From NCBI GenBank assembly GCA_028736075.1, contig CP117875.1:2542001-2606000 (forward strand): 64,000 bases of DNA. Direction: 5' to 3'. The notes beneath the pieces were generated by a model, which was given only the letters and a program-made list of their open reading frames with translations, was not told the origin of the DNA and did no database searches. The translations under genes and the position numbers were made by a program. This document shows positions 1 through 64,000 of this stretch, one piece after another (positions within the stretch are counted from its first letter, which is position 1; every line of letters begins with the position of its first letter). This DNA is from Chryseobacterium sp. KACC 21268. GTDB lineage: Bacteria; Bacteroidota; Bacteroidia; Flavobacteriales; Weeksellaceae.

Positions 1-44
1 AATATCTCTTCTGTCCATTTTAATATTTTTAAGTCTTGATTAAT

Positions 45-911
<867 letters not shown>

Positions 912-919
912 TTAAAAAA

Positions 920-939
920 TTGATTATTCGGATAATCAA
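920..939. promoter_or_regulatory. perfect 8-bp inverted repeat, candidate operator
   Basis: TTGATTAT-TCGG-ATAATCAA is a perfect inverted repeat 24 bp upstream of the aldo/keto reductase start, in the intergenic space shared with the divergent AraC-family gene. Position and symmetry fit a regulator site; AraC proteins more often bind direct repeats, so another regulator or a chance AT-rich palindrome is possible. Confidence 0.35.
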
Positions 940-1053
940 CTTACTATGCAAATTTCCACCCTTATGATGAACCTTTTTGTAGACAGATTACGGTATTACC
1001 TACCAATATTACAGATGTGAAGTTTTACACTTAGAAGACATTGATTTTATAAT

Positions 1054-1061
1054 TAGATTTG
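1054..1061 (+). promoter_or_regulatory. candidate -7 element (TAGATTTG) of the AraC-type gene
   Basis: TAGATTTG matches the Bacteroidota -7 consensus TAnnTTTG and lies 20 bp before the ATG at 1082. No clear -33 TTTG partner is seen. Confidence 0.4.
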
Positions 1062-1081
1062 TATCAGAAAATGAAACTGCT

Positions 1082-1978
1082 ATGAGTAATTCCGTTAATT
1101 TTGAAACCGTTAATGATTATAATCAATTTAATAATCACGAGACATTGCATCCTTTGGTGAGCGTTATTGATTTTTCAAAAGCCCACAAAAGAACAGGTTC
1201 TAAAATGAATTTTAATCTCTACTGTATTTTTCTGAAGGATGTAAAATGCGGTGACTTGAAATATGGCCGCGCAACGTACGATTATCAGGAAGGTACGCTG
1301 GTTTTTGTCTCTCCGGGACAGGTTGTGGATGTTGAAAATAAAGTAGATTTTTATCAGCCGATGGGTCACGGACTGGTTTTCCATCCCGATTTGATTAAAG
1401 GAACGCCGCTTGCCAAAAGTATTTCAGAATATGGCTTTTTCAGTTATCAAAACAATGAAGCGCTCCACTTATCTTCGAAAGAACAACAGCTTGTTTTGGA
1501 ATGTTTTGCTAAAATTCAGTCAGAACTCGAGCAGTCTGTGGACAAACACAGCAAGAAACTGATTGCCTCCAACATCGAACTTTTCCTCAATTACTGTGAG
1601 CGTTTCTACGACAGACAGTTCATCACTAGAGAAAATGTCAACAAAGGAATTCTGGAGAAATTTGAAGAATTGCTGAACAGTTACTTTAATTCAGAAAAAC
1701 CGAACAGTTTTGGATTGCCATCTGTCGCTTTTTGTGCAGATGAACTCAATCTTTCTCCCAACTATTTTGGAGATTTAATTAAAAAAGAAACCGGCAAAAC
1801 GGCGCAGGAATATATTCAAAATAAAATCATAGATGTTGCCAAAGAACGGGTTTTTGATGCTGATAAATCCATCAGTCAGATTGCGTATGATTTAGGGTTT
1901 AAATATCCTCAGCATCTGACGAGACTGTTTAAACAAAGAGTTGGTTATACGCCCATTGAGTATAGGAATTTGAATTGA
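1082..1978 (+). CDS. AraC family transcriptional regulator
   Basis: 298 aa. The N-terminal ~190 residues form a cupin-like sensing domain (YDYQEGTLVFVSPGQ is typical). The C-terminal ~100 residues hold two helix-turn-helix units: the first around LNLSPNYFGDLIKKETGKTA, the second around ISQIAYDLGFKYPQHLTRLF, followed by the family signature VGYTPIEYR. Divergent from the aldo/keto reductase, which is its most likely target. The ligand is unknown. Confidence 0.92.
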   Translation: MSNSVNFETVNDYNQFNNHETLHPLVSVIDFSKAHKRTGSKMNFNLYCIFLKDVKCGDLKYGRATYDYQEGTLVFVSPGQVVDVENKVDFYQPMGHGLVFHPDLIKGTPLAKSISEYGFFSYQNNEALHLSSKEQQLVLECFAKIQSELEQSVDKHSKKLIASNIELFLNYCERFYDRQFITRENVNKGILEKFEELLNSYFNSEKPNSFGLPSVAFCADELNLSPNYFGDLIKKETGKTAQEYIQNKIIDVAKERVFDADKSISQIAYDLGFKYPQHLTRLFKQRVGYTPIEYRNLN

Positions 1979-2095
1979 TGGTCAATTTTTTTTAAAAATT
2001 ATTTGAATGAAATGTTTAACACTTGTTCTCACATATGCTCTTAAAATTTTTTTTCAGCGTATTAAGTTATAAATCTTAACTGTGTTTTCATTAAA

Positions 2096-2614
2096 CTAAA
2101 ATCCATTTGCAGCATCGAATTTAGCTAGGGCAATACTGAGAAGATTTTCATTTTTATAAACTTTTGTATACAGAGATTTTTTTTGACGAGCCAATTCAAT
2201 CAGCTGATCCTGAGCCATTTTTTGATCTTTCCCATACAGTTTGCTGATTAATTGCTGCTGCACAATTTCTTTACGGTCAAAAAAATGAAGTTCCTTCAAT
2301 GATTGGTAATAATTGATAGCAGCCATCTTAAGTGGTTCACCTTCCTTAATATCATCAGACGAAAGAATTTTAATACTTTTAATCAATTTGTCAAATTCTA
2401 CTGCCTGCTGATCTACAGCTCTTAGCGCACCTTTGAAATCATTTTCCTCCAGATATTTAAGCTTCTTTGTTTCGGGACCATCTTTACCAAGAATAATTTG
2501 AGATGCGACACGCTCTTCTTGAACAATGCTCTCCCTAAAGTCTTTTGTTTTTGGAGATTTGCAGGAATTAATCATTAAAAATAGAAAAGCCAACAGAAAA
2601 ATCTTAAAATTCAT
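2096..2614 (-). CDS. uncharacterised lipoprotein
   Basis: 172 aa with a lipoprotein signal peptide ending in a lipobox (MINSC, Cys at about residue 18). The mature part is charged and predicted mostly helical, with no recognisable catalytic motif. It starts 50 bp downstream of the large T9SS protein on the same strand, so the two may be co-transcribed. I do not recognise the family. Probably an envelope-anchored protein. Confidence 0.7.
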   Translation of the reverse strand: MNFKIFLLAFLFLMINSCKSPKTKDFRESIVQEERVASQIILGKDGPETKKLKYLEENDFKGALRAVDQQAVEFDKLIKSIKILSSDDIKEGEPLKMAAINYYQSLKELHFFDRKEIVQQQLISKLYGKDQKMAQDQLIELARQKKSLYTKVYKNENLLSIALAKFDAANGF

Positions 2615-2664
2615 ATTTGTATAGGATTGGTCATTAAACTATCTAAAAACGTGCTGAAAATTAT

Positions 2665-5600
2665 CTATTTTTTAATAATTTTAAAAGCTTGCGTAGAATT
2701 TTCGATGGTCAACATATAAACACCAGTTGGTAGATTTGCGATATTGACACTGCTGTTTCTAAAATTACCTTGTTTTACAATACCTCCGGCTGTATTGAAA
2801 ATTACAAATCCAGAATCCTCTTTAGCGTTATCTTTGGAAATAATGTGAAGTATATCTTTCACCGGATTTGGATGAATTTGAATCACGTCATTGCTATGTT
2901 CTTTGATTGAAATAACCGTGTTAAGGTTTGTTGCTTGCGAACTTACCGAGTAAGGCAGATCTCCCATATATCTTTCCGTGTCCTTCACACATCTTACTCC
3001 CATAGCAGCCTGCGGATAAAAGCCTGTTCCCGATGCAAGTTTCCCTCCATATCCCGATACGCTGCTGAGATTAAATCCAATAGCATAACCTGTATAGAAG
3101 TCTGCGGGAGAACTGGTCCACAATCCTGTCTGGTACTTATAATTATCTGCAGCAGGATAGCCGCTTCTGGCATTTTTCCAATCATTCCCTCCAAGAATTC
3201 CTCTTATTCCCGTTACAGGAATATTTCCAATATTATATTTTGAATTTGGGAAATTAAAAACCCAGCCAGATCTGCTGCTTGGTGTTGTACTTTCTGTTGT
3301 CACTGTAAGGGTGTATCCTGGATACTGTCTTGCGTTTACTGCATTATTAACCGAATTACCCGTGAGATCTGCAATGGTGCTTTGGACAATACCATAGTTT
3401 GAAAAGTTACTTGTCGTGTTGTAACCATTGTAAAACCAAGGCGATGAGCCTTTAGCATATGAACCATTATTGCCTGCAGCAAATAAATTAGCATTCGCAG
3501 TATCAGGTACCCGCCAGCCTGCAGGACAAGGATCATAAACTGATTTTTCTGAAGCGTGTCCCCATCTGTCTTGCGCCAATCCATTTTCATCGGAAATCCA
3601 ATCTTTTACCTGCTGTGATTTTGTAAGCAAAGTTCCTGCATCTTCCATCCCAAGTTCATTTCCTGTTTTGGATCTGAAGAGAAAGTATAAAGGATTTTCC
3701 GCAGCGTATTTTGTGATTTTTCTGATCTTTTCATTTTTTGGATCAGCGGCAGCGATTCCGGCGGAAGATCTGTAAACATTCCATTCCCTGGAATACCCGG
3801 AAGTATCTGTGGATGAAAAAATAGCGTCTGTAATCGGATTTGATATTCCAATAATGATATTGTTGTTGGCATCTACACCAGTCTGCTTATAAACATTATA
3901 AGTTGCGGCAACCTGCACACTGTTTGCGTGGGCAGAAATGTACTGTGTTCCTCCAGGGTTATGGAAGGTTGGCAAAGGATCCTTTCTTCCCCATTGATAA
4001 TGAAGTCCACCAGACTGTTGTATTTGTGTTTTAGACTGCAACTCGGTAGCTAGATTGGGTCTGACCAATGAGGATGGCAACACCTGCAAAGCACCAAGAT
4101 TACGATCCATAAAAGTGGTAGTCATAGCTGTACCTCCTTTGGCGGGATTGATAATTTGTGCATTTGATGTAGGAATAATTCCGCCATTCTCTACAGATTC
4201 TGTGGTGTATGTAATTTGATTTTCTAATGCCAATGGGTCCGTAACAGGTGCCCAAATATGCCAGCTCCAAAGAATTTTATCAGGATTGGAACTTCCCCAT
4301 ACTCCATTATTACCTTTGTGGAAAGCAATAACCGCATTGCCTTTTTTCTTCGCAGCAATTGTGACCTTCATCTGCTGATCCGGATAAGTGCCAACAATCT
4401 GAATTTTCTTAATTAAAGTTTGATTATCAGTCCAAACCACACTTCCTGTATTGATATTTCCTGTCGGAAGTTCTTTATTATCAGATAGGTAAAGCTTGTG
4501 CATCGCATAGGCTTTTTTAAGGCTTATAATTAATTCTTTATCCTGTGCCACTGTTTCATTTGCCTCACCTGTCATTACGACAAAGCTATTGGGTTCTTTT
4601 GTCCAGGCTTTGTAATCGGTTTGATCGGTATCGGTTGACAAAACATATTCTGTTTCATAAATTGAAGGTAACAATGCCATATTTGGATCTTTCATACATC
4701 TTACGGCGCCCAAACCATTTGTTTTGACTGTTTGATTGACGTAGATTCCATTCCAGCCACTAACGGAAACATCTGTTCTTTCGGGATCACTGTGAATAAT
4801 GGTTGCTCTGTGGCCACCAATCCCATAAGTCGCATTAAGTAAAATACCATCAGAACCCTGATCTTGATAGACAACTTGTGCTGGATTAGCACCAGTGGTC
4901 TGATAGTAAACATAATTGCCAGTAGTTGGCATCAAGCCGATTGATCTATTATCTGCACCTGTAAAATCTATTCCTCTGCTGGGATAAACTTTCACTCCAA
5001 CCAAAACATTATTAATTGCATTCGGCAAAATCTGACTGTTGGCGCTATTCGTATCATCATTGGCACCACTGTTTTTCCTACCAAATGGGTTTAGATTATT
5101 ATTAACGGTATTTCTGCCGTATTGAGAAGGAATTCGCCAACCATTTGGGCAAGGATCAAATTCTGATTTTAATTCATAGGATTTGCTATCGGTTGCCAAA
5201 GTATTATCACTGCTAGAGGCGTTGCTATTCAGACCTTTTCTGTTGTCCGACCACAAGTCCCAGGTCTCTACCAGGTTCAGATTGGAATTATTAATCTTAT
5301 ATTCCTGGCTGGAAAACCAAGTTCCGTCATTAGTAGCATGTGTTATTATATCAATTGGATTATTAATGGAGTATCTTATGTTTCCATTAATATTATTAGT
5401 GCCAGTATCGGTTCCTCTTTGTTTTAAAGCTATTGTGGCAGATTGCAAAGCAGCATAGGAATGTCGTCTGCTGCCAACATCACCTGTCACTTCATAGAAT
5501 GATCCATCTTTATATTCCAACGGAGGAACAGGATCTTTCCTGCCCCATTGGTACATTAGGCCTCCGGATTTGTGCCAGTTATGTCCCAGAAAGCTGGCAT

Positions 5601-6252
5601 TAGTTGCTCCCAGATTCCGATCCATATACTTTGGTGTGAATGCCTGATTCAAACTATTAGTTTCAAAGCCTTGTCCGTAGGCTGCTCCGTCTGCAGGATC
5701 ATCTGTAACCCAAATGTGCCATGTCCAATAGATGATGCCATCTACTTTAAATGCTACACTCGCATTCCCTTCTCCTTTCGTCTTATCAATTATTATTTTA
5801 ATTTTAGCATCTTCACCCGTGCCTACGATGGAGGTTGAGCTGATTAATCCATTTACATCTTCCCAAAATACAGTTGCAGACTGAAGACCAGTTTCATTAA
5901 TCGGAGTGAATGTGCCGCTGTCATTTTGCATGTACCTACCCTGTTTCCACATTTGATAGGCTTTTGCAACAGGAATGTACAATCCATCGGTTTTAGTACC
6001 ATCTGGCAGAATTCCATCTTTGTAATAGATATAACTATTGGGAGCAAACGAATAATCATTTTGTGCTATTTTTAAATTATTTGCATTTGCAGTCTGAGTC
6101 CTTTGCTTTACATGATCCGAAATTAAAATTACATCCTGAAAATTCGAAATATCTGAATCAGCGTTATTTGTTTCGGAAATTTTAGATTCGGGAATCTGTC
6201 CAAACAAAAACAATGAACCGAATGATATAAATAAAATATAAATTTTATGCAT
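2665..6252 (-). CDS. large T9SS-secreted protein with two Fibrobacter-major-paralog-like modules
   Basis: Start set at the ATG at 6252 (MHKIYILFISFGSLFLF), which gives a clean signal peptide; an upstream in-frame ATG at 6273 would add seven residues that spoil it. About 1195 aa. Two long tandem modules each contain YMDRNLGA / FMDRNLGA, GGL(M/H)YQWGRKDP and DPCP(N/A)GWR(I/V)P, the hallmarks of the Fibrobacter succinogenes major paralogous (TIGR02145) family, which folds like a C-type-lectin-related surface domain. The last ~70 residues (HPNPVKD ... LPTGVYML ... FKIIKK) are a T9SS type A sorting domain, so the protein is exported through the outer membrane. Ligand unknown; adhesion is a guess. 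Confidence 0.85.
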   Translation of the reverse strand: MHKIYILFISFGSLFLFGQIPESKISETNNADSDISNFQDVILISDHVKQRTQTANANNLKIAQNDYSFAPNSYIYYKDGILPDGTKTDGLYIPVAKAYQMWKQGRYMQNDSGTFTPINETGLQSATVFWEDVNGLISSTSIVGTGEDAKIKIIIDKTKGEGNASVAFKVDGIIYWTWHIWVTDDPADGAAYGQGFETNSLNQAFTPKYMDRNLGATNASFLGHNWHKSGGLMYQWGRKDPVPPLEYKDGSFYEVTGDVGSRRHSYAALQSATIALKQRGTDTGTNNINGNIRYSINNPIDIITHATNDGTWFSSQEYKINNSNLNLVETWDLWSDNRKGLNSNASSSDNTLATDSKSYELKSEFDPCPNGWRIPSQYGRNTVNNNLNPFGRKNSGANDDTNSANSQILPNAINNVLVGVKVYPSRGIDFTGADNRSIGLMPTTGNYVYYQTTGANPAQVVYQDQGSDGILLNATYGIGGHRATIIHSDPERTDVSVSGWNGIYVNQTVKTNGLGAVRCMKDPNMALLPSIYETEYVLSTDTDQTDYKAWTKEPNSFVVMTGEANETVAQDKELIISLKKAYAMHKLYLSDNKELPTGNINTGSVVWTDNQTLIKKIQIVGTYPDQQMKVTIAAKKKGNAVIAFHKGNNGVWGSSNPDKILWSWHIWAPVTDPLALENQITYTTESVENGGIIPTSNAQIINPAKGGTAMTTTFMDRNLGALQVLPSSLVRPNLATELQSKTQIQQSGGLHYQWGRKDPLPTFHNPGGTQYISAHANSVQVAATYNVYKQTGVDANNNIIIGISNPITDAIFSSTDTSGYSREWNVYRSSAGIAAADPKNEKIRKITKYAAENPLYFLFRSKTGNELGMEDAGTLLTKSQQVKDWISDENGLAQDRWGHASEKSVYDPCPAGWRVPDTANANLFAAGNNGSYAKGSSPWFYNGYNTTSNFSNYGIVQSTIADLTGNSVNNAVNARQYPGYTLTVTTESTTPSSRSGWVFNFPNSKYNIGNIPVTGIRGILGGNDWKNARSGYPAADNYKYQTGLWTSSPADFYTGYAIGFNLSSVSGYGGKLASGTGFYPQAAMGVRCVKDTERYMGDLPYSVSSQATNLNTVISIKEHSNDVIQIHPNPVKDILHIISKDNAKEDSGFVIFNTAGGIVKQGNFRNSSVNIANLPTGVYMLTIENSTQAFKIIKK

Positions 6253-6376
6253 GATGAGTTTTTTAATAACCATATTACAATATACGTGCTAATAAATCAA
6301 ATTTTAATCATTATGAATAAGAATGTGTAAAAATATTAAAGCATCTTTATTTAAGAACAATAAAAGGACTTTTGTA

Positions 6377-6384
6377 TATCTTTG
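6377..6384 (+). promoter_or_regulatory. -7 promoter element TATCTTTG of the PAS kinase
   Basis: Exact match to TAnnTTTG, 26 bp before the ATG at 6411. It overlaps the upstream alternative start at 6372, which argues that translation begins at 6411. The leader that follows carries CATACGTATA (6386-6395). Confidence 0.6.
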
Positions 6385-6410
6385 TCATACGTATAATTAC
6401 TCAAGAAAAT

Positions 6411-8393
6411 ATGTCCGATAAAAATTTCAGTCAGGATCTAATCATCCAGGCTTTAGTTTCATCTCCTGCACCCACAGCAATCTATTCTGGAGAAGAAATG
6501 GTCATCCAATTTGCAAACGAAGGTATGCTGGCGCTATGGGGCAAAGATGCATCTGTAATAGGAAAACCTTTGATGGACGCAATCCCGGAGCTGGAGGGAC
6601 AACCGTTTTTAGAATTATTGAGGGAAGTTTGGCGTTCTGGTAAGACCTATTCCGTGCACGAAGCTCCTGCAAAACTTATAAAAAACGGGGTGGAAACGCT
6701 GGATTATTTTGATTATGAATACAAGGCACTTACGGATCAGCAAAATAAGACCTGGTGCATTCTTAATACAGCACTTGAGGTAACATCCCGACGCGAATTC
6801 TTGCAGCAGATAAAGCAAAAAGAAGAGCGGGAAAATGCACTGAATGAGGAAATGGCTGCTACACTTGAGGAACTGACATCCACCAATGAGGAACTGAATA
6901 CATCAATGCAGCAGCTTGCACAAAGCAGAGAGTACATTAAAACAATTATCGAGCAGGCTCCTGTTGGCATTGCGATGCTGGAAGGACCAGAGCACGTCAT
7001 TGAAATTGCTAATCCGGCCATTCTTAATATATGGGGTCGCAAAGAATCTGAAGTCATAGGACATCCACACGAAAGTGCAAGACCAGAATTGCGAGGCCAA
7101 CCTGTCAATGACTGGCTTAGAGAAGTTTACAATAATGGAAAGCCTAAAATAAATACCGAGTTTACGGTTAGATTACGCCATAATGATGGATTAAGGGAAG
7201 CTATTGTAAATTCCATTTATCAACCAATTTTTACTGATCGTGGCGATATTTCGGGTGTTCTTGTCATTATCGAAGAAATCACTGAACAGGTTTTAGCAAG
7301 GAGGAAGAATGAAAATGATCAGCAAATGCTGGCTCTTGCCATCGATGCTGGGGAACTTGCCACCTTCTACTACCAACCGGCAACAAACTTGTTTTCAGGA
7401 AACAACCTGCTGAAAAATTGGTTTGGCTTATCTTCGGAAGAAAATCTGGACTTGTCTGTTGCGTTAGCCGCAATTTTGCCGGAGGATCGGGAGCGTGTAG
7501 TTACAGCCATCGCAAATGTTTTGGGGAAAGATTCTGATGGTCAATATTTTATCGAATATAAAATTCAAAATAAAACAGACAAAAAGATTAGACTCTTACA
7601 GGCTAACGGCAGAGTTTTCTATGATCAGGAAGGAAATCCACAAAGTCTAAACGGTACTTTGAGAGATATTACAAAACAGAAAAAAGAGGAGGAAAGAAAA
7701 GATGATTTTATGGGCATGGTAAGTCACGAGCTCAAAACACCGCTCACTTCTCTTAAGGCCTATATACAAATTTTACAACGTTTGGAAGCACGTGAGGGAG
7801 ATTCAAAACAACAAAGCATCTTAGAGAAATGTTTGAAGCAAACGGATTATATGAACAATATGATCAATGGTTTTCTTAATGTTTCAAGACTTGATTCGGG
7901 ACAGTTACATATTGAAAAAACAGATTTTGATTTCCAAGTTTTATTCTCAGAGATTGAGGATGAAGTACTTTCCACCAATCAAACCCGCAATTTTGTTTTC
8001 AGGCCATCCGGGCAGGTTATGATTCAGGCGGATCGTGAAAAAATATCACAGGTACTTCACAATCTTATTGGGAATGCTATTAAGTACTCTCCCATTGGTA
8101 CTTCCATTAATGTAGAATATCTGACGAAGGATCAAAACAATTTAATAATTAATGTTCAGGACCACGGAATTGGAATCTCGGAAAATGATCAGCAGCGAAT
8201 ATTTGACCGCTATTACAGGGTGAAAGATATGAATAGCAGATCCATAGCAGGATTCGGTATTGGACTTTATCTTTGTAGAGAAATCATAGAACTACACAAT
8301 GGAGTTATCCAAGTGGAGAGTTCTAAAAATGAAGGTACCATATTTTCTGTTGTCATTCCTATTGCAGATTCAAACACATCAAAAGAGATCTAA
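6411..8393 (+). CDS. multi-PAS sensor histidine kinase
   Basis: 660 aa from ATG 6411 (an upstream in-frame start at 6372 would overlap the promoter). No membrane segment, so a cytoplasmic sensor. Order: PAS ~10-135, a coiled coil rich in EELTSTNEELN ~135-175, PAS ~175-300, PAS with PAC end ~305-425, HisKA with MVSHELKTPLTSLKAY (phospho-His439), and HATPase_c with the N box NLIGNAIKYS, G1 DHGIGIS and G2 GFGIGLYLCREI. All catalytic motifs are intact. No response regulator is adjacent, so its partner is elsewhere. The PAS ligand is unknown. Confidence 0.9.
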   Translation: MSDKNFSQDLIIQALVSSPAPTAIYSGEEMVIQFANEGMLALWGKDASVIGKPLMDAIPELEGQPFLELLREVWRSGKTYSVHEAPAKLIKNGVETLDYFDYEYKALTDQQNKTWCILNTALEVTSRREFLQQIKQKEERENALNEEMAATLEELTSTNEELNTSMQQLAQSREYIKTIIEQAPVGIAMLEGPEHVIEIANPAILNIWGRKESEVIGHPHESARPELRGQPVNDWLREVYNNGKPKINTEFTVRLRHNDGLREAIVNSIYQPIFTDRGDISGVLVIIEEITEQVLARRKNENDQQMLALAIDAGELATFYYQPATNLFSGNNLLKNWFGLSSEENLDLSVALAAILPEDRERVVTAIANVLGKDSDGQYFIEYKIQNKTDKKIRLLQANGRVFYDQEGNPQSLNGTLRDITKQKKEEERKDDFMGMVSHELKTPLTSLKAYIQILQRLEAREGDSKQQSILEKCLKQTDYMNNMINGFLNVSRLDSGQLHIEKTDFDFQVLFSEIEDEVLSTNQTRNFVFRPSGQVMIQADREKISQVLHNLIGNAIKYSPIGTSINVEYLTKDQNNLIINVQDHGIGISENDQQRIFDRYYRVKDMNSRSIAGFGIGLYLCREIIELHNGVIQVESSKNEGTIFSVVIPIADSNTSKEI

Positions 8394-8536
8394 AAATTGT
8401 ATAATTAATTAAAGAGGTTTCCTAAAAATTAAATAATCATCCATCAACGTAAAAAAGAATGTGAGAATGTTAAACTGCTGGAAAAGTTGAATCATCTGGC
8501 GTATTTTTTGACCTGAGTTGAGCAAATAACGTCTCA

Positions 8537-9592
8537 ATGAATTTAAAATCTCTTTTCTACGCATCCTCTTTCCTTTTAATAACAGCACTTGCCGCAGTAC
8601 AATGCACCAGTAATGAGGAAAATGACAATGATTCAAATATTTCAGAACCGATAATTTACACAGCAGGACGCGAAAATTACAAGGCCAAATACTGGAAGAA
8701 TGGACAGGAAGTTCTTTTAGGAAAAGGCTCTGGAAGTTCTGATGCACTGGGAATGAAAGTCTTGGGAGATGATATACATATTGTGGGCTACGAAATCAAT
8801 TCAGCTGGCAAGTACGTGGCCAAATATTGGAAGAACGGCGTATCTACTAATTTGACAGACGGATCCAAAGATGCCTACGCTAATGATATTTTCATCAGTG
8901 GTAATGATGTTTACATAGCCGGCCAGGAAATGAAGCCAGGACAGGCAGCCTATGAAGCCAAGTATTGGAAAAACGGAATTCCAATTACTTTGACGGATGA
9001 GGCGCAGACAGCCATTGCCACAGGAATTGCTGTAGTAGGCAGCGATGTCTATGTTATCGGTGAAAGACGGATGCAGAATTGGATCACTCCTGTTACCTGC
9101 TATTGGAAGAATGGCCAAAGAACCGATATTTCCAATCAGAACACCACAGCAGCTGATCAGGATATTACTGTTTCTGGAAATGACGTATACATGATGTGGT
9201 CGGTCGTTTATGACAACGCTGGACAACTGCAAACCTGGTATTCTAAAAATCTAACCGGAGCTACACTTATTCAAGATGGAACTTCCTATGCAGGCGGAAC
9301 AGCGATTGAAGTGCAGGGAAATGATATTTATATTGCAGGAAGTGGCATTGCCCCAAGCAGTAATTCCTTTGTATCAAAATACTGGAAAAACGGTTCACCA
9401 ATCATTGTGGGTGCAGAAAATTCCTTTGGACTGACTCTTGGTATGTCAGCGAATGATGTCTATTTGGCAGGCTATCAGGAGGCAACTGGAGGTGGTTCCG
9501 CAGCGGTTTATTGGAAAAATGGAATAGCACAGGCTGTAACAGGCAACACAGGAAGTGCGATGATCAGGCAAATTATTGTAAAAGAAAGATAG
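8537..9592 (+). CDS. lipoprotein with seven WKNG repeats (predicted beta-propeller)
   Basis: 351 aa. Lipoprotein signal with Cys23 (ALAAVQC). The mature protein has seven repeats of ~45 aa, each centred on (K/C/V)YWKNG or a degenerate form (WYSKN), followed by a GNDVYIAG-like strand. Seven regular beta-rich repeats suggest a seven-bladed propeller on the cell surface. No catalytic residues can be picked out; binding is the likely role. It stands alone between the PAS kinase and another secreted protein. Confidence 0.75.
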   Translation: MNLKSLFYASSFLLITALAAVQCTSNEENDNDSNISEPIIYTAGRENYKAKYWKNGQEVLLGKGSGSSDALGMKVLGDDIHIVGYEINSAGKYVAKYWKNGVSTNLTDGSKDAYANDIFISGNDVYIAGQEMKPGQAAYEAKYWKNGIPITLTDEAQTAIATGIAVVGSDVYVIGERRMQNWITPVTCYWKNGQRTDISNQNTTAADQDITVSGNDVYMMWSVVYDNAGQLQTWYSKNLTGATLIQDGTSYAGGTAIEVQGNDIYIAGSGIAPSSNSFVSKYWKNGSPIIVGAENSFGLTLGMSANDVYLAGYQEATGGGSAAVYWKNGIAQAVTGNTGSAMIRQIIVKER

Positions 9593-9693
9593 TTAACAAC
9601 CCTACCATTTTTCTGCGATTTTGACAGTTAGTTCATCAGATCGATATAATTTTATTAACTTGTCGAGGAGAAAATAAAGTAAGCTCTTAAAGT

Positions 9694-10398
9694 ATGAAAG
9701 TATATTTTTCCATTGTAACCGTCTTGTTCTATTCGATTTTTATGGGACAGGAATTTAAAATTATATCGATCAAAGATTCAATCCCGGAAAATAAAAATTA
9801 TGAGATTTTTGAATTTATTAATGATAAAACACCAACCGACAGTCTGCGATTTTTGGCTAGCATAAGTTGCGAAGGTGAAAAAAAAGCATTTTCAAATATC
9901 TATGAGATTGCAAAGTTTCATTCCCAAAATTTAGGCTCGAATTCATTTAAATATATTAAAAAGGAAATTGACGGGGACAACATCAAAATTTTCTTAGATG
10001 TTTATTACACGGATCCGAAAATACTTGTAAAGAATAGAAACAGCGAGCCGGAAAATAGCATCTACATATTCGGAAGCGATAATTTGAATGAAAAAAAGAA
10101 ACGTTCTTACAAACAAAACGGAACTGCTATTGTCCTTCCATTCGGAAAGTTTAATAAGATCAATTATCAGCTCAATTCTACTTTAAAACTCTCTAAAGAT
10201 GAATTTATGGCGCCCTTTGTAAAAATCAAATCATCCAGGAATTTCAGATCATTATTTTTCAACACAGATGGCTGGGGTCAAAATGACAGCAGGAATTATG
10301 ATAGTGACGTGTTCGACAGAACGATGATCTACGATAGGAATACGCTATATCATTTCGATAAAAACCTTGGATATACTCTATTGGAGGTGCTAAAATAA
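9694..10398 (+). CDS. uncharacterised secreted protein
   Basis: 234 aa with an N-terminal signal peptide (about 18 residues, ending near FMGQ). The rest is charged and Asn/Lys rich, with no motif I recognise. The preceding gene ends 101 bp upstream, and a bidirectional terminator-like hairpin follows at 10512. It may be periplasmic or exported. Function unknown. Confidence 0.65.
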   Translation: MKVYFSIVTVLFYSIFMGQEFKIISIKDSIPENKNYEIFEFINDKTPTDSLRFLASISCEGEKKAFSNIYEIAKFHSQNLGSNSFKYIKKEIDGDNIKIFLDVYYTDPKILVKNRNSEPENSIYIFGSDNLNEKKKRSYKQNGTAIVLPFGKFNKINYQLNSTLKLSKDEFMAPFVKIKSSRNFRSLFFNTDGWGQNDSRNYDSDVFDRTMIYDRNTLYHFDKNLGYTLLEVLK

Positions 10399-10511
10399 TT
10401 TTAAAAAAGCTGTCTGAGAAATCGAACCAAAATTAATCAACAATAATTATTATTTTAAAATTTTTTGAATATTTCATTAACGTATTTGAAAATTGTTCCA
10501 GTACAAACATA

Positions 10512-10543
10512 AAAAAAGCAGCAATTAATTTTGCTGCTTTTTG
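10512..10543. terminator. bidirectional rho-independent terminator
   Basis: AAAGCAGC / GCTGCTTT stem with an AT-rich loop, flanked by an A run on the left and T run on the right. It lies between two convergent genes and can serve both. Confidence 0.75.
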
Positions 10544-10560
10544 ATTTCTAAGTGGTTTGA

Positions 10561-11121
10561 TTATTTATTAGCTTTAGAATTGAGATTCGTATCAGCCAGT
10601 TTTGTCAATAATTCATCACAGGTTTTTTCTTCGCCTAATGTCGCTAGTAAATTAACCAAAGCATCCTTTTCTTTCAGCACTTTTGCAAACGCTGCCAAAG
10701 TACCATAGGTTGCAATTTCGTAATGCTCCACTTTTTGTGAGGCAGCAATGATTCCTGCATCACGCACGGTTCCAGGCTCCGTTTCTTCGATGATGCTGTC
10801 GGCTTCGTCTAATAATCCCTGCATGGCATCACACTTTTTCGCCTGTGCCTTTACGCCGATAGATTCAAAGATATCTTCCAATCGGCTTACCTGTCCTTTG
10901 GTTTCCTCGAGGTGTTGTGCGATTGCCTGCTTCAAAGTTTCATCTGTAGCATTTTTCTGCATTTTTGGTAAGGCTTTCACTAATGCTTTTTCTGCCCAAT
11001 AGATGTCTTTCAAACTATCTTCGAAAAGATCCTTTAGTTCTTTTGCTGCATCACTTTTTGCGGGTGTTTTTTTCTCTTTACTGGTTGCAGTACTTGTCGT
11101 TGTTTTTGAATTTGTTGCCAT
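10561..11121 (-). CDS. YciE/DUF892 ferritin-like protein
   Basis: 186 aa. After a low-complexity Thr/Ser/Lys N-terminus of ~28 residues comes the DUF892 (YciE/YciF) four-helix bundle: ELKDLFEDSLKDIYWAEKAL, then QHLEETKGQVSRLEDIF and a later EHYEIATYGTL, whose Glu/His residues fit a di-metal ferritin-like site. Members are typically induced by osmotic, oxidative or stationary-phase stress. Its promoter carries the TTATGA-N6-TCATAA-type box at 11201, shared with the catalase and glycan operons. The Lys/Ser-rich head may bind nucleic acid, which is speculation. Confidence 0.9.
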   Translation of the reverse strand: MATNSKTTTSTATSKEKKTPAKSDAAKELKDLFEDSLKDIYWAEKALVKALPKMQKNATDETLKQAIAQHLEETKGQVSRLEDIFESIGVKAQAKKCDAMQGLLDEADSIIEETEPGTVRDAGIIAASQKVEHYEIATYGTLAAFAKVLKEKDALVNLLATLGEEKTCDELLTKLADTNLNSKANK

Positions 11122-11172
11122 AATAATATTTTTTGGTTAATTGATGGTTTGATATGTTATTTAATCATAATT

Positions 11173-11180
11173 CAAAACTA
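11173..11180 (-). promoter_or_regulatory. -7 element TAGTTTTG of the DUF892 gene
   Basis: Perfect TAnnTTTG on the minus strand, 52 bp before the start codon at 11121. Its centre is exactly 33 bp from the centre of the palindromic box at 11201-11218. Confidence 0.65.
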
Positions 11181-11200
11181 TAATTAAGCATTTCAGCGAG

Positions 11201-11218
11201 TTATGACTGGAATCACAA
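11201..11218 (-). promoter_or_regulatory. Crp-type box 1 (TTATGA-CTGGAA-TCACAA)
   Basis: First of five copies of a TTATGA-N6-TCATAA palindrome; 11 of 12 arm bases match. Reads upstream of the DUF892 gene, near -40 relative to its predicted transcription start, the position of a class II activator. Confidence 0.65.
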
Positions 11219-11258
11219 TGCAATATAATCGCTTAAAAAAGTATTGAAATTGAAAAAA

Positions 11259-11858
11259 TCAATACAGAATTTTTCGGTTTCTGATTCTTACAATATTGTC
11301 CTTTTCCATTGTCTTTATGGTTCTGATGGTTGTTTCAACACAAAGACCAGTAAGATTAGCCATTTCCTGACGTGTGTAGGGAACCTGAAAGGCAAATGGT
11401 TCTTTTGCATGTTGACTGCTTTTCAAATAGTCCAAAAAGGATTTCAGCTTGTACATTGGACTGTTTGTACAAAGAATCGGTCCCATTTTTTGTTTGAAAT
11501 AAAGGATTTGAGAAAGGTGTCGATTCATTTCCAGACTTACTTCTGGATTTTTATCCAGCAAATCAAAAAATGCAGATTTTCGTAGTTTGAAGATTCTGCA
11601 GCTGGTGATTGCGACCGCATTTACAGGATAGGTTACATTTTCCACAAAAAGAAGAGATTCTCCGATGCTTTGTCCAGGCTCCAAAATAGTCTGAAGCACT
11701 TCTCTGCCTTCGTGGTTGTAGTTGTTGAGTTTTACTTTACCATTGTTAATCTGGTAGTAGTATTTGGGGATTTCATCTTCTGAGAAGATAGATTCTCCTG
11801 CCAGGAAATTTTCGGTAGTTGCACCCAGAGATTCCAGAATGAGTTCATTAATAATCAT
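11259..11858 (-). CDS. Crp/Fnr family transcriptional regulator (paralog 1)
   Basis: 199 aa. Cyclic-nucleotide-binding-like beta roll ~15-110 (YYYQINNGKVKLNNYN, EPGQSIGESLLF), dimer helix ~110-140 and winged HTH ~150-199 (YTRQEMANLTGLCVETTIRTIKTMEK, split here as helix pair). The recognition helix has V-E-T-T-I-R: CRP Glu181 and Arg185 equivalents are kept, Arg180 is Val. No N-terminal Cys cluster, so not an FNR-type iron-sulfur sensor. It is clearly related to the regulator at 12723, and is a candidate to bind the local TTATGA-N6-TCATAA boxes. Confidence 0.9.
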   Translation of the reverse strand: MIINELILESLGATTENFLAGESIFSEDEIPKYYYQINNGKVKLNNYNHEGREVLQTILEPGQSIGESLLFVENVTYPVNAVAITSCRIFKLRKSAFFDLLDKNPEVSLEMNRHLSQILYFKQKMGPILCTNSPMYKLKSFLDYLKSSQHAKEPFAFQVPYTRQEMANLTGLCVETTIRTIKTMEKDNIVRIRNRKILY

Positions 11859-12276
11859 AATTGATAATGGTAGATTTCTAATGATCAGATCTCATAAATA
11901 GAACCAGGAGAAAAGTGTGATGTGTTACTTCGATTTTTCTAAATAATTCAATTTTTTAACTGATGTACAGTCCACAAAATTTATTATTCCAGAATATTTA
12001 AATCGTAATTTTTATATAATATTTACCTTTCAAATCTTGTGCCTTAATTAATGATATTTATACAAATAAAATAATATCGGTGATTAATTTCAATTAAATA
12101 TATTATTAGCTTAAATAATTCATATATTTACAGATATTGATATGAAAAGATTCGTCCCGAAGCAATGATAGTAGATTGAGAAAATAGGATGATGTTTGTT
12201 TGAAAAATCACCATCTTCCCTTTTCTCTTATCAGTGCTTACTCAGAACGAAAATTTAATTTTAAAAAAGTAGAATT
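11859..12276. other. 418-bp AT-rich intergenic stretch
   Basis: Separates the first Crp-family gene from the small lipoprotein gene. I see no open frame of note, no clear -7 element on the minus strand for the upstream regulator, and only an imperfect TGA-N7-TCA palindrome near 11883-11896 that does not fit the local box spacing. Confidence 0.5.
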
Positions 12277-12507
12277 CTATTTTGCCGAATCTTTTCTGGC
12301 AGAAGACGAAGTTGAAGTACTGTCGCTGGAAGAACCCGAATTGGACATTGATGCAGTCGTACTGTCTGTTTGCGGCGCTGGATTTGGGATTGCAGCAGAA
12401 CTGTCGGATACGAGAGAATCATTGTTCATAGAATTTGTTTCAGTAGTATCTTTCTTAGAACAACTGATGATGAATAAAAAACTCATCGTTAAGAATAATT
12501 TTTTCAT
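12277..12507 (-). CDS. small Ser/Thr-rich lipoprotein
   Basis: 76 aa. Signal peptide with lipobox FIISC (Cys16), then a low-complexity tail almost entirely Ser, Thr, Asp, Asn and Pro, ending in ARKDSAK. Such tails are typically disordered. It has one of the Crp-type boxes (12560) with a perfect -7 element (12532-12539), so it is probably co-induced with the stress genes around it. It sits between the two Crp-family genes. Function unknown. Confidence 0.75.
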   Translation of the reverse strand: MKKLFLTMSFLFIISCSKKDTTETNSMNNDSLVSDSSAAIPNPAPQTDSTTASMSNSGSSSDSTSTSSSARKDSAK

Positions 12508-12531
12508 AATAATTTATTTTTTGGTATCTAT

Positions 12532-12539
12532 CAAAGCTA
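12532..12539 (-). promoter_or_regulatory. -7 element TAGCTTTG of the small lipoprotein gene
   Basis: Perfect TAnnTTTG on the minus strand, 25 bp before the start codon at 12507, with its centre exactly 33 bp from the centre of the box at 12560-12577. Confidence 0.65.
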
Positions 12540-12559
12540 TGACAGTTACAGAATAAACT

Positions 12560-12577
12560 TTATGACCTGAATCATAT
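12560..12577. promoter_or_regulatory. Crp-type box 2 (TTATGA-CCTGAA-TCATAT)
   Basis: 11 of 12 arm bases match the shared palindrome. It faces the small lipoprotein gene on the minus strand. On the plus strand TAATTTCG at 12598-12605 (one mismatch to TAnnTTTG) is also centred exactly 33 bp away, so the box may also act on the second Crp-family gene. Confidence 0.65.
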
Positions 12578-12722
12578 TAATAAAATAGTTTGTTGATTAA
12601 TTTCGCACAGCTTAAAAATAGAGCCTTCAATTAATTTATAAATTATTGTATTCAATTATCTATCAATAACTTATTTCTGTTTAAATCTATTTTAAAACTA
12701 ATTGTCATTAAACCATAATAAA

Positions 12723-13316
12723 ATGATTGCGGAAGAATTACTATTGTCATACGGTGCAGAATATGAAAAGTTCAAACGTGGTGACATTATTTTCAACGAA
12801 GGCGAGACTCCAAAATGTTATTATCAAATCGTAAATGGAAGAATAAAGCTGAATCACTACAACGAAGCGGGAAAAGAATTGATATTAGCGATCTTACAAC
12901 CTGGTCTCAGTGTTTGTGAACTTTTACTTTTTATTGATAAAAAATATCCAGTGAATGCTGTGGTTTTTGAGGAAAGCACCGTCCTGAAATTATCAAAAGC
13001 TAAGTTTATAAAAATGCTGGATGATCATCCTAATCTATCTAGAGACGTCAATAAATTTCTGTCCGAAAGATTGTACTACAAATTTGTGATGCTGGAAAAT
13101 AATGCATCATTGCAGGCAGATGTAAGAATCAAAGGCGTTTTGGATTATCATAAAAGTTTCAGTTCAGACATGAGTCAGTTTTCTTATCAGGTTCCATTGA
13201 CTAGGCAGCAGTTGGCTTCCATTACAGGACTTCGTGTCGAAACTGTAATCCGAACTATTAAAAATCTTGAGAAACGAGAAGTTCTTAAAATCATTAATAG
13301 AAATATTTATTATTAA
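12723..13316 (+). CDS. Crp/Fnr family transcriptional regulator (paralog 2)
   Basis: 197 aa from ATG 12723; a TTG 21 bp upstream is the only longer start. Same architecture as the regulator at 11259, sharing YYQIVNGRIKLNHYNE-type beta roll, PVNAV motif and winged HTH with LRVETVIRTIKNLEK. The V-E-T-V-I-R recognition helix keeps the CRP Glu181 and Arg185 positions. The two genes flank a lipoprotein gene and probably arose by duplication. The effector is unknown; residues for cAMP are not obviously conserved. Possibly autoregulated through the box at 12560. Confidence 0.9.
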   Translation: MIAEELLLSYGAEYEKFKRGDIIFNEGETPKCYYQIVNGRIKLNHYNEAGKELILAILQPGLSVCELLLFIDKKYPVNAVVFEESTVLKLSKAKFIKMLDDHPNLSRDVNKFLSERLYYKFVMLENNASLQADVRIKGVLDYHKSFSSDMSQFSYQVPLTRQQLASITGLRVETVIRTIKNLEKREVLKIINRNIYY

Positions 13317-13329
13317 TATAAATTCAAAT

Positions 13330-13367
13330 AACACAAAACCCACCTGTAAAAGTGGGTTTTGTGTTTT
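13330..13367 (+). terminator. rho-independent terminator
   Basis: ACACAAAACCCAC / GTGGGTTTTGTGT perfect 13-bp stem with an 8-base loop, followed by TTTT, 14 bp after the second Crp-family gene. Confidence 0.85.
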
Positions 13368-13428
13368 CCAAAACTACAGAATTGAAAAATTTGAGTTTGT
13401 TTCTGAAGTTTTTAGAAAAATCAATTAA

Positions 13429-13617
<189 letters not shown>

Positions 13618-13626
13618 TTATTAAAA

Positions 13627-14793
13627 TTAAATCCACGGATCCAAAACGACTTTCACACAGCCATCTTCTTTTTTGTGGAAGATCTCGTAGCCTTTCGCCA
13701 CATCGGTGAGACTAAGTTTGTGCGTGATGATATCATCCAATTTCACCTGCCCGGTTTCTACATATTTCAGAAGTTTATCGATGATGGTATGAACAGGACA
13801 TTGTCCACCTTTGATCGTGATGCCTTTGTCGAACAATTGACCAACTCTGAAGTTGTCGTAATTAACAGGATAGACTCCCAAAATAGAAACAGTACCGCCT
13901 CTCTTGACACCGCTCATACAAGCTTCCAAAACTTTGATCGACCCTTTTTCGAAGTTGATAACCGCTTTGGCCTTGTCCAAGAAATCTCTCTCTGGCTCGA
14001 ATCCAACCGCATCGATACAAAGATCTGCGCCGCGTCCGTTTGTCAAGCTTCTGATTTCCTCCACGACCTGTTCCGCATTCTCCCAAAGAATCGTTTCGCA
14101 ACCTGTCAGCTTTTGAATCTGATCCAGTCTGTATTGCAAAGTATCGATCACGATGACTTTTTTCGCATTGTGTAGAATGGCACTTTTCACAGACATCGAT
14201 CCAACTGGACCTGCACCGAAAATAGCTACTGTTTCTCCACCTTTCAGATCGCCCCACATTACGCCAACATAGCCTGTCGGGAAAATATCTGTGAGGAAAA
14301 GCACTTGTTCGTCGGTTAAATTATCAGGCACTTTTCTCGGTCCGAAATTAGCGGAAGGAACACGTACATATTGCGCTTGTCCGCCATTGTGACCGCCATA
14401 CAAATCTGTGTAGCCGAACATACCGCCACCTTTCTCTGTCAAGATTCCACCTTCTGGACCATAATGATCCGGATTGCTATTTTCACAAGCTGTTGGCAAT
14501 CCGTGTTCGCAGAAATAACAGCCTCCACAAGCGATTGGAAAAGGTACGACTACCCGATCGCCGACTTTGAGATGGTTGATATTCTTTCCAACTTCTTCTA
14601 TGATCCCCATAAACTCGTGTCCCATTACCATTGGTCTGGCCTGCGGAATGCTACCGGTGTACATATGGAGATCACTGCCACAGATTGCTGTGGAAGTCAC
14701 TTTTAGGATGATGTCATTTTGATCCTCAATGATTGGATCTTCTACCGTGTCGCAAGTAATTTTACCTGGTGCGTGAAAAACTGCTGCTTTCAT
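13627..14793 (-). CDS. zinc-dependent alcohol dehydrogenase (MDR family)
   Basis: 388 aa medium-chain dehydrogenase resembling glutathione-independent formaldehyde dehydrogenases. Catalytic zinc ligands are in AICGSDLHMYTG (Cys) and GHEFMG (His, Glu). The structural-zinc lobe is CGGCYFCEHGLPTAC. The Rossmann motif is GAGPVGSMS. It starts 30 bp downstream of the catalase stop, so the two form an operon; this catalase-adh pairing suggests detoxification of aldehydes or related products under oxidative stress. The true substrate is unknown. Confidence 0.92.
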   Translation of the reverse strand: MKAAVFHAPGKITCDTVEDPIIEDQNDIILKVTSTAICGSDLHMYTGSIPQARPMVMGHEFMGIIEEVGKNINHLKVGDRVVVPFPIACGGCYFCEHGLPTACENSNPDHYGPEGGILTEKGGGMFGYTDLYGGHNGGQAQYVRVPSANFGPRKVPDNLTDEQVLFLTDIFPTGYVGVMWGDLKGGETVAIFGAGPVGSMSVKSAILHNAKKVIVIDTLQYRLDQIQKLTGCETILWENAEQVVEEIRSLTNGRGADLCIDAVGFEPERDFLDKAKAVINFEKGSIKVLEACMSGVKRGGTVSILGVYPVNYDNFRVGQLFDKGITIKGGQCPVHTIIDKLLKYVETGQVKLDDIITHKLSLTDVAKGYEIFHKKEDGCVKVVLDPWI

Positions 14794-14823
14794 ATTTTAA
14801 TATTTTGTGGTGATTTGATGTTT

Positions 14824-16965
14824 CTAAGCAGGATTGTTTCTTTCCGTTTCCAATTCCCAAACGCGGTGGTTGGCAATTGCTTTGATGAAAGCTTCGTCTG
14901 CGTTTTGACTTTCTGAGGTGACAATCGCAGGATCCTTATGTTTCTTGCTTGCGACCTGACTCGCTTTGAAGATTTCATCTGTGTCTGTTCCGAAATAGAT
15001 CGCTTTGCAATGTTTGTAAGCTTCATTCACAAAATGAACAGTTCCAGGTTTGTTATCTTCATTTAAAAGATTGTCTGAAGATGATTTTCCGCTACAGATA
15101 TATAAAGCATCAAAACAAACGCTGGCTGTACTGGTCAAAGAATGCTTAGGCGTAAAACTGCTTCCATTATCTGCTTTGACTGGTGAAAGACTTCCGGCGA
15201 TGATTTGAACCTCTGCACCTTCGGACTCTAATTTTGATTTTAAAGAATTGACATCTGAAGCATTTACGCCATCTTCCATAATGAAACCTACCACTCGACT
15301 TTCTATGGAATCTTTCGCCGTATTTTTCATACTGAGTGCGTCTGAACTTTTAGTTGCCGGTTCTCTTTCCTCACTTTGAAGTGTTTTCGGATCGGCATCG
15401 GCGGGAATACTTTGGTTGGGTTGTTCGAGTTTTGTCACATCAACACCAACTTTCTTTGCTACATTTTTTGCTAGATCTTTATCTATGAAATTAAGTTGAC
15501 CAACCATTCTTTCACGGATTGCCGGGATTTTCACTTTCGAAAGTTCAAAGATCAAGGCATCCTGAATGTGTTTCTTTTCTGGCGCACTTTGGCTGTTGAC
15601 AAATAATTTGGCTTGAGAATAATGATCCACGAAACTCTGGCTTCTGGCTCTAACTTTATGGCCATCTACTCTTTCGCCGTGCGATACAAATCCACCATCT
15701 TTCATCATCGACTGGAATGGACATCCGCCACCGATGGAATTTGGCTCGTAACTCACTTTTCCTTTTGAGATCTGTTGACGCATATGTCCGTCGCGCTGGT
15801 TGTTATGAACTGTATTTAATGATCGGTTGATTGGAATCTCGTGGAAATTAGGAGAACCTAATCTTGACAATTGTGTGTCGGTGTAAGAAAACAATCTGCC
15901 TTGCAACAAAGGATCATTACTGAAATCAATTCCTGGAACCAAATGTCCCGGATGGAAAGCGATCTGCTCCGTTTCTGCAAAGAAGTTGTCTGGATTTCTG
16001 TTCAATGTCAAAGTTCCGAAGATTTGAACCGGAACTTCTTCCTCGGGAACTAATTTGGTTGGGTCCAAAAGATCAAAATCAAACTTATGTTCATCTGCTT
16101 CCGGAATCAGTTGTACACCAAAATCCCATTCTGGAAATGCACCACTATCAATCGCTTCCCAAAGATCTCGTCGGTGAAAATCCGGATCTTTTCCTGAAAT
16201 TTTCGTCGCCTCGTCCCAAGCTACAGAATGAACACCCAATTTCGGTTTGAAATGGAATTTAACAAAATGAACATCGCCAGCGTCATTAATAAATTTAAAT
16301 GAATGAACGCCGAAACCTTCCATCATTCGGTAACTTCTTGGAATTGCGCGATCGCTCATCAGCCACATTATCATATGCATACTTTCCGGCATCAATGAAA
16401 TAAAATCCCAAAAAGTATCGTGCGCGGAAGAAGCTTGCGGAATTTCATTGTCTGGCTCAGGTTTTACAGCGTGAACAAGGTCTGGAAACTTCATCGCATC
16501 CTGAATGAAGAACACAGGCATATTGTTCGCAACGAGATCATAATTCCCTTCCTCTGTATAGAATTTAACTGAGAAACCTCTCACGTCTCTCGCCAAATCT
16601 GTACTTCCACGGCTTCCGCCAACGGTAGAAAATCTAGTGAAAACCGGAACTTCTTTTCCAACGTCTGTCAGGAATTTTGCTTTGGTGAATTCCTTCAAAC
16701 TTTTCGTCAGTTTGAAAACGCCGTGTGCTCCGGAACCTCTTGCGTGTACGATTCTTTCCGGAATTCTCTCGTGGTCAAAATGCGTGATCTTTTCTCTTAG
16801 AATGAAATCTTCCAACAGACTTGGCCCTCTTTCGCCAGACTTCAAAGAATCCTGGTTGTTGTTGACTTTAAGACCTTGATTGGTCGTCAACGCTTTGTCC
16901 GAATTGTCTGTTGTGTGATCCTGAAGCTGATCTACTTTTTCACTCTTACTTTTGTCATTTTCCAT
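14824..16965 (-). CDS. katE: large-subunit (clade 2) catalase
   Basis: 713 aa from ATG 16965; a TTG 33 bp upstream is less likely. Breaks down hydrogen peroxide in the cytoplasm. Heme-active-site motif [13 protein letters not shown] with His74, an Asn in VANNMPVFF, and the proximal tyrosine motif RLFSYTDTQ. The C-terminal ~170 residues ([17 protein letters not shown], then a DJ-1/PfpI-like fold with ALYICSG) are the extra domain of HPII-type catalases. First gene of an operon with the alcohol dehydrogenase and a tiny membrane protein. Promoter has Crp-type box 3. Confidence 0.97.
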
Positions 16966-17026
16966 AGAAATATTTTTGATAGGTTTATTTTTTATCAATT
17001 ACAATAATTGTTGATTTGGTAATACG

Positions 17027-17034
17027 TAAAGATA
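17027..17034 (-). promoter_or_regulatory. -7 element TATCTTTA of katE
   Basis: TAnnTTTG with a final A, on the minus strand, 62 bp before the ATG at 16965; its centre is exactly 33 bp from the centre of the box at 17055-17072. Confidence 0.6.
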
Positions 17035-17054
17035 GCCGGACGAACAGCGGGAGT

Positions 17055-17072
17055 TTATGATTTGAGTCATAA
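17055..17072 (-). promoter_or_regulatory. Crp-type box 3 (TTATGA-TTTGAG-TCATAA)
   Basis: Perfect 6-bp arms. Serves katE: its centre is near -40 of the predicted katE start site. Read on the minus strand the spacer is CTCAAA, in line with the C..AA pattern of the other boxes. Confidence 0.7.
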
Positions 17073-17162
17073 CCGAAACTATTAATCAAAAATAAAATGA
17101 TTATAACTTATTGAAATTCAAATTATAAATCGTTATAAAATACATTTTAAATATCAGCTTTG

Positions 17163-17180
17163 TTATGACCGCAATCATAA
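17163..17180 (+). promoter_or_regulatory. Crp-type box 4 (TTATGA-CCGCAA-TCATAA)
   Basis: Perfect 6-bp arms. Serves the plus-strand glycosyltransferase operon; the -7-like TAGATTTA at 17201-17208 is centred exactly 33 bp downstream. Confidence 0.7.
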
Positions 17181-17200
17181 ATAAGGCAAAATTTACGGCT

Positions 17201-17208
17201 TAGATTTA
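17201..17208 (+). promoter_or_regulatory. -7 element TAGATTTA of the glycan operon
   Basis: TAnnTTTG with a final A; predicted start site near 17215, giving a leader of about 97 nt before the ATG at 17312. Confidence 0.55.
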
Positions 17209-17311
17209 CAGTCCACAATTGCTCTTTAATTTCGGCTAAAATCACATTCTATTCTGATGTAGAGCTTTGGAAATACTTTTCATCCAATATTGTGATAATA
17301 CATTTTTATCT

Positions 17312-18412
17312 ATGCAAAATATTCTATGTTTCAGCCATTTACATTGGGATTTCGTTTACCAGCGACCGCAACACTTGTTGACCAGATTTGCTAAACAAAA
17401 CAAGGTTTTTTATATCGAAGAACCACGCAACAGCATTTCTGACTTTTACGAGATCGACTTGCAGGATGGCGTTTCCATTATTAAAATTTTCATTAATGAT
17501 GATCAGGAAAACAGAAATCAAAGGTTGGAAAAACTCATCAGCAAAATTCTGGCAGATCAAAACATAAAAACCTATTCCTGCTGGTACTACACGCCAATGG
17601 CTTTGGAATATACATCGCATCTGAAACCTCAGATAACGATCTACGATTCTATGGATGAGCTGTCCGCATTCCGATTTGCACCACCACAATTGTTGGATTT
17701 GGAAAATGAACTGTTCAAAAAAGCAGATGTGGTCTTCACTGGTGGACACACGCTTTATCAGGCAAAAAAAGACCGTCACCACAACATTCATCCGTTTCCG
17801 AGTAGTATAGATAAAGCGCATTTTCAAAAAGCACGATTTAATAAAATAGATGCCGAAGATCAAAAACATATTCCGAATCCGAGGTTTGGATTTTATGGCG
17901 TGATTGATGAACGATTCGATATTGAGTTGTTGAGAGAAGTTTCTGCACAAAGACCAGATTGGCATTTTGTGATCATTGGTCCCGTGGTAAAAATCGATGT
18001 TAATGAACTTCCTAGAGCTGAGAACATTCATTATCTCGGTTCGAAAAAGTATTCGGAATTGCCAGATTACATCAGCCATTGGGATATTGCATTGGTCCTT
18101 TTTGCCATCAATGAATCGACGGAATTTATCAGCCCAACCAAAACGCCAGAATATCTTTCGGCCGGACTTCCGGTGATTTCTACGCCGATCAAAGATGTTG
18201 TGAAACCATATGGAGAAGCCAATTTGGTGTATATCGCAGACAATGCCGAAACTTTTATCGCTTACGCTGAGGAAGAACTTGGTAAAGATTCCAAAAAAGA
18301 ATGGCTGGCAAAAGTGGATGAATATCTGGCAGATGAATCTTGGGACAACACATTCGAAAAGATGAATCAATTAATTAACAACGTCAAAAAAACCAACGGA
18401 ATCTATGTATGA
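17312..18412 (+). CDS. glycosyltransferase, GT-B fold
   Basis: 366 aa from ATG 17312 (MQNILCFSHLHWDFVYQRPQ); the longer version needs a TTG. The N-terminal HWDFVYQRPQHLLTRFA segment is typical of one family of GT4/GT1-like transferases, and the C-terminal nucleotide-sugar site contains FISPTKTPEYLSAGLPVIS. No signal peptide or membrane segment. It overlaps the UDP-galactopyranose mutase gene by 8 nt, so it probably transfers galactofuranose or builds the acceptor for it. The product glycan is unknown. Confidence 0.85.
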   Translation: MQNILCFSHLHWDFVYQRPQHLLTRFAKQNKVFYIEEPRNSISDFYEIDLQDGVSIIKIFINDDQENRNQRLEKLISKILADQNIKTYSCWYYTPMALEYTSHLKPQITIYDSMDELSAFRFAPPQLLDLENELFKKADVVFTGGHTLYQAKKDRHHNIHPFPSSIDKAHFQKARFNKIDAEDQKHIPNPRFGFYGVIDERFDIELLREVSAQRPDWHFVIIGPVVKIDVNELPRAENIHYLGSKKYSELPDYISHWDIALVLFAINESTEFISPTKTPEYLSAGLPVISTPIKDVVKPYGEANLVYIADNAETFIAYAEEELGKDSKKEWLAKVDEYLADESWDNTFEKMNQLINNVKKTNGIYV

Positions 18413-19511
18413 TTTTTTAATTATCGGTTGCGGATTCGCCGGATCGGTCTTGGCAGAAAGGTTAGCTAATGAAGGAAAAAAGGTTTTGATTGTTGACAAA
18501 CGAAATCACATTGCTGGAAATGCCTACGATTTTTACAATAAAGAAGGCATCTTGATCCACAAATATGGCCCACATATTTTCCATACAAACTCCGAAGATG
18601 TTTTCAAATACTTAAGCAAATTCACAGAATGGCGACCTTATGAACATCGCGTTTTGGGCAGTGTTGACGGGCAATTGGTTCCGATTCCAATCAATCTGAC
18701 AACCATCAATAAACTTTATGGAAAGAATTTGACTTCCGATGAAGTTGTGAGTTTCTTAGCCTCAAAAGCTGAACTTCGCAAACCCGTTTTGACTTCGGAA
18801 GATGTCGTTTTGAACGTCGTTGGAAAAGAACTTTACGAAAAATTTTTCCGTAGCTACACCAAGAAACAATGGGATCTTGACCCGTCAGAATTAGACGCTT
18901 CGGTGACTGCAAGAGTTCCGACGAGAACAAATGCCGACGACCGATATTTCACAGATTCTCTGCAGGCGATGCCGAAAAACGGTTACACAGAAATGTTCCA
19001 GACAATGCTTTCCCACAAGAATATCCACGTGATGTTGAACACGAACTACAAAGATATTGTCGATATCATTCCGCATAGACAATTGATCTACACTGGTCCG
19101 ATCGACGGCTATTTTGATTATCAATTTGGGAAATTGCCTTACAGATCAATCGATTTCAAATTCGAAACTTTGGATCAGGAAAATTATCAGGAAACGGGAA
19201 CTATCAATTATCCGACTTCAAATCTTTATACAAGGATCACGGAATTCAAACATCTCACTGGACAAAAGCACCATAATACAACCATCGTTTACGAATATCC
19301 GACGGCGGAAGGTGATCCCTATTATCCAATTCCAAGAAAGGAAAATCAGGACGTGTACAATCAATACAAAAAATTGGCAGAAGAAACGCCAAATGTCTTT
19401 TTCACAGGGCGATTGGGAACTTACAAATATTACAATATGGATCAAGTCGTAGCGCAATCTTTGGCGCTTTTCCGAAAGATCATCAAAGAAGAAAATGCAG
19501 TACAACAGTAA
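18405..19511 (+). CDS. glf: UDP-galactopyranose mutase
   Basis: 368 aa FAD-dependent enzyme that interconverts UDP-galactopyranose and UDP-galactofuranose. N-terminal dinucleotide motif IIGCGFAGSVLAERLA; typical KYGPHIFHTN, FFRSYTKKQWDLDPSEL, YTGPIDGYFDYQFG and TEFKHLT blocks; length standard for the family. Gene overlaps both neighbours (8 nt before, 17 nt after), so the three are translationally coupled. Its presence implies galactofuranose in a surface polysaccharide. Confidence 0.97.
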   Translation: MYDFLIIGCGFAGSVLAERLANEGKKVLIVDKRNHIAGNAYDFYNKEGILIHKYGPHIFHTNSEDVFKYLSKFTEWRPYEHRVLGSVDGQLVPIPINLTTINKLYGKNLTSDEVVSFLASKAELRKPVLTSEDVVLNVVGKELYEKFFRSYTKKQWDLDPSELDASVTARVPTRTNADDRYFTDSLQAMPKNGYTEMFQTMLSHKNIHVMLNTNYKDIVDIIPHRQLIYTGPIDGYFDYQFGKLPYRSIDFKFETLDQENYQETGTINYPTSNLYTRITEFKHLTGQKHHNTTIVYEYPTAEGDPYYPIPRKENQDVYNQYKKLAEETPNVFFTGRLGTYKYYNMDQVVAQSLALFRKIIKEENAVQQ

Positions 19512-20664
19512 TCCCATCAATTTTAAAAATCCTTTTCAATCCTTTCTGATGGCTGGTTTCGAATGTGCAGACCAGCAAAATGCCTTTGGCGAACGAGTGG
19601 ATTTAATCAAATTAACTGGCCACGATCGTTTCATTAATGAAGATTATCAGCGTCTGACGGAAATCGGAATCACAACCATTCGCGAAGGCATCCGTTGGAG
19701 TTTTGTTGAGAAATCGCCGTTCGTTTACGACTGGTCGCAGGTTGAAGAGATTATTATTAATGCAAAAAATAATGGCATCCAGGTCATTTGGGACATTTGT
19801 CATTTTGGATTTCCAGATGATTTGACACCTTTGCATCCAATGTTTGCAAGGCGATTCTCACATTTGTGCAGAACTTTCGTTTTGAAATACAGAGGTTTGG
19901 TTCCTGATGGCGAATTAATTGTCACACCAATCAACGAAGTCAGTTTTCTGTCTTGGCTTGGTGGCGATGCGAAAGGCACGAGTCCGTATTGCGTGAATCA
20001 AGGTTGGGAAGTGAAATATATGCTGATGAAAGCCTACATCGAAGGGATTGAAATGATGAAGGAAATCGATCCAAGCATCAAAATAATGACAACGGAACCT
20101 TTGGTCAATATCATTTCTTCCAATTTGTCAGATCCATTTTCAGTTCTTAAAGCCAATGAAAAACATCAGGAGCAGTTTCAGGTTCTGGAAATTCTGACAG
20201 GAAAATTGTGTCCTGAACTCCGAGGAAAACCGGAATATCTGGATTTGATTGGCGTTAATTTTTATCATAATAATCAATGGACGTTTCCGGAACATCAATT
20301 CATTCCGTGGAAAGAAACGCCTCCAAGTCCACATTGGCGAAGTCTGCATTCATTAATTGAAGAAGTTTATATCAATTACGGAAAACCAATTGTACTGTCA
20401 GAAACCAGTATTCCTGAAAATGACAGACGAGATTGGCTTAAGATGATTTCTGATGAATGTCTATCGATTTTGAAAAGTGGAATTCCCTTCTATGGATGTT
20501 GCATCTACCCAATTATTGATCGTCCAGACTGGGATTTTCCAGATGAGTGGCACCACAGCGGATTTTGGGATATTACGAATTTGGAAACTTTGGAAAGGGA
20601 AATTCATACTGATAGTTTGAAAGCATTAGAATCGTTATTACAAATTAAAATTGAAAACTACTAG
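19495..20664 (+). CDS. glycoside hydrolase-like protein (clan GH-A)
   Basis: 389 aa, no signal peptide. TIM-barrel features of clan GH-A: TIREGIRWSF near the start, VTPINEVSF with the probable acid/base Glu after an Asn-Glu pair, and IVLSETSIPEND with the probable nucleophile Glu. Similar proteins are annotated as family 1 glycosidases or beta-glucosidase-like. It overlaps glf by 17 nt, so it works on, or trims, the same glycan. Being cytoplasmic it could also be a sugar-binding or transglycosylating enzyme; substrate unknown. Confidence 0.78.
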   Translation: MQYNSNPINFKNPFQSFLMAGFECADQQNAFGERVDLIKLTGHDRFINEDYQRLTEIGITTIREGIRWSFVEKSPFVYDWSQVEEIIINAKNNGIQVIWDICHFGFPDDLTPLHPMFARRFSHLCRTFVLKYRGLVPDGELIVTPINEVSFLSWLGGDAKGTSPYCVNQGWEVKYMLMKAYIEGIEMMKEIDPSIKIMTTEPLVNIISSNLSDPFSVLKANEKHQEQFQVLEILTGKLCPELRGKPEYLDLIGVNFYHNNQWTFPEHQFIPWKETPPSPHWRSLHSLIEEVYINYGKPIVLSETSIPENDRRDWLKMISDECLSILKSGIPFYGCCIYPIIDRPDWDFPDEWHHSGFWDITNLETLEREIHTDSLKALESLLQIKIENY

Positions 20665-20733
20665 TTATTACCTACTGATTTTATGTAATTAAATCAATAA
20701 ACAAATCAAAATATGTAGTAAATCGGTTTGGCT

Positions 20734-20751
20734 TTATGACCTGAAACATAA
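20734..20751 (+). promoter_or_regulatory. Crp-type box 5 (TTATGA-CCTGAA-ACATAA)
   Basis: 11 of 12 arm bases match. The spacer CCTGAA is identical to that of box 2. A -7-like TATGATTTG follows at 20772-20780, centred 33-34 bp downstream. Confidence 0.6.
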
Positions 20752-20771
20752 ATTAATAATTTTTTTGTGCT

Positions 20772-20780
20772 TATGATTTG
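20772..20780 (+). promoter_or_regulatory. -7-like element TATGATTTG of the FAD/NAD(P) gene
   Basis: TAnnnTTTG, one base longer than consensus, 46 bp before the ATG at 20827. Its first bases resemble a half-site of the box, but there is no second arm. Confidence 0.45.
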
Positions 20781-20826
20781 ACAAAATAGGTACAGGATTT
20801 GAGTTGATGAGAAAAAAGAACTTAAA

Positions 20827-22545
20827 ATGCAGAATATCGATTCTCAAACCATTGCGCTGATTGGCGGTGGACCTGCTGCTCTTCTGGTATTGAAGAATAT
20901 TATTGATAGTCAAATCAATGCTTCAACTATTTTTGTGTTTGAAAAAAATGAAAGATTAGGCGTTGGAATGCCTTATGGAAGATTGGGTGCAGGAAAGGAA
21001 CACGTTGCGAATGTATCAGCAAACGAACTTCCTCACTTTCAGATCAGTTTCGAAGAATATCTAAGTCAAAATCCTACAAACGAATTTCCTGATTTTTCTG
21101 TGGATGGAAAATGCAATCCATACCAAGTCATTCCAAGACTTCTATTGGGAAATTATCTGGAATTTACATTCAAATATTACATCAAAGAAGCCAAGAAAAA
21201 AGGCATCAAAGTCATTAGTAAAACCAACAGCGTTGTAGATGATATCATCAAAAGTGCAGATAGACAGCAATTCAAAATCCTGGTTAATCAAAACGAGGAA
21301 TATTTAACTGATAAAGTGATTTTATGCACCGGACATTATTGGCCAAAAAAGTACGAAGAAACAAAAACCGGATGGTACGATTCGCCATATCCGCCAACAA
21401 AATTCCAATTACAATCGAACTTTCCCATCGCCATTCGCGGCACATCACTCACTGCGGTAGATGCTGTGAAAACGCATTCCAGACTGAATGGAAGATATGA
21501 AACAACGTCTGATGGACAGATGAAATATATTTTGAATGAAGGATCAGAAAACTTTCGGATCGATATGTTTTCCACAGGTGGTTTTTTGCCCGCACTAAGA
21601 TTCCATTCCGAAGAGGAAGCATATTCCAACGACTGGACGATGTCACTTGACGAAATCTATGACTACAAAACTAAAAATAACGGTTTTGTAGATTTGGATC
21701 ACGTCTTTGAGATTAATTTCAAACTTCCCCTCAAACAAAAAGATTTAGATTTTTATAATAAAATTAAAGATCTTAGCATCGAAGAATTTGTGAAAGAAAT
21801 GATGGCTATCAGAAAGGAACTGGACAGTTTTCAACTTTTCAAAGCGGAATACAACGAAGCCGAAAAATCCATCAGGAGACATCAGTCGATCAGCTGGAAA
21901 GAAGCACTGTCTGCCTTCAGTTATTCTATGAATTATCCTGCAAAGCACTTTTCTGCTGAAGATATGCTGCGTTTGAAAAAGACGCTTTTACCTTTGATTT
22001 CCATCATTATCGCATCACTTCCACAATCTTCTTACAAAGAAATTATTGCCCTGCACAATGCTGGAATTATCGATTTGATCCAAGTCGATAGAGAAAGCTT
22101 TGTAGAGCCACACTCCGAATCTGGCGGCATCTACCATTATAAATCTATTGAAAATATCAATTCACAAAAACATTACCAATTGTATATTGACGCCGTTGGT
22201 CAACAATCATTGGAACTGGAGGATTTGCCTTTTGAAGGTTTAAGATCGGGTCAGTTTGTGAGCTCTGCATATCTGAATTTTAAGGATAATAATGACGCCA
22301 TGAGCTTACTGCAAAACAATGAGACCAATGTAAGAAAAGGCTACAACGACAATTATTATATGAAAGTGCCAGGATTGGAAATCAATGATTATTTTCAGTC
22401 GTTGAATCCTTATGGACAGACTGTTGATAATGTTTTCATAATGGCTGTACCCTTTATTGGTGGGCTAAATCCTGATTATTCCGGACTGGATTTTTGCGAC
22501 ACAGCAGCTGAAAGAATTGTCAAAGTATTAAAACAACAGGCTTAA
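20827..22545 (+). CDS. FAD/NAD(P)-binding protein (HpyO/NAD_binding_9 type)
   Basis: 572 aa. N-terminal FAD motif IALIGGGPAALLVLKNI, GMPYG (typical of this family) and a second nucleotide segment VILCTGHYWPKKY. The C-terminus ends with NPDYSGLDFCDTAAERIV, the usual closing FAD contact region. The reaction is not established for the family; a soluble oxidoreductase is the safe call. Own promoter with Crp-type box 5, so it is probably induced with katE and the glycan operon. Confidence 0.83.
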   Translation: MQNIDSQTIALIGGGPAALLVLKNIIDSQINASTIFVFEKNERLGVGMPYGRLGAGKEHVANVSANELPHFQISFEEYLSQNPTNEFPDFSVDGKCNPYQVIPRLLLGNYLEFTFKYYIKEAKKKGIKVISKTNSVVDDIIKSADRQQFKILVNQNEEYLTDKVILCTGHYWPKKYEETKTGWYDSPYPPTKFQLQSNFPIAIRGTSLTAVDAVKTHSRLNGRYETTSDGQMKYILNEGSENFRIDMFSTGGFLPALRFHSEEEAYSNDWTMSLDEIYDYKTKNNGFVDLDHVFEINFKLPLKQKDLDFYNKIKDLSIEEFVKEMMAIRKELDSFQLFKAEYNEAEKSIRRHQSISWKEALSAFSYSMNYPAKHFSAEDMLRLKKTLLPLISIIIASLPQSSYKEIIALHNAGIIDLIQVDRESFVEPHSESGGIYHYKSIENINSQKHYQLYIDAVGQQSLELEDLPFEGLRSGQFVSSAYLNFKDNNDAMSLLQNNETNVRKGYNDNYYMKVPGLEINDYFQSLNPYGQTVDNVFIMAVPFIGGLNPDYSGLDFCDTAAERIVKVLKQQA

Positions 22546-22603
22546 TATTTCGAAATTTATTAAAATATCAATAGAACCATAAAAATTTTTGGTTCATAAA
22601 TCC

Positions 22604-22611
22604 TATTTTTG
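22604..22611 (+). promoter_or_regulatory. candidate -7 element TATTTTTG of the GH92 gene
   Basis: Exact match to TAnnTTTG, 17 bp before the ATG at 22629. A weak relative of the Crp-type box (9 of 12 arm bases) lies at 22565-22582, 34 bp centre to centre. Confidence 0.4.
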
Positions 22612-22628
22612 ATCTATATAAATTTTGA

Positions 22629-24923
22629 ATGAGAAGCTTAAAACTATTTCTGTTCTGCTCTGTCATTTCTGTAGGACTCAAATCTCAGGAGATCGCTGAT
22701 TGGATAAAAAGTCCAGTCGATTACGTAAATCCTTTGATGGGAACACAATCTTCATACGAATTATCAAACGGAAACACCTACCCAATCATCGGATTACCTT
22801 GGGGAATGAACTATTGGACGCCCCAGACAGGTAAAAATGGAAACGGATGGCAATATACTTACGATGCCAGGAAAATTCAAGGATTCAAACAGACGCATCA
22901 GCCATCGCCGTGGATGAATGATTACGGACAGTTTTCCATTTTGCCAATGGTAGGAAAACCAGAAACAGATCAGGACAAAAGAGCGAGCTGGTTCTCTCAC
23001 AAGACGGAAGAGGTAACGCCTTATTTTTACAAAGTTTATCTGGCAGATTATGATGTGTGGACAGAAATTACGCCCAGTGAAAGAGCTGCCGTGATGAGAT
23101 TTACCTTTCCCGAAACAGATCAGGCTCAGGTTTTACTGGATGCATTTGATAAAGGTTCTTATGTGAAAATCATTCCATCTGAAAAGAAAATTATTGGTTA
23201 TTCTACGAGATATGCGAGAGGGAAAATGGAGAATTTTAAAAATTATTTTGTCCTTCAATTTGATAGAGATTTTAATTCTCAAAATGTGTGGAGTGACAAG
23301 GAAATCTCAAAAACTGATATTGAAATTAAAGCAGATCGCGTTGGCGCATTAATCAAGTTTCCTCAATTAAAAAAAGGTGAACAGGTAACATTAAAAGTGG
23401 CTTCTTCTTTTATAAGTCCAGAACAAGCCGAACTTAACCTAAATGAAGTCAAAGAAAAAACTTTTGATCAGGTAAAATCCGAAGGGAAAGAAATCTGGAA
23501 CAAAACTTTAAATAAAATCGAAATCAAAGGCGCAACAGTTGATCAGGCCAGAACTTTTTACAGTTGTCTGTATCGCAGCGTACTTTTCCCGCAAAAGCTT
23601 TACGAAAAAGATAAAGACGGAAAGATCCAGCATTACAGTCCTTACAATGGTAAGATAATGCCAGGCTATTTATATGGTGGAACAGGTTTTTGGGATACAT
23701 TCCGCGCACTCTACCCACTTCTGAATTTGGTCTATCCATCCGTCAATGTAGAAATGCAGAAAGGTTTGATTTCCGCTTATCAGGAAGGTGGATTTCTCCC
23801 CGAATGGAGCAGCCCCGGATATGCAGACATAATGGTTGGAAACAATTCCGCCTCTGTCGTTTCCGAAGCTTATATCAAAGGTTTGCGAGGTTATGATGCG
23901 GAAATTCTTTGGCAAGCTGTAAAACATGGCGCAAATAACGAAGGCCCGATAAGCGCCGTCGGAAGAAAAGGTGTAGAGGATTACAATAAACTCGGATATG
24001 TGCCAACGGACACAGGAATTAATGAAAGCGCCGCCAGAACTTTGGAATACGCTTACGATGATTATGCAATCTACGAATTTGGAAAAGCATTAAAAAAATC
24101 AGAATCCGAGCTTCAGCCTTACAAGGAAAGAGCGATGAATTACAAAAAGCTCTTCGATCCGAAATATAATCTGATGCGCGGCAAAAAGAAAAACGGAGAA
24201 TTCCAGGACAATTTTGATCCCTTTGAATGGGGAAATGCCTTTACAGAAGGCAACAGCTGGCATTACACCTGGAGCGTTTTTCAGGATATCGACGGGCTTA
24301 AAGAATTGATGGGCGGAAAACAACAGTTTGCTAAAATGTTGGATTCTGTATTTGTAATGCCGCCGACTTTCAATACCAATTATTATAAAGAAGTGATCCA
24401 CGAGATGCGCGAAATGCAGATCGTAGGAATGGGACAATACGCACACGGAAATCAACCGATTCAGCATATGTTGTACTTATATAACTATGCAGGTCAACCT
24501 TGGAAATCGCAATACTGGGTGAGACAGGTTTTGGATAAATTGTACAAACCTACTCCAGATGGCTACTGTGGCGACGAAGATAATGGCCAAACCTCGGCTT
24601 GGTACGTTTTCTCAGCTTTGGGTTTTTATCCTGTGACGCCTGCAAGCACACAATATGTTTTGGGCGCACCACTTTTCAAATCTGTAAAAATTAATCTGGA
24701 AAATGGTCAGGCAATTATGATTGATGCGCCAAAAAATTCAAAAGAAAATATCTATATAAACCAGCTGAAATTCAATGGAAAAAATCATTCGAAAAACTGG
24801 ATCGATCATTTTGAACTTCTGAAAGGTGCAAAATTAAAATTCGATATGACATCCAAACCAAATTTAAAAAGAGGAACGGAAAATGCCGATGCACCCTTTT
24901 CTATAAGCACTTATGAGAAATGA
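22629..24923 (+). CDS. GH92 alpha-mannosidase
   Basis: 764 aa with an N-terminal signal peptide (~20 residues), so periplasmic or surface exposed. GH92 calcium-dependent exo-alpha-mannosidase signatures: NPLMGTQSSYELSNGNTYP, GTGFWDTFR, EGNSWHYTW, a Glu in EMREMQIVGMGQYAHGNQP and the GDEDNGQTSAWYVFSALGFYP block near the end with the catalytic-base Asp. Length is standard. Releases mannose from glycans, for example N-glycan or fungal mannan; exact linkage cannot be told. It stands alone, with no SusC/D pair nearby. Confidence 0.94.
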   Translation: MRSLKLFLFCSVISVGLKSQEIADWIKSPVDYVNPLMGTQSSYELSNGNTYPIIGLPWGMNYWTPQTGKNGNGWQYTYDARKIQGFKQTHQPSPWMNDYGQFSILPMVGKPETDQDKRASWFSHKTEEVTPYFYKVYLADYDVWTEITPSERAAVMRFTFPETDQAQVLLDAFDKGSYVKIIPSEKKIIGYSTRYARGKMENFKNYFVLQFDRDFNSQNVWSDKEISKTDIEIKADRVGALIKFPQLKKGEQVTLKVASSFISPEQAELNLNEVKEKTFDQVKSEGKEIWNKTLNKIEIKGATVDQARTFYSCLYRSVLFPQKLYEKDKDGKIQHYSPYNGKIMPGYLYGGTGFWDTFRALYPLLNLVYPSVNVEMQKGLISAYQEGGFLPEWSSPGYADIMVGNNSASVVSEAYIKGLRGYDAEILWQAVKHGANNEGPISAVGRKGVEDYNKLGYVPTDTGINESAARTLEYAYDDYAIYEFGKALKKSESELQPYKERAMNYKKLFDPKYNLMRGKKKNGEFQDNFDPFEWGNAFTEGNSWHYTWSVFQDIDGLKELMGGKQQFAKMLDSVFVMPPTFNTNYYKEVIHEMREMQIVGMGQYAHGNQPIQHMLYLYNYAGQPWKSQYWVRQVLDKLYKPTPDGYCGDEDNGQTSAWYVFSALGFYPVTPASTQYVLGAPLFKSVKINLENGQAIMIDAPKNSKENIYINQLKFNGKNHSKNWIDHFELLKGAKLKFDMTSKPNLKRGTENADAPFSISTYEK

Positions 24924-25006
24924 CATATCGAAAATTATTTAATAAAAGATTTTAACTGATTTTTTTTTACTAATTTTAATTTATTATTAATCATTTGTTA
25001 ATGAAA

Positions 25007-25014
25007 TACTTTTG
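25007..25014 (+). promoter_or_regulatory. -7 element TACTTTTG of sixA
   Basis: Exact TAnnTTTG, 37 bp before the sixA ATG at 25052. Confidence 0.5.
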
Positions 25015-25051
25015 CAGTATTCCATCTGACCACAAAAAATAGACAAAACAG

Positions 25052-25534
25052 ATGAAAACACTTTTACTTGTAAGGCACGCTAAGAGCGATTGGCCTGTAG
25101 ATGTTGAAGACTTTGACCGCCCGCTCAATGAGTTAGGAATGATCAATGCGCCCAAAATGGCACGTTTGTTACAAGAGAAATTAATTGAAATTGATACTTT
25201 CATTTCCAGTCCTGCAACGCGAGCATTGGAAACTTGCAAATTATTTTCGGAGGTTTATCAAAAACAATATTCTACAGATGCATCGTTGTACAATCCGAAG
25301 GAACGTAATTTTGAAAATCTGATTCTCGGATTGGGTAGTAATGTTAATTCTGTGATCTTGTTCTCGCACAATAATGGCATTTCCAATTTTGCCAACTCCT
25401 TGACAGATGAGATTGTGAATCTCCCGACTTCCGGCGTTGTTGGCTATCAGATTGATTGTGATAACTGGAGCGATTTTGTAGCTGCTAAAAAGGAATTTTT
25501 ATATTTTTATTCGCCGAAGAATTTTGCTAAATAA
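25052..25534 (+). CDS. SixA-like histidine phosphatase
   Basis: 160 aa. Branch of the histidine phosphatase superfamily: LLVRHAKSDWP with the nucleophile His9 after Arg8, SSPATRALETCKLF, and a second His in LFSHNNGISNFAN. In proteobacteria SixA dephosphorylates phosphohistidine in HPt domains or the PTS; here the substrate is unknown. Cytoplasmic. Convergent with alaS. Confidence 0.88.
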   Translation: MKTLLLVRHAKSDWPVDVEDFDRPLNELGMINAPKMARLLQEKLIEIDTFISSPATRALETCKLFSEVYQKQYSTDASLYNPKERNFENLILGLGSNVNSVILFSHNNGISNFANSLTDEIVNLPTSGVVGYQIDCDNWSDFVAAKKEFLYFYSPKNFAK

Positions 25535-25562
25535 TTATTTATTTCAATAAGATTTATAATAG

Positions 25563-25594
25563 AAAAACGTCTCGATAATTCGAGACGTTTTTTT
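25563..25594. terminator. bidirectional rho-independent terminator
   Basis: AAAACGTCTCGA / TCGAGACGTTTT stem with a short loop and T run, between the convergent sixA-like gene and alaS. Confidence 0.85.
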
Positions 25595-25615
25595 GTTTTA
25601 TATAAAATTTGAAAA

Positions 25616-28219
25616 TTAGATTTCCAACGCTTTCTGATAAGCATTTTCGATCCCAGCCAGATTTTTTCCGCCAGCTGTAGCAAAACCTGGATTTCCGCCG
25701 CCACCGCCTTGGATTTCTTTCGCCAATTCTTTTACGATATTTCCAGCGTGATAACTCGCTTCCAGATCTTCAGAAACGCCCACTGTTACCATTGGTTTTT
25801 CATTAGCATTAGAGATAATAATGATGACAGAATTTGGGGTTTCTTTTTTCAGTTGGAAAACGATATCTTTCACAGAACCTGCGTCCAGAGATGTTTTCTT
25901 AACCAATAATTTTTTACCATTTTTGTCTTCGAATTCATTTTTCCAGTTTTGGATCTCGCCTTTTGCTTTTTCTTTTTTGAATGAATCGATCTCAGATTTC
26001 AAAGCTGAATTTTCGTCCAATAATTTCTCAATTGACTTAATTAAATCTTTTGATTTTAACAATTGTGAAATCTCAGAAACTTGAGTTTCCAAATTCTTGA
26101 AATATTCTTCAGATTTTTCTCCAGAGATTGCTTCAACCCTTCTGATTCCAGCTGCTGTTGAACTTTCTGAAGTTAATTTGAAATGTCCAATTTCGCTCGT
26201 CGTTTTCACGTGAGTTCCACCACATAATTCTTTCGACGTTCCGAATTGGATCATTCTTACATTATCCCCATATTTCTCTCCGAAAAGTGCCATTGCACCT
26301 TTGTCCAAAGCCTCCTGGATTGGAATATTTCTGAACTCTTGAAGAGCTAAATTTTCTTTGATCTTCGCATTCACTTTTTCCTCAACCAAAGCCAATTCTT
26401 CCTCGGTCATTTTACTGAAATGTGAAAAATCGAATCTCAAATAATCAGGACCAACGTAAGAACCTTTTTGCTCTACGTGCGTTCCAAGAACTTCTCTCAA
26501 AGCTTCGTGCAACAAGTGCGTCGCAGAGTGATTGGCTTGAGAATTTTTTCTGTCAGCAACATTCACTTTGGCGTAGAAAATTGCGCCTGCATCTTTCGGA
26601 AGACCATTGATCAAAGAAATGATCAATCCGTTTTCTTTTTTAGTTTCTAAAACTTCGAAGCTCTCGGTTGCATTTTCGATAACGCCTTTGTCACCAACTT
26701 GTCCGCCACCTTCCGGATAGAAAGGCGAATTACTCAAAACGATTTGATAAAATTCGCCGTCTTTGTTTTCTATTTTTCTATATCTCGTGATGTATGTTTC
26801 AGTTTCCAAAACATCGTAACCAACGAATGTTTCAGGCTTTTCTTCCAAAACGACCCAATCGTAAACTTTTGCTGCCGAATCTTTTTTGGAACGTTGTTTT
26901 TGTTTTGCCATTTCGGCTTCGAAACCAGCTTCGTCAATCGTTAAGCCTTTTTCCTCAGCGATAATTCTCGTTAAGTCATCAGGGAAACCATAGGTATCGT
27001 ATAATTCAAAAACTTCTTCGCTTGGCAATACTTTTTGACCGCTAGCAATTGTTTGCTGAATCAATTTCTCAACTCGAATCAAACCGTTTTCAATTGTTTT
27101 AAGGAAAGATTCCTCTTCACTTTTGATTACTTCTGTAACCAGAGTTCCCTGCTTCTGAAGCTCAGGAAAAAATGCGCCCATCTGATCTTGAAGAACAGCC
27201 ACCAATTCGAAAAGGAAAGGTTCTTTTCTGTCCAAAAATCTGTAAGCGTAAGAAATTCCTCTTCTCAAAATTCTTCTGATCACGTAACCTGCGCCACCAT
27301 TGGAAGGCAGTTGTCCGTCAGCAATCGCAAACGAAACCGCACGGATGTGATCCACAACCACACGAATGGCGATGTCCTTTTCGTCCGTTAAAATTCCTGT
27401 ATATTTTTTACCCGAAAGTTCTTCCACCTTAGCGATCAAAGGTGTGAAAACATCGGTGTCATAATTGGATTCTTTCTGTTGAAGCGCCATACAAAGACGC
27501 TCGAAGCCCATTCCTGTATCGATGTGTTTCGCAGGCAGATTTTCCAAACTTCCGTCCGCTTTTCTGTTGAATTGCATAAAGACAAGATTCCAGATCTCCA
27601 CAACTTGAGGATGATCATTGTTCACCAATTCCAATCCCGAAACTTTCGCTTTTTCTTCTGGTGTTCTCAAGTCAACGTGGATCTCTGAACAAGGTCCGCA
27701 AGGTCCGCTCGCTCCCATTTCCCAGAAATTATCTTTCTTATTTCCATTGATGATTCGGTCTTCGGAAATGAATTGTTTCCACAAATTATAAGCTTCCGTA
27801 TCGCGTTCAAGGTTTTCTTTTTCGTCACCTTCAAAGATGGTCACGTAAAGATTTTCTTTCGGAATTTTATAAACTTCTGTCAGTAATTCCCAAGCCCAGG
27901 TAATCGCTTCTTTTTTGAAATAATCGCCAAAACTCCAGTTCCCTAACATCTCGAACATCGTGTGGTGATAAGTATCACGACCAACATCGTCCAGATCGTT
28001 GTGTTTTCCGGAAACTCTTAGACATTTTTGTGTATCGGCAATTCTGGAAGATTTCGGTTCTTTGTAACCTAAAAAATAATCCTTGAACTGTGTCATTCCA
28101 GAGTTGGAAAACATCAGCGTCGGGTCATCTTTCAGAACAATTGGTGCAGAAGGAACAATCAAATGTTCTTTGCTTTTGAAAAAATCTAAAAATTGCTGTC
28201 TTATTTCTTGTGAAGTCAT
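25616..28219 (-). CDS. alaS: alanine--tRNA ligase
   Basis: 867 aa class II synthetase charging tRNA-Ala. Starts MTSQEIRQQFLDFFKSKEH, motif 1-2 region MFSNSGMTQFKDYFLG, GCGPCSEIH-type block ASGPCGPCSEIH, editing-domain zinc motif HSATHLLHEAL with the distal CGGTHV, and a C-Ala domain ending GGGGGNPGFATAGG, which suggests an oligomerisation/tRNA-elbow domain. Normal length. Single-gene unit with a terminator shared with sixA. Confidence 0.99.
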   Translation of the reverse strand: MTSQEIRQQFLDFFKSKEHLIVPSAPIVLKDDPTLMFSNSGMTQFKDYFLGYKEPKSSRIADTQKCLRVSGKHNDLDDVGRDTYHHTMFEMLGNWSFGDYFKKEAITWAWELLTEVYKIPKENLYVTIFEGDEKENLERDTEAYNLWKQFISEDRIINGNKKDNFWEMGASGPCGPCSEIHVDLRTPEEKAKVSGLELVNNDHPQVVEIWNLVFMQFNRKADGSLENLPAKHIDTGMGFERLCMALQQKESNYDTDVFTPLIAKVEELSGKKYTGILTDEKDIAIRVVVDHIRAVSFAIADGQLPSNGGAGYVIRRILRRGISYAYRFLDRKEPFLFELVAVLQDQMGAFFPELQKQGTLVTEVIKSEEESFLKTIENGLIRVEKLIQQTIASGQKVLPSEEVFELYDTYGFPDDLTRIIAEEKGLTIDEAGFEAEMAKQKQRSKKDSAAKVYDWVVLEEKPETFVGYDVLETETYITRYRKIENKDGEFYQIVLSNSPFYPEGGGQVGDKGVIENATESFEVLETKKENGLIISLINGLPKDAGAIFYAKVNVADRKNSQANHSATHLLHEALREVLGTHVEQKGSYVGPDYLRFDFSHFSKMTEEELALVEEKVNAKIKENLALQEFRNIPIQEALDKGAMALFGEKYGDNVRMIQFGTSKELCGGTHVKTTSEIGHFKLTSESSTAAGIRRVEAISGEKSEEYFKNLETQVSEISQLLKSKDLIKSIEKLLDENSALKSEIDSFKKEKAKGEIQNWKNEFEDKNGKKLLVKKTSLDAGSVKDIVFQLKKETPNSVIIIISNANEKPMVTVGVSEDLEASYHAGNIVKELAKEIQGGGGGNPGFATAGGKNLAGIENAYQKALEI

Positions 28220-28340
28220 AGTCTTGTCTTTTGGCTAATAGCTTTTTGCTGTCGGCTTTTTGGTTGGCAAATTTAACTAAATTATGTGATTTTACGAATG
28301 TTTTTGTTTGTCAGGATATGAATAAAATTCTAAAAAAAAA

Positions 28341-29933
28341 TTATCGTTTCAAAAGTTTCAAAGTTTTGACAACACTTTTTCCTTCCATTAATTTTAGAAG
28401 ATAGATTCCGCTTGGTTTTCCAGATAAGTCGATTTTATTTATCTTATTTTCAAATTTGCCCCTTGAAATAAAGGAACCATTGGAAGAAAATAATTCGAAC
28501 TTGAGATTGTTTTTTATGATTTCTACATCAATTTTAAAAATATCCTGCGAAGGATTTGGATAAACTTTGATTTGATTTGTTAAGGCATCTTCTGAAGTTC
28601 CTAAAATTAATGCTGGATAACTATCTAAAACCATTGCCTCAGAATTTATAGGATCCAGCCATTTTTTAAGTTGTGTATCCCAAGTTCTGCCGCCATCCCA
28701 AGAAACATCTAGCCTTCCGTACTGATAATAGCCACCTTGGTATGTTGTACCATTACAAAAACTTGGACCACAGCAAAGTTGACCTGTTATTTTTCCCTCA
28801 TTATTAAATAAAGGTGAGCCAGAAGAACCAGCCTCAGCAAAGCCGATTTCCCAGTTATTCACCTGCCACATATTTTCTTGTAGGGATGGACTGCTACCTC
28901 TGCTCACCTTCATAATATCTCCTGCAGGATGATGTATTCCAAAAACCCAGGGAGATACATTTCTTGTTCTGTCCCAGCCTGCCCAAACCGTTTCCCACAC
29001 CTCGGGGATTTCAGAATTTATCTCTACGAGACAAAAATCAGCAATCTCTCTTCTGGCCCTAAGAGTCGCACCACTGATGGAATGATAATCTGTATTACTA
29101 ACACTATCTTCCGTGGTAGCACAAACTGCATTGGTGCTAATCCAGTTGAATCTAAAGGCCCAGGTTGAAGGATCGGAATAGCAATGATTGGCCGTTAAAA
29201 AATATGGTTTTTTATCATTTGCTGTATTATTGATCAATGCTCCCGAACACATTGCTGCGCCATCCACCAAAACTAAACCGATTGATTTTTTCAAAACATT
29301 TTTCAAAGGATCTGCATCATTTCCGATTGAGCAATTCACATCGATATTACAGTCAGAAGATGCATTTAAATTGCCGCCCGAACGATAACCGTGTGTTATA
29401 TTTTTAATTGTGAATGACCCTTTGCCTGTTTGAGATGCGGGTTCGAAATATTCTAGAATAACATCATCTCCTTTCACGATCCAGGTTCCTAATGTTCTGC
29501 TTTTATTATTTTGAGTGAAAGTGTAAGCACCTAGAAGATCGGTTTTATCATTGTTATATAAAAACAGTTTCGCACCAATTGGAAGGAAAAAATCTTTCAG
29601 AATGAAATTCATAGTTACCGCTTCTTTAGAACTAAATCTGATTCTCCAAATTCTATCGCCATTGGATAAAGTTTCCCAGAGGCCGGAATTTTGAAGACTG
29701 TAGTTTACCTCAAATTTGTGCCCGAACCGAAATGGAATATCTATAATCTTATCATTTATTTTATCTTCATTTTGAATCGATTTTAAATCAAAAAAGGGAA
29801 GATTAATTGCGGGTAGTTTTTGGATATTTTGCAACTCCCAGCTTTTAGGTTTTCCTTCATTAGTAACTTGTGATTGAAACTGATGAAATGTTAAGAAAAA
29901 AATAAAAATTGCGAAAACGGAATTCAAGTTCAT
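28341..29933 (-). CDS. secreted trypsin-like serine protease with T9SS sorting domain
   Basis: 530 aa, lysyl-endopeptidase-like (Achromobacter protease I family). Signal peptide of about 21 residues; an N-terminal pro-region of ~200 residues; then the protease with the triad His in YFLTANHCY, Asp in IADFCLVEI and Ser in EAGSSGSPLF. Several cysteines (CNIDVNCSIG, LCCGPSFCNG) fit disulfides seen in this family. The final ~80 residues (YPNPSQDIFKI ... PSGIYLLKLMEGK) are a T9SS type A sorting domain. Extracellular peptidase; cleavage after Lys is a guess from the family. Confidence 0.9.
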   Translation of the reverse strand: MNLNSVFAIFIFFLTFHQFQSQVTNEGKPKSWELQNIQKLPAINLPFFDLKSIQNEDKINDKIIDIPFRFGHKFEVNYSLQNSGLWETLSNGDRIWRIRFSSKEAVTMNFILKDFFLPIGAKLFLYNNDKTDLLGAYTFTQNNKSRTLGTWIVKGDDVILEYFEPASQTGKGSFTIKNITHGYRSGGNLNASSDCNIDVNCSIGNDADPLKNVLKKSIGLVLVDGAAMCSGALINNTANDKKPYFLTANHCYSDPSTWAFRFNWISTNAVCATTEDSVSNTDYHSISGATLRARREIADFCLVEINSEIPEVWETVWAGWDRTRNVSPWVFGIHHPAGDIMKVSRGSSPSLQENMWQVNNWEIGFAEAGSSGSPLFNNEGKITGQLCCGPSFCNGTTYQGGYYQYGRLDVSWDGGRTWDTQLKKWLDPINSEAMVLDSYPALILGTSEDALTNQIKVYPNPSQDIFKIDVEIIKNNLKFELFSSNGSFISRGKFENKINKIDLSGKPSGIYLLKLMEGKSVVKTLKLLKR

Positions 29934-29986
29934 ATTTGTTTATTTTTTAACGTAATGGAAAATTGGATATTTAAAGATTTCATCTC

Positions 29987-30631
29987 TTAATTATAAATCC
30001 ACATCAATACAGGCTTATTAGAATTCTTAATCAATGGATCAATTTCTTTGAATGCATTGTTGGAAACTGTGGGACAACCCCAACCTTCTGGCGAACCTTT
30101 TGGATAGACTTCCTCATCGCTCATTATTTCCCAGGAATGAAACACGATGATCCTTTTAAGTGCATTGTTGTTGGTTTCTTCCAAGCCGTGCATCAAATAT
30201 TTGATATTGACGCCCCAATTGCTGTAACCTCTGGCACCTATTTTATATTTTCCTAATGACGAAAGATGGCTATTGTCTTTGTTGCTGAAACCTGGATTTT
30301 CTTTTGTATCATCTTCACTCCAAGATGAAGTTCCGCAACCGTCACCGACCAAATATCGCTGCGAGATCTCGCTCTTTTTTAAATCATAAATAAAAAAACG
30401 TTTCAATCCAGAATGCAAACTCATATCTATCAGAATGCAAAAATCTGTGTTGAAGTTTTTGGCTTTGCAAAATTCTAAAGCTTCTTTGGCTTTCTGATTT
30501 GTTTTCGAAATATCGATTTCTGGTTTTGTTGTCGTAACTGAATTATTGACAATTGGGATCAGCTTGTTCAAATTTTCTTTTTGACAACCTAAAATAAAGA
30601 TTGAAAAAAAAAGAACGAAAAACACTTTCAT
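29987..30631 (-). CDS. L,D-transpeptidase-like (YkuD_2) lipoprotein
   Basis: 214 aa. Lipobox FILGC (Cys16), then a murein L,D-transpeptidase catalytic-like domain: FHSWEIM (His) and GSPEGWGCPTVSN (catalytic Cys in the usual GC motif). Members are annotated as murein L,D-transpeptidase catalytic domain family proteins; the reaction would be crosslinking or modifying peptidoglycan in the periplasm. The start codon lies 2 nt after the TIGR02117 gene, so the two are co-transcribed. Confidence 0.83.
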   Translation of the reverse strand: MKVFFVLFFSIFILGCQKENLNKLIPIVNNSVTTTKPEIDISKTNQKAKEALEFCKAKNFNTDFCILIDMSLHSGLKRFFIYDLKKSEISQRYLVGDGCGTSSWSEDDTKENPGFSNKDNSHLSSLGKYKIGARGYSNWGVNIKYLMHGLEETNNNALKRIIVFHSWEIMSDEEVYPKGSPEGWGCPTVSNNAFKEIDPLIKNSNKPVLMWIYN

Positions 30632-30633
30632 TT

Positions 30634-31311
30634 TTACTTATAATGTCTGAAAATCCCAAAGTCTGTCGGCGTCCAAAATGCAGCCTTTTGTCCAGCTACT
30701 TTTAGTCCGTCATTTGCCCAAGTGTTGCAAGTGTATGTGAAGTTGTAGCTTCCTTTTGCATCATAAAAGGCATCATTGTTTCCGTACACGGCGTCGGTTT
30801 TTATGAATTGATAATTGCCGGAAGCATCTTTGTCGAATTTCTCATCAATGAATTTGATCAAGGCTTGGTATTGTTTCTCGGTCAGCATTATTTTTTTGCA
30901 GTCTTCTCCAATCTTCAAATCGTTGTAGTACGTACAGTGCATGGCAGATTCACTCAACCAAAATGCGGCATTGAAGGCTGTTGAGAATTTGAGGTCGGCC
31001 CAAGTTGGTGTGTTGAGATAAAATCCCTTGTCGCCCCAGCCGAACGAAATAAACTTGAATTTTTCTTGCTTGGATTTTGTGTTGCTGTACGGTAATTTGG
31101 TACTCCAGTCAATAAATTCCGTTTTCACAGGAACCACCAGATCGGTATGAACGCCATTGGTCAAAATGTAGGCTTCGATGACTTTCGGATCATTGGTTTT
31201 TTCCGCAGAAACGGGAATTAATGGAAGTACAACTCCCAAAATAATATACAAAAAAACGGCTCCGAGTATGAAGCCGATTATTTTTAAGGTTAGAATTAAT
31301 GTTCTTTTCAT
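30634..31311 (-). CDS. TIGR02117/DUF2459 family protein
   Basis: 225 aa. One N-terminal membrane helix (~8-28), then the DUF2459 domain: ILTNGVHTDLVVPV, FGWGDKGFYLNTPTWADLK, AMHCTYYN and a C-terminal TCNTWANDGLKVAG. The Cys and His in these blocks hint at a cysteine-peptidase or NlpC-like site but this is not proven. First gene of a two-gene unit with the L,D-transpeptidase-like protein, so a cell-wall role is plausible. Confidence 0.85.
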   Translation of the reverse strand: MKRTLILTLKIIGFILGAVFLYIILGVVLPLIPVSAEKTNDPKVIEAYILTNGVHTDLVVPVKTEFIDWSTKLPYSNTKSKQEKFKFISFGWGDKGFYLNTPTWADLKFSTAFNAAFWLSESAMHCTYYNDLKIGEDCKKIMLTEKQYQALIKFIDEKFDKDASGNYQFIKTDAVYGNNDAFYDAKGSYNFTYTCNTWANDGLKVAGQKAAFWTPTDFGIFRHYK

Positions 31312-31449
31312 CTTATTGGGTTTCCCGAATCGTGCGAACTATAAAGATAATAAAATTATTCAAACAAAATCAAGTTGTTAATTTTTTTTAATAATTCTTG
31401 GTTTTATGGAATTTTATGATGAAATTTAATAGCGAAAAAACATTAGAAT

Positions 31450-31530
31450 ATGCCGAAAAACCGCCAATCCAACAAAAGAAAAACCATAAGAGTAAAAGTT
31501 GCCCCAAAAAGAGTTCAGAAAAGAAAATAA
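31450..31530 (+). CDS. possible 26-aa very basic peptide
   Basis: ATG at 31450 gives MPKNRQSNKRKTIRVKVAPK plus RVQKRK and a stop at 31530: 12 of 26 residues are Lys or Arg. It lies in the gap between the convergent-side end of queG and the TIGR02117 gene, on the opposite strand. The composition is that of a ribosome- or RNA-binding peptide, but AT-rich DNA can produce Lys/Arg-rich frames by chance. Confidence 0.4.
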   Translation: MPKNRQSNKRKTIRVKVAPKRVQKRK

Positions 31531-31544
31531 TGGTAAAAGGGATT

Positions 31545-32468
31545 TCACTCTGACAGAAAATCAAGATTCCTTTTAAGTCCTGAAAACTTAGTTCTCTTCA
31601 CCGCAGACTTTTTGAAAACCGAGGAAAAAATTTCTTGGGTGATGTCCTTCCACTCTTGTTTTGTGAAGTTTTTGATCTCAGAATTAGGCCGGAATTTCTC
31701 TTCCAAAGTTGGTGCAGAAAACCTGTTCCAAGGACAGACATCCTGACAAATGTCGCAGCCGAACATCCAATCTTCCATCTTATCCTTGAAGAAATCCGGG
31801 ATAAGATCCTTCAACTCTATTGTTGCGTAGGAAATGCATTTGCTACCGTCTATGATTTTATCCGAAACAATGGCTTGAGTGGGACAAGCATCGATGCATT
31901 TGGTGCAGCTTCCGCAATGATCCGTCACTTCAAAGTCTTGGATTAATTCCAAATCGCAGATAATCTCCGCCAGAAAGTAAAACGATCCGTTTTTCTTTGT
32001 AATCAAATTAGAATTTTTCCCAACCCAACCAATTCCTGATTTCTTAGCCCAAGCCTTTTCCAAAACTGGTGCAGAATCTACAAAAACGCGGAATGCAAAC
32101 TCCCCTATTTCATCTTGAAGTTCGGCAACCAATGTTCTCAATTTTTCCTTGATCACATCGTGGTAATCTTCGCCATAAGCATATTTTGCAAGCTTAAAAT
32201 CAGGATTAGTCTGTGTTTCTTCCGGGAAATAATTATAACTGAGTGAAATCACAGATTTCGAACCTTCTACCAACAGTCTTGGATCCAGTCTTTTATCAAA
32301 ATGATTTTCCATATAGCGCATTTCGCCGTGAAAATTATTCTCGAGCCATTGTTCCAAACGTGGCGCTTCTTCTTCCAGAAAATCCGCTTTGGAAATACCG
32401 CAGGACTGAAAACCAAAAGCCAATGCTTTGGATTTAATCAAATTGCTGTATTTCTCCTGATTGTTCAT
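31545..32468 (-). CDS. queG: epoxyqueuosine reductase
   Basis: 307 aa cobalamin-dependent enzyme that reduces epoxyqueuosine to queuosine in tRNA, the last step of the pathway. N-terminal catalytic region contains [20 protein letters not shown] with the catalytic Asp; two 4Fe-4S clusters are bound by [15 protein letters not shown] and [13 protein letters not shown]. Cytoplasmic. Other queuosine genes are not in the window. Confidence 0.96.
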
Positions 32469-32581
32469 TTACAGCGCAAAATTAATGTTTTAAAATTTGA
32501 TATTTTTTATAATAAAGTTTTCAATATTTTAAAAATTTATATTGTAATTTTGTTAGTATTAAAATGTAAAAAATAAAAATT

Positions 32582-32869
32582 ATGGCTTTAGAAGATGTTT
32601 TAAGAGCAGGAAATTATCACTTGATTGATGTGCGTGAACCCTTGGAATTGGAAATGAACGGACACATCGAGGAAGCTCAAAATATCCCATTGGGAGAATT
32701 GGAAGACAGAAAACAAGAAGTTATCAACCTGAGCGGTACTAAGATTTTCTTCTGCAGATCAGGAAACAGATCAGGAAAAGCGGCAGAATATTTTAAATCA
32801 GAAGGATTGACTGATGTTTACAACGGCGGCGGTTATGTAGATCTAAAAGAAGTTTTGGATAATCTCTAG
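32582..32869 (+). CDS. single-domain rhodanese (sulfurtransferase)
   Basis: 95 aa. LIDVREPLELEMNGHI and the active-site loop FFCRSGNRSGKAAEYF with the catalytic Cys58. GlpE/PspE size, no signal peptide, so cytoplasmic. Likely moves sulfane sulfur; partner unknown. Transcribed away from queG and followed by its own terminator. Confidence 0.92.
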   Translation: MALEDVLRAGNYHLIDVREPLELEMNGHIEEAQNIPLGELEDRKQEVINLSGTKIFFCRSGNRSGKAAEYFKSEGLTDVYNGGGYVDLKEVLDNL

Positions 32870-32889
32870 AACAGACTTTCTATAAAGTA

Positions 32890-32927
32890 AAAGCGTCCTG
32901 AAATCTAAATTTCAGGACGCTTCTTTT
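32890..32927. terminator. rho-independent terminator
   Basis: AAGCGTCCTGAAAT / ATTTCAGGACGCTT stem and a T run. It lies between the rhodanese gene and the small minus-strand lipoprotein gene and touches the latter's stop codon. Confidence 0.85.
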
Positions 32928-33091
32928 TAGTTTTTACCCCTTGATAATAACCATAATACCAAGCCTACAATTCCGACTACGACGATGATTCCCCACCACA
33001 TACCGGCTTTGAAAATAGTTTCTACTGCTTCACAGCTAGTCAACATTCCTGCTAATAAAAACAATGGAATGAAATTCATATATTTTTTCAT
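32927..33091 (-). CDS. small membrane lipoprotein
   Basis: 54 aa. Starts MKKYMNFIPLFLLAGMLTSC with a lipobox-like end at Cys20, then EAVETIFKAGMWWGIIVV ... GLVLWLLSRGKN, a second hydrophobic helix. The FKAGMWWGI pattern recurs in tiny Flavobacteriia proteins that databases often label, without evidence, phosphatidate cytidylyltransferase; it is far too short for that enzyme. Envelope protein of unknown role. Confidence 0.7.
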   Translation of the reverse strand: MKKYMNFIPLFLLAGMLTSCEAVETIFKAGMWWGIIVVVGIVGLVLWLLSRGKN

Positions 33092-33191
33092 AGTAATAAA
33101 ATTTGTGAGTTAAATTCAAACTTTGCGCCAAAGCCTGTTGATCATTGATAAATACTGATTTTTATAAAATTTACAATAAGTTTATAAAATT

Positions 33192-33221
33192 AAAAAAGCC
33201 ACCAAATCCGGTGGCTTTTTT
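33192..33221. terminator. bidirectional rho-independent terminator
   Basis: AAAAAAGCCACC / GGTGGCTTTTTT stem with a 6-base loop. Lies just after the small gene ending at 33220. Confidence 0.8.
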
Positions 33222-33345
33222 ATGCTTTGACAACTGCTTTATCCTGCGATTTTTTGGCTTGCCTTTCTTCAAATTTTTTAACGACATATCCAATGATAAA
33301 GGGCGCTGCCCACGTCAATACTGTTCTAATTAGTCTAGGGTTCAT
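33220..33345 (-). CDS. 41-aa membrane-associated hypothetical protein
   Basis: MNPRLIRTVLTWAAPFIIGY then VVKKFEERQAKKSQDKAVVK and a final Ala: one hydrophobic helix followed by a strongly charged tail. Its stop codon sits at the foot of a strong terminator hairpin, as expected of a real gene end. Not recognised; it is one of three tiny membrane proteins clustered here. Confidence 0.6.
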   Translation of the reverse strand: MNPRLIRTVLTWAAPFIIGYVVKKFEERQAKKSQDKAVVKA

Positions 33346-33461
33346 AATTTTAAATTTCAGAAAAAATTGCAAGAAGTGCGCCATTATATAATTGGATCAC
33401 TAAATGTGAGATATTCTGATATTAAAGCGATTTTATTATCTTGCTTAAAATTCATACAATT

Positions 33462-33662
33462 ATGTTATTAGCCATTATATTTCCATTTTTGTCTTTCTTC
33501 TTTCGAGGAAAAATAATTACTGCAGTTATTTGTTTTATATTGCAGATCACCGTTTTAGGCTGGCTTCCTGCTGCAATCTGGGCTGCGATGTCTCTGAGTA
33601 ATGAGAGAGCTGAGAAACGGAATGAGAAGTTGATTCGTGCTGTGAGGGAAAATAGGAATTAA
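33462..33662 (+). CDS. YqaE/Pmp3-like small membrane protein
   Basis: 66 aa from ATG 33462 (a TTG 21 bp upstream gives a longer form). Two hydrophobic helices: LLAIIFPFLSFFFRGKIITA and CFILQITVLGWLPAAIWAA, then a charged tail RAEKRNEKLIRAVREN. The helix-FPF...LGWLPAAIWA pattern is that of the YqaE/Pmp3 family of stress-induced membrane proteolipids. Confidence 0.75.
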   Translation: MLLAIIFPFLSFFFRGKIITAVICFILQITVLGWLPAAIWAAMSLSNERAEKRNEKLIRAVRENRN

Positions 33663-33715
33663 CGAGTAAAGTTAATGGTGAACGGAAGGGCTAATGTAAG
33701 ACCACATCAAAGAAT

Positions 33716-33748
33716 AAAAAAGGATGAGCCCTCGCCCATCCTTTTTTA
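33716..33748. terminator. bidirectional rho-independent terminator
   Basis: AAAAAGGATG / CATCCTTTTT stem, inner GC pair, flanked by A and T runs, between the convergent Pmp3-like and delta-60 repeat genes. Confidence 0.8.
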
Positions 33749-33767
33749 TTTAAAGTCTTATTATTTA

Positions 33768-35180
33768 CTAGTCTTTAATAAATTTAAAACTTTTGATTCC
33801 CTTATCTGTTTCAACTTTCAGAATATAATTTCCCTGGAGTAATCCTTTCACATTAATTTTTTTGAGCGCTCTTGAAGACATTACCTGATTGCCAGTCATA
33901 TCATAAATCGTGATATTCTTGATCTCAGAGTCTTTGGTTTTGATATTTATGATATCCGTTGCTGGATTTGGATAGAAAGAAATTTTAGTTCCATTCGCAT
34001 TTTCTACAGACAAATCATCTCCCAATAGCAATCTAGCAATTCGGTTTCTTGTGACACCATTATAGTTATCAAAATTACCTCCAATCAAAATTTTTGAATC
34101 TGACTGAAGCACTATCGAATTCACGGTAGCAGTACTAACACCTGTTCCTGAAGTGAAGCTCGTATCCAAGCTACCATCGGCATTCAATCTTAAAATACTG
34201 CTTGTGCTTATTCCATTGTATTTAGTTATATATCCGCCAACTAAAATTTTCCCATTTGTTTGTAAAACAATACTTTCAATATGATTGTTTGGTGTAATAG
34301 TATTGCCATTTGTAAAAGTATTATCAATTGTTCCGTCCTGATTCAGTCTGGCAATTCGGTTTCTGGGATTGCCATCGTAAGAAGTAAGTTGACCACTGAT
34401 CAAAATTTTGCCGTCTGGCTGGATGATAATCTTGGATATAGAATCATTTGTTCCCGATCCGGTTTCGAAGGTCGTATCAAGACTACCATCAGAATTTAGT
34501 CTGGCAATTCGTGTAGAGCTCGTTCCATTGTAGGATGTAAAATCTCCACCAATTAATATCTTACCATCGGATTGCACAGCTAAGGCAGTAACTGCCGAGT
34601 CTACTCCAGTACCGATATTGAATGAATTATCAATACTTCCATCTGCATTTAATCTGACCAGATTATTTTTTACAACGCCATTGAAAGATGTAAAATATCC
34701 ACCCACAAGAATTTTATTATCAGATTGTACCGCAATCGTAAAAATGACAGGATGATTCTGTGCACCTGTTTCGGGATTAAAAGTGGTATCAAGAGTACCA
34801 TTTTCATTTAATCTTGCAATACCTCTTCTTGGACTCCCATCATACGAAGTAAACTCTCCCCCTATTAAAATTTTACGATCTGTTTGTAATACAATACTAT
34901 AAATTCTTGCAAAAAATTCTTCATTCATAGCTCCTGTGAGCGGATTGAAGCTTGAATCCAGACTTCCGTTTTCATTTAGTCTTGCGACTCCTCTTCTGGT
35001 AATGCCATTGTAATCAGTAAAAAATCCGCCAATTAGAATTTTATTGTCGGGCTGTAAGGCAAGTGATACGATACTCATATCTGGACCAATTCCGGGATCG
35101 AATGTCGTGTCTAAAGTACCAGCCTGAGCAGGAAGAATCAGAGATGACACTAAGCAAATTACTAAAAAGAAGTTTTTCAT
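33768..35180 (-). CDS. delta-60 repeat protein with T9SS sorting domain
   Basis: 470 aa from ATG 35180 (MKNFFLVICLVSSLILPAQA, a clean signal peptide). Seven delta-60 repeats (DUF5122), each with a (V/A)LQ(P/S/T)(D/N)xKIL(I/V)GG core and ARLNxxGSLDTTF: a beta-propeller-like array. The C-terminal ~70 residues (YPNPATDIINI ... LQGNYILKVETDKG) are a T9SS type A sorting domain. Extracellular; ligand unknown. It begins 22 bp after the M16 peptidase gene, so possibly co-transcribed. Confidence 0.9.
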   Translation of the reverse strand: MKNFFLVICLVSSLILPAQAGTLDTTFDPGIGPDMSIVSLALQPDNKILIGGFFTDYNGITRRGVARLNENGSLDSSFNPLTGAMNEEFFARIYSIVLQTDRKILIGGEFTSYDGSPRRGIARLNENGTLDTTFNPETGAQNHPVIFTIAVQSDNKILVGGYFTSFNGVVKNNLVRLNADGSIDNSFNIGTGVDSAVTALAVQSDGKILIGGDFTSYNGTSSTRIARLNSDGSLDTTFETGSGTNDSISKIIIQPDGKILISGQLTSYDGNPRNRIARLNQDGTIDNTFTNGNTITPNNHIESIVLQTNGKILVGGYITKYNGISTSSILRLNADGSLDTSFTSGTGVSTATVNSIVLQSDSKILIGGNFDNYNGVTRNRIARLLLGDDLSVENANGTKISFYPNPATDIINIKTKDSEIKNITIYDMTGNQVMSSRALKKINVKGLLQGNYILKVETDKGIKSFKFIKD

Positions 35181-35202
35181 GGTTATAAGTTTTTTTCTTT
35201 GA

Positions 35203-38115
35203 TTAATATCCAAAAATCTCTTCCAAACTCACTTCTGTGAAAGTTCCCATTTTGTTAATGGATTCCATATTCAGGTTTTCTTTTTTCCCGATGATGGCAG
35301 TGTTGTAAGACAATGGCTTCACTTCGGTGTTGTAGAAATTGGTCAATTCTGGTAATGTCAGTTTCTGGATCTCAGCATAGACATCTTTTCTAAAATCATA
35401 ATCCACACCTAATTTCTTAAGCGATAATTGATTGTAGAAAATCACCGTTCTATTAATTCTGTTGGATGCAATCTGTTTCAATGCTGATCCTTTTGCATTC
35501 TCAAACTGAGCCGGGATTTGCGGAAGTTCCACCATCAATTCGCTCATTGCAGCGACTGCCAAGGGCAATTTGTTGGCCTGAGTTCCGATGTAGTTGGTCA
35601 CGTAATTCGGTTTGTTGATCTCGGTTGCATTGGCATAAGAAACGTAAGCGGAATAAGCCAAAGATTTACTTTCTCTAATCTCCTGAAACACAATAGACGA
35701 CAATCCACGTCCAAAATACTCATTGAAAACACTTGCTTTTCCGAAGTTTGCCAGGTTCACATTTCCGGCTTTTGCCACTTTCGACATTTCCATCTGCACC
35801 ATATCGTAACTTGTGAAATACACTTTGCCGTCAGTCGCCAGCTCTGTATATTCTTTCGCTTTTGCAGGTTGAAGTTTCGTAGCCAAAATGTAAGGCTTCA
35901 CCGCTTTTTCCAGACTTTTTTGATCTTCGCCATAAAGGAAAACTTCATATGGATAATCGTTCAAGGTTTTGATTTTCGACATCAGATCGTTGACGTTGAT
36001 GCTCTGCAGACGTTCTTTGGAAATCACATCCGTCAAACGGGATTCTTTTCCGTATTTGGCGTAGTTGGTCAAAGCTGCCATAATTCTGGTCTTATCTTTT
36101 TTCGCAACATCTCTGGATTCCAAAATCGTTTTTACAGTCTGGTCGTAGATTCCTTGGTCAGCTTTTACATTGTTAATCCAATGGTTCATCAGCTCAATAC
36201 CTTTTTTCATATTGCTTTCTAGTCCGCTCAAGGCGATGATCATCTGGTCATTGGTCGTTCTGAATTGGTTGGTAATTCCCAGTTTGTAGAACTCTTCTTT
36301 CAGTTGTTCAGGCGTGTATTTGTCCGTTCCAAGGTATTGAAGAACCGTTACACCCAATGCCAATTCCTTGTCATTATCTGTTCCGAAAGGGAATACATAA
36401 TTGACCTGAGCCACTTCATTATATTTATTTTTAACGAAGCTTACTTTTTTATCTTTAATCGTTGACGTTGCAATCGCTGTTTTAAAATCAATGAACTGAG
36501 GTTTGATGTCAGACGATTTTGAATTGATGATCTCTTTCAGGAACGGCGATTGTGCTTCTCTGTTTAGTTTGATTGGCGTAATGCCAGGATTCTGAACACG
36601 AACCAATTTATCATTCACACCTTTTTCTTTGTAAACGACAACGTAATTATCCTTGAAAAAATCGTTGGCAAATTTCACCACATCGGCTTTAGAGATCCCT
36701 TCGTATTGGTTGATTTCGTCCAGCTCCTGTTCCCAGGTTCTGTTGTTAATATAGGCACCGTACAACGTAGTCGCCAGTCCGTCAGCCGTCTCCCAGCCTT
36801 TCATTCTTTGAACTTTCATATCGTTGACGATGGCGTGAAGCATCCAATCCGGGAATTGTCCTTTCTTCACCAATTCGATTTGGTCTAATAACAGTTTCTT
36901 TGCATCATCAAAGCTTTGTCCGTCTTTTGGAACCACACTCAAAACAAATGCACCATAAGTTTTGAAAGCCGATTCATAAGCGCCAGCTCCCAATGTTTTT
37001 TGTTTTTGATTGATGTTAAGATCGATCAAACCAGCATCGCCATTGTTACTTAAAATTTCAGCAACAACATCCGCCAGTCTTGCATCCTGAGTTCCATAAG
37101 AATCCGTTCTCCAGGCTAATGTCATTCTTTGTGTGGATGGACTTTTTACCGTTCTGGAAACCACGCTCGTCATTGGCTCTTCCGATACCATTTTCTTCAT
37201 CGGAAGTTCTTTGTATTTGAAGGTTCCGAAATACTGATCTACCATCTTAATGGTTTTATCAAAATCCAAATCGCCAACTAATACAACCGCCATATTATTA
37301 GGCACGTAATACGTATCAAAATATTTATGGATTGCTACCATAGACGGACTTTTCAAATGCTCCGAAGTCCCGATGGTCGTCTGCTGACCATTTGGATGTT
37401 TCGGGAAAAGCGCTTCCATCATTGCGTAATTTACAAGACGACCATCGTTATCCTGAGCACGGTTGAATTCCTCATAAACCGCTTCCAATTCGGTGTGGAA
37501 CAATCTCAAAACCAATTCTGAGAAACGTTCTTTCTCCACTTTCAGCCATTTCTCCAGTTCGTTGGATGGGATGTTGTTTTTGTAAACCGTTTCATCCAGC
37601 CAAGTGTGGGCGTTGGTTCCTGTCGCGCCAAGAGAAGAGATCGCTTTGTCGTACTCGTTGGCGATGGCGTATTTAGATGCTTCCTGGGAAACTTCGTCTA
37701 TTTTCTTGTAAAGTGCTTTTTTCTTTTCCGGATCTTTTTCCGCTTTGTGCTGCTCGTAAAGATCTGAGATCTGCGTCAGCAAAGCTTTTTCCTTTGCCCA
37801 ATCCTGAGTTCCCAAATGAGAAGTCCCTTTGAAAACCATATGTTCCAGGTAATGCGCCAATCCTGTGTTGTCGCTTGGATCGTTGTTGGAACCTGTTTTT
37901 ACGGGGATATAAGTTTGGATTCTTGGAGCGTCATCATTTTTTGCTAGATAGACTTTGAGTCCGTTTTTTAAGGTGTAAACACGAACGCCGGATTGGTCGT
38001 TCTTTACGGTTTCGTAGGTATAACCGTTTTTATCTGTGGTTGTTTGTGTTTCAAATTTCTGTGCCATTGCATTCATCATAAATAATAGTGAAATTGAAAT
38101 AAATAGTTTCTTCAT
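35203..38115 (-). CDS. M16 family zinc metallopeptidase
   Basis: 970 aa with a signal peptide (~19 residues). Two pitrilysin-type halves: the N-terminal active half has the inverted zinc motif HYLEHMVFKG (His88, Glu91, His92) and a downstream ELEAVYEEFNRA region with the third ligand Glu; the C-terminal half is the inactive partner. Full-length fused architecture. Probably periplasmic and degrades peptides. Confidence 0.93.
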   Translation of the reverse strand: MKKLFISISLLFMMNAMAQKFETQTTTDKNGYTYETVKNDQSGVRVYTLKNGLKVYLAKNDDAPRIQTYIPVKTGSNNDPSDNTGLAHYLEHMVFKGTSHLGTQDWAKEKALLTQISDLYEQHKAEKDPEKKKALYKKIDEVSQEASKYAIANEYDKAISSLGATGTNAHTWLDETVYKNNIPSNELEKWLKVEKERFSELVLRLFHTELEAVYEEFNRAQDNDGRLVNYAMMEALFPKHPNGQQTTIGTSEHLKSPSMVAIHKYFDTYYVPNNMAVVLVGDLDFDKTIKMVDQYFGTFKYKELPMKKMVSEEPMTSVVSRTVKSPSTQRMTLAWRTDSYGTQDARLADVVAEILSNNGDAGLIDLNINQKQKTLGAGAYESAFKTYGAFVLSVVPKDGQSFDDAKKLLLDQIELVKKGQFPDWMLHAIVNDMKVQRMKGWETADGLATTLYGAYINNRTWEQELDEINQYEGISKADVVKFANDFFKDNYVVVYKEKGVNDKLVRVQNPGITPIKLNREAQSPFLKEIINSKSSDIKPQFIDFKTAIATSTIKDKKVSFVKNKYNEVAQVNYVFPFGTDNDKELALGVTVLQYLGTDKYTPEQLKEEFYKLGITNQFRTTNDQMIIALSGLESNMKKGIELMNHWINNVKADQGIYDQTVKTILESRDVAKKDKTRIMAALTNYAKYGKESRLTDVISKERLQSINVNDLMSKIKTLNDYPYEVFLYGEDQKSLEKAVKPYILATKLQPAKAKEYTELATDGKVYFTSYDMVQMEMSKVAKAGNVNLANFGKASVFNEYFGRGLSSIVFQEIRESKSLAYSAYVSYANATEINKPNYVTNYIGTQANKLPLAVAAMSELMVELPQIPAQFENAKGSALKQIASNRINRTVIFYNQLSLKKLGVDYDFRKDVYAEIQKLTLPELTNFYNTEVKPLSYNTAIIGKKENLNMESINKMGTFTEVSLEEIFGY

Positions 38116-38251
38116 AGCATACTTTTATTTTTTCTGGAGCGTAATTTACGCAACATTTTATTAGTTGCCAATTGTTGGGGTTTGTTACTTGGGTGTTGGA
38201 ATGAAAAGAATGAATTTGGAATTAATGTAATTATTGATGGATATATATATT

Positions 38252-38332
38252 ATTAACAGGTCACTCCTACGGAGCTGGTTATAAATGGTAAATCCAAATG
38301 CTATTAACAGTATGCCTCTACGTGGTATTTCC
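38252..38332 (+). repeat. composite REP-like unit 1 (type I + type II palindromes)
   Basis: Begins ATTAACAGGTCACTCCTACG with stem CTCC-TAC-GGAG, and 51 bp later a second ATTAACAG followed by TATGCCTCTACGTGGTAT. Plus orientation; partner of the units at 38391 and 38946. Confidence 0.7.
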
Positions 38333-38390
38333 AATGTTATTAAATCATAAATATTTATCCGAAACCGTTCAGTTTGCAATTTCATATTTT

Positions 38391-38470
38391 TTGCCTCGTA
38401 GAGGTAATCTGTTAATAGAAAATAAATAAATAACGCTTGAAACTAGCTCCGTAGGAGCGACCTGTTAATC
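38391..38470 (-). repeat. composite REP-like unit 2 (inverted)
   Basis: Same unit in minus orientation: CTGTTAAT ends at 38469 (type I, with stem GCTCC-GTA-GGAGC) and at 38416 (type II, CCTCGTAGAGG), 53 bp apart. It abuts the 3' end of the transposase gene. Confidence 0.7.
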
Positions 38471-38476
38471 GCAATT

Positions 38477-38938
38477 TTATTCAATCCATTCGAACACATA
38501 TTTGTCATCATATTCAATGTCAAATTTCTTTAGAAAATCAAAATATTCTTTTTTGAATGTTTTCATTTTATGATGTTCCTCTTGGTTCAAAATATATTTG
38601 ACGACATTATCTACATGGCTTCTAGAATATGAAAATGCGCCATAACCTTCCTGCCAATTAAATTTACCAACAATCCATTTATTGTCATTGATGAATTTTG
38701 ACGAACCCGCCTTAATATCTCTTACCAAATCCGAAATCAAAATATTCGGTCTGATGCTCACCAGCAGATGAACGTGATCTGGCATTGCAAAAATGGCGAA
38801 TAATCTTTGACCTCTATTGGAAACTATTCCTGTAATGAATTTGTGTAATTCATCCCGATGTTCTTTTGGAATCAGGTTTTGTCTTCCTTTTACTGCGAAA
38901 ACTATTTGAATATAAATTTGGGTGTAGGTATTTGCCAT
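38477..38938 (-). mobile_element. REP-associated / IS200-like tyrosine transposase
   Basis: 153 aa Y1 HUH-type transposase (Transposase_17 family). HUH motif in FAMPDHVHLLVSI; catalytic Tyr in GAFSYSRSHVDNV, with EEHH after it. Intact frame. The gene is tightly flanked by inverted composite palindromes (38391-38470 and 38946-39023) instead of standard IS ends, the arrangement of REP-associated tyrosine transposases (RAYTs), which are thought to spread or maintain REP palindromes. No second IS605 gene is present. Confidence 0.85.
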
Positions 38939-38945
38939 ATTGTGT

Positions 38946-39023
38946 TATTAACAGGTCGCTCCTACGGAGCTGGTTTTAAAATGATATTTGTTTTCTATTA
39001 ACAGGTTGCCACTACGAGGCAAG
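38946..39023 (+). repeat. composite REP-like unit 3
   Basis: ATTAACAGGTCGCTCCTACG with stem GCTCC-TAC-GGAGC, then 50 bp later ATTAACAGGTTGCC-ACTAC-GAGGCAA. Lies just upstream of the transposase start codon, in inverted orientation to unit 2. Confidence 0.7.
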
Positions 39024-39106
39024 TATCCAAAAACAATAATTTCTTTATGTGTAATACGGTACTCTAAAGATTATCTCAGAATGTCTTTTTATTTTTCTTT
39101 TAAGAA

Positions 39107-39385
39107 ACCACCTCCACCCACTTCACAAGTGGCTAAAGGTGGTTGGTCAAGTGGTTGCGGGTGGTTCAGAAGCACCTTTATCCACTTCCATAACCGGTTG
39201 CAGGCGGTTGCCGAGGTGGTCTCGGGTGGTTATTGACCGGCTGCGGGTGGTTGGGTAAGTGGTGGTGACCACTTAGGCAAGGGGTCTGGGGTACTTCGGA
39301 ACCGGGTGCAACCATTTCAGAACCGGGTGATGGGTGGTTCCGAACCGGGGGTACCCCCCCCTCCCGAACCACCCCCCTCGGGAGT
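39107..39385. repeat. GC-rich island of degenerate GGTGGTT repeats
   Basis: About 280 bp, much richer in G+C than its surroundings, made of variants of GGTGGTT / GGTTGCGGG on the plus strand. Contains strong palindromes: CCACTT-CAC-AAGTGG, AAGTGGT...ACCACTT, GGGGGTACCCCC, and the pair GGTGGTTC...GAACCACC enclosing the last. It lies directly after the stop of the minus-strand gene ending at 39393. Read on the minus strand it would encode Pro/His/Asn-rich sequence. Confidence 0.6.
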
Positions 39386-39392
39386 CAATCTA

Positions 39393-39872
39393 TTATTCAG
39401 ATTCTCCAGGAATGGTGGACGGTGGCGCGATAAAAAACTGTTTCATATCGTCGTAGATCACATTGGTTCCCGGTACGTTTTCGCTGGAGAGGTATTTCAC
39501 ATTTCGGTAGAAGGTCAGCGAGTTGTGATAGTTGTCAAAATCCAGCAGAATCTTGGTGTCCGACAGTTGCTCGGTGAGGGAGTTCATTTTTTGCATTCTG
39601 CTTTCCAGCTGCTGCCTTGCCGCAAAATCTTTGTCATACTCGGCTTTGTCCAAAAATGGAGGGACATACTGTGGGTATTGCTCCATGTAGCTTTTGGCCT
39701 TATTGACAAAGAGTTTGTTTTGCTCGGCGATGCTGCCGTACTGTTGTCTCTGCTCGGGCGTCAGATTGATGGTTTTGCCTTGCAGCACCGTCTCTATGGT
39801 GCTAAATGCTGTGTCTAATTGTGCAAGTTCTGCATTAGTGAACTCTACGCTGATTAAATTTTCTAAAGCCAT
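39393..39872 (-). CDS. uncharacterised helical protein
   Basis: 159 aa, no signal peptide. Helical and Gln/Glu rich: LTPEQRQQYGSIAEQNKLFV, then KSYMEQYPQYVPPFLDKAEY and DNYHNSLTFYRNVKYLS. I have the impression of a family with several copies in Bacteroidota genomes but cannot name a function. The C-terminus ends in Pro/Ser/Glu and is followed immediately by the GC-rich repeat island, which may derive from a variable tail. Confidence 0.7.
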   Translation of the reverse strand: MALENLISVEFTNAELAQLDTAFSTIETVLQGKTINLTPEQRQQYGSIAEQNKLFVNKAKSYMEQYPQYVPPFLDKAEYDKDFAARQQLESRMQKMNSLTEQLSDTKILLDFDNYHNSLTFYRNVKYLSSENVPGTNVIYDDMKQFFIAPPSTIPGESE

Positions 39873-40435
39873 ACTCTATGGTTTTTTAAGTTATTAATAA
39901 ATGATTTTGAGTACACACCAAAGGAATATTACAAGACTTACCATCTCCCAATCGGGCTTCACATCATCCCATTATTACATAAGAATAGGATGATATTTGA
40001 GTCGGATAATTTGAAGAGAGCATTTTTGTGGATGTGAAATTGCTGCCCAAGAAAGGCAGATTTGGGATTTAGGAATCATCAGAATATCATTTGTGTGTCT
40101 TACAAATATATTTAAAAAATTAACACAGCAATGGATTCTTGTTAAAATTTTGAAGTTGAAGTTTTATTCGGAAAATAAAAAGTTGAGTCTGATCATTTAC
40201 CAATTTTACACTCCCTTTATCTGAATGTACATACAGGTCGAAAAAAAGACAGCGGAGAATGAAGCCATTAGGTAATTACTTTTTCTGAAATCCTTCGGAG
40301 GTCTGAATTTTGCTGACAGTCTCAGCTTAATTATTGAAGATGTTTTCTCAATAGACATCAGCATTTTCACACGGAATTAGCTTTATAAAATTCAGAATTA
40401 ATATCAATCAGAAACTTTAAATATCAATAAACATT
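39873..40435. other. 563-bp gene-free stretch
   Basis: No convincing open frame. It holds an imperfect hairpin ATCATCC...GGATGAT at 39963-39994 and a short stem CTGCC-CAAGAAA-GGCAG near 40053. No clear -7 element precedes the lipoprotein gene at 40436. Confidence 0.5.
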
Positions 40436-40987
40436 ATGAAAAACATCAGCAAAACATTCAGCTATTATGGCGCATTGGCATTACTTGTCATTTTCACTTT
40501 ATCCTTACACTCTTGTGCAGAACCAGCGGACAAATTTTTCGCCACCGCTATTCTAAATACGAATACCATCAGTGATTTTGCAACCCCAACTTTGGCAAAA
40601 CATATCAATGATGAAACTACTGAGTTCCCCGACATCCCATCCAGCAAAAAGAATGGTGACGAAGCCGGAAAATTAGTTCAAAATAACATCCTGTACATGG
40701 AAAAATCGCTCAATGATATCAAAGCGCTGAATGCCAGTTCTGAGGACCGAAAAGCCATTAAGGAAAAGTCTATTGCACTTTATGAGTTCGTGATTCCGGT
40801 TTGTAAAAACGAGTACACTAGTTATGCAAAACTCTGTGACAGCAAAGCGGATGAAGCTCAGAAAACCGCGTTGGCACAATCGATAGAACAAAAGTATGGG
40901 GCAAAATTTGAACAGATGTACACCGATCTGATGGAAACCGGCAAAGTCTTCGCCAACGAAAACAAACTGAATGTCGACTGGAAATAA
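40436..40987 (+). CDS. uncharacterised lipoprotein
   Basis: 183 aa. Signal peptide with lipobox SLHSC (Cys27). Mature part is helical and charged, with EKSIALYEFVIPVCKNEYTS and a pair of internal Cys. No known catalytic motif. First of a possible unit with a small membrane protein (26 bp downstream) and a stress-type SDR. Envelope function unknown. Confidence 0.7.
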   Translation: MKNISKTFSYYGALALLVIFTLSLHSCAEPADKFFATAILNTNTISDFATPTLAKHINDETTEFPDIPSSKKNGDEAGKLVQNNILYMEKSLNDIKALNASSEDRKAIKEKSIALYEFVIPVCKNEYTSYAKLCDSKADEAQKTALAQSIEQKYGAKFEQMYTDLMETGKVFANENKLNVDWK

Positions 40988-41013
40988 ATCAAACTTTAAT
41001 TTAAACCACCACT

Positions 41014-41535
41014 ATGGAATTTTACAGAGACCGAAAAAAATCAATGAATCTAATCCTGATTTGTGCAGGAATATTAGTCGTTTTAGTCGCCACATTCCTC
41101 TATGGCATTGGCTTGTTTGATGGCCAGGTAGGTGCTAAGCTGGCGGCAGTTTCGGGTGTTTTCATTTTAATATTAGCGATCGTGATTCTTAAAAAATTAT
41201 TTATACTGAGGGATAAGTCACCTTTGGTCGTACTCAGCAACGAAGGCATCATTTCAAAAACAACCGCCCTAAGTAAAGCTGCAGGAATGATCCTCTGGAA
41301 TGATATTATGTCTGTTAATTTAGAAAAAGTGGGTGCAGATACTTTGGTGACATTGACGGTGAATAATGCAGAAAGTTATCTTCCATTAATCAAAAAGAAA
41401 TTATCAGGAATGGTCACCAATGGACTTGCCAATGCCGATGGAATTCTGCCAATCAGCCTCACTGCTTCGGAACTGACTGTAGATGCCGAGGAACTGTTTG
41501 TCGCGATCACAGATTTTAGAAAAAATGTTGGATAA
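41014..41535 (+). CDS. STM3941-like membrane protein
   Basis: 173 aa with two N-terminal membrane helices (~12-32 and ~40-60), then a cytoplasmic soluble domain of ~110 residues (SPLVVLSNEGIISKTTALSK, MILWNDIMSVNLEKV). The layout, short C-terminal PH-like domain after two helices, resembles the STM3941 family; assignment by look only. Probably co-transcribed with the lipoprotein upstream. Confidence 0.6.
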   Translation: MEFYRDRKKSMNLILICAGILVVLVATFLYGIGLFDGQVGAKLAAVSGVFILILAIVILKKLFILRDKSPLVVLSNEGIISKTTALSKAAGMILWNDIMSVNLEKVGADTLVTLTVNNAESYLPLIKKKLSGMVTNGLANADGILPISLTASELTVDAEELFVAITDFRKNVG

Positions 41536-41615
41536 TCTGTAGCAGCGCCAACTTGGAATGTTGATTGCTTAAGATAAAACTTAAATCAAAATATTCACAC
41601 CAAATCACAATTTAT

Positions 41616-42617
41616 ATGGACGATCAAATCACAAGACGAGAAGCACTCGACAAATTATTGGATATCATTACCCCTGAAGAATCTGCTGAGGAGCAGGAAA
41701 ATGCAAAGGAGGAATCTACACTGAACGAAAGCCATTCGCACCTGGAAGATCCAACTACAAAACATCCCAAACCACCTTTCAACAAACAGTTTCAGCCATT
41801 TCCCGGTTTAGCAGCCAAGATGGATCCTGTGCCGGATCACGGTGAAGAAAGCTATGTGGGATCAGGAAGACTGACAGGCAGAAAAGCGCTTGTAACGGGT
41901 GGAGATTCCGGGATTGGCCGTGCAGCCGTCATTGCTTTTGCCAGAGAAGGTGCCGATGTTGCGATTAATTACCTGCCGGACGAAGAATCTGATGCGAGAG
42001 AAGTCGTAGATTTAATCATTAAAGCAGGCCGAAAAGCTGTAGCAATCCCAGGCGATCTGCGTGATGAAGCGTTTTGTCAGAAGTTGGTTTCAGAAGCTGT
42101 GAGCCAGTTGGGCGGGCTGGATATTTTGGTTAATAATGCCGGTCATCAAAAAAGCAACCAATCGATTTTGGACATCAGTACAGAAGATTTTGACCGCACG
42201 ATGAAGACGAATCTTTATGCACCATTCTGGATTATCAAAGCTGCACTACCCCATTTGAAACCGGGTTCCAGTATTATTGGACTCTCATCAGTTCAGGCGT
42301 ATGATCCTTCTGCTGATCTTTATGACTATGCACAGACTAAGGCAGCGACCACGAGTTATGTCAAATCTTTAGCAAAACAATTAGGACCGAAAGGGATTCG
42401 CGTGAATGGCGTTGCACCCGGACCAGTGTGGACAGCACTCGAAGTTAGTGGCGGGCAGACTCAGGATAAGCTGGTGGAATTTGGTGGCGACACCCCATTG
42501 GGACGACCAGGACAGCCTGCAGAACTGGCTTCTATTTTTGTTCAGTTTGCAGATGACACTGGCAGTTTTGCGACAGGACAAATCTATGGTTCGGCTGGCG
42601 GCAGTGGACAACCTTAA
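41616..42617 (+). CDS. short-chain dehydrogenase/reductase, general-stress type
   Basis: 333 aa from ATG 41616 (an upstream TTG at 41565 would add 17 residues). N-terminal ~80-residue extension (Pro/Glu rich, then KHPKPPFNKQFQPFPGLAAK), as in stress-induced SDRs like B. subtilis YdaD/YhdF and E. coli YghA. Cofactor motif TGGDSGIGR, NNAG, and catalytic Ser with YDYAQTK (Tyr-x3-Lys). Acts in the cytoplasm with NAD(P); substrate unknown. Confidence 0.92.
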   Translation: MDDQITRREALDKLLDIITPEESAEEQENAKEESTLNESHSHLEDPTTKHPKPPFNKQFQPFPGLAAKMDPVPDHGEESYVGSGRLTGRKALVTGGDSGIGRAAVIAFAREGADVAINYLPDEESDAREVVDLIIKAGRKAVAIPGDLRDEAFCQKLVSEAVSQLGGLDILVNNAGHQKSNQSILDISTEDFDRTMKTNLYAPFWIIKAALPHLKPGSSIIGLSSVQAYDPSADLYDYAQTKAATTSYVKSLAKQLGPKGIRVNGVAPGPVWTALEVSGGQTQDKLVEFGGDTPLGRPGQPAELASIFVQFADDTGSFATGQIYGSAGGSGQP

Positions 42618-42647
42618 AATAAAAAATGCTTCTATTGCTAGAAATGA

Positions 42648-42680
42648 AAAAGACCGTAACGTTTGTTACGGTCTTTTCTT
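42648..42680 (+). terminator. rho-independent terminator
   Basis: AAAGACCGTAAC / GTTACGGTCTTT perfect 12-bp stem around GTTT, then a T-rich run, 30 bp after the SDR gene. Confidence 0.85.
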
Positions 42681-42918
42681 TTGTACAGATTATCGGTGTC
42701 CTTGTCTTTATTCAATTGAGGTGATAGAGATGACTTTATGTTAATATGAAATAATAGAGAATATTGCCAACACTTCTTGTTTTGATATTACAGCAGTACG
42801 GATAGTCAGTGGTTCAGCTGATTATTAAAAACATAATCTATTTTTCTATTCGTTAAATAAATTAATATAAAGCAGTTGTTTTTAAGAAAATAATTTCAAT
42901 ATTATAAGTATTTTTTAT

Positions 42919-42926
42919 TACATTTG
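42919..42926 (+). promoter_or_regulatory. -7 element TACATTTG of LuxR-type gene 1
   Basis: Exact TAnnTTTG, 29 bp before the ATG at 42956. The preceding TATTTTTTATTA and AAAATAATTT are also found before LuxR-type gene 2, so the promoter was copied with the gene. Confidence 0.65.
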
Positions 42927-42955
42927 GATTACAGCCAAATAAAAACACAAAATCT

Positions 42956-43603
42956 ATGAAAACAAAACTAATCATTTTTGATGAGCAGGTTTTTTATACC
43001 GAAGGCCTCTCTAAACGCCTTACTGATGGGCAAATTTTTGATTTGGTGTACATTTGCAATTCCTATAAAGAACTTTCCAAACAGTTTAACAATCAAGCTC
43101 CAGAATTCCTGATGTTGGGATCTAACTGCCTGGCGCTAACCGAAATGTACACTTTGATACAAGATTTGGTAAGTCAACACGATAATATCAAAATTATTGT
43201 CATCGGTAATTTTTTCGAAATGTCTGAGATCAGAAAACTTTTTGACAAAGGGATTAAGAGTTATCTGGATATTAATTGCGGATACAATGAACTTGTAAAA
43301 TCTTTTAGCGCGCTGAACTCGGGAATGATTTATATCTGTGATTCTGCAAAGGAGCGTATGATGGATTTTCTAAGTCATAAAAAAAATCAGTATGGCTATC
43401 AATTAAAAGAAGCACTTACCAAAAGGGAGCTGGAAGTCTTACAGTTGATCTGTGACGGGCTGAGTAGCAAGAAAATTTGCGAAAAACTGTTTATCAGTAT
43501 TAACACCGTGGAGACACATCGCAAAAAAATATTATTAAAATTCAATGTGAAAAATTCCGCGAGTGTCGTAAAGTATGCTATGGATAACCACATGTTAGGA
43601 TAA
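42956..43603 (+). CDS. LuxR-type regulator with degenerate receiver (CsgD-like), copy 1
   Basis: 215 aa. Receiver-like N-terminal domain (~1-120) and a LuxR/FixJ helix-turn-helix (~145-210: LTKRELEVLQLICDGLSSKK, then ISINTVETHRKKILLKFNVK). The receiver keeps Asp9-Glu10 but where the phospho-acceptor Asp is expected (PEFLMLGSNCL) it has Gly55, so it cannot be phosphorylated there. Same length and organisation as E. coli CsgD (216 aa, also an atypical receiver). Adjacent to the curli genes, whose promoters share a motif it may bind. Confidence 0.88.
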   Translation: MKTKLIIFDEQVFYTEGLSKRLTDGQIFDLVYICNSYKELSKQFNNQAPEFLMLGSNCLALTEMYTLIQDLVSQHDNIKIIVIGNFFEMSEIRKLFDKGIKSYLDINCGYNELVKSFSALNSGMIYICDSAKERMMDFLSHKKNQYGYQLKEALTKRELEVLQLICDGLSSKKICEKLFISINTVETHRKKILLKFNVKNSASVVKYAMDNHMLG

Positions 43604-43911
43604 ATTCCAAATGAGAGTTTCACTGACCTTTGCTCCGGCTCAGAAATTCTTTTTCCTGAATCTTCCATTGGTTAATTTTCTTTACCTAATGTGCGCTTGA
43701 TTTTCGATAATCAATCTGTCAACTTATCATCAATTTAACATATTAAAATTGGTCAATTAGCTCCAGGATTTTCTCAAACCGCGATCAACTGATATTAGTT
43801 TGTTCTTCAACTATTTCATTGTTTTTATTAACGACTATTGAGAACTAAAAAAAATCAATACTAATCGTAGATTTTAAGAAAATAATTTTAGGAATAGAAC
43901 GTATTTTTTAT

Positions 43912-43919
43912 TATATTTG
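43912..43919 (+). promoter_or_regulatory. -7 element TATATTTG of LuxR-type gene 2
   Basis: Exact TAnnTTTG, 30 bp before the ATG at 43950, in the same sequence context as for gene 1. It overlaps an alternative upstream start at 43917, arguing for the ATG at 43950. Confidence 0.65.
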
Positions 43920-43949
43920 AATACTAACCATCCAAAAAACTTAATACTT

Positions 43950-44594
43950 ATGAAACCAAAATTAATTATTTTTGATGAGCCCGTCTTTTACGCAGAAGGA
44001 CTCTCAAAACTCCTTACAGATGGGCAAATCTTCGAAGTTGTACACATCTGCAATTCCACTGAAAAACTCTACGAACATCTCAACTACCAGCCGCCGGAAT
44101 TCCTAATGTTGGGATCCAACTGTGTGGTGCTGACAGAAATGTACAACTTGGTGCAGAATCTGGTTTGTAAATATGAGAATATCAAAATCATTGTCATCGG
44201 AAATTGCTTCAAAGTGGCAGAAATCAGAAAACTATTTGAGAAAGGAATCAAAAGTTATTTGGATATTAATTGTGGCTATCAAGAGTTTGTAAAATCTATC
44301 GATGCTTTGAGATCCGGTCTTGTTTACATCTGCGATTTTGCAAAAGATCAAATGATGAATTTCCTTAGTCATATCGAAGTTAATAGCAAAGTTCCTAGTC
44401 ACTGTCTTACCAAACGGGAAATGGAAGTTCTGAAACTGATCTGCGACGGTATGAGTAGCAAACAGATTTGCGAAACGCTCTTCATCAGCATCAATACGGT
44501 GGAAACCCATCGAAAAAAAATCTTATTGAAACTGAACGTGAAAAACTCTGCAGGTGTTGTGAAATACGCCATAGAAAATCACATTTTGCAGTAA
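43950..44594 (+). CDS. LuxR-type regulator with degenerate receiver (CsgD-like), copy 2
   Basis: 214 aa from ATG 43950. Tandem paralog of the preceding gene, very similar throughout (KLIIFDEPVFYAEGLSKLLT; PEFLMLGSNCV; the HTH SSKQICETLFISINTVETHR). The phospho-acceptor position is again Gly55. Most differences fall in the linker between the two domains. A weak copy of the curlin-promoter core (CAAACCGCGAT at 43775-43785) lies upstream. Proposed, not proven, regulator of the curli genes. Confidence 0.88.
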   Translation: MKPKLIIFDEPVFYAEGLSKLLTDGQIFEVVHICNSTEKLYEHLNYQPPEFLMLGSNCVVLTEMYNLVQNLVCKYENIKIIVIGNCFKVAEIRKLFEKGIKSYLDINCGYQEFVKSIDALRSGLVYICDFAKDQMMNFLSHIEVNSKVPSHCLTKREMEVLKLICDGMSSKQICETLFISINTVETHRKKILLKLNVKNSAGVVKYAIENHILQ

Positions 44595-44613
44595 GAAAAC
44601 ATTAAACAAAAAA

Positions 44614-44655
44614 AAAGAATTTCAAAAACCTTTTGCTCCGGCCCAGAAATTCTTT
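44614..44655. terminator. terminator between convergent LuxR and csg units
   Basis: AAAGAATTTC / GAAATTCTTT 10-bp stem with a 22-base loop containing TTTTGCTCCGG. A related segment (TTTGCTCCGGCTCAGAAATT) follows the first LuxR copy near 43628, another sign of tandem duplication. Confidence 0.65.
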
Positions 44656-44681
44656 CCTATTACAAAAATCGTAATATATTT

Positions 44682-46187
44682 TTACTCATAATCCGGCATT
44701 TCTGCATTACTAAAAAGGGTTGTTCTTTCCAGATCAGATTCTGAGCTACTTAAATCTATCATCATTATTGTTTTTTGCGAGATACCATCATTAGATGTGT
44801 TTGTGAAAATTACCTGTGCATTGTTTGGCGAGAATCTCGGATCCAGATCGTTGGTTCCATTTGTTTTTTCACTTTCTGCGGAAATATCACGTACGGAATT
44901 ATCCGTCAAATTGTAAATGAAAATATGAGAATCCAGTTGTCTGTAGTTCCCATCCTGGTAACCAGAAACATCGTGTGAATAGACCAAAAGATTACCATCT
45001 ACAGAAAAATCCAGACCGCCACTTCCACCAGAAACACCCGCCAAAACTGTTTTGAGCGTATTGCCGAGCATATCGATTACATAAATCTTGGTGTTGTAAC
45101 CATTGAAGTCATTTGTTTTGATTGCAATCTTACTGCTGTCATAGCTCCAATCACATTCTGAAATAATGCTTCCATCGGGCGTTGTGTAAATCAATTCTTG
45201 TCCGCTTCCGTCTTTGTTGATTCTGTAAAGCTTATCAAAATTAGCGTAGATCAATTCTTTCCCATTCGTTTTCCACGCAAAATCCAATTCATAATTATTG
45301 AAACCCGAAACAGGAACAGTCGTTACTTTGAAAACTCCCGATCCATCTGGCTTGGCTGTGAAAATATGCGTGTTTCCACCTTCCGTTCTGAGGAAAGCGA
45401 TGACGCCGGCATTGTTATTTTTTCTTGGTCGCCAGCTGTTGTAGGAAAGCGCCGTGAAGTCAAAACTTGTTCCAGCTTCATTCGTCGAAACAATATATAA
45501 ATTCCCAGATTGTTTTCTTACAAAATGAAATCTGTTTGCAGGCGTTGTGCTTGTTGTAAACTTACTTACAGCACTGAAAACCTCCGGATGAATCCCATCT
45601 GAAACAGCAACTTGCCAAAAATAGCTGACACCGAATTTGAGATCTTTCAAAGTGTAATGTTTATCCAGAAGATCTTTCAATTCCAGAACATTGGTGTTGA
45701 GATTATTTTTAACGATCAATCTGTATTTCAAAACATCAAGACTGTCTGGATCTGTCGTGTTCCAAGTCAACTCCAATTCCAAAGGTTGATTTTCCGAATT
45801 ATCTGTAGGACTGAGCAAAGTCGGAACAGATGGCGCTGTGTTTAGAGATTCGTCATCGTCCATTTCAAATACGACCGTCACAATTTGATCTTGTGATTGC
45901 ATATTGACACTTAGAAAATTAGTGAGAAATCCCGTCAGTTCGGCTTTTACGGAATAATTACCAATCGGCATATCTTTGATTTCAAAAGTTCCATCTTGTG
46001 CACTGAAAACCGTGCTCGTTGTAGGTGTTGTAAATATTTTGACATTTGCCAGCGGTTCATTGCTTCCTCTTCTTACGACTTTCCCTTTGAGAATGCCGGA
46101 TTGTGTTTCCTCTACCAACTCTTCATTACAAGAAATCAGGAAGATCGAGAAAATGAAGAAGACTGTGATTTTTATAATAGTTTTCAT
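44682..46187 (-). CDS. lipoprotein with carboxypeptidase-regulatory-like domain and WD40-like propeller, last gene of the csg operon
   Basis: 501 aa. Lipobox FLISC (Cys20). Then a carboxypeptidase regulatory-like beta-sandwich (~32-110: LKGKVVRRGSNEPLANVKIF), a fibronectin-like segment (~115-215), and a TolB/PD40-type beta-propeller (~220-480) with repeats like FAWKTNGKELIYAN, CDWSYDSSKIAIKT and FSVDGNLLVYSHD. It starts 12 bp after csgG, so it belongs to the curli operon; no equivalent exists in the E. coli system. Probably surface exposed, and possibly a fibre-anchoring or receptor component. Confidence 0.82.
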   Translation of the reverse strand: MKTIIKITVFFIFSIFLISCNEELVEETQSGILKGKVVRRGSNEPLANVKIFTTPTTSTVFSAQDGTFEIKDMPIGNYSVKAELTGFLTNFLSVNMQSQDQIVTVVFEMDDDESLNTAPSVPTLLSPTDNSENQPLELELTWNTTDPDSLDVLKYRLIVKNNLNTNVLELKDLLDKHYTLKDLKFGVSYFWQVAVSDGIHPEVFSAVSKFTTSTTPANRFHFVRKQSGNLYIVSTNEAGTSFDFTALSYNSWRPRKNNNAGVIAFLRTEGGNTHIFTAKPDGSGVFKVTTVPVSGFNNYELDFAWKTNGKELIYANFDKLYRINKDGSGQELIYTTPDGSIISECDWSYDSSKIAIKTNDFNGYNTKIYVIDMLGNTLKTVLAGVSGGSGGLDFSVDGNLLVYSHDVSGYQDGNYRQLDSHIFIYNLTDNSVRDISAESEKTNGTNDLDPRFSPNNAQVIFTNTSNDGISQKTIMMIDLSSSESDLERTTLFSNAEMPDYE

Positions 46188-46199
46188 AATTGTAGTTTT

Positions 46200-47564
46200 T
46201 TATTTTTTTCCGAGATAAAAATTGATTCCCAGTGCCACACGGATTGCTTGATCTTTTTGTTTGCCGTTGACCAATCTGTCCCAATTGTCTGTGAAGCCAA
46301 GGTCATATTGAGAGGAAAGTCTAATGGCAAAGTTCTTGTCCATCAGATATTCCAGTCCGCCACCGAATTGTGCTTTGAAGAAATTTTGATTTTCAGAAAA
46401 CATAGATCCGCCACCTGCATAGAGGAATGGTGATAATTTATACTTTGGGAGCATCAGATATTCCAAATTGACCTCAGAAACAAGAAAAGTTCTGGCCAGG
46501 ATATTTTGATTCCGAAGTGTCAAGACATTGGCGTTGAGTTCCACATTGATGTGATCGCTTAGAAAATATTTCAAGCCCAATTTGAAACCGACACTAGCCT
46601 TGGGATTCACATAATCACCTTTGATCTGCTGTCCTTCTACATTGGCAAACAGCGCTACTTTTTGACGGTAGTTGTTCGGATATTTGTTTCCGATGATCCG
46701 CTTGTCATTATCTTCTTGTTCAGTTTCGTATTTTTCGATCAAAGCTTTGTAAGTTGTCGGATCCTGAATGGCACTTCCCCAGATTTTATCGCGAACGCCT
46801 TCTACGATGAGTGATTTCACGGCTTTCTCAATCGCTTCTGTCACCGCCAATTGCACTGGCTCATTTTGGGTAACGCCAACTTCCGATTCCAAAAGTCTTT
46901 CTGTATCGATATATCTGAAAAAGTTTCCATTCACGCTTGTCGAGAGAATTGTTTTTGAAGTGTAAACGGTTTTCAGGATTTCGCCATTCAGCGTAGAGAC
47001 CGCTCTCAGATAAATCGTGATCCGATCCTGACGATATTGCGACGACAGACCAATTCCAAAATATCTGGCGCCAATTCCGCCTGTCATCACATTGCTATCA
47101 TAAGAAATCACACCACCTTCCAGCAAAATGCCAGCGTACAAAAGTGGCGGAAGTGATTGCACATTTTTGTCAGCTTCTTTCAAATATTCCTGTCTTGTGG
47201 ATCTGATGATTTGTCTTTCATTAAGGAGATTCGCGATGTTTTCTCTTTCTATTGGGACAAACCATTTGCTGTCTTCCAGCGCTTTTATAAGGATCGTTGT
47301 TGTGCCTTGTGGAACTGCCGTACTCCAGTTGCTTCCGTTTTCCGAAGGTTTGTATTGTCCTGTTTGATCTCGGAACTTGTATACACCGATGACAATTTTT
47401 TCTTTTGGTGGAGGCAGTTTTTTGAGTTCCGTGGTGTAGGAAGTCACTTCGCCCATTGTAGATTTCTCACTATTGGATGGCAAGTTGAAAAGCGAACTGC
47501 AACTCTGCATCAGTGCAAACAGAATCACACCTGCAAAGTTTCTATGGTTAATAATTGATTTCAT
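46200..47564 (-). CDS. csgG: CsgG curli secretion channel with C-terminal barrel-like extension
   Basis: 454 aa. Lipobox LMQSC (Cys22), then the CsgG domain (~22-285): VIGVYKFRDQTGQY, FVPIERENIANLLNERQIIR, LLYAGILLEGGVISYDSN, VNGNFFRYIDTERLLESEVG. CsgG forms the nonameric outer-membrane channel exporting curlins. E. coli CsgG is 277 aa; here ~160 more residues follow with alternating beta strands (SVGFKLGLKYFLSDHINVEL, SPFLYAGGGSMF, ending RVALGINFYLG), like an OmpA/outer-membrane-beta-barrel domain. Operon with csgF and csgE upstream. Confidence 0.93.
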   Translation of the reverse strand: MKSIINHRNFAGVILFALMQSCSSLFNLPSNSEKSTMGEVTSYTTELKKLPPPKEKIVIGVYKFRDQTGQYKPSENGSNWSTAVPQGTTTILIKALEDSKWFVPIERENIANLLNERQIIRSTRQEYLKEADKNVQSLPPLLYAGILLEGGVISYDSNVMTGGIGARYFGIGLSSQYRQDRITIYLRAVSTLNGEILKTVYTSKTILSTSVNGNFFRYIDTERLLESEVGVTQNEPVQLAVTEAIEKAVKSLIVEGVRDKIWGSAIQDPTTYKALIEKYETEQEDNDKRIIGNKYPNNYRQKVALFANVEGQQIKGDYVNPKASVGFKLGLKYFLSDHINVELNANVLTLRNQNILARTFLVSEVNLEYLMLPKYKLSPFLYAGGGSMFSENQNFFKAQFGGGLEYLMDKNFAIRLSSQYDLGFTDNWDRLVNGKQKDQAIRVALGINFYLGKK

Positions 47565-47582
47565 TGGGTTGGTTTTTAGTTT

Positions 47583-47996
47583 TTACTTCGGAATGACAAT
47601 CTCTGTCTGCTGACCAGTATTGGTGTCCAAAATGTTGATCAGCAATCCTTGCGAAGTCTGATTGACCTCCAGAAACAAGGATCCAAATGTGTAGTTTCCT
47701 GGCGTCAGCGGTCCATCCCCAAATTGATCTTCGAAAAGTTTCTGAGAAAGCTGACTCAGAATCTGCCTGTTGAGACTGTCTGTAAAACCGCTCAAAGAAT
47801 TCATATCATCCAGAAGATTTCTGTAATCACTCTTGTCGTCATCAAATTGATTCTGAGCATTGGCAGAACTCAACAACCATTGATAATTGAAAGTGTCACC
47901 TCCAAATGCAGGATTGATGGGCTTGTAAACCAATTGTTGCGCCGAGAGGGAAAGGAATCCCATCACGGTGATCATTAACATTAATAGTGTTTTCAT
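47583..47996 (-). CDS. csgF: CsgF curli assembly factor
   Basis: 137 aa with a signal peptide (~19 residues). The N-terminal mature segment LVYKPINPAFGGDTFNYQWL-LSSANAQNQ matches the CsgF peptide that inserts into the CsgG pore. CsgF links the CsgG channel to the surface nucleator. Spaced 11 bp from csgE and 18 bp from csgG. Confidence 0.94.
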   Translation of the reverse strand: MKTLLMLMITVMGFLSLSAQQLVYKPINPAFGGDTFNYQWLLSSANAQNQFDDDKSDYRNLLDDMNSLSGFTDSLNRQILSQLSQKLFEDQFGDGPLTPGNYTFGSLFLEVNQTSQGLLINILDTNTGQQTEIVIPK

Positions 47997-48007
47997 AGCA
48001 ATAGTTT

Positions 48008-48739
48008 TTAGTATAGGAATTCATTTCTGATCAGATTTTTCTTGGCATTATAGTCTTTGATATTTCGAAAAGTCATCGCCAATTGTTCTTTCAAATAATC
48101 TTCATTCGGATTGGTGAAAAAGCTGTAGATCTGCTTATCATCTATGGTTACGATGATTTGTCCTGTGGTTCCTCTGGACGGTAGCTCGCTGATGGTGATC
48201 GTGTAATTGCTTTTCTCCGTCAGTTGGTTGTACTGCATATAAAAGGCGTCATAGAAATCCTTCCCGATTTTGCTTTTGGTCTCATCAATCGTAAGACCTT
48301 TCAGCTCAGAATATTTTTCCTCTTCCAGTTTTCTTGCAGTTTGCTGGAAATCATTGGAATTAACGACAAGGCTATCTTTTGAAATGAGCGTTTTGGTTTG
48401 CTCGTCTCGGATGTAGAGAAAGGTTTTCAGCGCATCTTTGCTATTGAGATTCACGCTGATCTCGGACAGTTTTTTCGTTTCGGATGGATTGATAGAAAAC
48501 TTGCCACTTTGTTTGTTGTTGGAAATATTTCCGCCGTTGCCTTTTTTAATAGAAATCAAAAGATAGTTGAGTTCCTGATAGGTATCAGAATTGTTGGTCA
48601 CGACAGCGCTCAGCTTTATCTGGCCTTCTGTGTTTTTACTTTCGATTTTCGCCACAATCTTTTTATCGTCCTGACCTTTCATTTTGAGAAAAGGAAATAA
48701 AATAAAAGCGGAAAACATCAGGGTATATAGATTTTTCAT
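48008..48739 (-). CDS. csgE: CsgE with an extra N-terminal CsgH-like domain
   Basis: 243 aa with a signal peptide. Residues ~145-243 are CsgE: KIGKDFYDAF, YTITISELPSRGTTGQIIVT, QIYSFFTNPNEDYLKEQL. CsgE delivers curlin to CsgG and caps it. E. coli CsgE is ~129 aa; the extra residues ~22-130 (KIESKNTEGQIKLSAVVTNN, YLLISIKKGNGGNISNNKQSG, FSINPSETKKLSEISVNLN) look like a beta-sandwich resembling CsgH, the periplasmic curlin-aggregation inhibitor of other bacteria. The CsgE call is secure; the CsgH-like call is by pattern. Confidence 0.88.
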   Translation of the reverse strand: MKNLYTLMFSAFILFPFLKMKGQDDKKIVAKIESKNTEGQIKLSAVVTNNSDTYQELNYLLISIKKGNGGNISNNKQSGKFSINPSETKKLSEISVNLNSKDALKTFLYIRDEQTKTLISKDSLVVNSNDFQQTARKLEEEKYSELKGLTIDETKSKIGKDFYDAFYMQYNQLTEKSNYTITISELPSRGTTGQIIVTIDDKQIYSFFTNPNEDYLKEQLAMTFRNIKDYNAKKNLIRNEFLY

Positions 48740-48750
48740 TTTTAATGATT

Positions 48751-49158
48751 TTAATAGTTTCTCATAAAGATGGTCACGTTGTCACCTTTCACATTGATTT
48801 TCATATCATCCGAAATGCTATTGCTTCCCGTGATGTCTATGATGTTGTTATGACCTTGCGTCGTGATGCTGTTGTTGACCTTGGTCTCGGTGAAGGAATT
48901 ATTGAAAAGAAGCTTGTTGTAATCACCGATTTGTGCGACGGAAAGTTTAGTTCTTTCATTGATGAGAAGTTCCGTGCTGTTGTGATTACCAATTTGGATC
49001 GTTGCATCGTATGATCCATTATCCGGATTTTGAATATTGATGATGTTGAAAGCATTATTGCTATTGATCTGTCCCCAGTCGATCTCCTGAGACTTGATGG
49101 ATATTGAAAAAAGCAACGATGCTACATAAGGTAATATGTAAAATATTTTTTTCATCAT
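48751..49158 (-). CDS. csgB: minor curlin / nucleator, CsgB-like
   Basis: 135 aa, signal peptide of ~23 residues. Mature part has a few curlin-type repeats: IQIGNHNSTELLINE, VAQIGDYNKLLFNN and ITTQGHNNIIDITGSN, fewer and more degenerate than in the major curlin. First gene of csgBEFG-lipoprotein. By position and repeat number it is the likely nucleator. Promoter with the shared curlin motif at 49216 and -7-like TAACTTTA at 49166-49173. Confidence 0.8.
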   Translation of the reverse strand: MMKKIFYILPYVASLLFSISIKSQEIDWGQINSNNAFNIINIQNPDNGSYDATIQIGNHNSTELLINERTKLSVAQIGDYNKLLFNNSFTETKVNNSITTQGHNNIIDITGSNSISDDMKINVKGDNVTIFMRNY

Positions 49159-49165
49159 TTTTTTA

Positions 49166-49173
49166 TAAAGTTA
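49166..49173 (-). promoter_or_regulatory. -7 element TAACTTTA of the csgB-EFG operon
   Basis: TAnnTTTG with a final A, minus strand, 8 bp before the ATG at 49158 (short leader). Left edge exactly 50 bp from the left edge of the curlin motif at 49216. Confidence 0.5.
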
Positions 49174-49215
49174 CAATCCACGGTGGTTGTGCGAAACACC
49201 AGTAGCCGTTAGAAA

Positions 49216-49239
49216 TCAAAAATCACGGTTTTCCGTTAG
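49216..49239 (-). promoter_or_regulatory. shared curlin-promoter motif, csgB copy
   Basis: Plus strand TCAAAAATCACGGTTT-N3-GTTAG. 21 of 24 bases are identical with the copy at 50212, and both sit the same distance from their -7 element. Likely activator site, for a CsgD-like regulator. Confidence 0.6.
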
Positions 49240-49260
49240 ATTGATATTTAAACAAAAAAA

Positions 49261-49286
49261 GATGAGAGAAACCAAGTTCTCTCATC
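49261..49286 (-). terminator. terminator of csgA
   Basis: GATGAGAGAA / TTCTCTCATC perfect 10-bp stem with a 6-base loop. On the minus strand it is followed by a run of Ts, 26 bp after the csgA stop, so csgA is a separate transcript from csgBEFG. Confidence 0.85.
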
Positions 49287-49311
49287 TGAAGGTTAAAGCT
49301 AATTGTTACTT

Positions 49312-50130
49312 TTAGTTAGACTGATTTACAACCAATGAGTTGTTGTTACCTGCTTGCATTCCAAAATGGAAGTGAGAAGTTCCGGTTTGTGTTACATCTG
49401 TGTAGTTAGAATCGCCCATTTGAATGTCCAGAGCCGTGTTGTCATTTCCATATTGATATTGGTACAATTCGTTTCCGGTACCAACTTGCAATCCCATATT
49501 GGAGTTGTCATTACCATACTGATGAGAATCTGCATAGTTGTCACTTCCTAATTGAATATGACTTGCACTGTTGTCATTTCCGTCCTGCAATTGGTGAATG
49601 GTGTTGTCAGCTCCGATTTGCAAAGCGTACGCATCATTTCTTCTGCCATATTGCTCTTGTCCGATCGTGTTGTCTACACCAACTTGGATTGCAGTTGCAG
49701 AGTTTCTTCTACCGTCTTGATATTGGCTGATAGAGTTTCCAATTCCTAACTGAGTTGCAGAAGCGTCATTTCTTCTTCCGATTTGTATTTGATCTACATC
49801 ATTCCACAATCCCACTTGCAAAGTCTGAGCAGAGTTTCTGTTACCAAATTGCAAAGTTGAGTTGGAGTTTCCGATTCCCCACTGTTCAACGTCAATAGAG
49901 TTACGATTTCCTTGGCTTACCGCCAAATTGGTGTTTACCCATCCTACTTGGTCGATGTCCGCATCATTACGGTTACCATCTTGCAATAAGACGTTTACAT
50001 TCATAAAACCTGTTTGATCCACAGTAGCTGTGTTTAGGTTTCCAATTTGTGCACTTAGATCCACATTAGATTGTGCAAATGAGAAGTTCATGGTCATTAG
50101 CGCAATAGCACCGATAATAATTGTTTTCAT
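49312..50130 (-). CDS. csgA: major curlin subunit, CsgA-like
   Basis: 272 aa with a signal peptide (~19 residues, ending SFAQ). The mature protein is 22 half-repeats of ~11 aa with a Q-x-G-x-x-N core (for example QIGNLN, QDGNRN, QFGNRN, QLGIGN), i.e. about 11 curlin repeats of 22 aa against 5 in E. coli CsgA. Forms extracellular amyloid fibres (curli) for biofilm. Separate promoter with the shared curlin motif at 50212 and terminator at 49261. Confidence 0.95.
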   Translation of the reverse strand: MKTIIIGAIALMTMNFSFAQSNVDLSAQIGNLNTATVDQTGFMNVNVLLQDGNRNDADIDQVGWVNTNLAVSQGNRNSIDVEQWGIGNSNSTLQFGNRNSAQTLQVGLWNDVDQIQIGRRNDASATQLGIGNSISQYQDGRRNSATAIQVGVDNTIGQEQYGRRNDAYALQIGADNTIHQLQDGNDNSASHIQLGSDNYADSHQYGNDNSNMGLQVGTGNELYQYQYGNDNTALDIQMGDSNYTDVTQTGTSHFHFGMQAGNNNSLVVNQSN

Positions 50131-50161
50131 AATAATAAAATTTAATTGGTTAATTGTTTAG

Positions 50162-50169
50162 CAAATGTA
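50162..50169 (-). promoter_or_regulatory. -7 element TACATTTG of csgA
   Basis: Perfect TAnnTTTG on the minus strand, 32 bp before the csgA start at 50130. Exactly 50 bp (left edge to left edge) from the motif at 50212. Confidence 0.6.
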
Positions 50170-50211
50170 GAATCATAAGCAATGCAAAAAACCACCATAA
50201 AAGAGTAAATT

Positions 50212-50235
50212 TCAAAAATCACGGTTTGTAGTTAG
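50212..50235 (-). promoter_or_regulatory. shared curlin-promoter motif, csgA copy
   Basis: Plus strand TCAAAAATCACGGTTT-N3-GTTAG; see the csgB copy at 49216. Centre near -65 of the predicted csgA start site. Confidence 0.6.
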
Positions 50236-50388
50236 TTGAAAATGAATTAAAAAAAATATTACTAAAACTCTGATTTTCATTATTAAAAAGTATTATTATA
50301 GGTTGAGTTAGGAATATCCAGACATAAAAAAAAAACGGAAACTTTCGAGTCCGTTTTGTATTAAGAATAAAAAAAATATTATAATTGA

Positions 50389-51423
50389 TTAAATCACACT
50401 CAAAAAAGCCATCGTATCCACATCATCCGCATAGGTATTCAAAGAAGGATTTTGTGTTTCTCCAAAACCGATGGAATCCAATCCCAACTCAGGTTTTGCA
50501 ACAATTGCTTGGATCTCTTCTCTGTTATCTTCCACAAATTGCTTCGCATCTTCCAAAGTTTCATATCGTGAAAAATTGACCACTGACAATGGACTGAACA
50601 ACTTCTCATCCTCTCTCAGCATCACAAAATTATTATCCCAAAAAAGGTCTTGATTCAAAAGATAGACCGCGCGATTGTAATCGTAATTATTAGCGTATTT
50701 GTTATGATTGATGACATTTTGATATTTTACAAAATTTTCAAACAAACCATCGACTTTCATCTCTTTTGGAAGCAAAAGCTTGGTCACATTTCTGCAACCC
50801 AATCCGAAATATCTGAAAATATCATCCGCCAAAAGCTGAAGTTCTTCCACCGTTTCGTCACCTTTCAAAACTGCGATGGATGTTCGGTTTTTCCTAATGA
50901 TACTCAGGTGATTTTTAAAATAATATTCCAGATATCTCGCCGTATTATTACTTCCGGTCGCAATCACCGCATCGAAGTTTTCCAGTCTTTCAACGATTTC
51001 AAATTCAATTTCATTATTAGAAAACTCTTTCCAAAGTTCTAATAGAAATGGCAACATCAATTTATCCTTCGAAGATAATTTGATGATTGGAATATGATTG
51101 CTCAAAACCACAGAAATAATATCGTGAAAACCAACAATCGGGATATTTCCTGCCAGAATCAGTCCTACCCTTTTTGGCGTATTTGATAATTCATATTTGG
51201 ATAACCAGTTCTCAATATTTTCTTTCGTGAAAAGGCCTGCCCATTGTTTCAGGTTGTAACGTTGATTTTCCAAAGTAAACCAAGGATTTTCAATCTCAGA
51301 ACGCTTCATCAGATAAGCCAATCGCTCTTCTTTCTCATTGTAATTTTCATCATCTTTATGAATAAAATCATTGATGAAATTTCCTAATTTTTCGAGTCCC
51401 AAAATTTTGTTTTCGTTCAGCAT
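50389..51423 (-). CDS. LuxC-type acyl-CoA reductase
   Basis: 344 aa from ATG 51423 ([16 protein letters not shown]). A longer frame exists, but it would cross the divergent ferredoxin promoter, so the shorter start is chosen. LuxC/acyl-CoA reductase-like family: [37 protein letters not shown] and the probable catalytic Cys segment [13 protein letters not shown]. Would reduce an acyl-CoA (or acyl-protein) to aldehyde; partner and substrate unknown. No luxD/E genes here, so not luminescence. Confidence 0.8.
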
Positions 51424-51440
51424 AGCTGGCTTTTTTTTTG

Positions 51441-51448
51441 TAATTTTG
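51441..51448 (+). promoter_or_regulatory. -7 element TAATTTTG of the ferredoxin gene
   Basis: Perfect TAnnTTTG, 24 bp before ATG 51473, preceded by a nine-T run ending in TTTG. Confidence 0.55.
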
Positions 51449-51472
51449 CACAAAATTAAAAATAAAATAGCA

Positions 51473-51823
51473 ATGGCTATCAAGATAACTGATGAATGTA
51501 TAAATTGTGGCGCCTGTGAACCGGAATGTCCGAACACCGCCATCTATGAAGGAGCAGTAGATTGGAAAGCATCCGAAGGTACAGAACTGAAAGGAATGGT
51601 GGTTCTATCTTCCGGACTTTCTGTGAGTGCAGACGCTGCTCAGGAACCTGTTGCAGATGATTATTACTTCATAGTAACCGACAAATGTACCGAATGTAAA
51701 GGCTTTCACGAGGAGCCTCAGTGTGCTGCAGTTTGCCCTGTGGACTGCTGCGTTCCGGATGAAGACAATGTGGAAACCGAAGAACAACTTTTGGCTAAAA
51801 AAGCATTCCTTCACAACGAATAA
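51473..51823 (+). CDS. 4Fe-4S dicluster ferredoxin
   Basis: 116 aa from ATG 51473. Two 4Fe-4S cluster motifs: [12 protein letters not shown] near the N-terminus and [20 protein letters not shown] later, with a spacing typical of bacterial-type 2[4Fe-4S] ferredoxins with an insertion. Cytoplasmic electron carrier. Divergent from the acyl-CoA reductase gene; serC follows 48 bp downstream. Confidence 0.93.
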
Positions 51824-51871
51824 CTTAGAATCACAACACCAAATTATCACCAAAACAAAATAAACTATAGA

Positions 51872-52927
51872 ATGAAAAAACATAATTTCAGCGCAGGTCC
51901 AAGTATTTTACCTCAGGAAGTTTTCCAGAAGGCTTCAGAAGCAATTCTTAATTTTAATGATTCAGGATTATCGCTTTTGGAAATTTCGCACAGAAGCAAA
52001 GATTTTGTTGCAGTAATGGACGAGGCTCGTGCTATCGTAAAAAGATTGATGAATCTGGGCGACGATTATGAAGTTTTGTATTTGCAAGGTGGCGCAAGTC
52101 TTCAGTTTTTGATGGTTCCTTACAACCTTCTTTCTGTGGATGGAAAAGCAGCTTACACCAACACCGGAACTTGGGCGGCAGGCGCAATTAAAGAAGCGAA
52201 GATGATTGGAAATATAGATGTTGTGGCAACTTCCAAAGAAGCTAACTATTCTTACATTCCGAAAGAATTTAAAGTTGGTTCGGAGTACGATTATTTCCAT
52301 TGCACATCCAACAACACGATTTTTGGAACGCAGATGAAGGAATTCCCGAAAGTGGATACGCTTTTGGTTTGCGATATGTCTTCTGATATTTTCAGTAGAG
52401 AATTGGATTTTTCTCAGTTCGATGTGATTTATGCAGGTGCTCAGAAAAATATGGGTCCAGCTGGTGCAACCTTGGTTGTTGTTAAAAAATCGATTCTTGG
52501 AAAAACAGGAAGATCGATTCCAACTTATTTGGATTATGCCGTTCACATCGATAAAGAATCAATGTCCAACACGCCGCCTGTTTTTGCAGTCTATGCGTCT
52601 TATTTGACATTAAAACATTTGGAAGAAAATGGCGGAATTGCAGCTGCTGAAGCAAGAAACAATGCTAAAGCTAAATTGCTTTACGACGAGATTGACAGCA
52701 ATCCAAACTTCCAAGGTGTTTCTGCCATCGAAGACCGTTCTTTTATGAATGTGACTTTCACTTTGACAGACGAATCCAAACAGGAAGCTTTTGATGCAGC
52801 CTGGAAAGCAGCCGGAATCAGCGGATTGAATGGCCACAGAAGTGTTGGCGGTTACAGAGCGAGCATCTACAACGCAATGCCAATCGAAAGCGTGCAGGTT
52901 TTGGTGGATGTGATGAAAAGTATTTAA
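51872..52927 (+). CDS. serC: phosphoserine aminotransferase
   Basis: 351 aa, class V aminotransferase. Converts 3-phosphohydroxypyruvate and glutamate to phosphoserine in serine biosynthesis (also used in pyridoxal synthesis). HNFSAGPSILPQEV at the start, YAGAQKNMGPAG with the PLP lysine Lys192, and SGLNGHRSVGGYRASIYNA at the end. Followed by a terminator and then serA. Confidence 0.98.
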   Translation: MKKHNFSAGPSILPQEVFQKASEAILNFNDSGLSLLEISHRSKDFVAVMDEARAIVKRLMNLGDDYEVLYLQGGASLQFLMVPYNLLSVDGKAAYTNTGTWAAGAIKEAKMIGNIDVVATSKEANYSYIPKEFKVGSEYDYFHCTSNNTIFGTQMKEFPKVDTLLVCDMSSDIFSRELDFSQFDVIYAGAQKNMGPAGATLVVVKKSILGKTGRSIPTYLDYAVHIDKESMSNTPPVFAVYASYLTLKHLEENGGIAAAEARNNAKAKLLYDEIDSNPNFQGVSAIEDRSFMNVTFTLTDESKQEAFDAAWKAAGISGLNGHRSVGGYRASIYNAMPIESVQVLVDVMKSI

Positions 52928-52948
52928 CATTTTCTTATCATAAAATAG

Positions 52949-52981
52949 AAACGTCTTCAATTTGTTTGAAGACGTTTTTTT
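52949..52981 (+). terminator. rho-independent terminator
   Basis: ACGTCTTCAA / TTGAAGACGT stem followed by seven Ts, 24 bp after the serC stop. Confidence 0.85.
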
Positions 52982-53086
52982 GTTAATTGAATGTTAATTT
53001 GGGAAAATATCGTATCTTAGCACACCTTGAAATTTACCTCAAACATTTCAAGGAAACTCAATTATAAAAGCATTTTTGAATTAAAC

Positions 53087-54043
53087 ATGATTGTATTAGC
53101 CAATGATGGGATTTCCGAATCGGGAATTCAACTTTTGAAAGACGCCGATATCACGGTTTTGGAAAGCCGTGTTTCGCCGGAGCATCTCAGCAAATTCATT
53201 AATGAAAATAATGTGGATGTTCTGCTGGTAAGAAGCGCTACGCAGGTAAGACAAAATCTGATAGACGAATGTCCAAACCTCAAGATAGTTGGACGTGGTG
53301 GCATCGGGATGGATAATATTGATGTAGAATATGCCATTGATAAAGGCCTTTACATCATCAACACGCCAAAAGCTTCCTGCAAATCTGTTGCAGAACTCGT
53401 TTTTGCGCACTTCTTTTCATTGGCGAGATTTCTTCACGAGAGCAATCGGTTGATGCCTTTGGAAGGTGAAACTCATTTTAATGCGCTGAAAAAATCCTTC
53501 AATAATGCTTCAGAACTTTCCGGGAAAACATTGGGTGTTGTCGGGATGGGAAACATCGGAATTGAGGTCATTAAGATTGGTATTTCTTTGGGAATGAAAA
53601 TCTTAGCTTACAACAGAACTCCGAAAACAAGCAATATCGAAATCAGTTTCTTCGATGGACAAACTGTGAATTTCGAAATTAAATCAGTAACTTTAGATGA
53701 AGTTCTGGAACATTCGGATTTCATAAGTCTCAATACGGGATTGACTGACGAATATCTAATTGACACCAATGAGTTTGCAAAGATGAAAGACGGCGTGTTC
53801 ATCGTCAATACTGCAAGAGGCGGCGTCATCAACGAAGTCTCTATGATCGATGCGATTGAAGATGGAAAATTAGCCGGAGCTGCACTTGATGTTTTCGAAA
53901 AAGAACCATCGCCGGAAGTTGAAATCCTTATGAATGCGGGAATGTCACTGTCTCCACACGTTGGCGGGAATACGATAGATGCGCAAAATAGAATTGGGGA
54001 AGAGTTAGCAATTCAAATTATTAAACTGAAAGACCAAATATAA
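53087..54043 (+). CDS. serA: D-3-phosphoglycerate dehydrogenase (short form)
   Basis: 318 aa from ATG 53087 (MIVLANDGISESGIQLL); the longer frame starts at a non-ATG codon. D-isomer-specific 2-hydroxyacid dehydrogenase: substrate loop VRSATQVRQ, Rossmann GVVGMGNIGIEV, catalytic Arg in NTARGG, Glu in the VFEKEPSPE region, and His in SLSPHVGGN. No C-terminal ACT domain, so no serine feedback of the E. coli type; the short form is usual in Bacteroidota. Directly followed by the DUF1015 gene. Confidence 0.93.
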   Translation: MIVLANDGISESGIQLLKDADITVLESRVSPEHLSKFINENNVDVLLVRSATQVRQNLIDECPNLKIVGRGGIGMDNIDVEYAIDKGLYIINTPKASCKSVAELVFAHFFSLARFLHESNRLMPLEGETHFNALKKSFNNASELSGKTLGVVGMGNIGIEVIKIGISLGMKILAYNRTPKTSNIEISFFDGQTVNFEIKSVTLDEVLEHSDFISLNTGLTDEYLIDTNEFAKMKDGVFIVNTARGGVINEVSMIDAIEDGKLAGAALDVFEKEPSPEVEILMNAGMSLSPHVGGNTIDAQNRIGEELAIQIIKLKDQI

Positions 54044-54045
54044 AT

Positions 54046-55287
54046 ATGCCAGTATTTAAACCATTTAAAGGAATCAGACCGAACCACGATTTTGTGGATA
54101 TTTTTCCGACCTATTCCTTGGATAATTTTACTCAGGAAGAGATCAACAAAAAATCTCAGCAGGAGAACTCATATATTCAAATGATCAAACCTGCTGTCGT
54201 AAGCAAATCTAAAGATATTGACAGAAACTTCAGAAAGATCAGATCTAATTACGAGGAACTTCTCGAGGAGAAAAAGCTGACTCAGGACGATTCTTCTTAT
54301 TATTTATACGAGCAGACTTTGCCTGATAAAAGCAGTTTTCGAGGACTTCTTGGTCTTGTAAGTGTAGATGATTTCTGGGATGGAAAAATAAAAAAACACG
54401 AATCTACAATCACTGAGCGTCGAATGAAGATGGCGCACTATCTGGAAAAAGTTAATATCCAGGCAGAACCAGTTTTACTTACTTATCACGCGAATTCCAA
54501 AGTTGAATTGCTGATGACGCATGAGCAGAAGAATGTGCCAATCATCAATTATAAAGACGAAAAAGGTGTAAAACATAAAATATGGAGAATTGATAACCGA
54601 TTGAAACTTCAGCAGTTCAAAGAGGTTTTGGATCCTATTGATTCTTTTTACATAGCAGATGGACACCATAGAATTGGTTCCGTTGCAGAATATGCTAAAA
54701 AACAAAGAGATAAATACAAAAGGTCTCACGGCACGGAGCATTACAACTTTGTTTACAGCTTTATTGTTTCCAACCAATCCATCAAAATTAATGATTACAA
54801 TCGCCTTCTGAATGATCTAAACGGCTTGTCACACGAAGAGATTCTTGATAAACTGAAGGAAGATTTCCAGATTCACGATAAAGGAGAAGCTCCATATTTC
54901 CCTTCGCAGAAATTCCATATTAGTATGTATTTGGGCGGTAGATTTTACAGTTTGCATGTGAAGCATAACATCCGTGAGGAACTCAAAAATGAAAATGACC
55001 TAGATCATCATTTGGTAGATAAGTACATTTTCGAAAAAATATTTGGAATAGAAAATGCAAAACATACAGACAAGATCACTTATCTGAAAGGTACATCTGA
55101 TACTCAAGGAATTACCGAGATTAAAGAAAAAGTGGACTCCGGAGAGTATAAAGTTGGATTTGGCATCTACCCTATCAGTTTCAATGACCTGTTGAAAATC
55201 TCTGATAAAGAAATCAAAATGCCACCAAAATGTACATTAATTGAGCCAAAACTGATCACAGCTTTGATGATGTACGATATGAAATAG
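54046..55287 (+). CDS. DUF1015 family protein
   Basis: 413 aa. Starts 2 bp after serA. Conserved N-terminal PFKGIRPNHDF and a central DGHHRIGSVAEYAKK. The Asp-Gly-His-His-Arg motif is like the DGxHR motif of ParB/sulfiredoxin-fold proteins, a fold that includes free-serine kinases (SerK, SbnI). DUF1015 has no established function. The serC-serA-DUF1015 order is common, so a role in serine metabolism is plausible. Confidence 0.93.
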   Translation: MPVFKPFKGIRPNHDFVDIFPTYSLDNFTQEEINKKSQQENSYIQMIKPAVVSKSKDIDRNFRKIRSNYEELLEEKKLTQDDSSYYLYEQTLPDKSSFRGLLGLVSVDDFWDGKIKKHESTITERRMKMAHYLEKVNIQAEPVLLTYHANSKVELLMTHEQKNVPIINYKDEKGVKHKIWRIDNRLKLQQFKEVLDPIDSFYIADGHHRIGSVAEYAKKQRDKYKRSHGTEHYNFVYSFIVSNQSIKINDYNRLLNDLNGLSHEEILDKLKEDFQIHDKGEAPYFPSQKFHISMYLGGRFYSLHVKHNIREELKNENDLDHHLVDKYIFEKIFGIENAKHTDKITYLKGTSDTQGITEIKEKVDSGEYKVGFGIYPISFNDLLKISDKEIKMPPKCTLIEPKLITALMMYDMK

Positions 55288-55309
55288 ATAAAAACTACGA
55301 TTTTATTGT

Positions 55310-55341
55310 AAAGATGTCTTTGAAAATTGGCATCTTTTTTT
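55310..55341 (+). terminator. probable rho-independent terminator
   Basis: AAAGATG / CATCTTT stem with a 14-base loop and a run of Ts, 23 bp after the DUF1015 gene. Confidence 0.65.
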
Positions 55342-55527
55342 ATTTTATTAAATAATAGATGTATATATTTGATTTATTTTCAGATAGTTATATTTGGCAA
55401 TTTAGAATTATGCTGTATGTGTAAAATCAGCTGAAAAAAAGATTTTAATTTTATATCTTTACATAATTAACATACGTATATTTTACTTTGGAATAACAAA
55501 GAATATCATTAAAACAGTATAAACCGA

Positions 55528-57732
55528 ATGTATCCAAAGGAATATATTAATTGCGACCAAGAACCGATTCATATCTGTGGAGAAGTTCAAAAATACGGAT
55601 ATCTTTTAGGTGCAAAAGATTCCAAAATCACTTTCTATAGTGAAAACATTTTGCATCTTTTTTCCTTGGAGGCCAAGTCTGTACTAGGTCAGGATGTAAA
55701 AGTTTTATTTGATCAGCTTGAACTTGATGTCAATTGGGATAATTTTTCAGACAATCAGGAACTAGCGATTCAGCATATCAATTTTAAGGAAGAAGATTTT
55801 ACACTTTCTATCCATACAAATCAAGGTTTTACTTTTTACGAAATCGAGAAGGTAATTCCAAACCATAAGATCAATCAGGAATACAAAGCCATTCAGAATA
55901 TTCTCAAAATGTCAAACGATGAGAATATTTGGAAACTTTTACTGCACGAAGTTCAAAACGTTATCGATTTTGACCGCGCAATGATCTACCAATTTCTTTA
56001 CGATGGCAGTGGCGAAGTGATAGAGGAATCTGTAAAGCCAGGCTTAGAGAGTTATCTTCACCTTCATTATCCGGAATCTGATATTCCTGCGCAGGCAAGA
56101 GCACTTTACCTAAAAAACACAGTCCGAATCACCTCTCATGTTTCTGGTGAAACCTACCCTATCTATGGTGTTCAGAAAGAAAATATTGATTTAACGTATA
56201 GCGTTACTAGATCGTCTTCTCCAGTTCATCGTCAATATCTAAAAAATGCTGGCGTAGAATCCAGTTTCAGTGCTTCGATCATTGTTAATGGTGTTCTGTG
56301 GGGAATGGTGGCATGCCAGAACGCAGAGCCGAAACACCTTGATCTGCAGTCCAGACTTTTGGTGGAAACACTTACCAGAACTGCAGCCAATGCTTATGGT
56401 TCTTACAGATCCTTACAAACTTTGGCAGATTATCAAAAAAGTAATCTTAGTAATATTTCGCTTCGTCAGAATCTTTTGAGCGAAGAAAATTTTGCGAAAG
56501 CTCTGAACAATAATATTAAAGATATTATGGATGTCTGTGCTGCAGAAGGAATGATTATTAAAATTAATAATGAAATCCTGACCTATGGCAATGTCCCAAA
56601 CCAGTCAGATATTGATAAAATCATCAATTGGAGCAAAGATACCAACCAGGATTTAGAAGAAAATATATTTATCTCAAATACGTTCTGTAAAACCAGTGGT
56701 CTGGAATTGGATAATTCTGAAATCAGCTGTGGAATCATCATCAGTGTTCTCGGAAATAACACTTCCGATATGCTGATCTGGATGAGAAAGGAACAGGGTC
56801 AAAAAATAAAATGGGCCGGAAATCCAGAGAAAGAAACTGTCTCTGAAATAAAAGATGGTGTAGAAATCATCAAATTCTCGCCAAGAAAATCATTCGAGGT
56901 ATGGAAGGAATATGTAAAAGATACAGCACTTCCTTGGAAAACAAGAGAGATAGAATCTGCAAAATGGATCACATCTGTAATTCTGAAAGCTTCTCACACA
57001 AAATCTGCTCAGATTGTAGATCTTAATAATCAATTGAGAGAACTAAATGAGGAATTGGATTCTTTTTCATACACCATTTCTCACGACCTCAATACACCGC
57101 TTACAGTCATCAAACTCAATGCTCAATTGATGAAAAGACTACAGCAGCCTGATGAAAAAACTCAGAAATTTTTAGATACAATTATTGGTCAAGTAGACTC
57201 TATGAGTGACATGATCAAAAATGTATTGGAACTCAGCAAGATTAAAAAATCTGAGATTGAGCTTAAAAAGATCGAAGTTGATCCATTAATCAATAGATTG
57301 GCAGATGAATCCAAGATAAGTTTTGACTCGCCTCATACCGAGATCATTATTGAGAATACGCCTGAAGTTTTGGGCGATCCCACAATGGTGTATCAGGTCT
57401 TTGGAAATGTGATTGGCAATGCCATTAAATATTCTTCCAGATCATCAAAACCTACTGTGAGAATCATTGGTGAAGTCTACGAAACTGGTGTAACTTATAA
57501 GATATCAGATAACGGAATTGGCATTGATAAAGAAGATGCTGGCAAGATGTTTAAGATATTCAGCAGGATGAGTAATGCAAAAGCTTTCAATGGAAATGGT
57601 GTCGGTCTGAATATCGTTCATCATCTAATGGAAAAAATGGGTGGCGAAATCAGCTACGAAAGCGAAAGCGGCATCGGAACTACCTTTATATTAAAATTTC
57701 AAAAACCTGACTATGATTTCAGTATTTCTTAA
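55528..57732 (+). CDS. bphP: bacteriophytochrome sensor histidine kinase
   Basis: 734 aa. PAS_2 ~10-115, with chromophore Cys9 in NCDQEPIHICG; GAF ~130-300 with HLHYPESDIPAQARALYLKN (PxSDIP motif, here Glu at the second position); PHY ~310-490; HisKA with TISHDLNTPLTVIK (phospho-His519) and HATPase_c with NVIGNAIKYSSRSS, DNGIGID and GNGVGLNIV. Light-sensing kinase binding biliverdin made by the heme oxygenase encoded next, with which it overlaps by 20 nt. No response regulator adjacent. CATACGTATA lies in the upstream region. Confidence 0.96.
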   Translation: MYPKEYINCDQEPIHICGEVQKYGYLLGAKDSKITFYSENILHLFSLEAKSVLGQDVKVLFDQLELDVNWDNFSDNQELAIQHINFKEEDFTLSIHTNQGFTFYEIEKVIPNHKINQEYKAIQNILKMSNDENIWKLLLHEVQNVIDFDRAMIYQFLYDGSGEVIEESVKPGLESYLHLHYPESDIPAQARALYLKNTVRITSHVSGETYPIYGVQKENIDLTYSVTRSSSPVHRQYLKNAGVESSFSASIIVNGVLWGMVACQNAEPKHLDLQSRLLVETLTRTAANAYGSYRSLQTLADYQKSNLSNISLRQNLLSEENFAKALNNNIKDIMDVCAAEGMIIKINNEILTYGNVPNQSDIDKIINWSKDTNQDLEENIFISNTFCKTSGLELDNSEISCGIIISVLGNNTSDMLIWMRKEQGQKIKWAGNPEKETVSEIKDGVEIIKFSPRKSFEVWKEYVKDTALPWKTREIESAKWITSVILKASHTKSAQIVDLNNQLRELNEELDSFSYTISHDLNTPLTVIKLNAQLMKRLQQPDEKTQKFLDTIIGQVDSMSDMIKNVLELSKIKKSEIELKKIEVDPLINRLADESKISFDSPHTEIIIENTPEVLGDPTMVYQVFGNVIGNAIKYSSRSSKPTVRIIGEVYETGVTYKISDNGIGIDKEDAGKMFKIFSRMSNAKAFNGNGVGLNIVHHLMEKMGGEISYESESGIGTTFILKFQKPDYDFSIS

Positions 57733-58249
57733 AGAACAAACCAAACAACAACACGACGATACAGAGGCAAAACTACAATCCCAAAAGATCTTTGATAAAT
57801 CCTACACTTTGGATGATTACAAGACACTTTTGATCCACAATTACAAACTGATCAGCAGATACGAACCTCAGATCCATGATCAACTTCAAAATTATCCAGA
57901 ATTGAAGTTAGAATTAAGAAGCAAGATCGAAGCCCTTAAAACTGACCTTGATAACTTAAATATCAAAACAGAAAACGAAGTTCCCACACAAAACCTGGAA
58001 AACGAAGCTGAGGCTTTTGGCGCCCTTTACGTAATGGAAGGTTCTACACTGGGTGGAAATGTCATCGCAAAACAATTGAAAAGAAATCCAGAATTTGAGA
58101 ATATAGAGTTCAATTACTTCGGAGTTTATGGCGAGAATACTGGACCATATTGGCAGGAATTCAAATCCATTATTGATGAAAAAATTACCGAAGAACATTA
58201 TGAAGCTTGCGTAGCTGGTGCGAAGAAAGCTTACCAATTACTTTCATAA
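57713..58249 (+). CDS. bphO: bacteriophytochrome heme oxygenase
   Basis: 178 aa. Breaks heme to biliverdin, the phytochrome chromophore. N-terminal SVFLKEQTKQQHDDTEAKL with the proximal His14; a later GALYVMEGSTLGGNVIAKQL with the distal-helix glycines. Overlaps the 3' end of bphP by 20 nt, so translationally coupled, as is usual for bphOP pairs. Ends with a bidirectional terminator. Confidence 0.93.
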   Translation: MISVFLKEQTKQQHDDTEAKLQSQKIFDKSYTLDDYKTLLIHNYKLISRYEPQIHDQLQNYPELKLELRSKIEALKTDLDNLNIKTENEVPTQNLENEAEAFGALYVMEGSTLGGNVIAKQLKRNPEFENIEFNYFGVYGENTGPYWQEFKSIIDEKITEEHYEACVAGAKKAYQLLS

Positions 58250-58268
58250 GAGACTTGAAAATATAAAT

Positions 58269-58302
58269 AAAAAGGAGTGAAAAATTAATTTCACTCCTTT
58301 TT
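58269..58302. terminator. bidirectional rho-independent terminator
   Basis: AAAAAGGAGTGAAA / TTTCACTCCTTTTT perfect stem, between the convergent bphO and prolyl isomerase genes. Confidence 0.85.
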
Positions 58303-58325
58303 ATTTTGTTTGATAAGACCTGGAA

Positions 58326-59423
58326 TTATCCACCGATCTTAACCAATTCTACGTCGAAGATCAACCAAGAGTTTGGTGGGATCACACCGCCAGCTCCTCT
58401 TTCTCCATAACCTAAAGCTGGTGGGATCAACAATGTTGCAGTTTCTCCTTCTTTCAATAGAAGAATTCCCTCGTCCCAACCTTTGATTACCTGACCAACA
58501 CCGATTGGAATATCGATTGGCGCATTTCTTTTGAAAGAGTTATCAAACTCCTCACCGTTGATCAACTTTCCTGCATAATGTACAGCAACTGTTTGACCCG
58601 GCGTAGGCGTTGCACCAGTGGTAGTTTTAGTGATTTTATAGTAAAGACCAGAAGGCGTAGATTGCATTCCAGCTTTCATATCATTGACCAATTTTTCTTG
58701 GTTCGCAGCGAACTCAGCCAATTTCTTAGCTTTTTCCTCTTCCGCTTTTGCCAGATATGCTCTGTTTTTTTCTTCGATCTTAGCTTTGCCTTCAGAGAAG
58801 ATCTTCGCTGCATCGTAATGTTTATAAGCATCACCTTTACCGAATACTGCAACTTTTGTCAAAACAACGTCTGTTTTAGGTTTGTCTTGAGGTCCTTTTT
58901 CTACGTTTGCGATAGAATCGATAGTTGCTTCTCCACCTACCACTTTTCCGAAGATTGTATGTTTTCCGTCCAACCAAGGCGTTGCGATCTCTGTAATGAA
59001 GAACTGAGAACCGTTGGTATTTGGTCCAGAATTCGCCATAGAAAGGATTCCTTTCCCTGTGTGTTGAAGGTCATTTCTCTCGTCAGCAAATTTGTATCCA
59101 GGATCTCCCATTCCAGTTCCTTGTGGATCGCCACCTTGAATCATAAAATCTTTGATCACTCTGTGGAAGATGGTACCATCGTAGAAAGGTTCCCCTTTTT
59201 TCTTAGCTTTGTTCTCGATCTTACCTTCCGCAAGTCCAACAAAATTGGCAACGGTTACAGGAGATTTCTCGTCCTCGAATTTCACCAAGATCTCTCCCTT
59301 GCTTGTTACAAAATTTCCATAAAGCCCGTCTGGCAGACTTTTATAAACTTCTTTGTCTATTTCCAATGTTTTACAATTTAATAATGTTAATAATGTTATA
59401 GAAAGTGCTATAATTTTTTTCAT
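58326..59423 (-). CDS. cyclophilin-FKBP fusion peptidyl-prolyl isomerase
   Basis: 365 aa lipoprotein (LTLLNC, Cys17). N-terminal cyclophilin domain (~40-215): GTIFHRVIKDFMIQGGDPQG, SMANSGPNTNGSQFFI, KHTIFGKVV. A charged linker ~220-255, then an FKBP domain ~265-365 (VAVHYAGKLINGEEFDNSFK, ending FDVELVKIG). Both fold types catalyse prolyl cis/trans isomerisation; expected at the periplasmic or outer membrane face. Lies 18 bp downstream of gldI and probably co-transcribed. Confidence 0.94.
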   Translation of the reverse strand: MKKIIALSITLLTLLNCKTLEIDKEVYKSLPDGLYGNFVTSKGEILVKFEDEKSPVTVANFVGLAEGKIENKAKKKGEPFYDGTIFHRVIKDFMIQGGDPQGTGMGDPGYKFADERNDLQHTGKGILSMANSGPNTNGSQFFITEIATPWLDGKHTIFGKVVGGEATIDSIANVEKGPQDKPKTDVVLTKVAVFGKGDAYKHYDAAKIFSEGKAKIEEKNRAYLAKAEEEKAKKLAEFAANQEKLVNDMKAGMQSTPSGLYYKITKTTTGATPTPGQTVAVHYAGKLINGEEFDNSFKRNAPIDIPIGVGQVIKGWDEGILLLKEGETATLLIPPALGYGERGAGGVIPPNSWLIFDVELVKIGG

Positions 59424-59441
59424 TTTTAATATAGTCGTTAG

Positions 59442-59954
59442 TTATAATACTTTTACTTTGATGATGAGAGGCATATCGTTGCTGATCTTCTTACCATCAC
59501 CATAAGTTCCATACGCCAAAACAGAAGGCACCAGGATTTCTGCTTCCTCTCCTTTTTTAAGATAACGGATGACATCTTCCACGGCATCCATCTCTTTGAA
59601 ATGACCGAATTCCACATCCGTATTTTGAATGGATGAATCGTACAACTTGGTTCTGTCAAAATCGTAGATATCATATTGGTACGAAACTTTTTCGCCGTTG
59701 TTTTTGCGAGCTTGCTTCTCCAGACCTTCTATGTTTACCCAATAGTTCATTCCCATCGGATAATATTTTACCTCTTGTGACTTGATCCAATCTTGGATCT
59801 GGGTCCTCTCGAGATTGTTGAGGTCTTTCGTTCTGTTTTTGGAAACTTCCATCTCGTTTGCAGACAGATATTGCTCACCTTGTGTTGGTGTGGGGTTTTG
59901 CTTTGCGCAGGATGCAACGATAGCGAATGAGGCGATGTAGATCAGTTTCTTCAT
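59442..59954 (-). CDS. gldI: GldI-type FKBP lipoprotein
   Basis: 170 aa from ATG 59954 (MKKLIYIASFAIVASC, lipobox Cys16). FKBP-like C-terminal domain (GEEAEILVPSVLAYGTYGDG). GldI is the prolyl isomerase lipoprotein required for gliding and linked to T9SS function in Flavobacteriia; in non-gliders it is kept with the secretion system. A longer start at 60008 would precede the signal peptide and is rejected. Operon with the cyclophilin-FKBP gene. Confidence 0.85.
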   Translation of the reverse strand: MKKLIYIASFAIVASCAKQNPTPTQGEQYLSANEMEVSKNRTKDLNNLERTQIQDWIKSQEVKYYPMGMNYWVNIEGLEKQARKNNGEKVSYQYDIYDFDRTKLYDSSIQNTDVEFGHFKEMDAVEDVIRYLKKGEEAEILVPSVLAYGTYGDGKKISNDMPLIIKVKVL

Positions 59955-60044
59955 AATAGAATCGTTTTTCTGAAAGATAAAATAATTGATCTGGAAAAAC
60001 TTTGGCAAAATTAAGAATTTTCAAAGACTTAATTGTTATTAAAA

Positions 60045-60073
60045 CAAAAACCGGAAGATAATTTCCGGTTTTG
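60045..60073 (-). terminator. terminator of ilvE
   Basis: AAAACCGGAA / TTCCGGTTTT stem followed on the minus strand by a T-rich run, 27 bp after the ilvE stop. Confidence 0.8.
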
Positions 60074-60099
60074 CTTTTCACTTTACTTTTTATTTAATT

Positions 60100-61170
60100 C
60101 TATACACTGTATACATTTTCTTCCACCAATACTCTCCATCCAAAAGGATCCTCTGCATTGTTGGTCTGGATATTCACAAGGTCATTCTTAAGTTGTGCTG
60201 CAAAACTCTCTTCATCAGAAAGTCTAGGCAACTCAAGATGCTCACCTTGGTAACCCAACGCTTCGAAGATACTAGTTACCACAGCAGTTCCAACGCCCCA
60301 AACCTCTTTCAAAGTTCCGTTTCTTTGTGCCTCGATAACGTCTGTCACCTTCACATTTCCGACAACTACTTCAATTCCTCTTCTTTCAGCAAGTTTCAGG
60401 AAGCTATCTCTAGTAATTCCATCCAAAATTTTATCAGAAGTTTTCGGTGTGTAGATCGTATCGTTGATTCTAACAAAGACATTCATCGTTCCACTTTCCT
60501 CAAAGTACTCGTGAGAACAATCGTCTGTCCAAATGATCTGATCATAACCTTCCTCTATCGCCAATTGCGTTGGATAGAAGGAAGCTGCATAGTTTCCAGC
60601 TGCCTTCGCTGCACCTACACCGCCACTTGCCGCTCTGGAATAATGGTCTGATATCTTCACAGAAACTGGAGCTGTATAATAACTCTTTGCAGGCGTTGCT
60701 ACAATGGCAAACATATATTTTTCGGAGATCCTAGCTTTCAAGGCTTCTTCAGTTGCGAACAAAAGCGGTCTGATGTACAAAGACATTCCTTCGCCTTGTG
60801 GAATCCATTCTCTATCTATATCTACCAAAGCTTTCAATCCGCCAAGGAACATTTCTTCGGAAATCTCAGGAATAGCCAATCTTTTTGCGGATTTGTTAAT
60901 GCGTTCAAAGTTCTTTTCCGGGCGGAAAAGGAACACTTGCCCATCATTATCCTTATAAGCCTTCATTCCCTCAAAACACGCTTGTCCGTAATTTACCCCC
61001 ATCATAGCCGGGGTAAAACCGATTGGACCATAAGGAATCAACTGTAGATCCCCCCATTTTCCGTTCTCGTATTCGCAGATTATCATATGATCGATAAAAG
61101 TATTTCCAAATGAGAAATTACTTGGATCAAATGTTGAAATTCTTGGGTTGGTAGATTTTTGAATTATCAT
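60100..61170 (-). CDS. ilvE: branched-chain-amino-acid aminotransferase
   Basis: 356 aa, class IV PLP enzyme of the long BCAT-II type. Transaminates leucine, isoleucine and valine with 2-oxoglutarate. PLP lysine Lys189 in GAAKAAGNYAASFYP; IIWTDDCSHEYFEESGTMNV holds the conserved Glu; SLYIRPLLFATE is the substrate-strand motif. Cytoplasmic. Monocistronic with its own terminator. Confidence 0.96.
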   Translation of the reverse strand: MIIQKSTNPRISTFDPSNFSFGNTFIDHMIICEYENGKWGDLQLIPYGPIGFTPAMMGVNYGQACFEGMKAYKDNDGQVFLFRPEKNFERINKSAKRLAIPEISEEMFLGGLKALVDIDREWIPQGEGMSLYIRPLLFATEEALKARISEKYMFAIVATPAKSYYTAPVSVKISDHYSRAASGGVGAAKAAGNYAASFYPTQLAIEEGYDQIIWTDDCSHEYFEESGTMNVFVRINDTIYTPKTSDKILDGITRDSFLKLAERRGIEVVVGNVKVTDVIEAQRNGTLKEVWGVGTAVVTSIFEALGYQGEHLELPRLSDEESFAAQLKNDLVNIQTNNAEDPFGWRVLVEENVYSV

Positions 61171-61253
61171 TTTTTAATTTTTTGTTGAGGTATTACAAAT
61201 ATATAATAAATATTTAATAATAAAAATTAATGTTAAATTTGTAAAAAAATACT

Positions 61254-61928
61254 TTGAAAAGAGAATTAATAACGACTAGTGACGGAAGTAAAACTTTATT
61301 AATCAATGGATTAGAAGAGACTTACCACTCCAAACACGGCGCTCTGCAAGAAGCTAATCATGTATTTATTAAAAATGGACTAAATTTAATAAATAGTTAC
61401 GAAATTAATATTTTAGAACTCGGTTTTGGAACAGGTCTTAATGTTTTAGTAACAATTGATGAATATTTGAAAAATGATATAAATCACAAAATCAACTATT
61501 TTGGAATTGAAAAATATCCGATTTTTTTTGAAGAAGCTTCAAAACTTGCTTATTCCGAACTATTTCATAACGATATTATCAAAGATTTATCATTGAAAAT
61601 CCACGAGTTAGATTGGGAAGTTTCTAATGAATTAATTAACGATTTTAGCCTTAAAAAAATTAATAAAGACTTTTTTGATCTTAAAGATGCAGAACTTCCT
61701 CCTATCGACTTGGTTTATTTTGATTGTTTTGGCGCAAGGGTGCAGCCTGATCTATGGGAAATGGAATTATTAGAAATCGTAGCATCAAAAATGAAATCAG
61801 GAAGTTTGCTTACCACTTATGCATCGAAAGGCAGCTTTAGAAGAAATCTAATCGAATTAGGCTTCGAAGTGGAGAAAAAACAAGGCCCACCAGGAAAAAG
61901 AGAAATGATGATTGCCTGGAAAAAATAA
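61254..61928 (+). CDS. MnmD-like SAM-dependent methyltransferase
   Basis: 224 aa, Methyltransf_30 (DUF752) family. SAM motif ILELGFGTGLNVLVTI, LVYFDCFGARVQPDLWEME with the family's acidic loop, and GPPGKREMMIAWK at the end. In E. coli this is the methyltransferase half of MnmC, acting on wobble uridine of tRNA; stand-alone forms are called MnmD. Here it is the single domain, so the oxidase half is separate or absent. The start is chosen by alignment of MKRELITTSDGSKTLL. Confidence 0.85.
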   Translation: MKRELITTSDGSKTLLINGLEETYHSKHGALQEANHVFIKNGLNLINSYEINILELGFGTGLNVLVTIDEYLKNDINHKINYFGIEKYPIFFEEASKLAYSELFHNDIIKDLSLKIHELDWEVSNELINDFSLKKINKDFFDLKDAELPPIDLVYFDCFGARVQPDLWEMELLEIVASKMKSGSLLTTYASKGSFRRNLIELGFEVEKKQGPPGKREMMIAWKK

Positions 61929-61961
61929 TTTTCCATAAATTAGACATTCCAAATTACAACT

Positions 61962-62378
61962 ATGATAGATAAGATCAACATTCGTGTTTACGCGCTTTGT
62001 ATTAAGGATAATAAGATCCTTGCTCTGCACGAGGAATATGCAGGAGATTTCCTCATCAAATTGCCTGGAGGTGGTTTAGAATTCGGCGAAAGCACCATAG
62101 AATGTTTGAAGCGAGAATTCCAAGAGGAACTGAATCTTGATATTAATGTTACAGAGCATTTCTACACGCAGGATGATTTTCTGGTTTCCAGATTCAGGGA
62201 TAATGAGCAATTGATAACGATTTATTATCTCGCTGAAATCCTGAATGAACAAGATCAATTAATATTAGATCCGTGCATCGAAAAAACCGAATGGTTTCCT
62301 TTGGATGGCGAAAATCCTTTCCCACTACCAATCGACAAGCGTGTATTCGATTTTGCAAAAGAAAAATTCCTGAATTAG
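61962..62378 (+). CDS. NUDIX hydrolase
   Basis: 138 aa. NUDIX box GGGLEFGESTIECLKREFQE-ELNL (Gly-x5-Glu-x7-Arg-Glu-x2-Glu-Glu pattern). Cytoplasmic, hydrolyses a nucleoside diphosphate linked to something; substrate unknown. Its stop codon lies inside the hairpin of the following terminator. 33 bp after the mnmD-like gene, possibly one transcript. Confidence 0.92.
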   Translation: MIDKINIRVYALCIKDNKILALHEEYAGDFLIKLPGGGLEFGESTIECLKREFQEELNLDINVTEHFYTQDDFLVSRFRDNEQLITIYYLAEILNEQDQLILDPCIEKTEWFPLDGENPFPLPIDKRVFDFAKEKFLN

Positions 62379-62394
62379 TATTCAGGATTTTTTT
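62364..62394. terminator. bidirectional terminator overlapping the NUDIX stop
   Basis: AAATTCCTGAAT / ATTCAGGATTT stem around the TAG stop codon, with a T run. Between convergent genes. Confidence 0.75.
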
Positions 62395-62407
62395 ATCAGT
62401 TTGGATT

Positions 62408-63478
62408 TTAAATATTCCAGAGCAACTCTTCATATTTCTTTAGAATAATATCTTTAGAAAAACGAGATTTGATGGAAGTTTTAATATCTTCTTTATTATT
62501 ACTTCTGTGCACTGCATGTTTTATCTTTTCAGCAAAATCATCGTAATTCTCAATGTTTGATATTTCACCGTTGATTTGATCGATGATGATTTCATCAATT
62601 CCGCCAGGACAATTATTGGCTAAAGAATAGATGCCGCAAGCTCCAGCTTCCAAAAGCACATTTGGAAAACCCTCATACCGCGAAGAGAGGATAAAAAGAT
62701 CAGCAAACTTGAGATATTGGTAGGGATTGCTTTTCTTACCGTGAAAAATAACGTGGTCCAATCCCAGCATTTCTTTCATCTGCAAAAGCATTTCCTTATC
62801 TCTTCCGTCTCCTAAAATATGAAGCAGAATATTTTGATTCTTAAGTCTGGAAAAAACTTTTAAAAGATTATCAAAACCCTTTCTGGCAGAAAGGTTTCCA
62901 ATCGCGACAACGTGTTTGTACTGCGGAGAAAATTCAATGGGTTTTTCGGATTGCTTAAGCTTTTCTTCTATAAAATCAACATCCACAGGATTATTGATCT
63001 TAACCAATTTATTTTTCCTTATGCCAAAATTTTTAATCAAGTCAATTTCCATATCACTGCTTTGTGCGATGATCCGGTCGTAGTTGTTGTAGAATTTGTA
63101 GAAGAATTTGATTTCTTTTCTGGTTACGTGTTGGGAAACGACATTGGTTTCTCTTGCGATAAATCTTGTATTAGGAAAAAGTTTGATGAATAGCGACAAG
63201 TAGGCATTAACCTCTCCAAAACCAGAAAACACAATATCAGGTTTTCTTCTTTTTATTTCCAGAAGAATTGGTTTTAACGAATGCCTTATGCGTGGCGTCT
63301 GGATATCGATAATCTCAACATCTGGTTTTAAGAAATCCAAATACGCTCCTTCTTTTCTTAATAATAGGATTGCCGGCGAAAACTTATCCCTCGGTAGATG
63401 ATTCGCAATTGTTGTGATGATGCGTTCTGCACCACCGGTTTCCAAATCGGGCAATATGAAAATAATAGATTTTTTCAT
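62408..63478 (-). CDS. glycosyltransferase family 4 protein
   Basis: 356 aa, GT-B fold. N-terminal LPDLETGGAERIITTIANHL; a nucleotide-sugar site in VAIGNLSARKGFDNLLKVFS and the EX7E motif in SSRYEGFPNVLLEAGACG. Cytoplasmic or membrane-associated; adds a sugar to a surface glycan or lipid. No other polysaccharide genes adjoin in the window, so the product is open. Confidence 0.93.
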   Translation of the reverse strand: MKKSIIFILPDLETGGAERIITTIANHLPRDKFSPAILLLRKEGAYLDFLKPDVEIIDIQTPRIRHSLKPILLEIKRRKPDIVFSGFGEVNAYLSLFIKLFPNTRFIARETNVVSQHVTRKEIKFFYKFYNNYDRIIAQSSDMEIDLIKNFGIRKNKLVKINNPVDVDFIEEKLKQSEKPIEFSPQYKHVVAIGNLSARKGFDNLLKVFSRLKNQNILLHILGDGRDKEMLLQMKEMLGLDHVIFHGKKSNPYQYLKFADLFILSSRYEGFPNVLLEAGACGIYSLANNCPGGIDEIIIDQINGEISNIENYDDFAEKIKHAVHRSNNKEDIKTSIKSRFSKDIILKKYEELLWNI

Positions 63479-63611
63479 TATTCAAAATTATGGAAATTTT
63501 AATTATAAATAAACCCACTCTGTTTTGTATGAATTAATGGGACAATGAAATCATTGGTCTATTAAAAATGTCGTTCATCTATTCGTTATTTTAATCCACT
63601 GAGAGTGAGAA

Positions 63612-63619
63612 TATCTTTG
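63612..63619 (+). promoter_or_regulatory. -7 element TATCTTTG of the last lipoprotein gene
   Basis: Exact TAnnTTTG, 19 bp before the ATG at 63639. Confidence 0.55.
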
Positions 63620-63638
63620 GAAAATAAAATAAAATATT

Positions 63639-64000
63639 ATGAAAATTAAATTTTTTCTATGTCTGCTTTCTGCAGCTAGTTTGGTCATAAACTGTAAAAG
63701 TGACGATGACGAAGTAATGGAGCCTCAGCCCGAAGCATTCACTTTCAGCACAGCTGCGGGGATGAGCAGCGGTACAGCATCAGTAGCAGGAACGTCTGCT
63801 CCTGCTGGATTTACTTGGAGTGAGGTTAAAGCGCCTCAGAGCACCTGGGGTCTGAATGGAACGATTACGGATCGTATGTTGTCTGATGATTTCCAGATAC
63901 CGTCTGGCGAAAAATGGAAAATTGAGAATATCTATTTCTATGGTTATCAGACAGGTTTTGTAGGAACAGCGTTTCCGGTAAGTGAATTATATTTTGAAAT
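63639..64000 (+). CDS. lipoprotein, cut by the window end
   Basis: First ~120 residues only. Signal peptide with lipobox VINC (Cys19), then an acidic KSDDDEVMEPQPEAFTF stretch and a Ser/Thr/Gly-rich, beta-strand-prone region. Not recognisable. The rest lies beyond position 64000. Confidence 0.7.
   Translation, partial: MKIKFFLCLLSAASLVINCKSDDDEVMEPQPEAFTFSTAAGMSSGTASVAGTSAPAGFTWSEVKAPQSTWGLNGTITDRMLSDDFQIPSGEKWKIENIYFYGYQTGFVGTAFPVSELYFE

Follow-up and report, generated by a model that had tools for sequence, protein, structure and literature searches.

A two-fold box at fixed distance from the -7 element as a candidate class II operator of Crp/Fnr paralogues in Chryseobacterium and Epilithonimonas

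Described systems and the present locus

At the class II promoters of Escherichia coli, CRP or FNR occupies a two-fold box with a TGA-N6-TCA core centred at position -41.5. In CRP, residues R82-S83 contact the phosphate of cAMP, and FNR proper carries an N-terminal cysteine cluster. General stress regulons are governed by the alternative sigma factors RpoS and SigB and include KatE, YciE-type DUF892 proteins and KGG-repeat proteins. To our knowledge, the general stress response of Bacteroidota, where RpoS and SigB are missing, is poorly known. Another branch of the Crp/Fnr family comprises the Nss/Dnr-type regulators, whose organisms we take to be Campylobacterota. The passages on these proteins describe regulators of nitrogen-oxide respiration, two or three per organism, with a TTGA-N6-TCAA consensus and exact sites 48-49 bases before the predicted starts of napA, norE and nosB; no link to katE or DUF892 was seen in those passages (PMC11539149). 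In Flavobacterium psychrophilum, the consulted part of the promoter map places a TAnnTTTG -7 element at -12 to -5; the motifs given there are sigma-factor motifs, and the main text contains no occurrence of 'CRP', 'FNR' or 'TTATGA' (PMC9723704).

The locus described here lies in a 64,000-nucleotide stretch of the Chryseobacterium sp. KACC 21268 chromosome, analysed as a whole and referred to as the window. It shares with the Escherichia coli class II promoters the protein family, the two-fold TGA-N6-TCA core and the predicted -41.5 centre, but differs in its TTATGA arms and in its -7 element, which is the TAnnTTTG of F. psychrophilum. Its core is also close to the Nss/Dnr-type consensus as given in those passages (PMC11539149), whereas the host genome encodes four regulators of the clade concerned. 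Its gene set overlaps the RpoS/SigB regulons (KatE, YciE-type DUF892 and, in relatives, KGG-repeat proteins), yet the proteins involved would be Crp/Fnr-type regulators at a TAnnTTTG promoter and not alternative sigma factors. The best reading is that Crp/Fnr paralogues devoid of CRP's cAMP contact activate a stress-type regulon from a class II position. That the box is the operator of this clade is very probable; binding, activation, start sites and the stress role are what we infer from the box, its spacing and conservation, the gene context and the co-occurrence of sites and regulators, all observed in genome sequences.

Box and promoter architecture

Five TTATGA-N6-TCATAA palindromes of CRP-like geometry had been reported in a preliminary description, and those at 11201, 12560, 17055, 17163 and 20734 indeed match 11, 11, 12, 12 and 11 of the 12 arm bases. 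The 'C..AA' tendency noted in the spacer is real but constitutes only half of a symmetric extension, TGAYY-NN-RRTCA; the consensus is WTATGAYY-NN-RRTCATAW. The bare palindrome is modestly enriched in the window (19 found against 8.1 expected with up to two mismatches). In the host genome, with up to one mismatch allowed, it occurs at 52 places and the reversed control at 33 (1.6-fold), a ratio that leaves some room for chance palindromes in an AT-rich genome. The distinctive signal is the full promoter: in 23 Epilithonimonas genomes, the Y/R-extended box followed by N20 and a -7 element gave 81 hits against 0 controls with up to one mismatch. Throughout the Weeksellaceae, the promoter pattern was found in 209 of 296 genomes, the reversed control in none of the listed 296. 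A relaxed pattern gave seven hits against two controls in the host genome; five are the known boxes and the remaining two are probably due to chance. None of 95 exact boxes from 80 loci of relatives falls inside an ORF of at least 120 aa (such ORFs cover 79%), and the exact box is thus not equally common inside genes. Given the promoter counts, the fixed spacing detailed below and the absence from ORFs, chance was rejected as an explanation and retains practically no weight.

The box and the -7 element were said to be separated by a constant distance, and this was borne out by the N20/N21 spacing as well as by the genus-wide hits. The centres are 33.0 bp apart for the boxes at 11201, 12560, 17055 and 17163, each with a TAnnTTTR element, which corresponds to 20 bp (N20) between the 18-bp box and the 8-bp element. 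For the fifth box, the distance of 33-34 bp holds, but the element TATGATTTG is one base too long and no canonical -7 element stands at N20 or N21. Among the 95 exact boxes, a -7 element follows at N20 or N21 in 90 and is missing in five. Downstream of these boxes TANNTTTG occurs at N20 in 49 placements and at N21 in 30; over the other distances from 5 to 39, only N5 (4) and N18 (1) are occupied. A variable-gap search of the genus, counted by hand, returned N20 in 47 and N21 in 24 of 91 hits.

Since the -7 element of F. psychrophilum lies at -12 to -5 in the consulted part of the map, the N20/N21 spacing would place the box centre near -41.5, which supports, by analogy, the class II activator position proposed earlier (PMC9723704). 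By the same carry-over the box would span -50 to -33, so that the -33 element could be masked by a dimer on the box, which would then act as a repressor, a possibility with which position -41.5 taken alone is compatible. Sites of repressors are usually tolerant of displacement, whereas activators typically show spacing restricted in this way; the sharp N20/N21 pattern makes repression of these promoters unlikely. In the preferred, activating mechanism, a Crp/Fnr-clade dimer centred at -41.5 (N20) or -42.5 (N21) would overlap the -33 region and, in the manner of a class II activator, bring RNA polymerase to TAnnTTTG promoters. A stress-type regulon would be switched on in this way, the regulator genes included, in one case from a single two-way box.

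Promoters of the window and their conservation

Four of the five promoters keep both box and distance in relatives while the spacers diverge, in line with the conservation anticipated for orthologous promoters. The DUF892 promoter is on the minus strand, with its box at 11201..11218 (reading TTGTGATTCCAGTCATAA) and its -7 element TAGTTTTG at 11173..11180, N20 away. It precedes the DUF892 gene (10561..11121, minus strand; PF05974, E 3.3e-54), whose product is presumably ferritin-like, of the YciE type. Both orthologues found, one from strain FH1 and one from E. lactis, have box and N20, the E. lactis box with a single mismatch in the core. A Crp/Fnr-type regulator of the clade, P0004 (11259..11858, minus strand; PF00027 and PF13545), is encoded on the other side of the box; no good box was found upstream of its two close orthologues.

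The box at 12560..12577, to which no strand is assigned, faces two divergent promoters with -7-like elements on both sides. On the minus strand, the element TAGCTTTG (12532..12539, N20) belongs to a small lipoprotein gene (12277..12507), an ORF whose lipobox-like start was judged by eye. The second element, TAATTTCG (12598..12605, plus strand, N20), had been missed in the preliminary description; it is non-consensus and points toward the crp gene coding for P0001, also of the clade (12723..13316, plus strand, open frame from 12702; PF00027 and PF13545). The box is likewise two-sided in E. caeni, E. hungarica and E. lactis. The crp-side element is kept as TAATTTCG or TAAATTCG in three relatives and is absent from strains FH1 and JDS. 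A single class II box is probably shared here by two divergent promoters.

The katE promoter, on the minus strand, has a box with 12 of 12 arm bases (17055..17072) and the -7 element TATCTTTA (17027..17034, N20). It stands ahead of katE, a long catalase gene (14824..16965, minus strand, open frame to 16998; PF00199, PF06628, PF18011), followed in the same direction by a zinc alcohol dehydrogenase gene (13627..14793, minus strand; PF08240, PF00107). E. caeni, E. hungarica and FH1 share this box; E. lactis has it with one mismatch and N21. On the plus strand, the glycan operon promoter combines a box with 12 of 12 arm bases (17163..17180) and the -7 element TAGATTTA (17201..17208, N20), ahead of overlapping ORFs at 17312..20664 for a glycosyltransferase, a UDP-galactopyranose mutase (PF13692, PF03275) and a gene without Pfam match; this box is kept in E. 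lactis, FH1 and JDS. The weaker fifth box (20734..20751, plus strand, one arm mismatch) and its non-canonical -7-like element (20772..20780, plus strand) precede a gene for a FAD-NAD(P)-binding protein (20827..22545, plus strand; PF13454). The single orthologue found, from E. lactis, has the same right-arm mismatch and likewise no canonical -7 element.

Two other matches of the window were dropped: the one at 54993 has no -7 element, and the one at 43218 lies inside the ORF 42956-43603 and, although TAATTTTG stands at N21, its box is poor, scoring 10.1 where the ten model sites score 18-23. The scoring matrix was built from these ten chosen sites, and their own scores are circular.

The Crp/Fnr clade, its sites and its targets

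All four clade members of the host Epilithonimonas genome (P0001-P0004) are encoded beside boxes and, among 19 cNMP-type matches, all four fall in the two box clusters. Each exceeds the cut-off for the PF00027 cNMP-binding-type sensor domain and for the PF13545 Crp-type helix-turn-helix. The recognition helix of the clade has E in 142/142 and R in 141/142 members, and both are present in 30/30 more distant members; we take these residues to be the TGA-reading E181 and R185 of CRP. P0001-P0004 would be expected to bind TTATGAYYNNRRTCATAA. Where CRP has R82-S83, the clade has Y/F-P (Y75 in 133/142, P76 in 136/142); with this contact replaced, cAMP is unlikely as the ligand, and the signal sensed is probably not cAMP. 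No cysteine occurs within the first 30 residues of P0001-P0004, which therefore lack the FNR-type cluster.

Strict sites co-occur with the clade. They were found in 145/159 genomes with the clade and 0/13 without it in two genera together, namely 16/17 against 0/6 in the host genus (Fisher 7e-5) and 129/142 against 0/7 in genus g20 (Fisher 3e-7), p-values that overstate the association because the genomes are kin. The clade is present and the strict site absent in 14/159 genomes. With one mismatch allowed, a single hit appears in each of G004, G015 and G019, which are among the six Epilithonimonas genomes without the clade. The association is weak in other genera (sites in 15/21 genomes with the clade against 49/103 without, Fisher 0.057) and improved only once the threshold was lowered, in a search covering the 49 site-bearing genomes, 45 of which then showed a more distant clade member. 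Another factor might bind the box, such as a 248-250-aa Crp/Fnr protein (L048 type) found genus-wide that likewise has a Crp-type recognition helix. It is present in all 23 Epilithonimonas genomes, including six without strict sites, and thus does not track the sites, which makes it a very unlikely binder.

The regulon, first thought to be local, is not: a second cluster lies about 50 kb away, a further good member stands at 3.26 Mb in the host genome, and the promoter recurs across the family. The predicted host targets are katE, DUF892, the small lipoprotein, a CinA-domain protein, a response regulator, the glycan operon, an acyl-CoA dehydrogenase/PIG-L operon and the regulator genes themselves; a KGG-repeat protein is added in relatives (one member checked). 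The proposed stress function agrees with the protective genes katE and DUF892, and it is from gene content that the word 'stress' derives. In other genera, an identical box precedes nosZ-like genes. The same clade could instead act as a redox or nitrogen-oxide regulator of a low-oxygen or nitrosative response. In Wolinella and Nitrosophilus, denitrification genes are reported to have Crp/Fnr proteins with TTGA-N6-TCAA sites (PMC11539149). The host targets (catalase, DUF892, glycan and other genes) and a compared sensor segment that differs between groups speak against this alternative, which is doubtful though of some standing.

A broader scenario can tentatively be entertained, plausible but short of probable. 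A regulator related to nos-linked proteins may have multiplied in Chryseobacterium and Epilithonimonas, some genomes reaching at least ten copies; the DNA-reading heads would have stayed almost the same while the sensors diverged. Several signals would then converge on one operator and jointly do the job of a stress sigma factor elsewhere. A rewiring may link nitrous-oxide respiration to stress protection. The outcome of the analysis is a set of named regulators, an operator and a promoter layout that are both precisely defined, and a list of targets covering two genera. Among the matches listed in searches of mostly open-access journal papers, no comparable Crp/Fnr regulon was found in Chryseobacterium or relatives, and the listed papers with both TTATGA and TCATAA have titles on other subjects.

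For 41/160 box promoters, the gene picked downstream encodes a clade member; in six of these 41 the leader exceeds 350 bp, and a different gene may be the first one there. The first ORF picker had left 60/160 promoters without a gene and was replaced by a second one. L068:4966 was dropped, its good box having no -7 element at N20/N21, and L067:4560, which has only TAAATTCG at N21, was retained among the 160.

Spacing of the boxes in the window, the host genome and related genomes

The five palindromes reported in the preliminary description are all present in the window, at 11201, 12560, 17055, 17163 and 20734, with 11, 11, 12, 12 and 11 of 12 arm bases matching. The fixed distance claimed for the first four was confirmed, as a -7 element of the TAnnTTTR type follows each box after exactly 20 bp (N20) on the proper strand: TAGTTTTG (11201, DUF892 gene), TAGCTTTG (12560, lipoprotein gene), TATCTTTA (17055, katE) and TAGATTTA (17163, glycan operon). 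The fifth box, in front of the FAD gene, is a palindrome but lacks the exactly spaced element; what comes next is TATGATTTG, one base too long. The katE and glycan promoters are arranged back to back (window 17055-17180), their two boxes 108 bp apart. A gene for a PAS-domain sensor histidine kinase (window 6372-8393) is located near the box cluster, with no box scored ahead of it.

The palindrome by itself is a weak signal in the 4.07-Mb host genome, where it occurs at 52 places with at most one mismatch, against 33 for the control pattern read backwards. The full promoter gave 65 matches versus 39 for the control at up to three mismatches and a relaxed pattern seven versus two; the best full-promoter matches (0 or 1 mismatch) are seven, of which four are inside the window.

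The question of whether the architecture is real is settled by the genomes of relatives. In Epilithonimonas, to which the host is assigned, the Y/R-extended box followed by N20 and the -7 element was found at 81 sites in 20 of 23 genomes with at most one mismatch, and the control gave none. When the gap was left free over 31 values in this genus, a hand count of the 91 matches gave 47 at N20, 24 at N21 (21 bp), 14 of a recurrent element and 6 others. The recurrent element, TATGATATTTATCATAyC...TANATTTG, has a shorter fixed gap, is found in 14 of the 23 genomes (e.g. G000 3276349-3276388, minus strand) and is apparently another conserved promoter or element.

Spacing was also analysed in 80 named loci drawn around regulator genes, whose counts are not independent because the loci were picked in this way and many promoters are orthologous: they contain 95 distinct exact boxes, versus two for the reversed pattern. 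From these boxes TANNTTTG is placed at N20 in 49 cases and at N21 in 30, and elsewhere between 5 and 39 only at N5 (four) and N18 (one). A -7 element of TTTG, TTTA or TTCG type is present for 90 of the 95, at N20 or N21 to one side or both. The regulator-centred choice of loci does not affect the searches of the genus and the family. The palindrome could have been equally frequent inside genes; ATG-started ORFs of at least 120 aa on either strand make up 79% of the 80-loci sequence and contain none of the 95 boxes. Between box and -7 element, several N21 promoters of relatives (e.g. L148:10399, L212:6610, L142:5823) have a second dyad similar to TGACAnnTGTCA. The box upstream of sdhC in G088 (NCBIfam) and G112 (by eye) likewise has TGACATTTGTCA as its core.

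Conservation and geometry of the promoters

Conservation in orthologous promoters was observed for four of the five genes. The katE promoter shares TTATGACTCAAATCATAA and N20 in E. caeni, E. hungarica and strain FH1, and has a one-mismatch box at N21 in E. lactis. Box and distance are kept for DUF892 in FH1 and, with one mismatch, in E. lactis; for the lipoprotein in E. caeni, E. hungarica and FH1, with N21 in E. lactis; and for the glycan operon in E. lactis, FH1 and strain JDS. In these last three promoters the spacers have diverged. The one orthologue found for the FAD gene, in E. lactis (G008), has the same imperfect right arm and no canonical -7 element.

Box 12560 has N20 -7 elements on both sides, TAGCTTTG toward the lipoprotein gene and TAATTTCG toward crp. 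Two-sided boxes by the script rule number 5 of 155, and four of the five belong to this locus, one each from the window, E. caeni, E. hungarica and E. lactis; the crp-side element was not found at the 12560 locus of FH1 and JDS.

A study on Flavobacterium psychrophilum places the TAnnTTTG element at -12 to -5 (PMC9723704). With this position carried over, an N20 box is predicted to span -50 to -33 with its centre at -41.5, and an N21 box to be centred at -42.5. CRP and FNR occupy the -41.5 region at class II promoters, and the earlier placement of the box at the class II position near -40 agrees with these predicted centres. On this analysis, the architecture is real and conserved, with a predicted class II geometry.

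A clade of Crp/Fnr-type regulators as candidate binders

The host genome encodes 19 cNMP-binding-type matches, 18 of them above the family cut-off, and four form one clade (44-69% mutual identity, at most 21% to the others). Two clade genes lie within the box cluster of the window (11259-11858 and 12723-13316). The other two map to a second cluster of boxes at 2.50 Mb, whose predicted targets are a CinA-domain gene, a response regulator and a crp gene. Some genomes contain at least ten clade matches.

The strict pattern was found in 209 of 296 genomes of the family and the reversed control in none of them; 180 genomes have the clade at E<=1e-35. With p-values that are all inflated because the genomes are related, strict sites occur in 16/17 clade-bearing and 0/6 clade-less genomes of the host genus (Fisher 7e-5), in 129/142 and 0/7 in g20, the biggest of the other genera drawn (Fisher 3e-7), and, as a weak first result, in 15/21 versus 49/103 in the remaining genera (p 0.057). 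Counting against co-occurrence, three of the six clade-less host-genus genomes show one match each when one mismatch is allowed. A lower clade threshold was picked after the first result, and the re-search covered the 49 site-bearing genomes among the 103; a more distant member was found in 45 of the 49 (E 5e-27 to 2e-35), four genomes (G072, G095, G096, G112) having a 237-238-aa type alone. Genome G004, without a strict site, has only a regulator remnant with a stop codon (G004:C9:51138-51341).

The residues expected to read TGA are kept in the clade (E in 142/142 proteins, R in 141/142) and in all 30 more distant members fetched. Over the 142 proteins, the helix-turn-helix segment has a mean column entropy of 0.93 bits and the sensor one of 1.67. 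Unlike CRP, which contacts cAMP through R82-S83, the clade has Y/F-P at the aligned positions. In a tree of 95 rows (four host proteins, 60 random ones of the other 138, 30 distant members and one outgroup), the 30 distant and 64 clade proteins split with support 98/97, the root being unsure because the outgroup branch is very long. The clade is predicted with good confidence to regulate from the box; a stress function and its signal we infer.

Predicted targets and a possible link to nitrous oxide reduction

ORFs were picked automatically behind 160 box promoters (80 named loci, window, L065-L073). The picks include clade regulators (41), an acidic protein (20), small lipoproteins (16), katE and a 101-aa unknown (9 each), DUF892, a response regulator and a cyanophycinase-like protein (8 each), a glycosyltransferase (6), an unnamed 203-aa protein and a CinA-domain protein (4 each), besides smaller groups; three promoters gave no ORF. 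Where leaders are long, the picking sometimes passed over a small first gene; leaders exceed 350 bp in 6/41 regulator picks. The one acidic protein checked contains the KGG stress repeat, and the one cyanophycinase-like protein checked is below the cyanophycinase family cut-off. A host site at 3.26 Mb lies upstream of acyl-CoA dehydrogenase, PIG-L and methyltransferase genes.

At the level of the order, family included, the strict pattern is present in 85 of 296 genomes, and the control has one match each in G348 and G519. Beyond the family, many of the boxes have an AT-rich centre, and these may belong to other proteins.

Thirty loci (L213-L242) were fetched from the 49 site-bearing genomes of other genera without a close clade member. 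In 25, an N20 or N21 box is followed, about 530-620 bp downstream, by an ORF with a NosZ-like start (by eye); a cytochrome c gene lies behind the box in one locus and different genes in the other four. Three of the 25 ORFs were checked and matched Sec-dependent NosZ, all below cut-off because the loci stop inside the gene. In the fully read cluster of G047 (L278:2486-11512), the box is followed by a cytochrome c gene, nosZ (929.7 bits, cut-off 625), nosD, the gene of an ABC ATPase and others; a distant regulator relative closes the cluster on the opposite strand. These loci suggest that the stress paralogs and a nos regulator may have a common ancestor. By coordinates, most genomes of genera g26 and g10 have about 7-12 kb between site and regulator, exceptions to this distance including G088 (g10) and G023 (g2), and in G034 and G169 the regulator is immediately downstream of a box.
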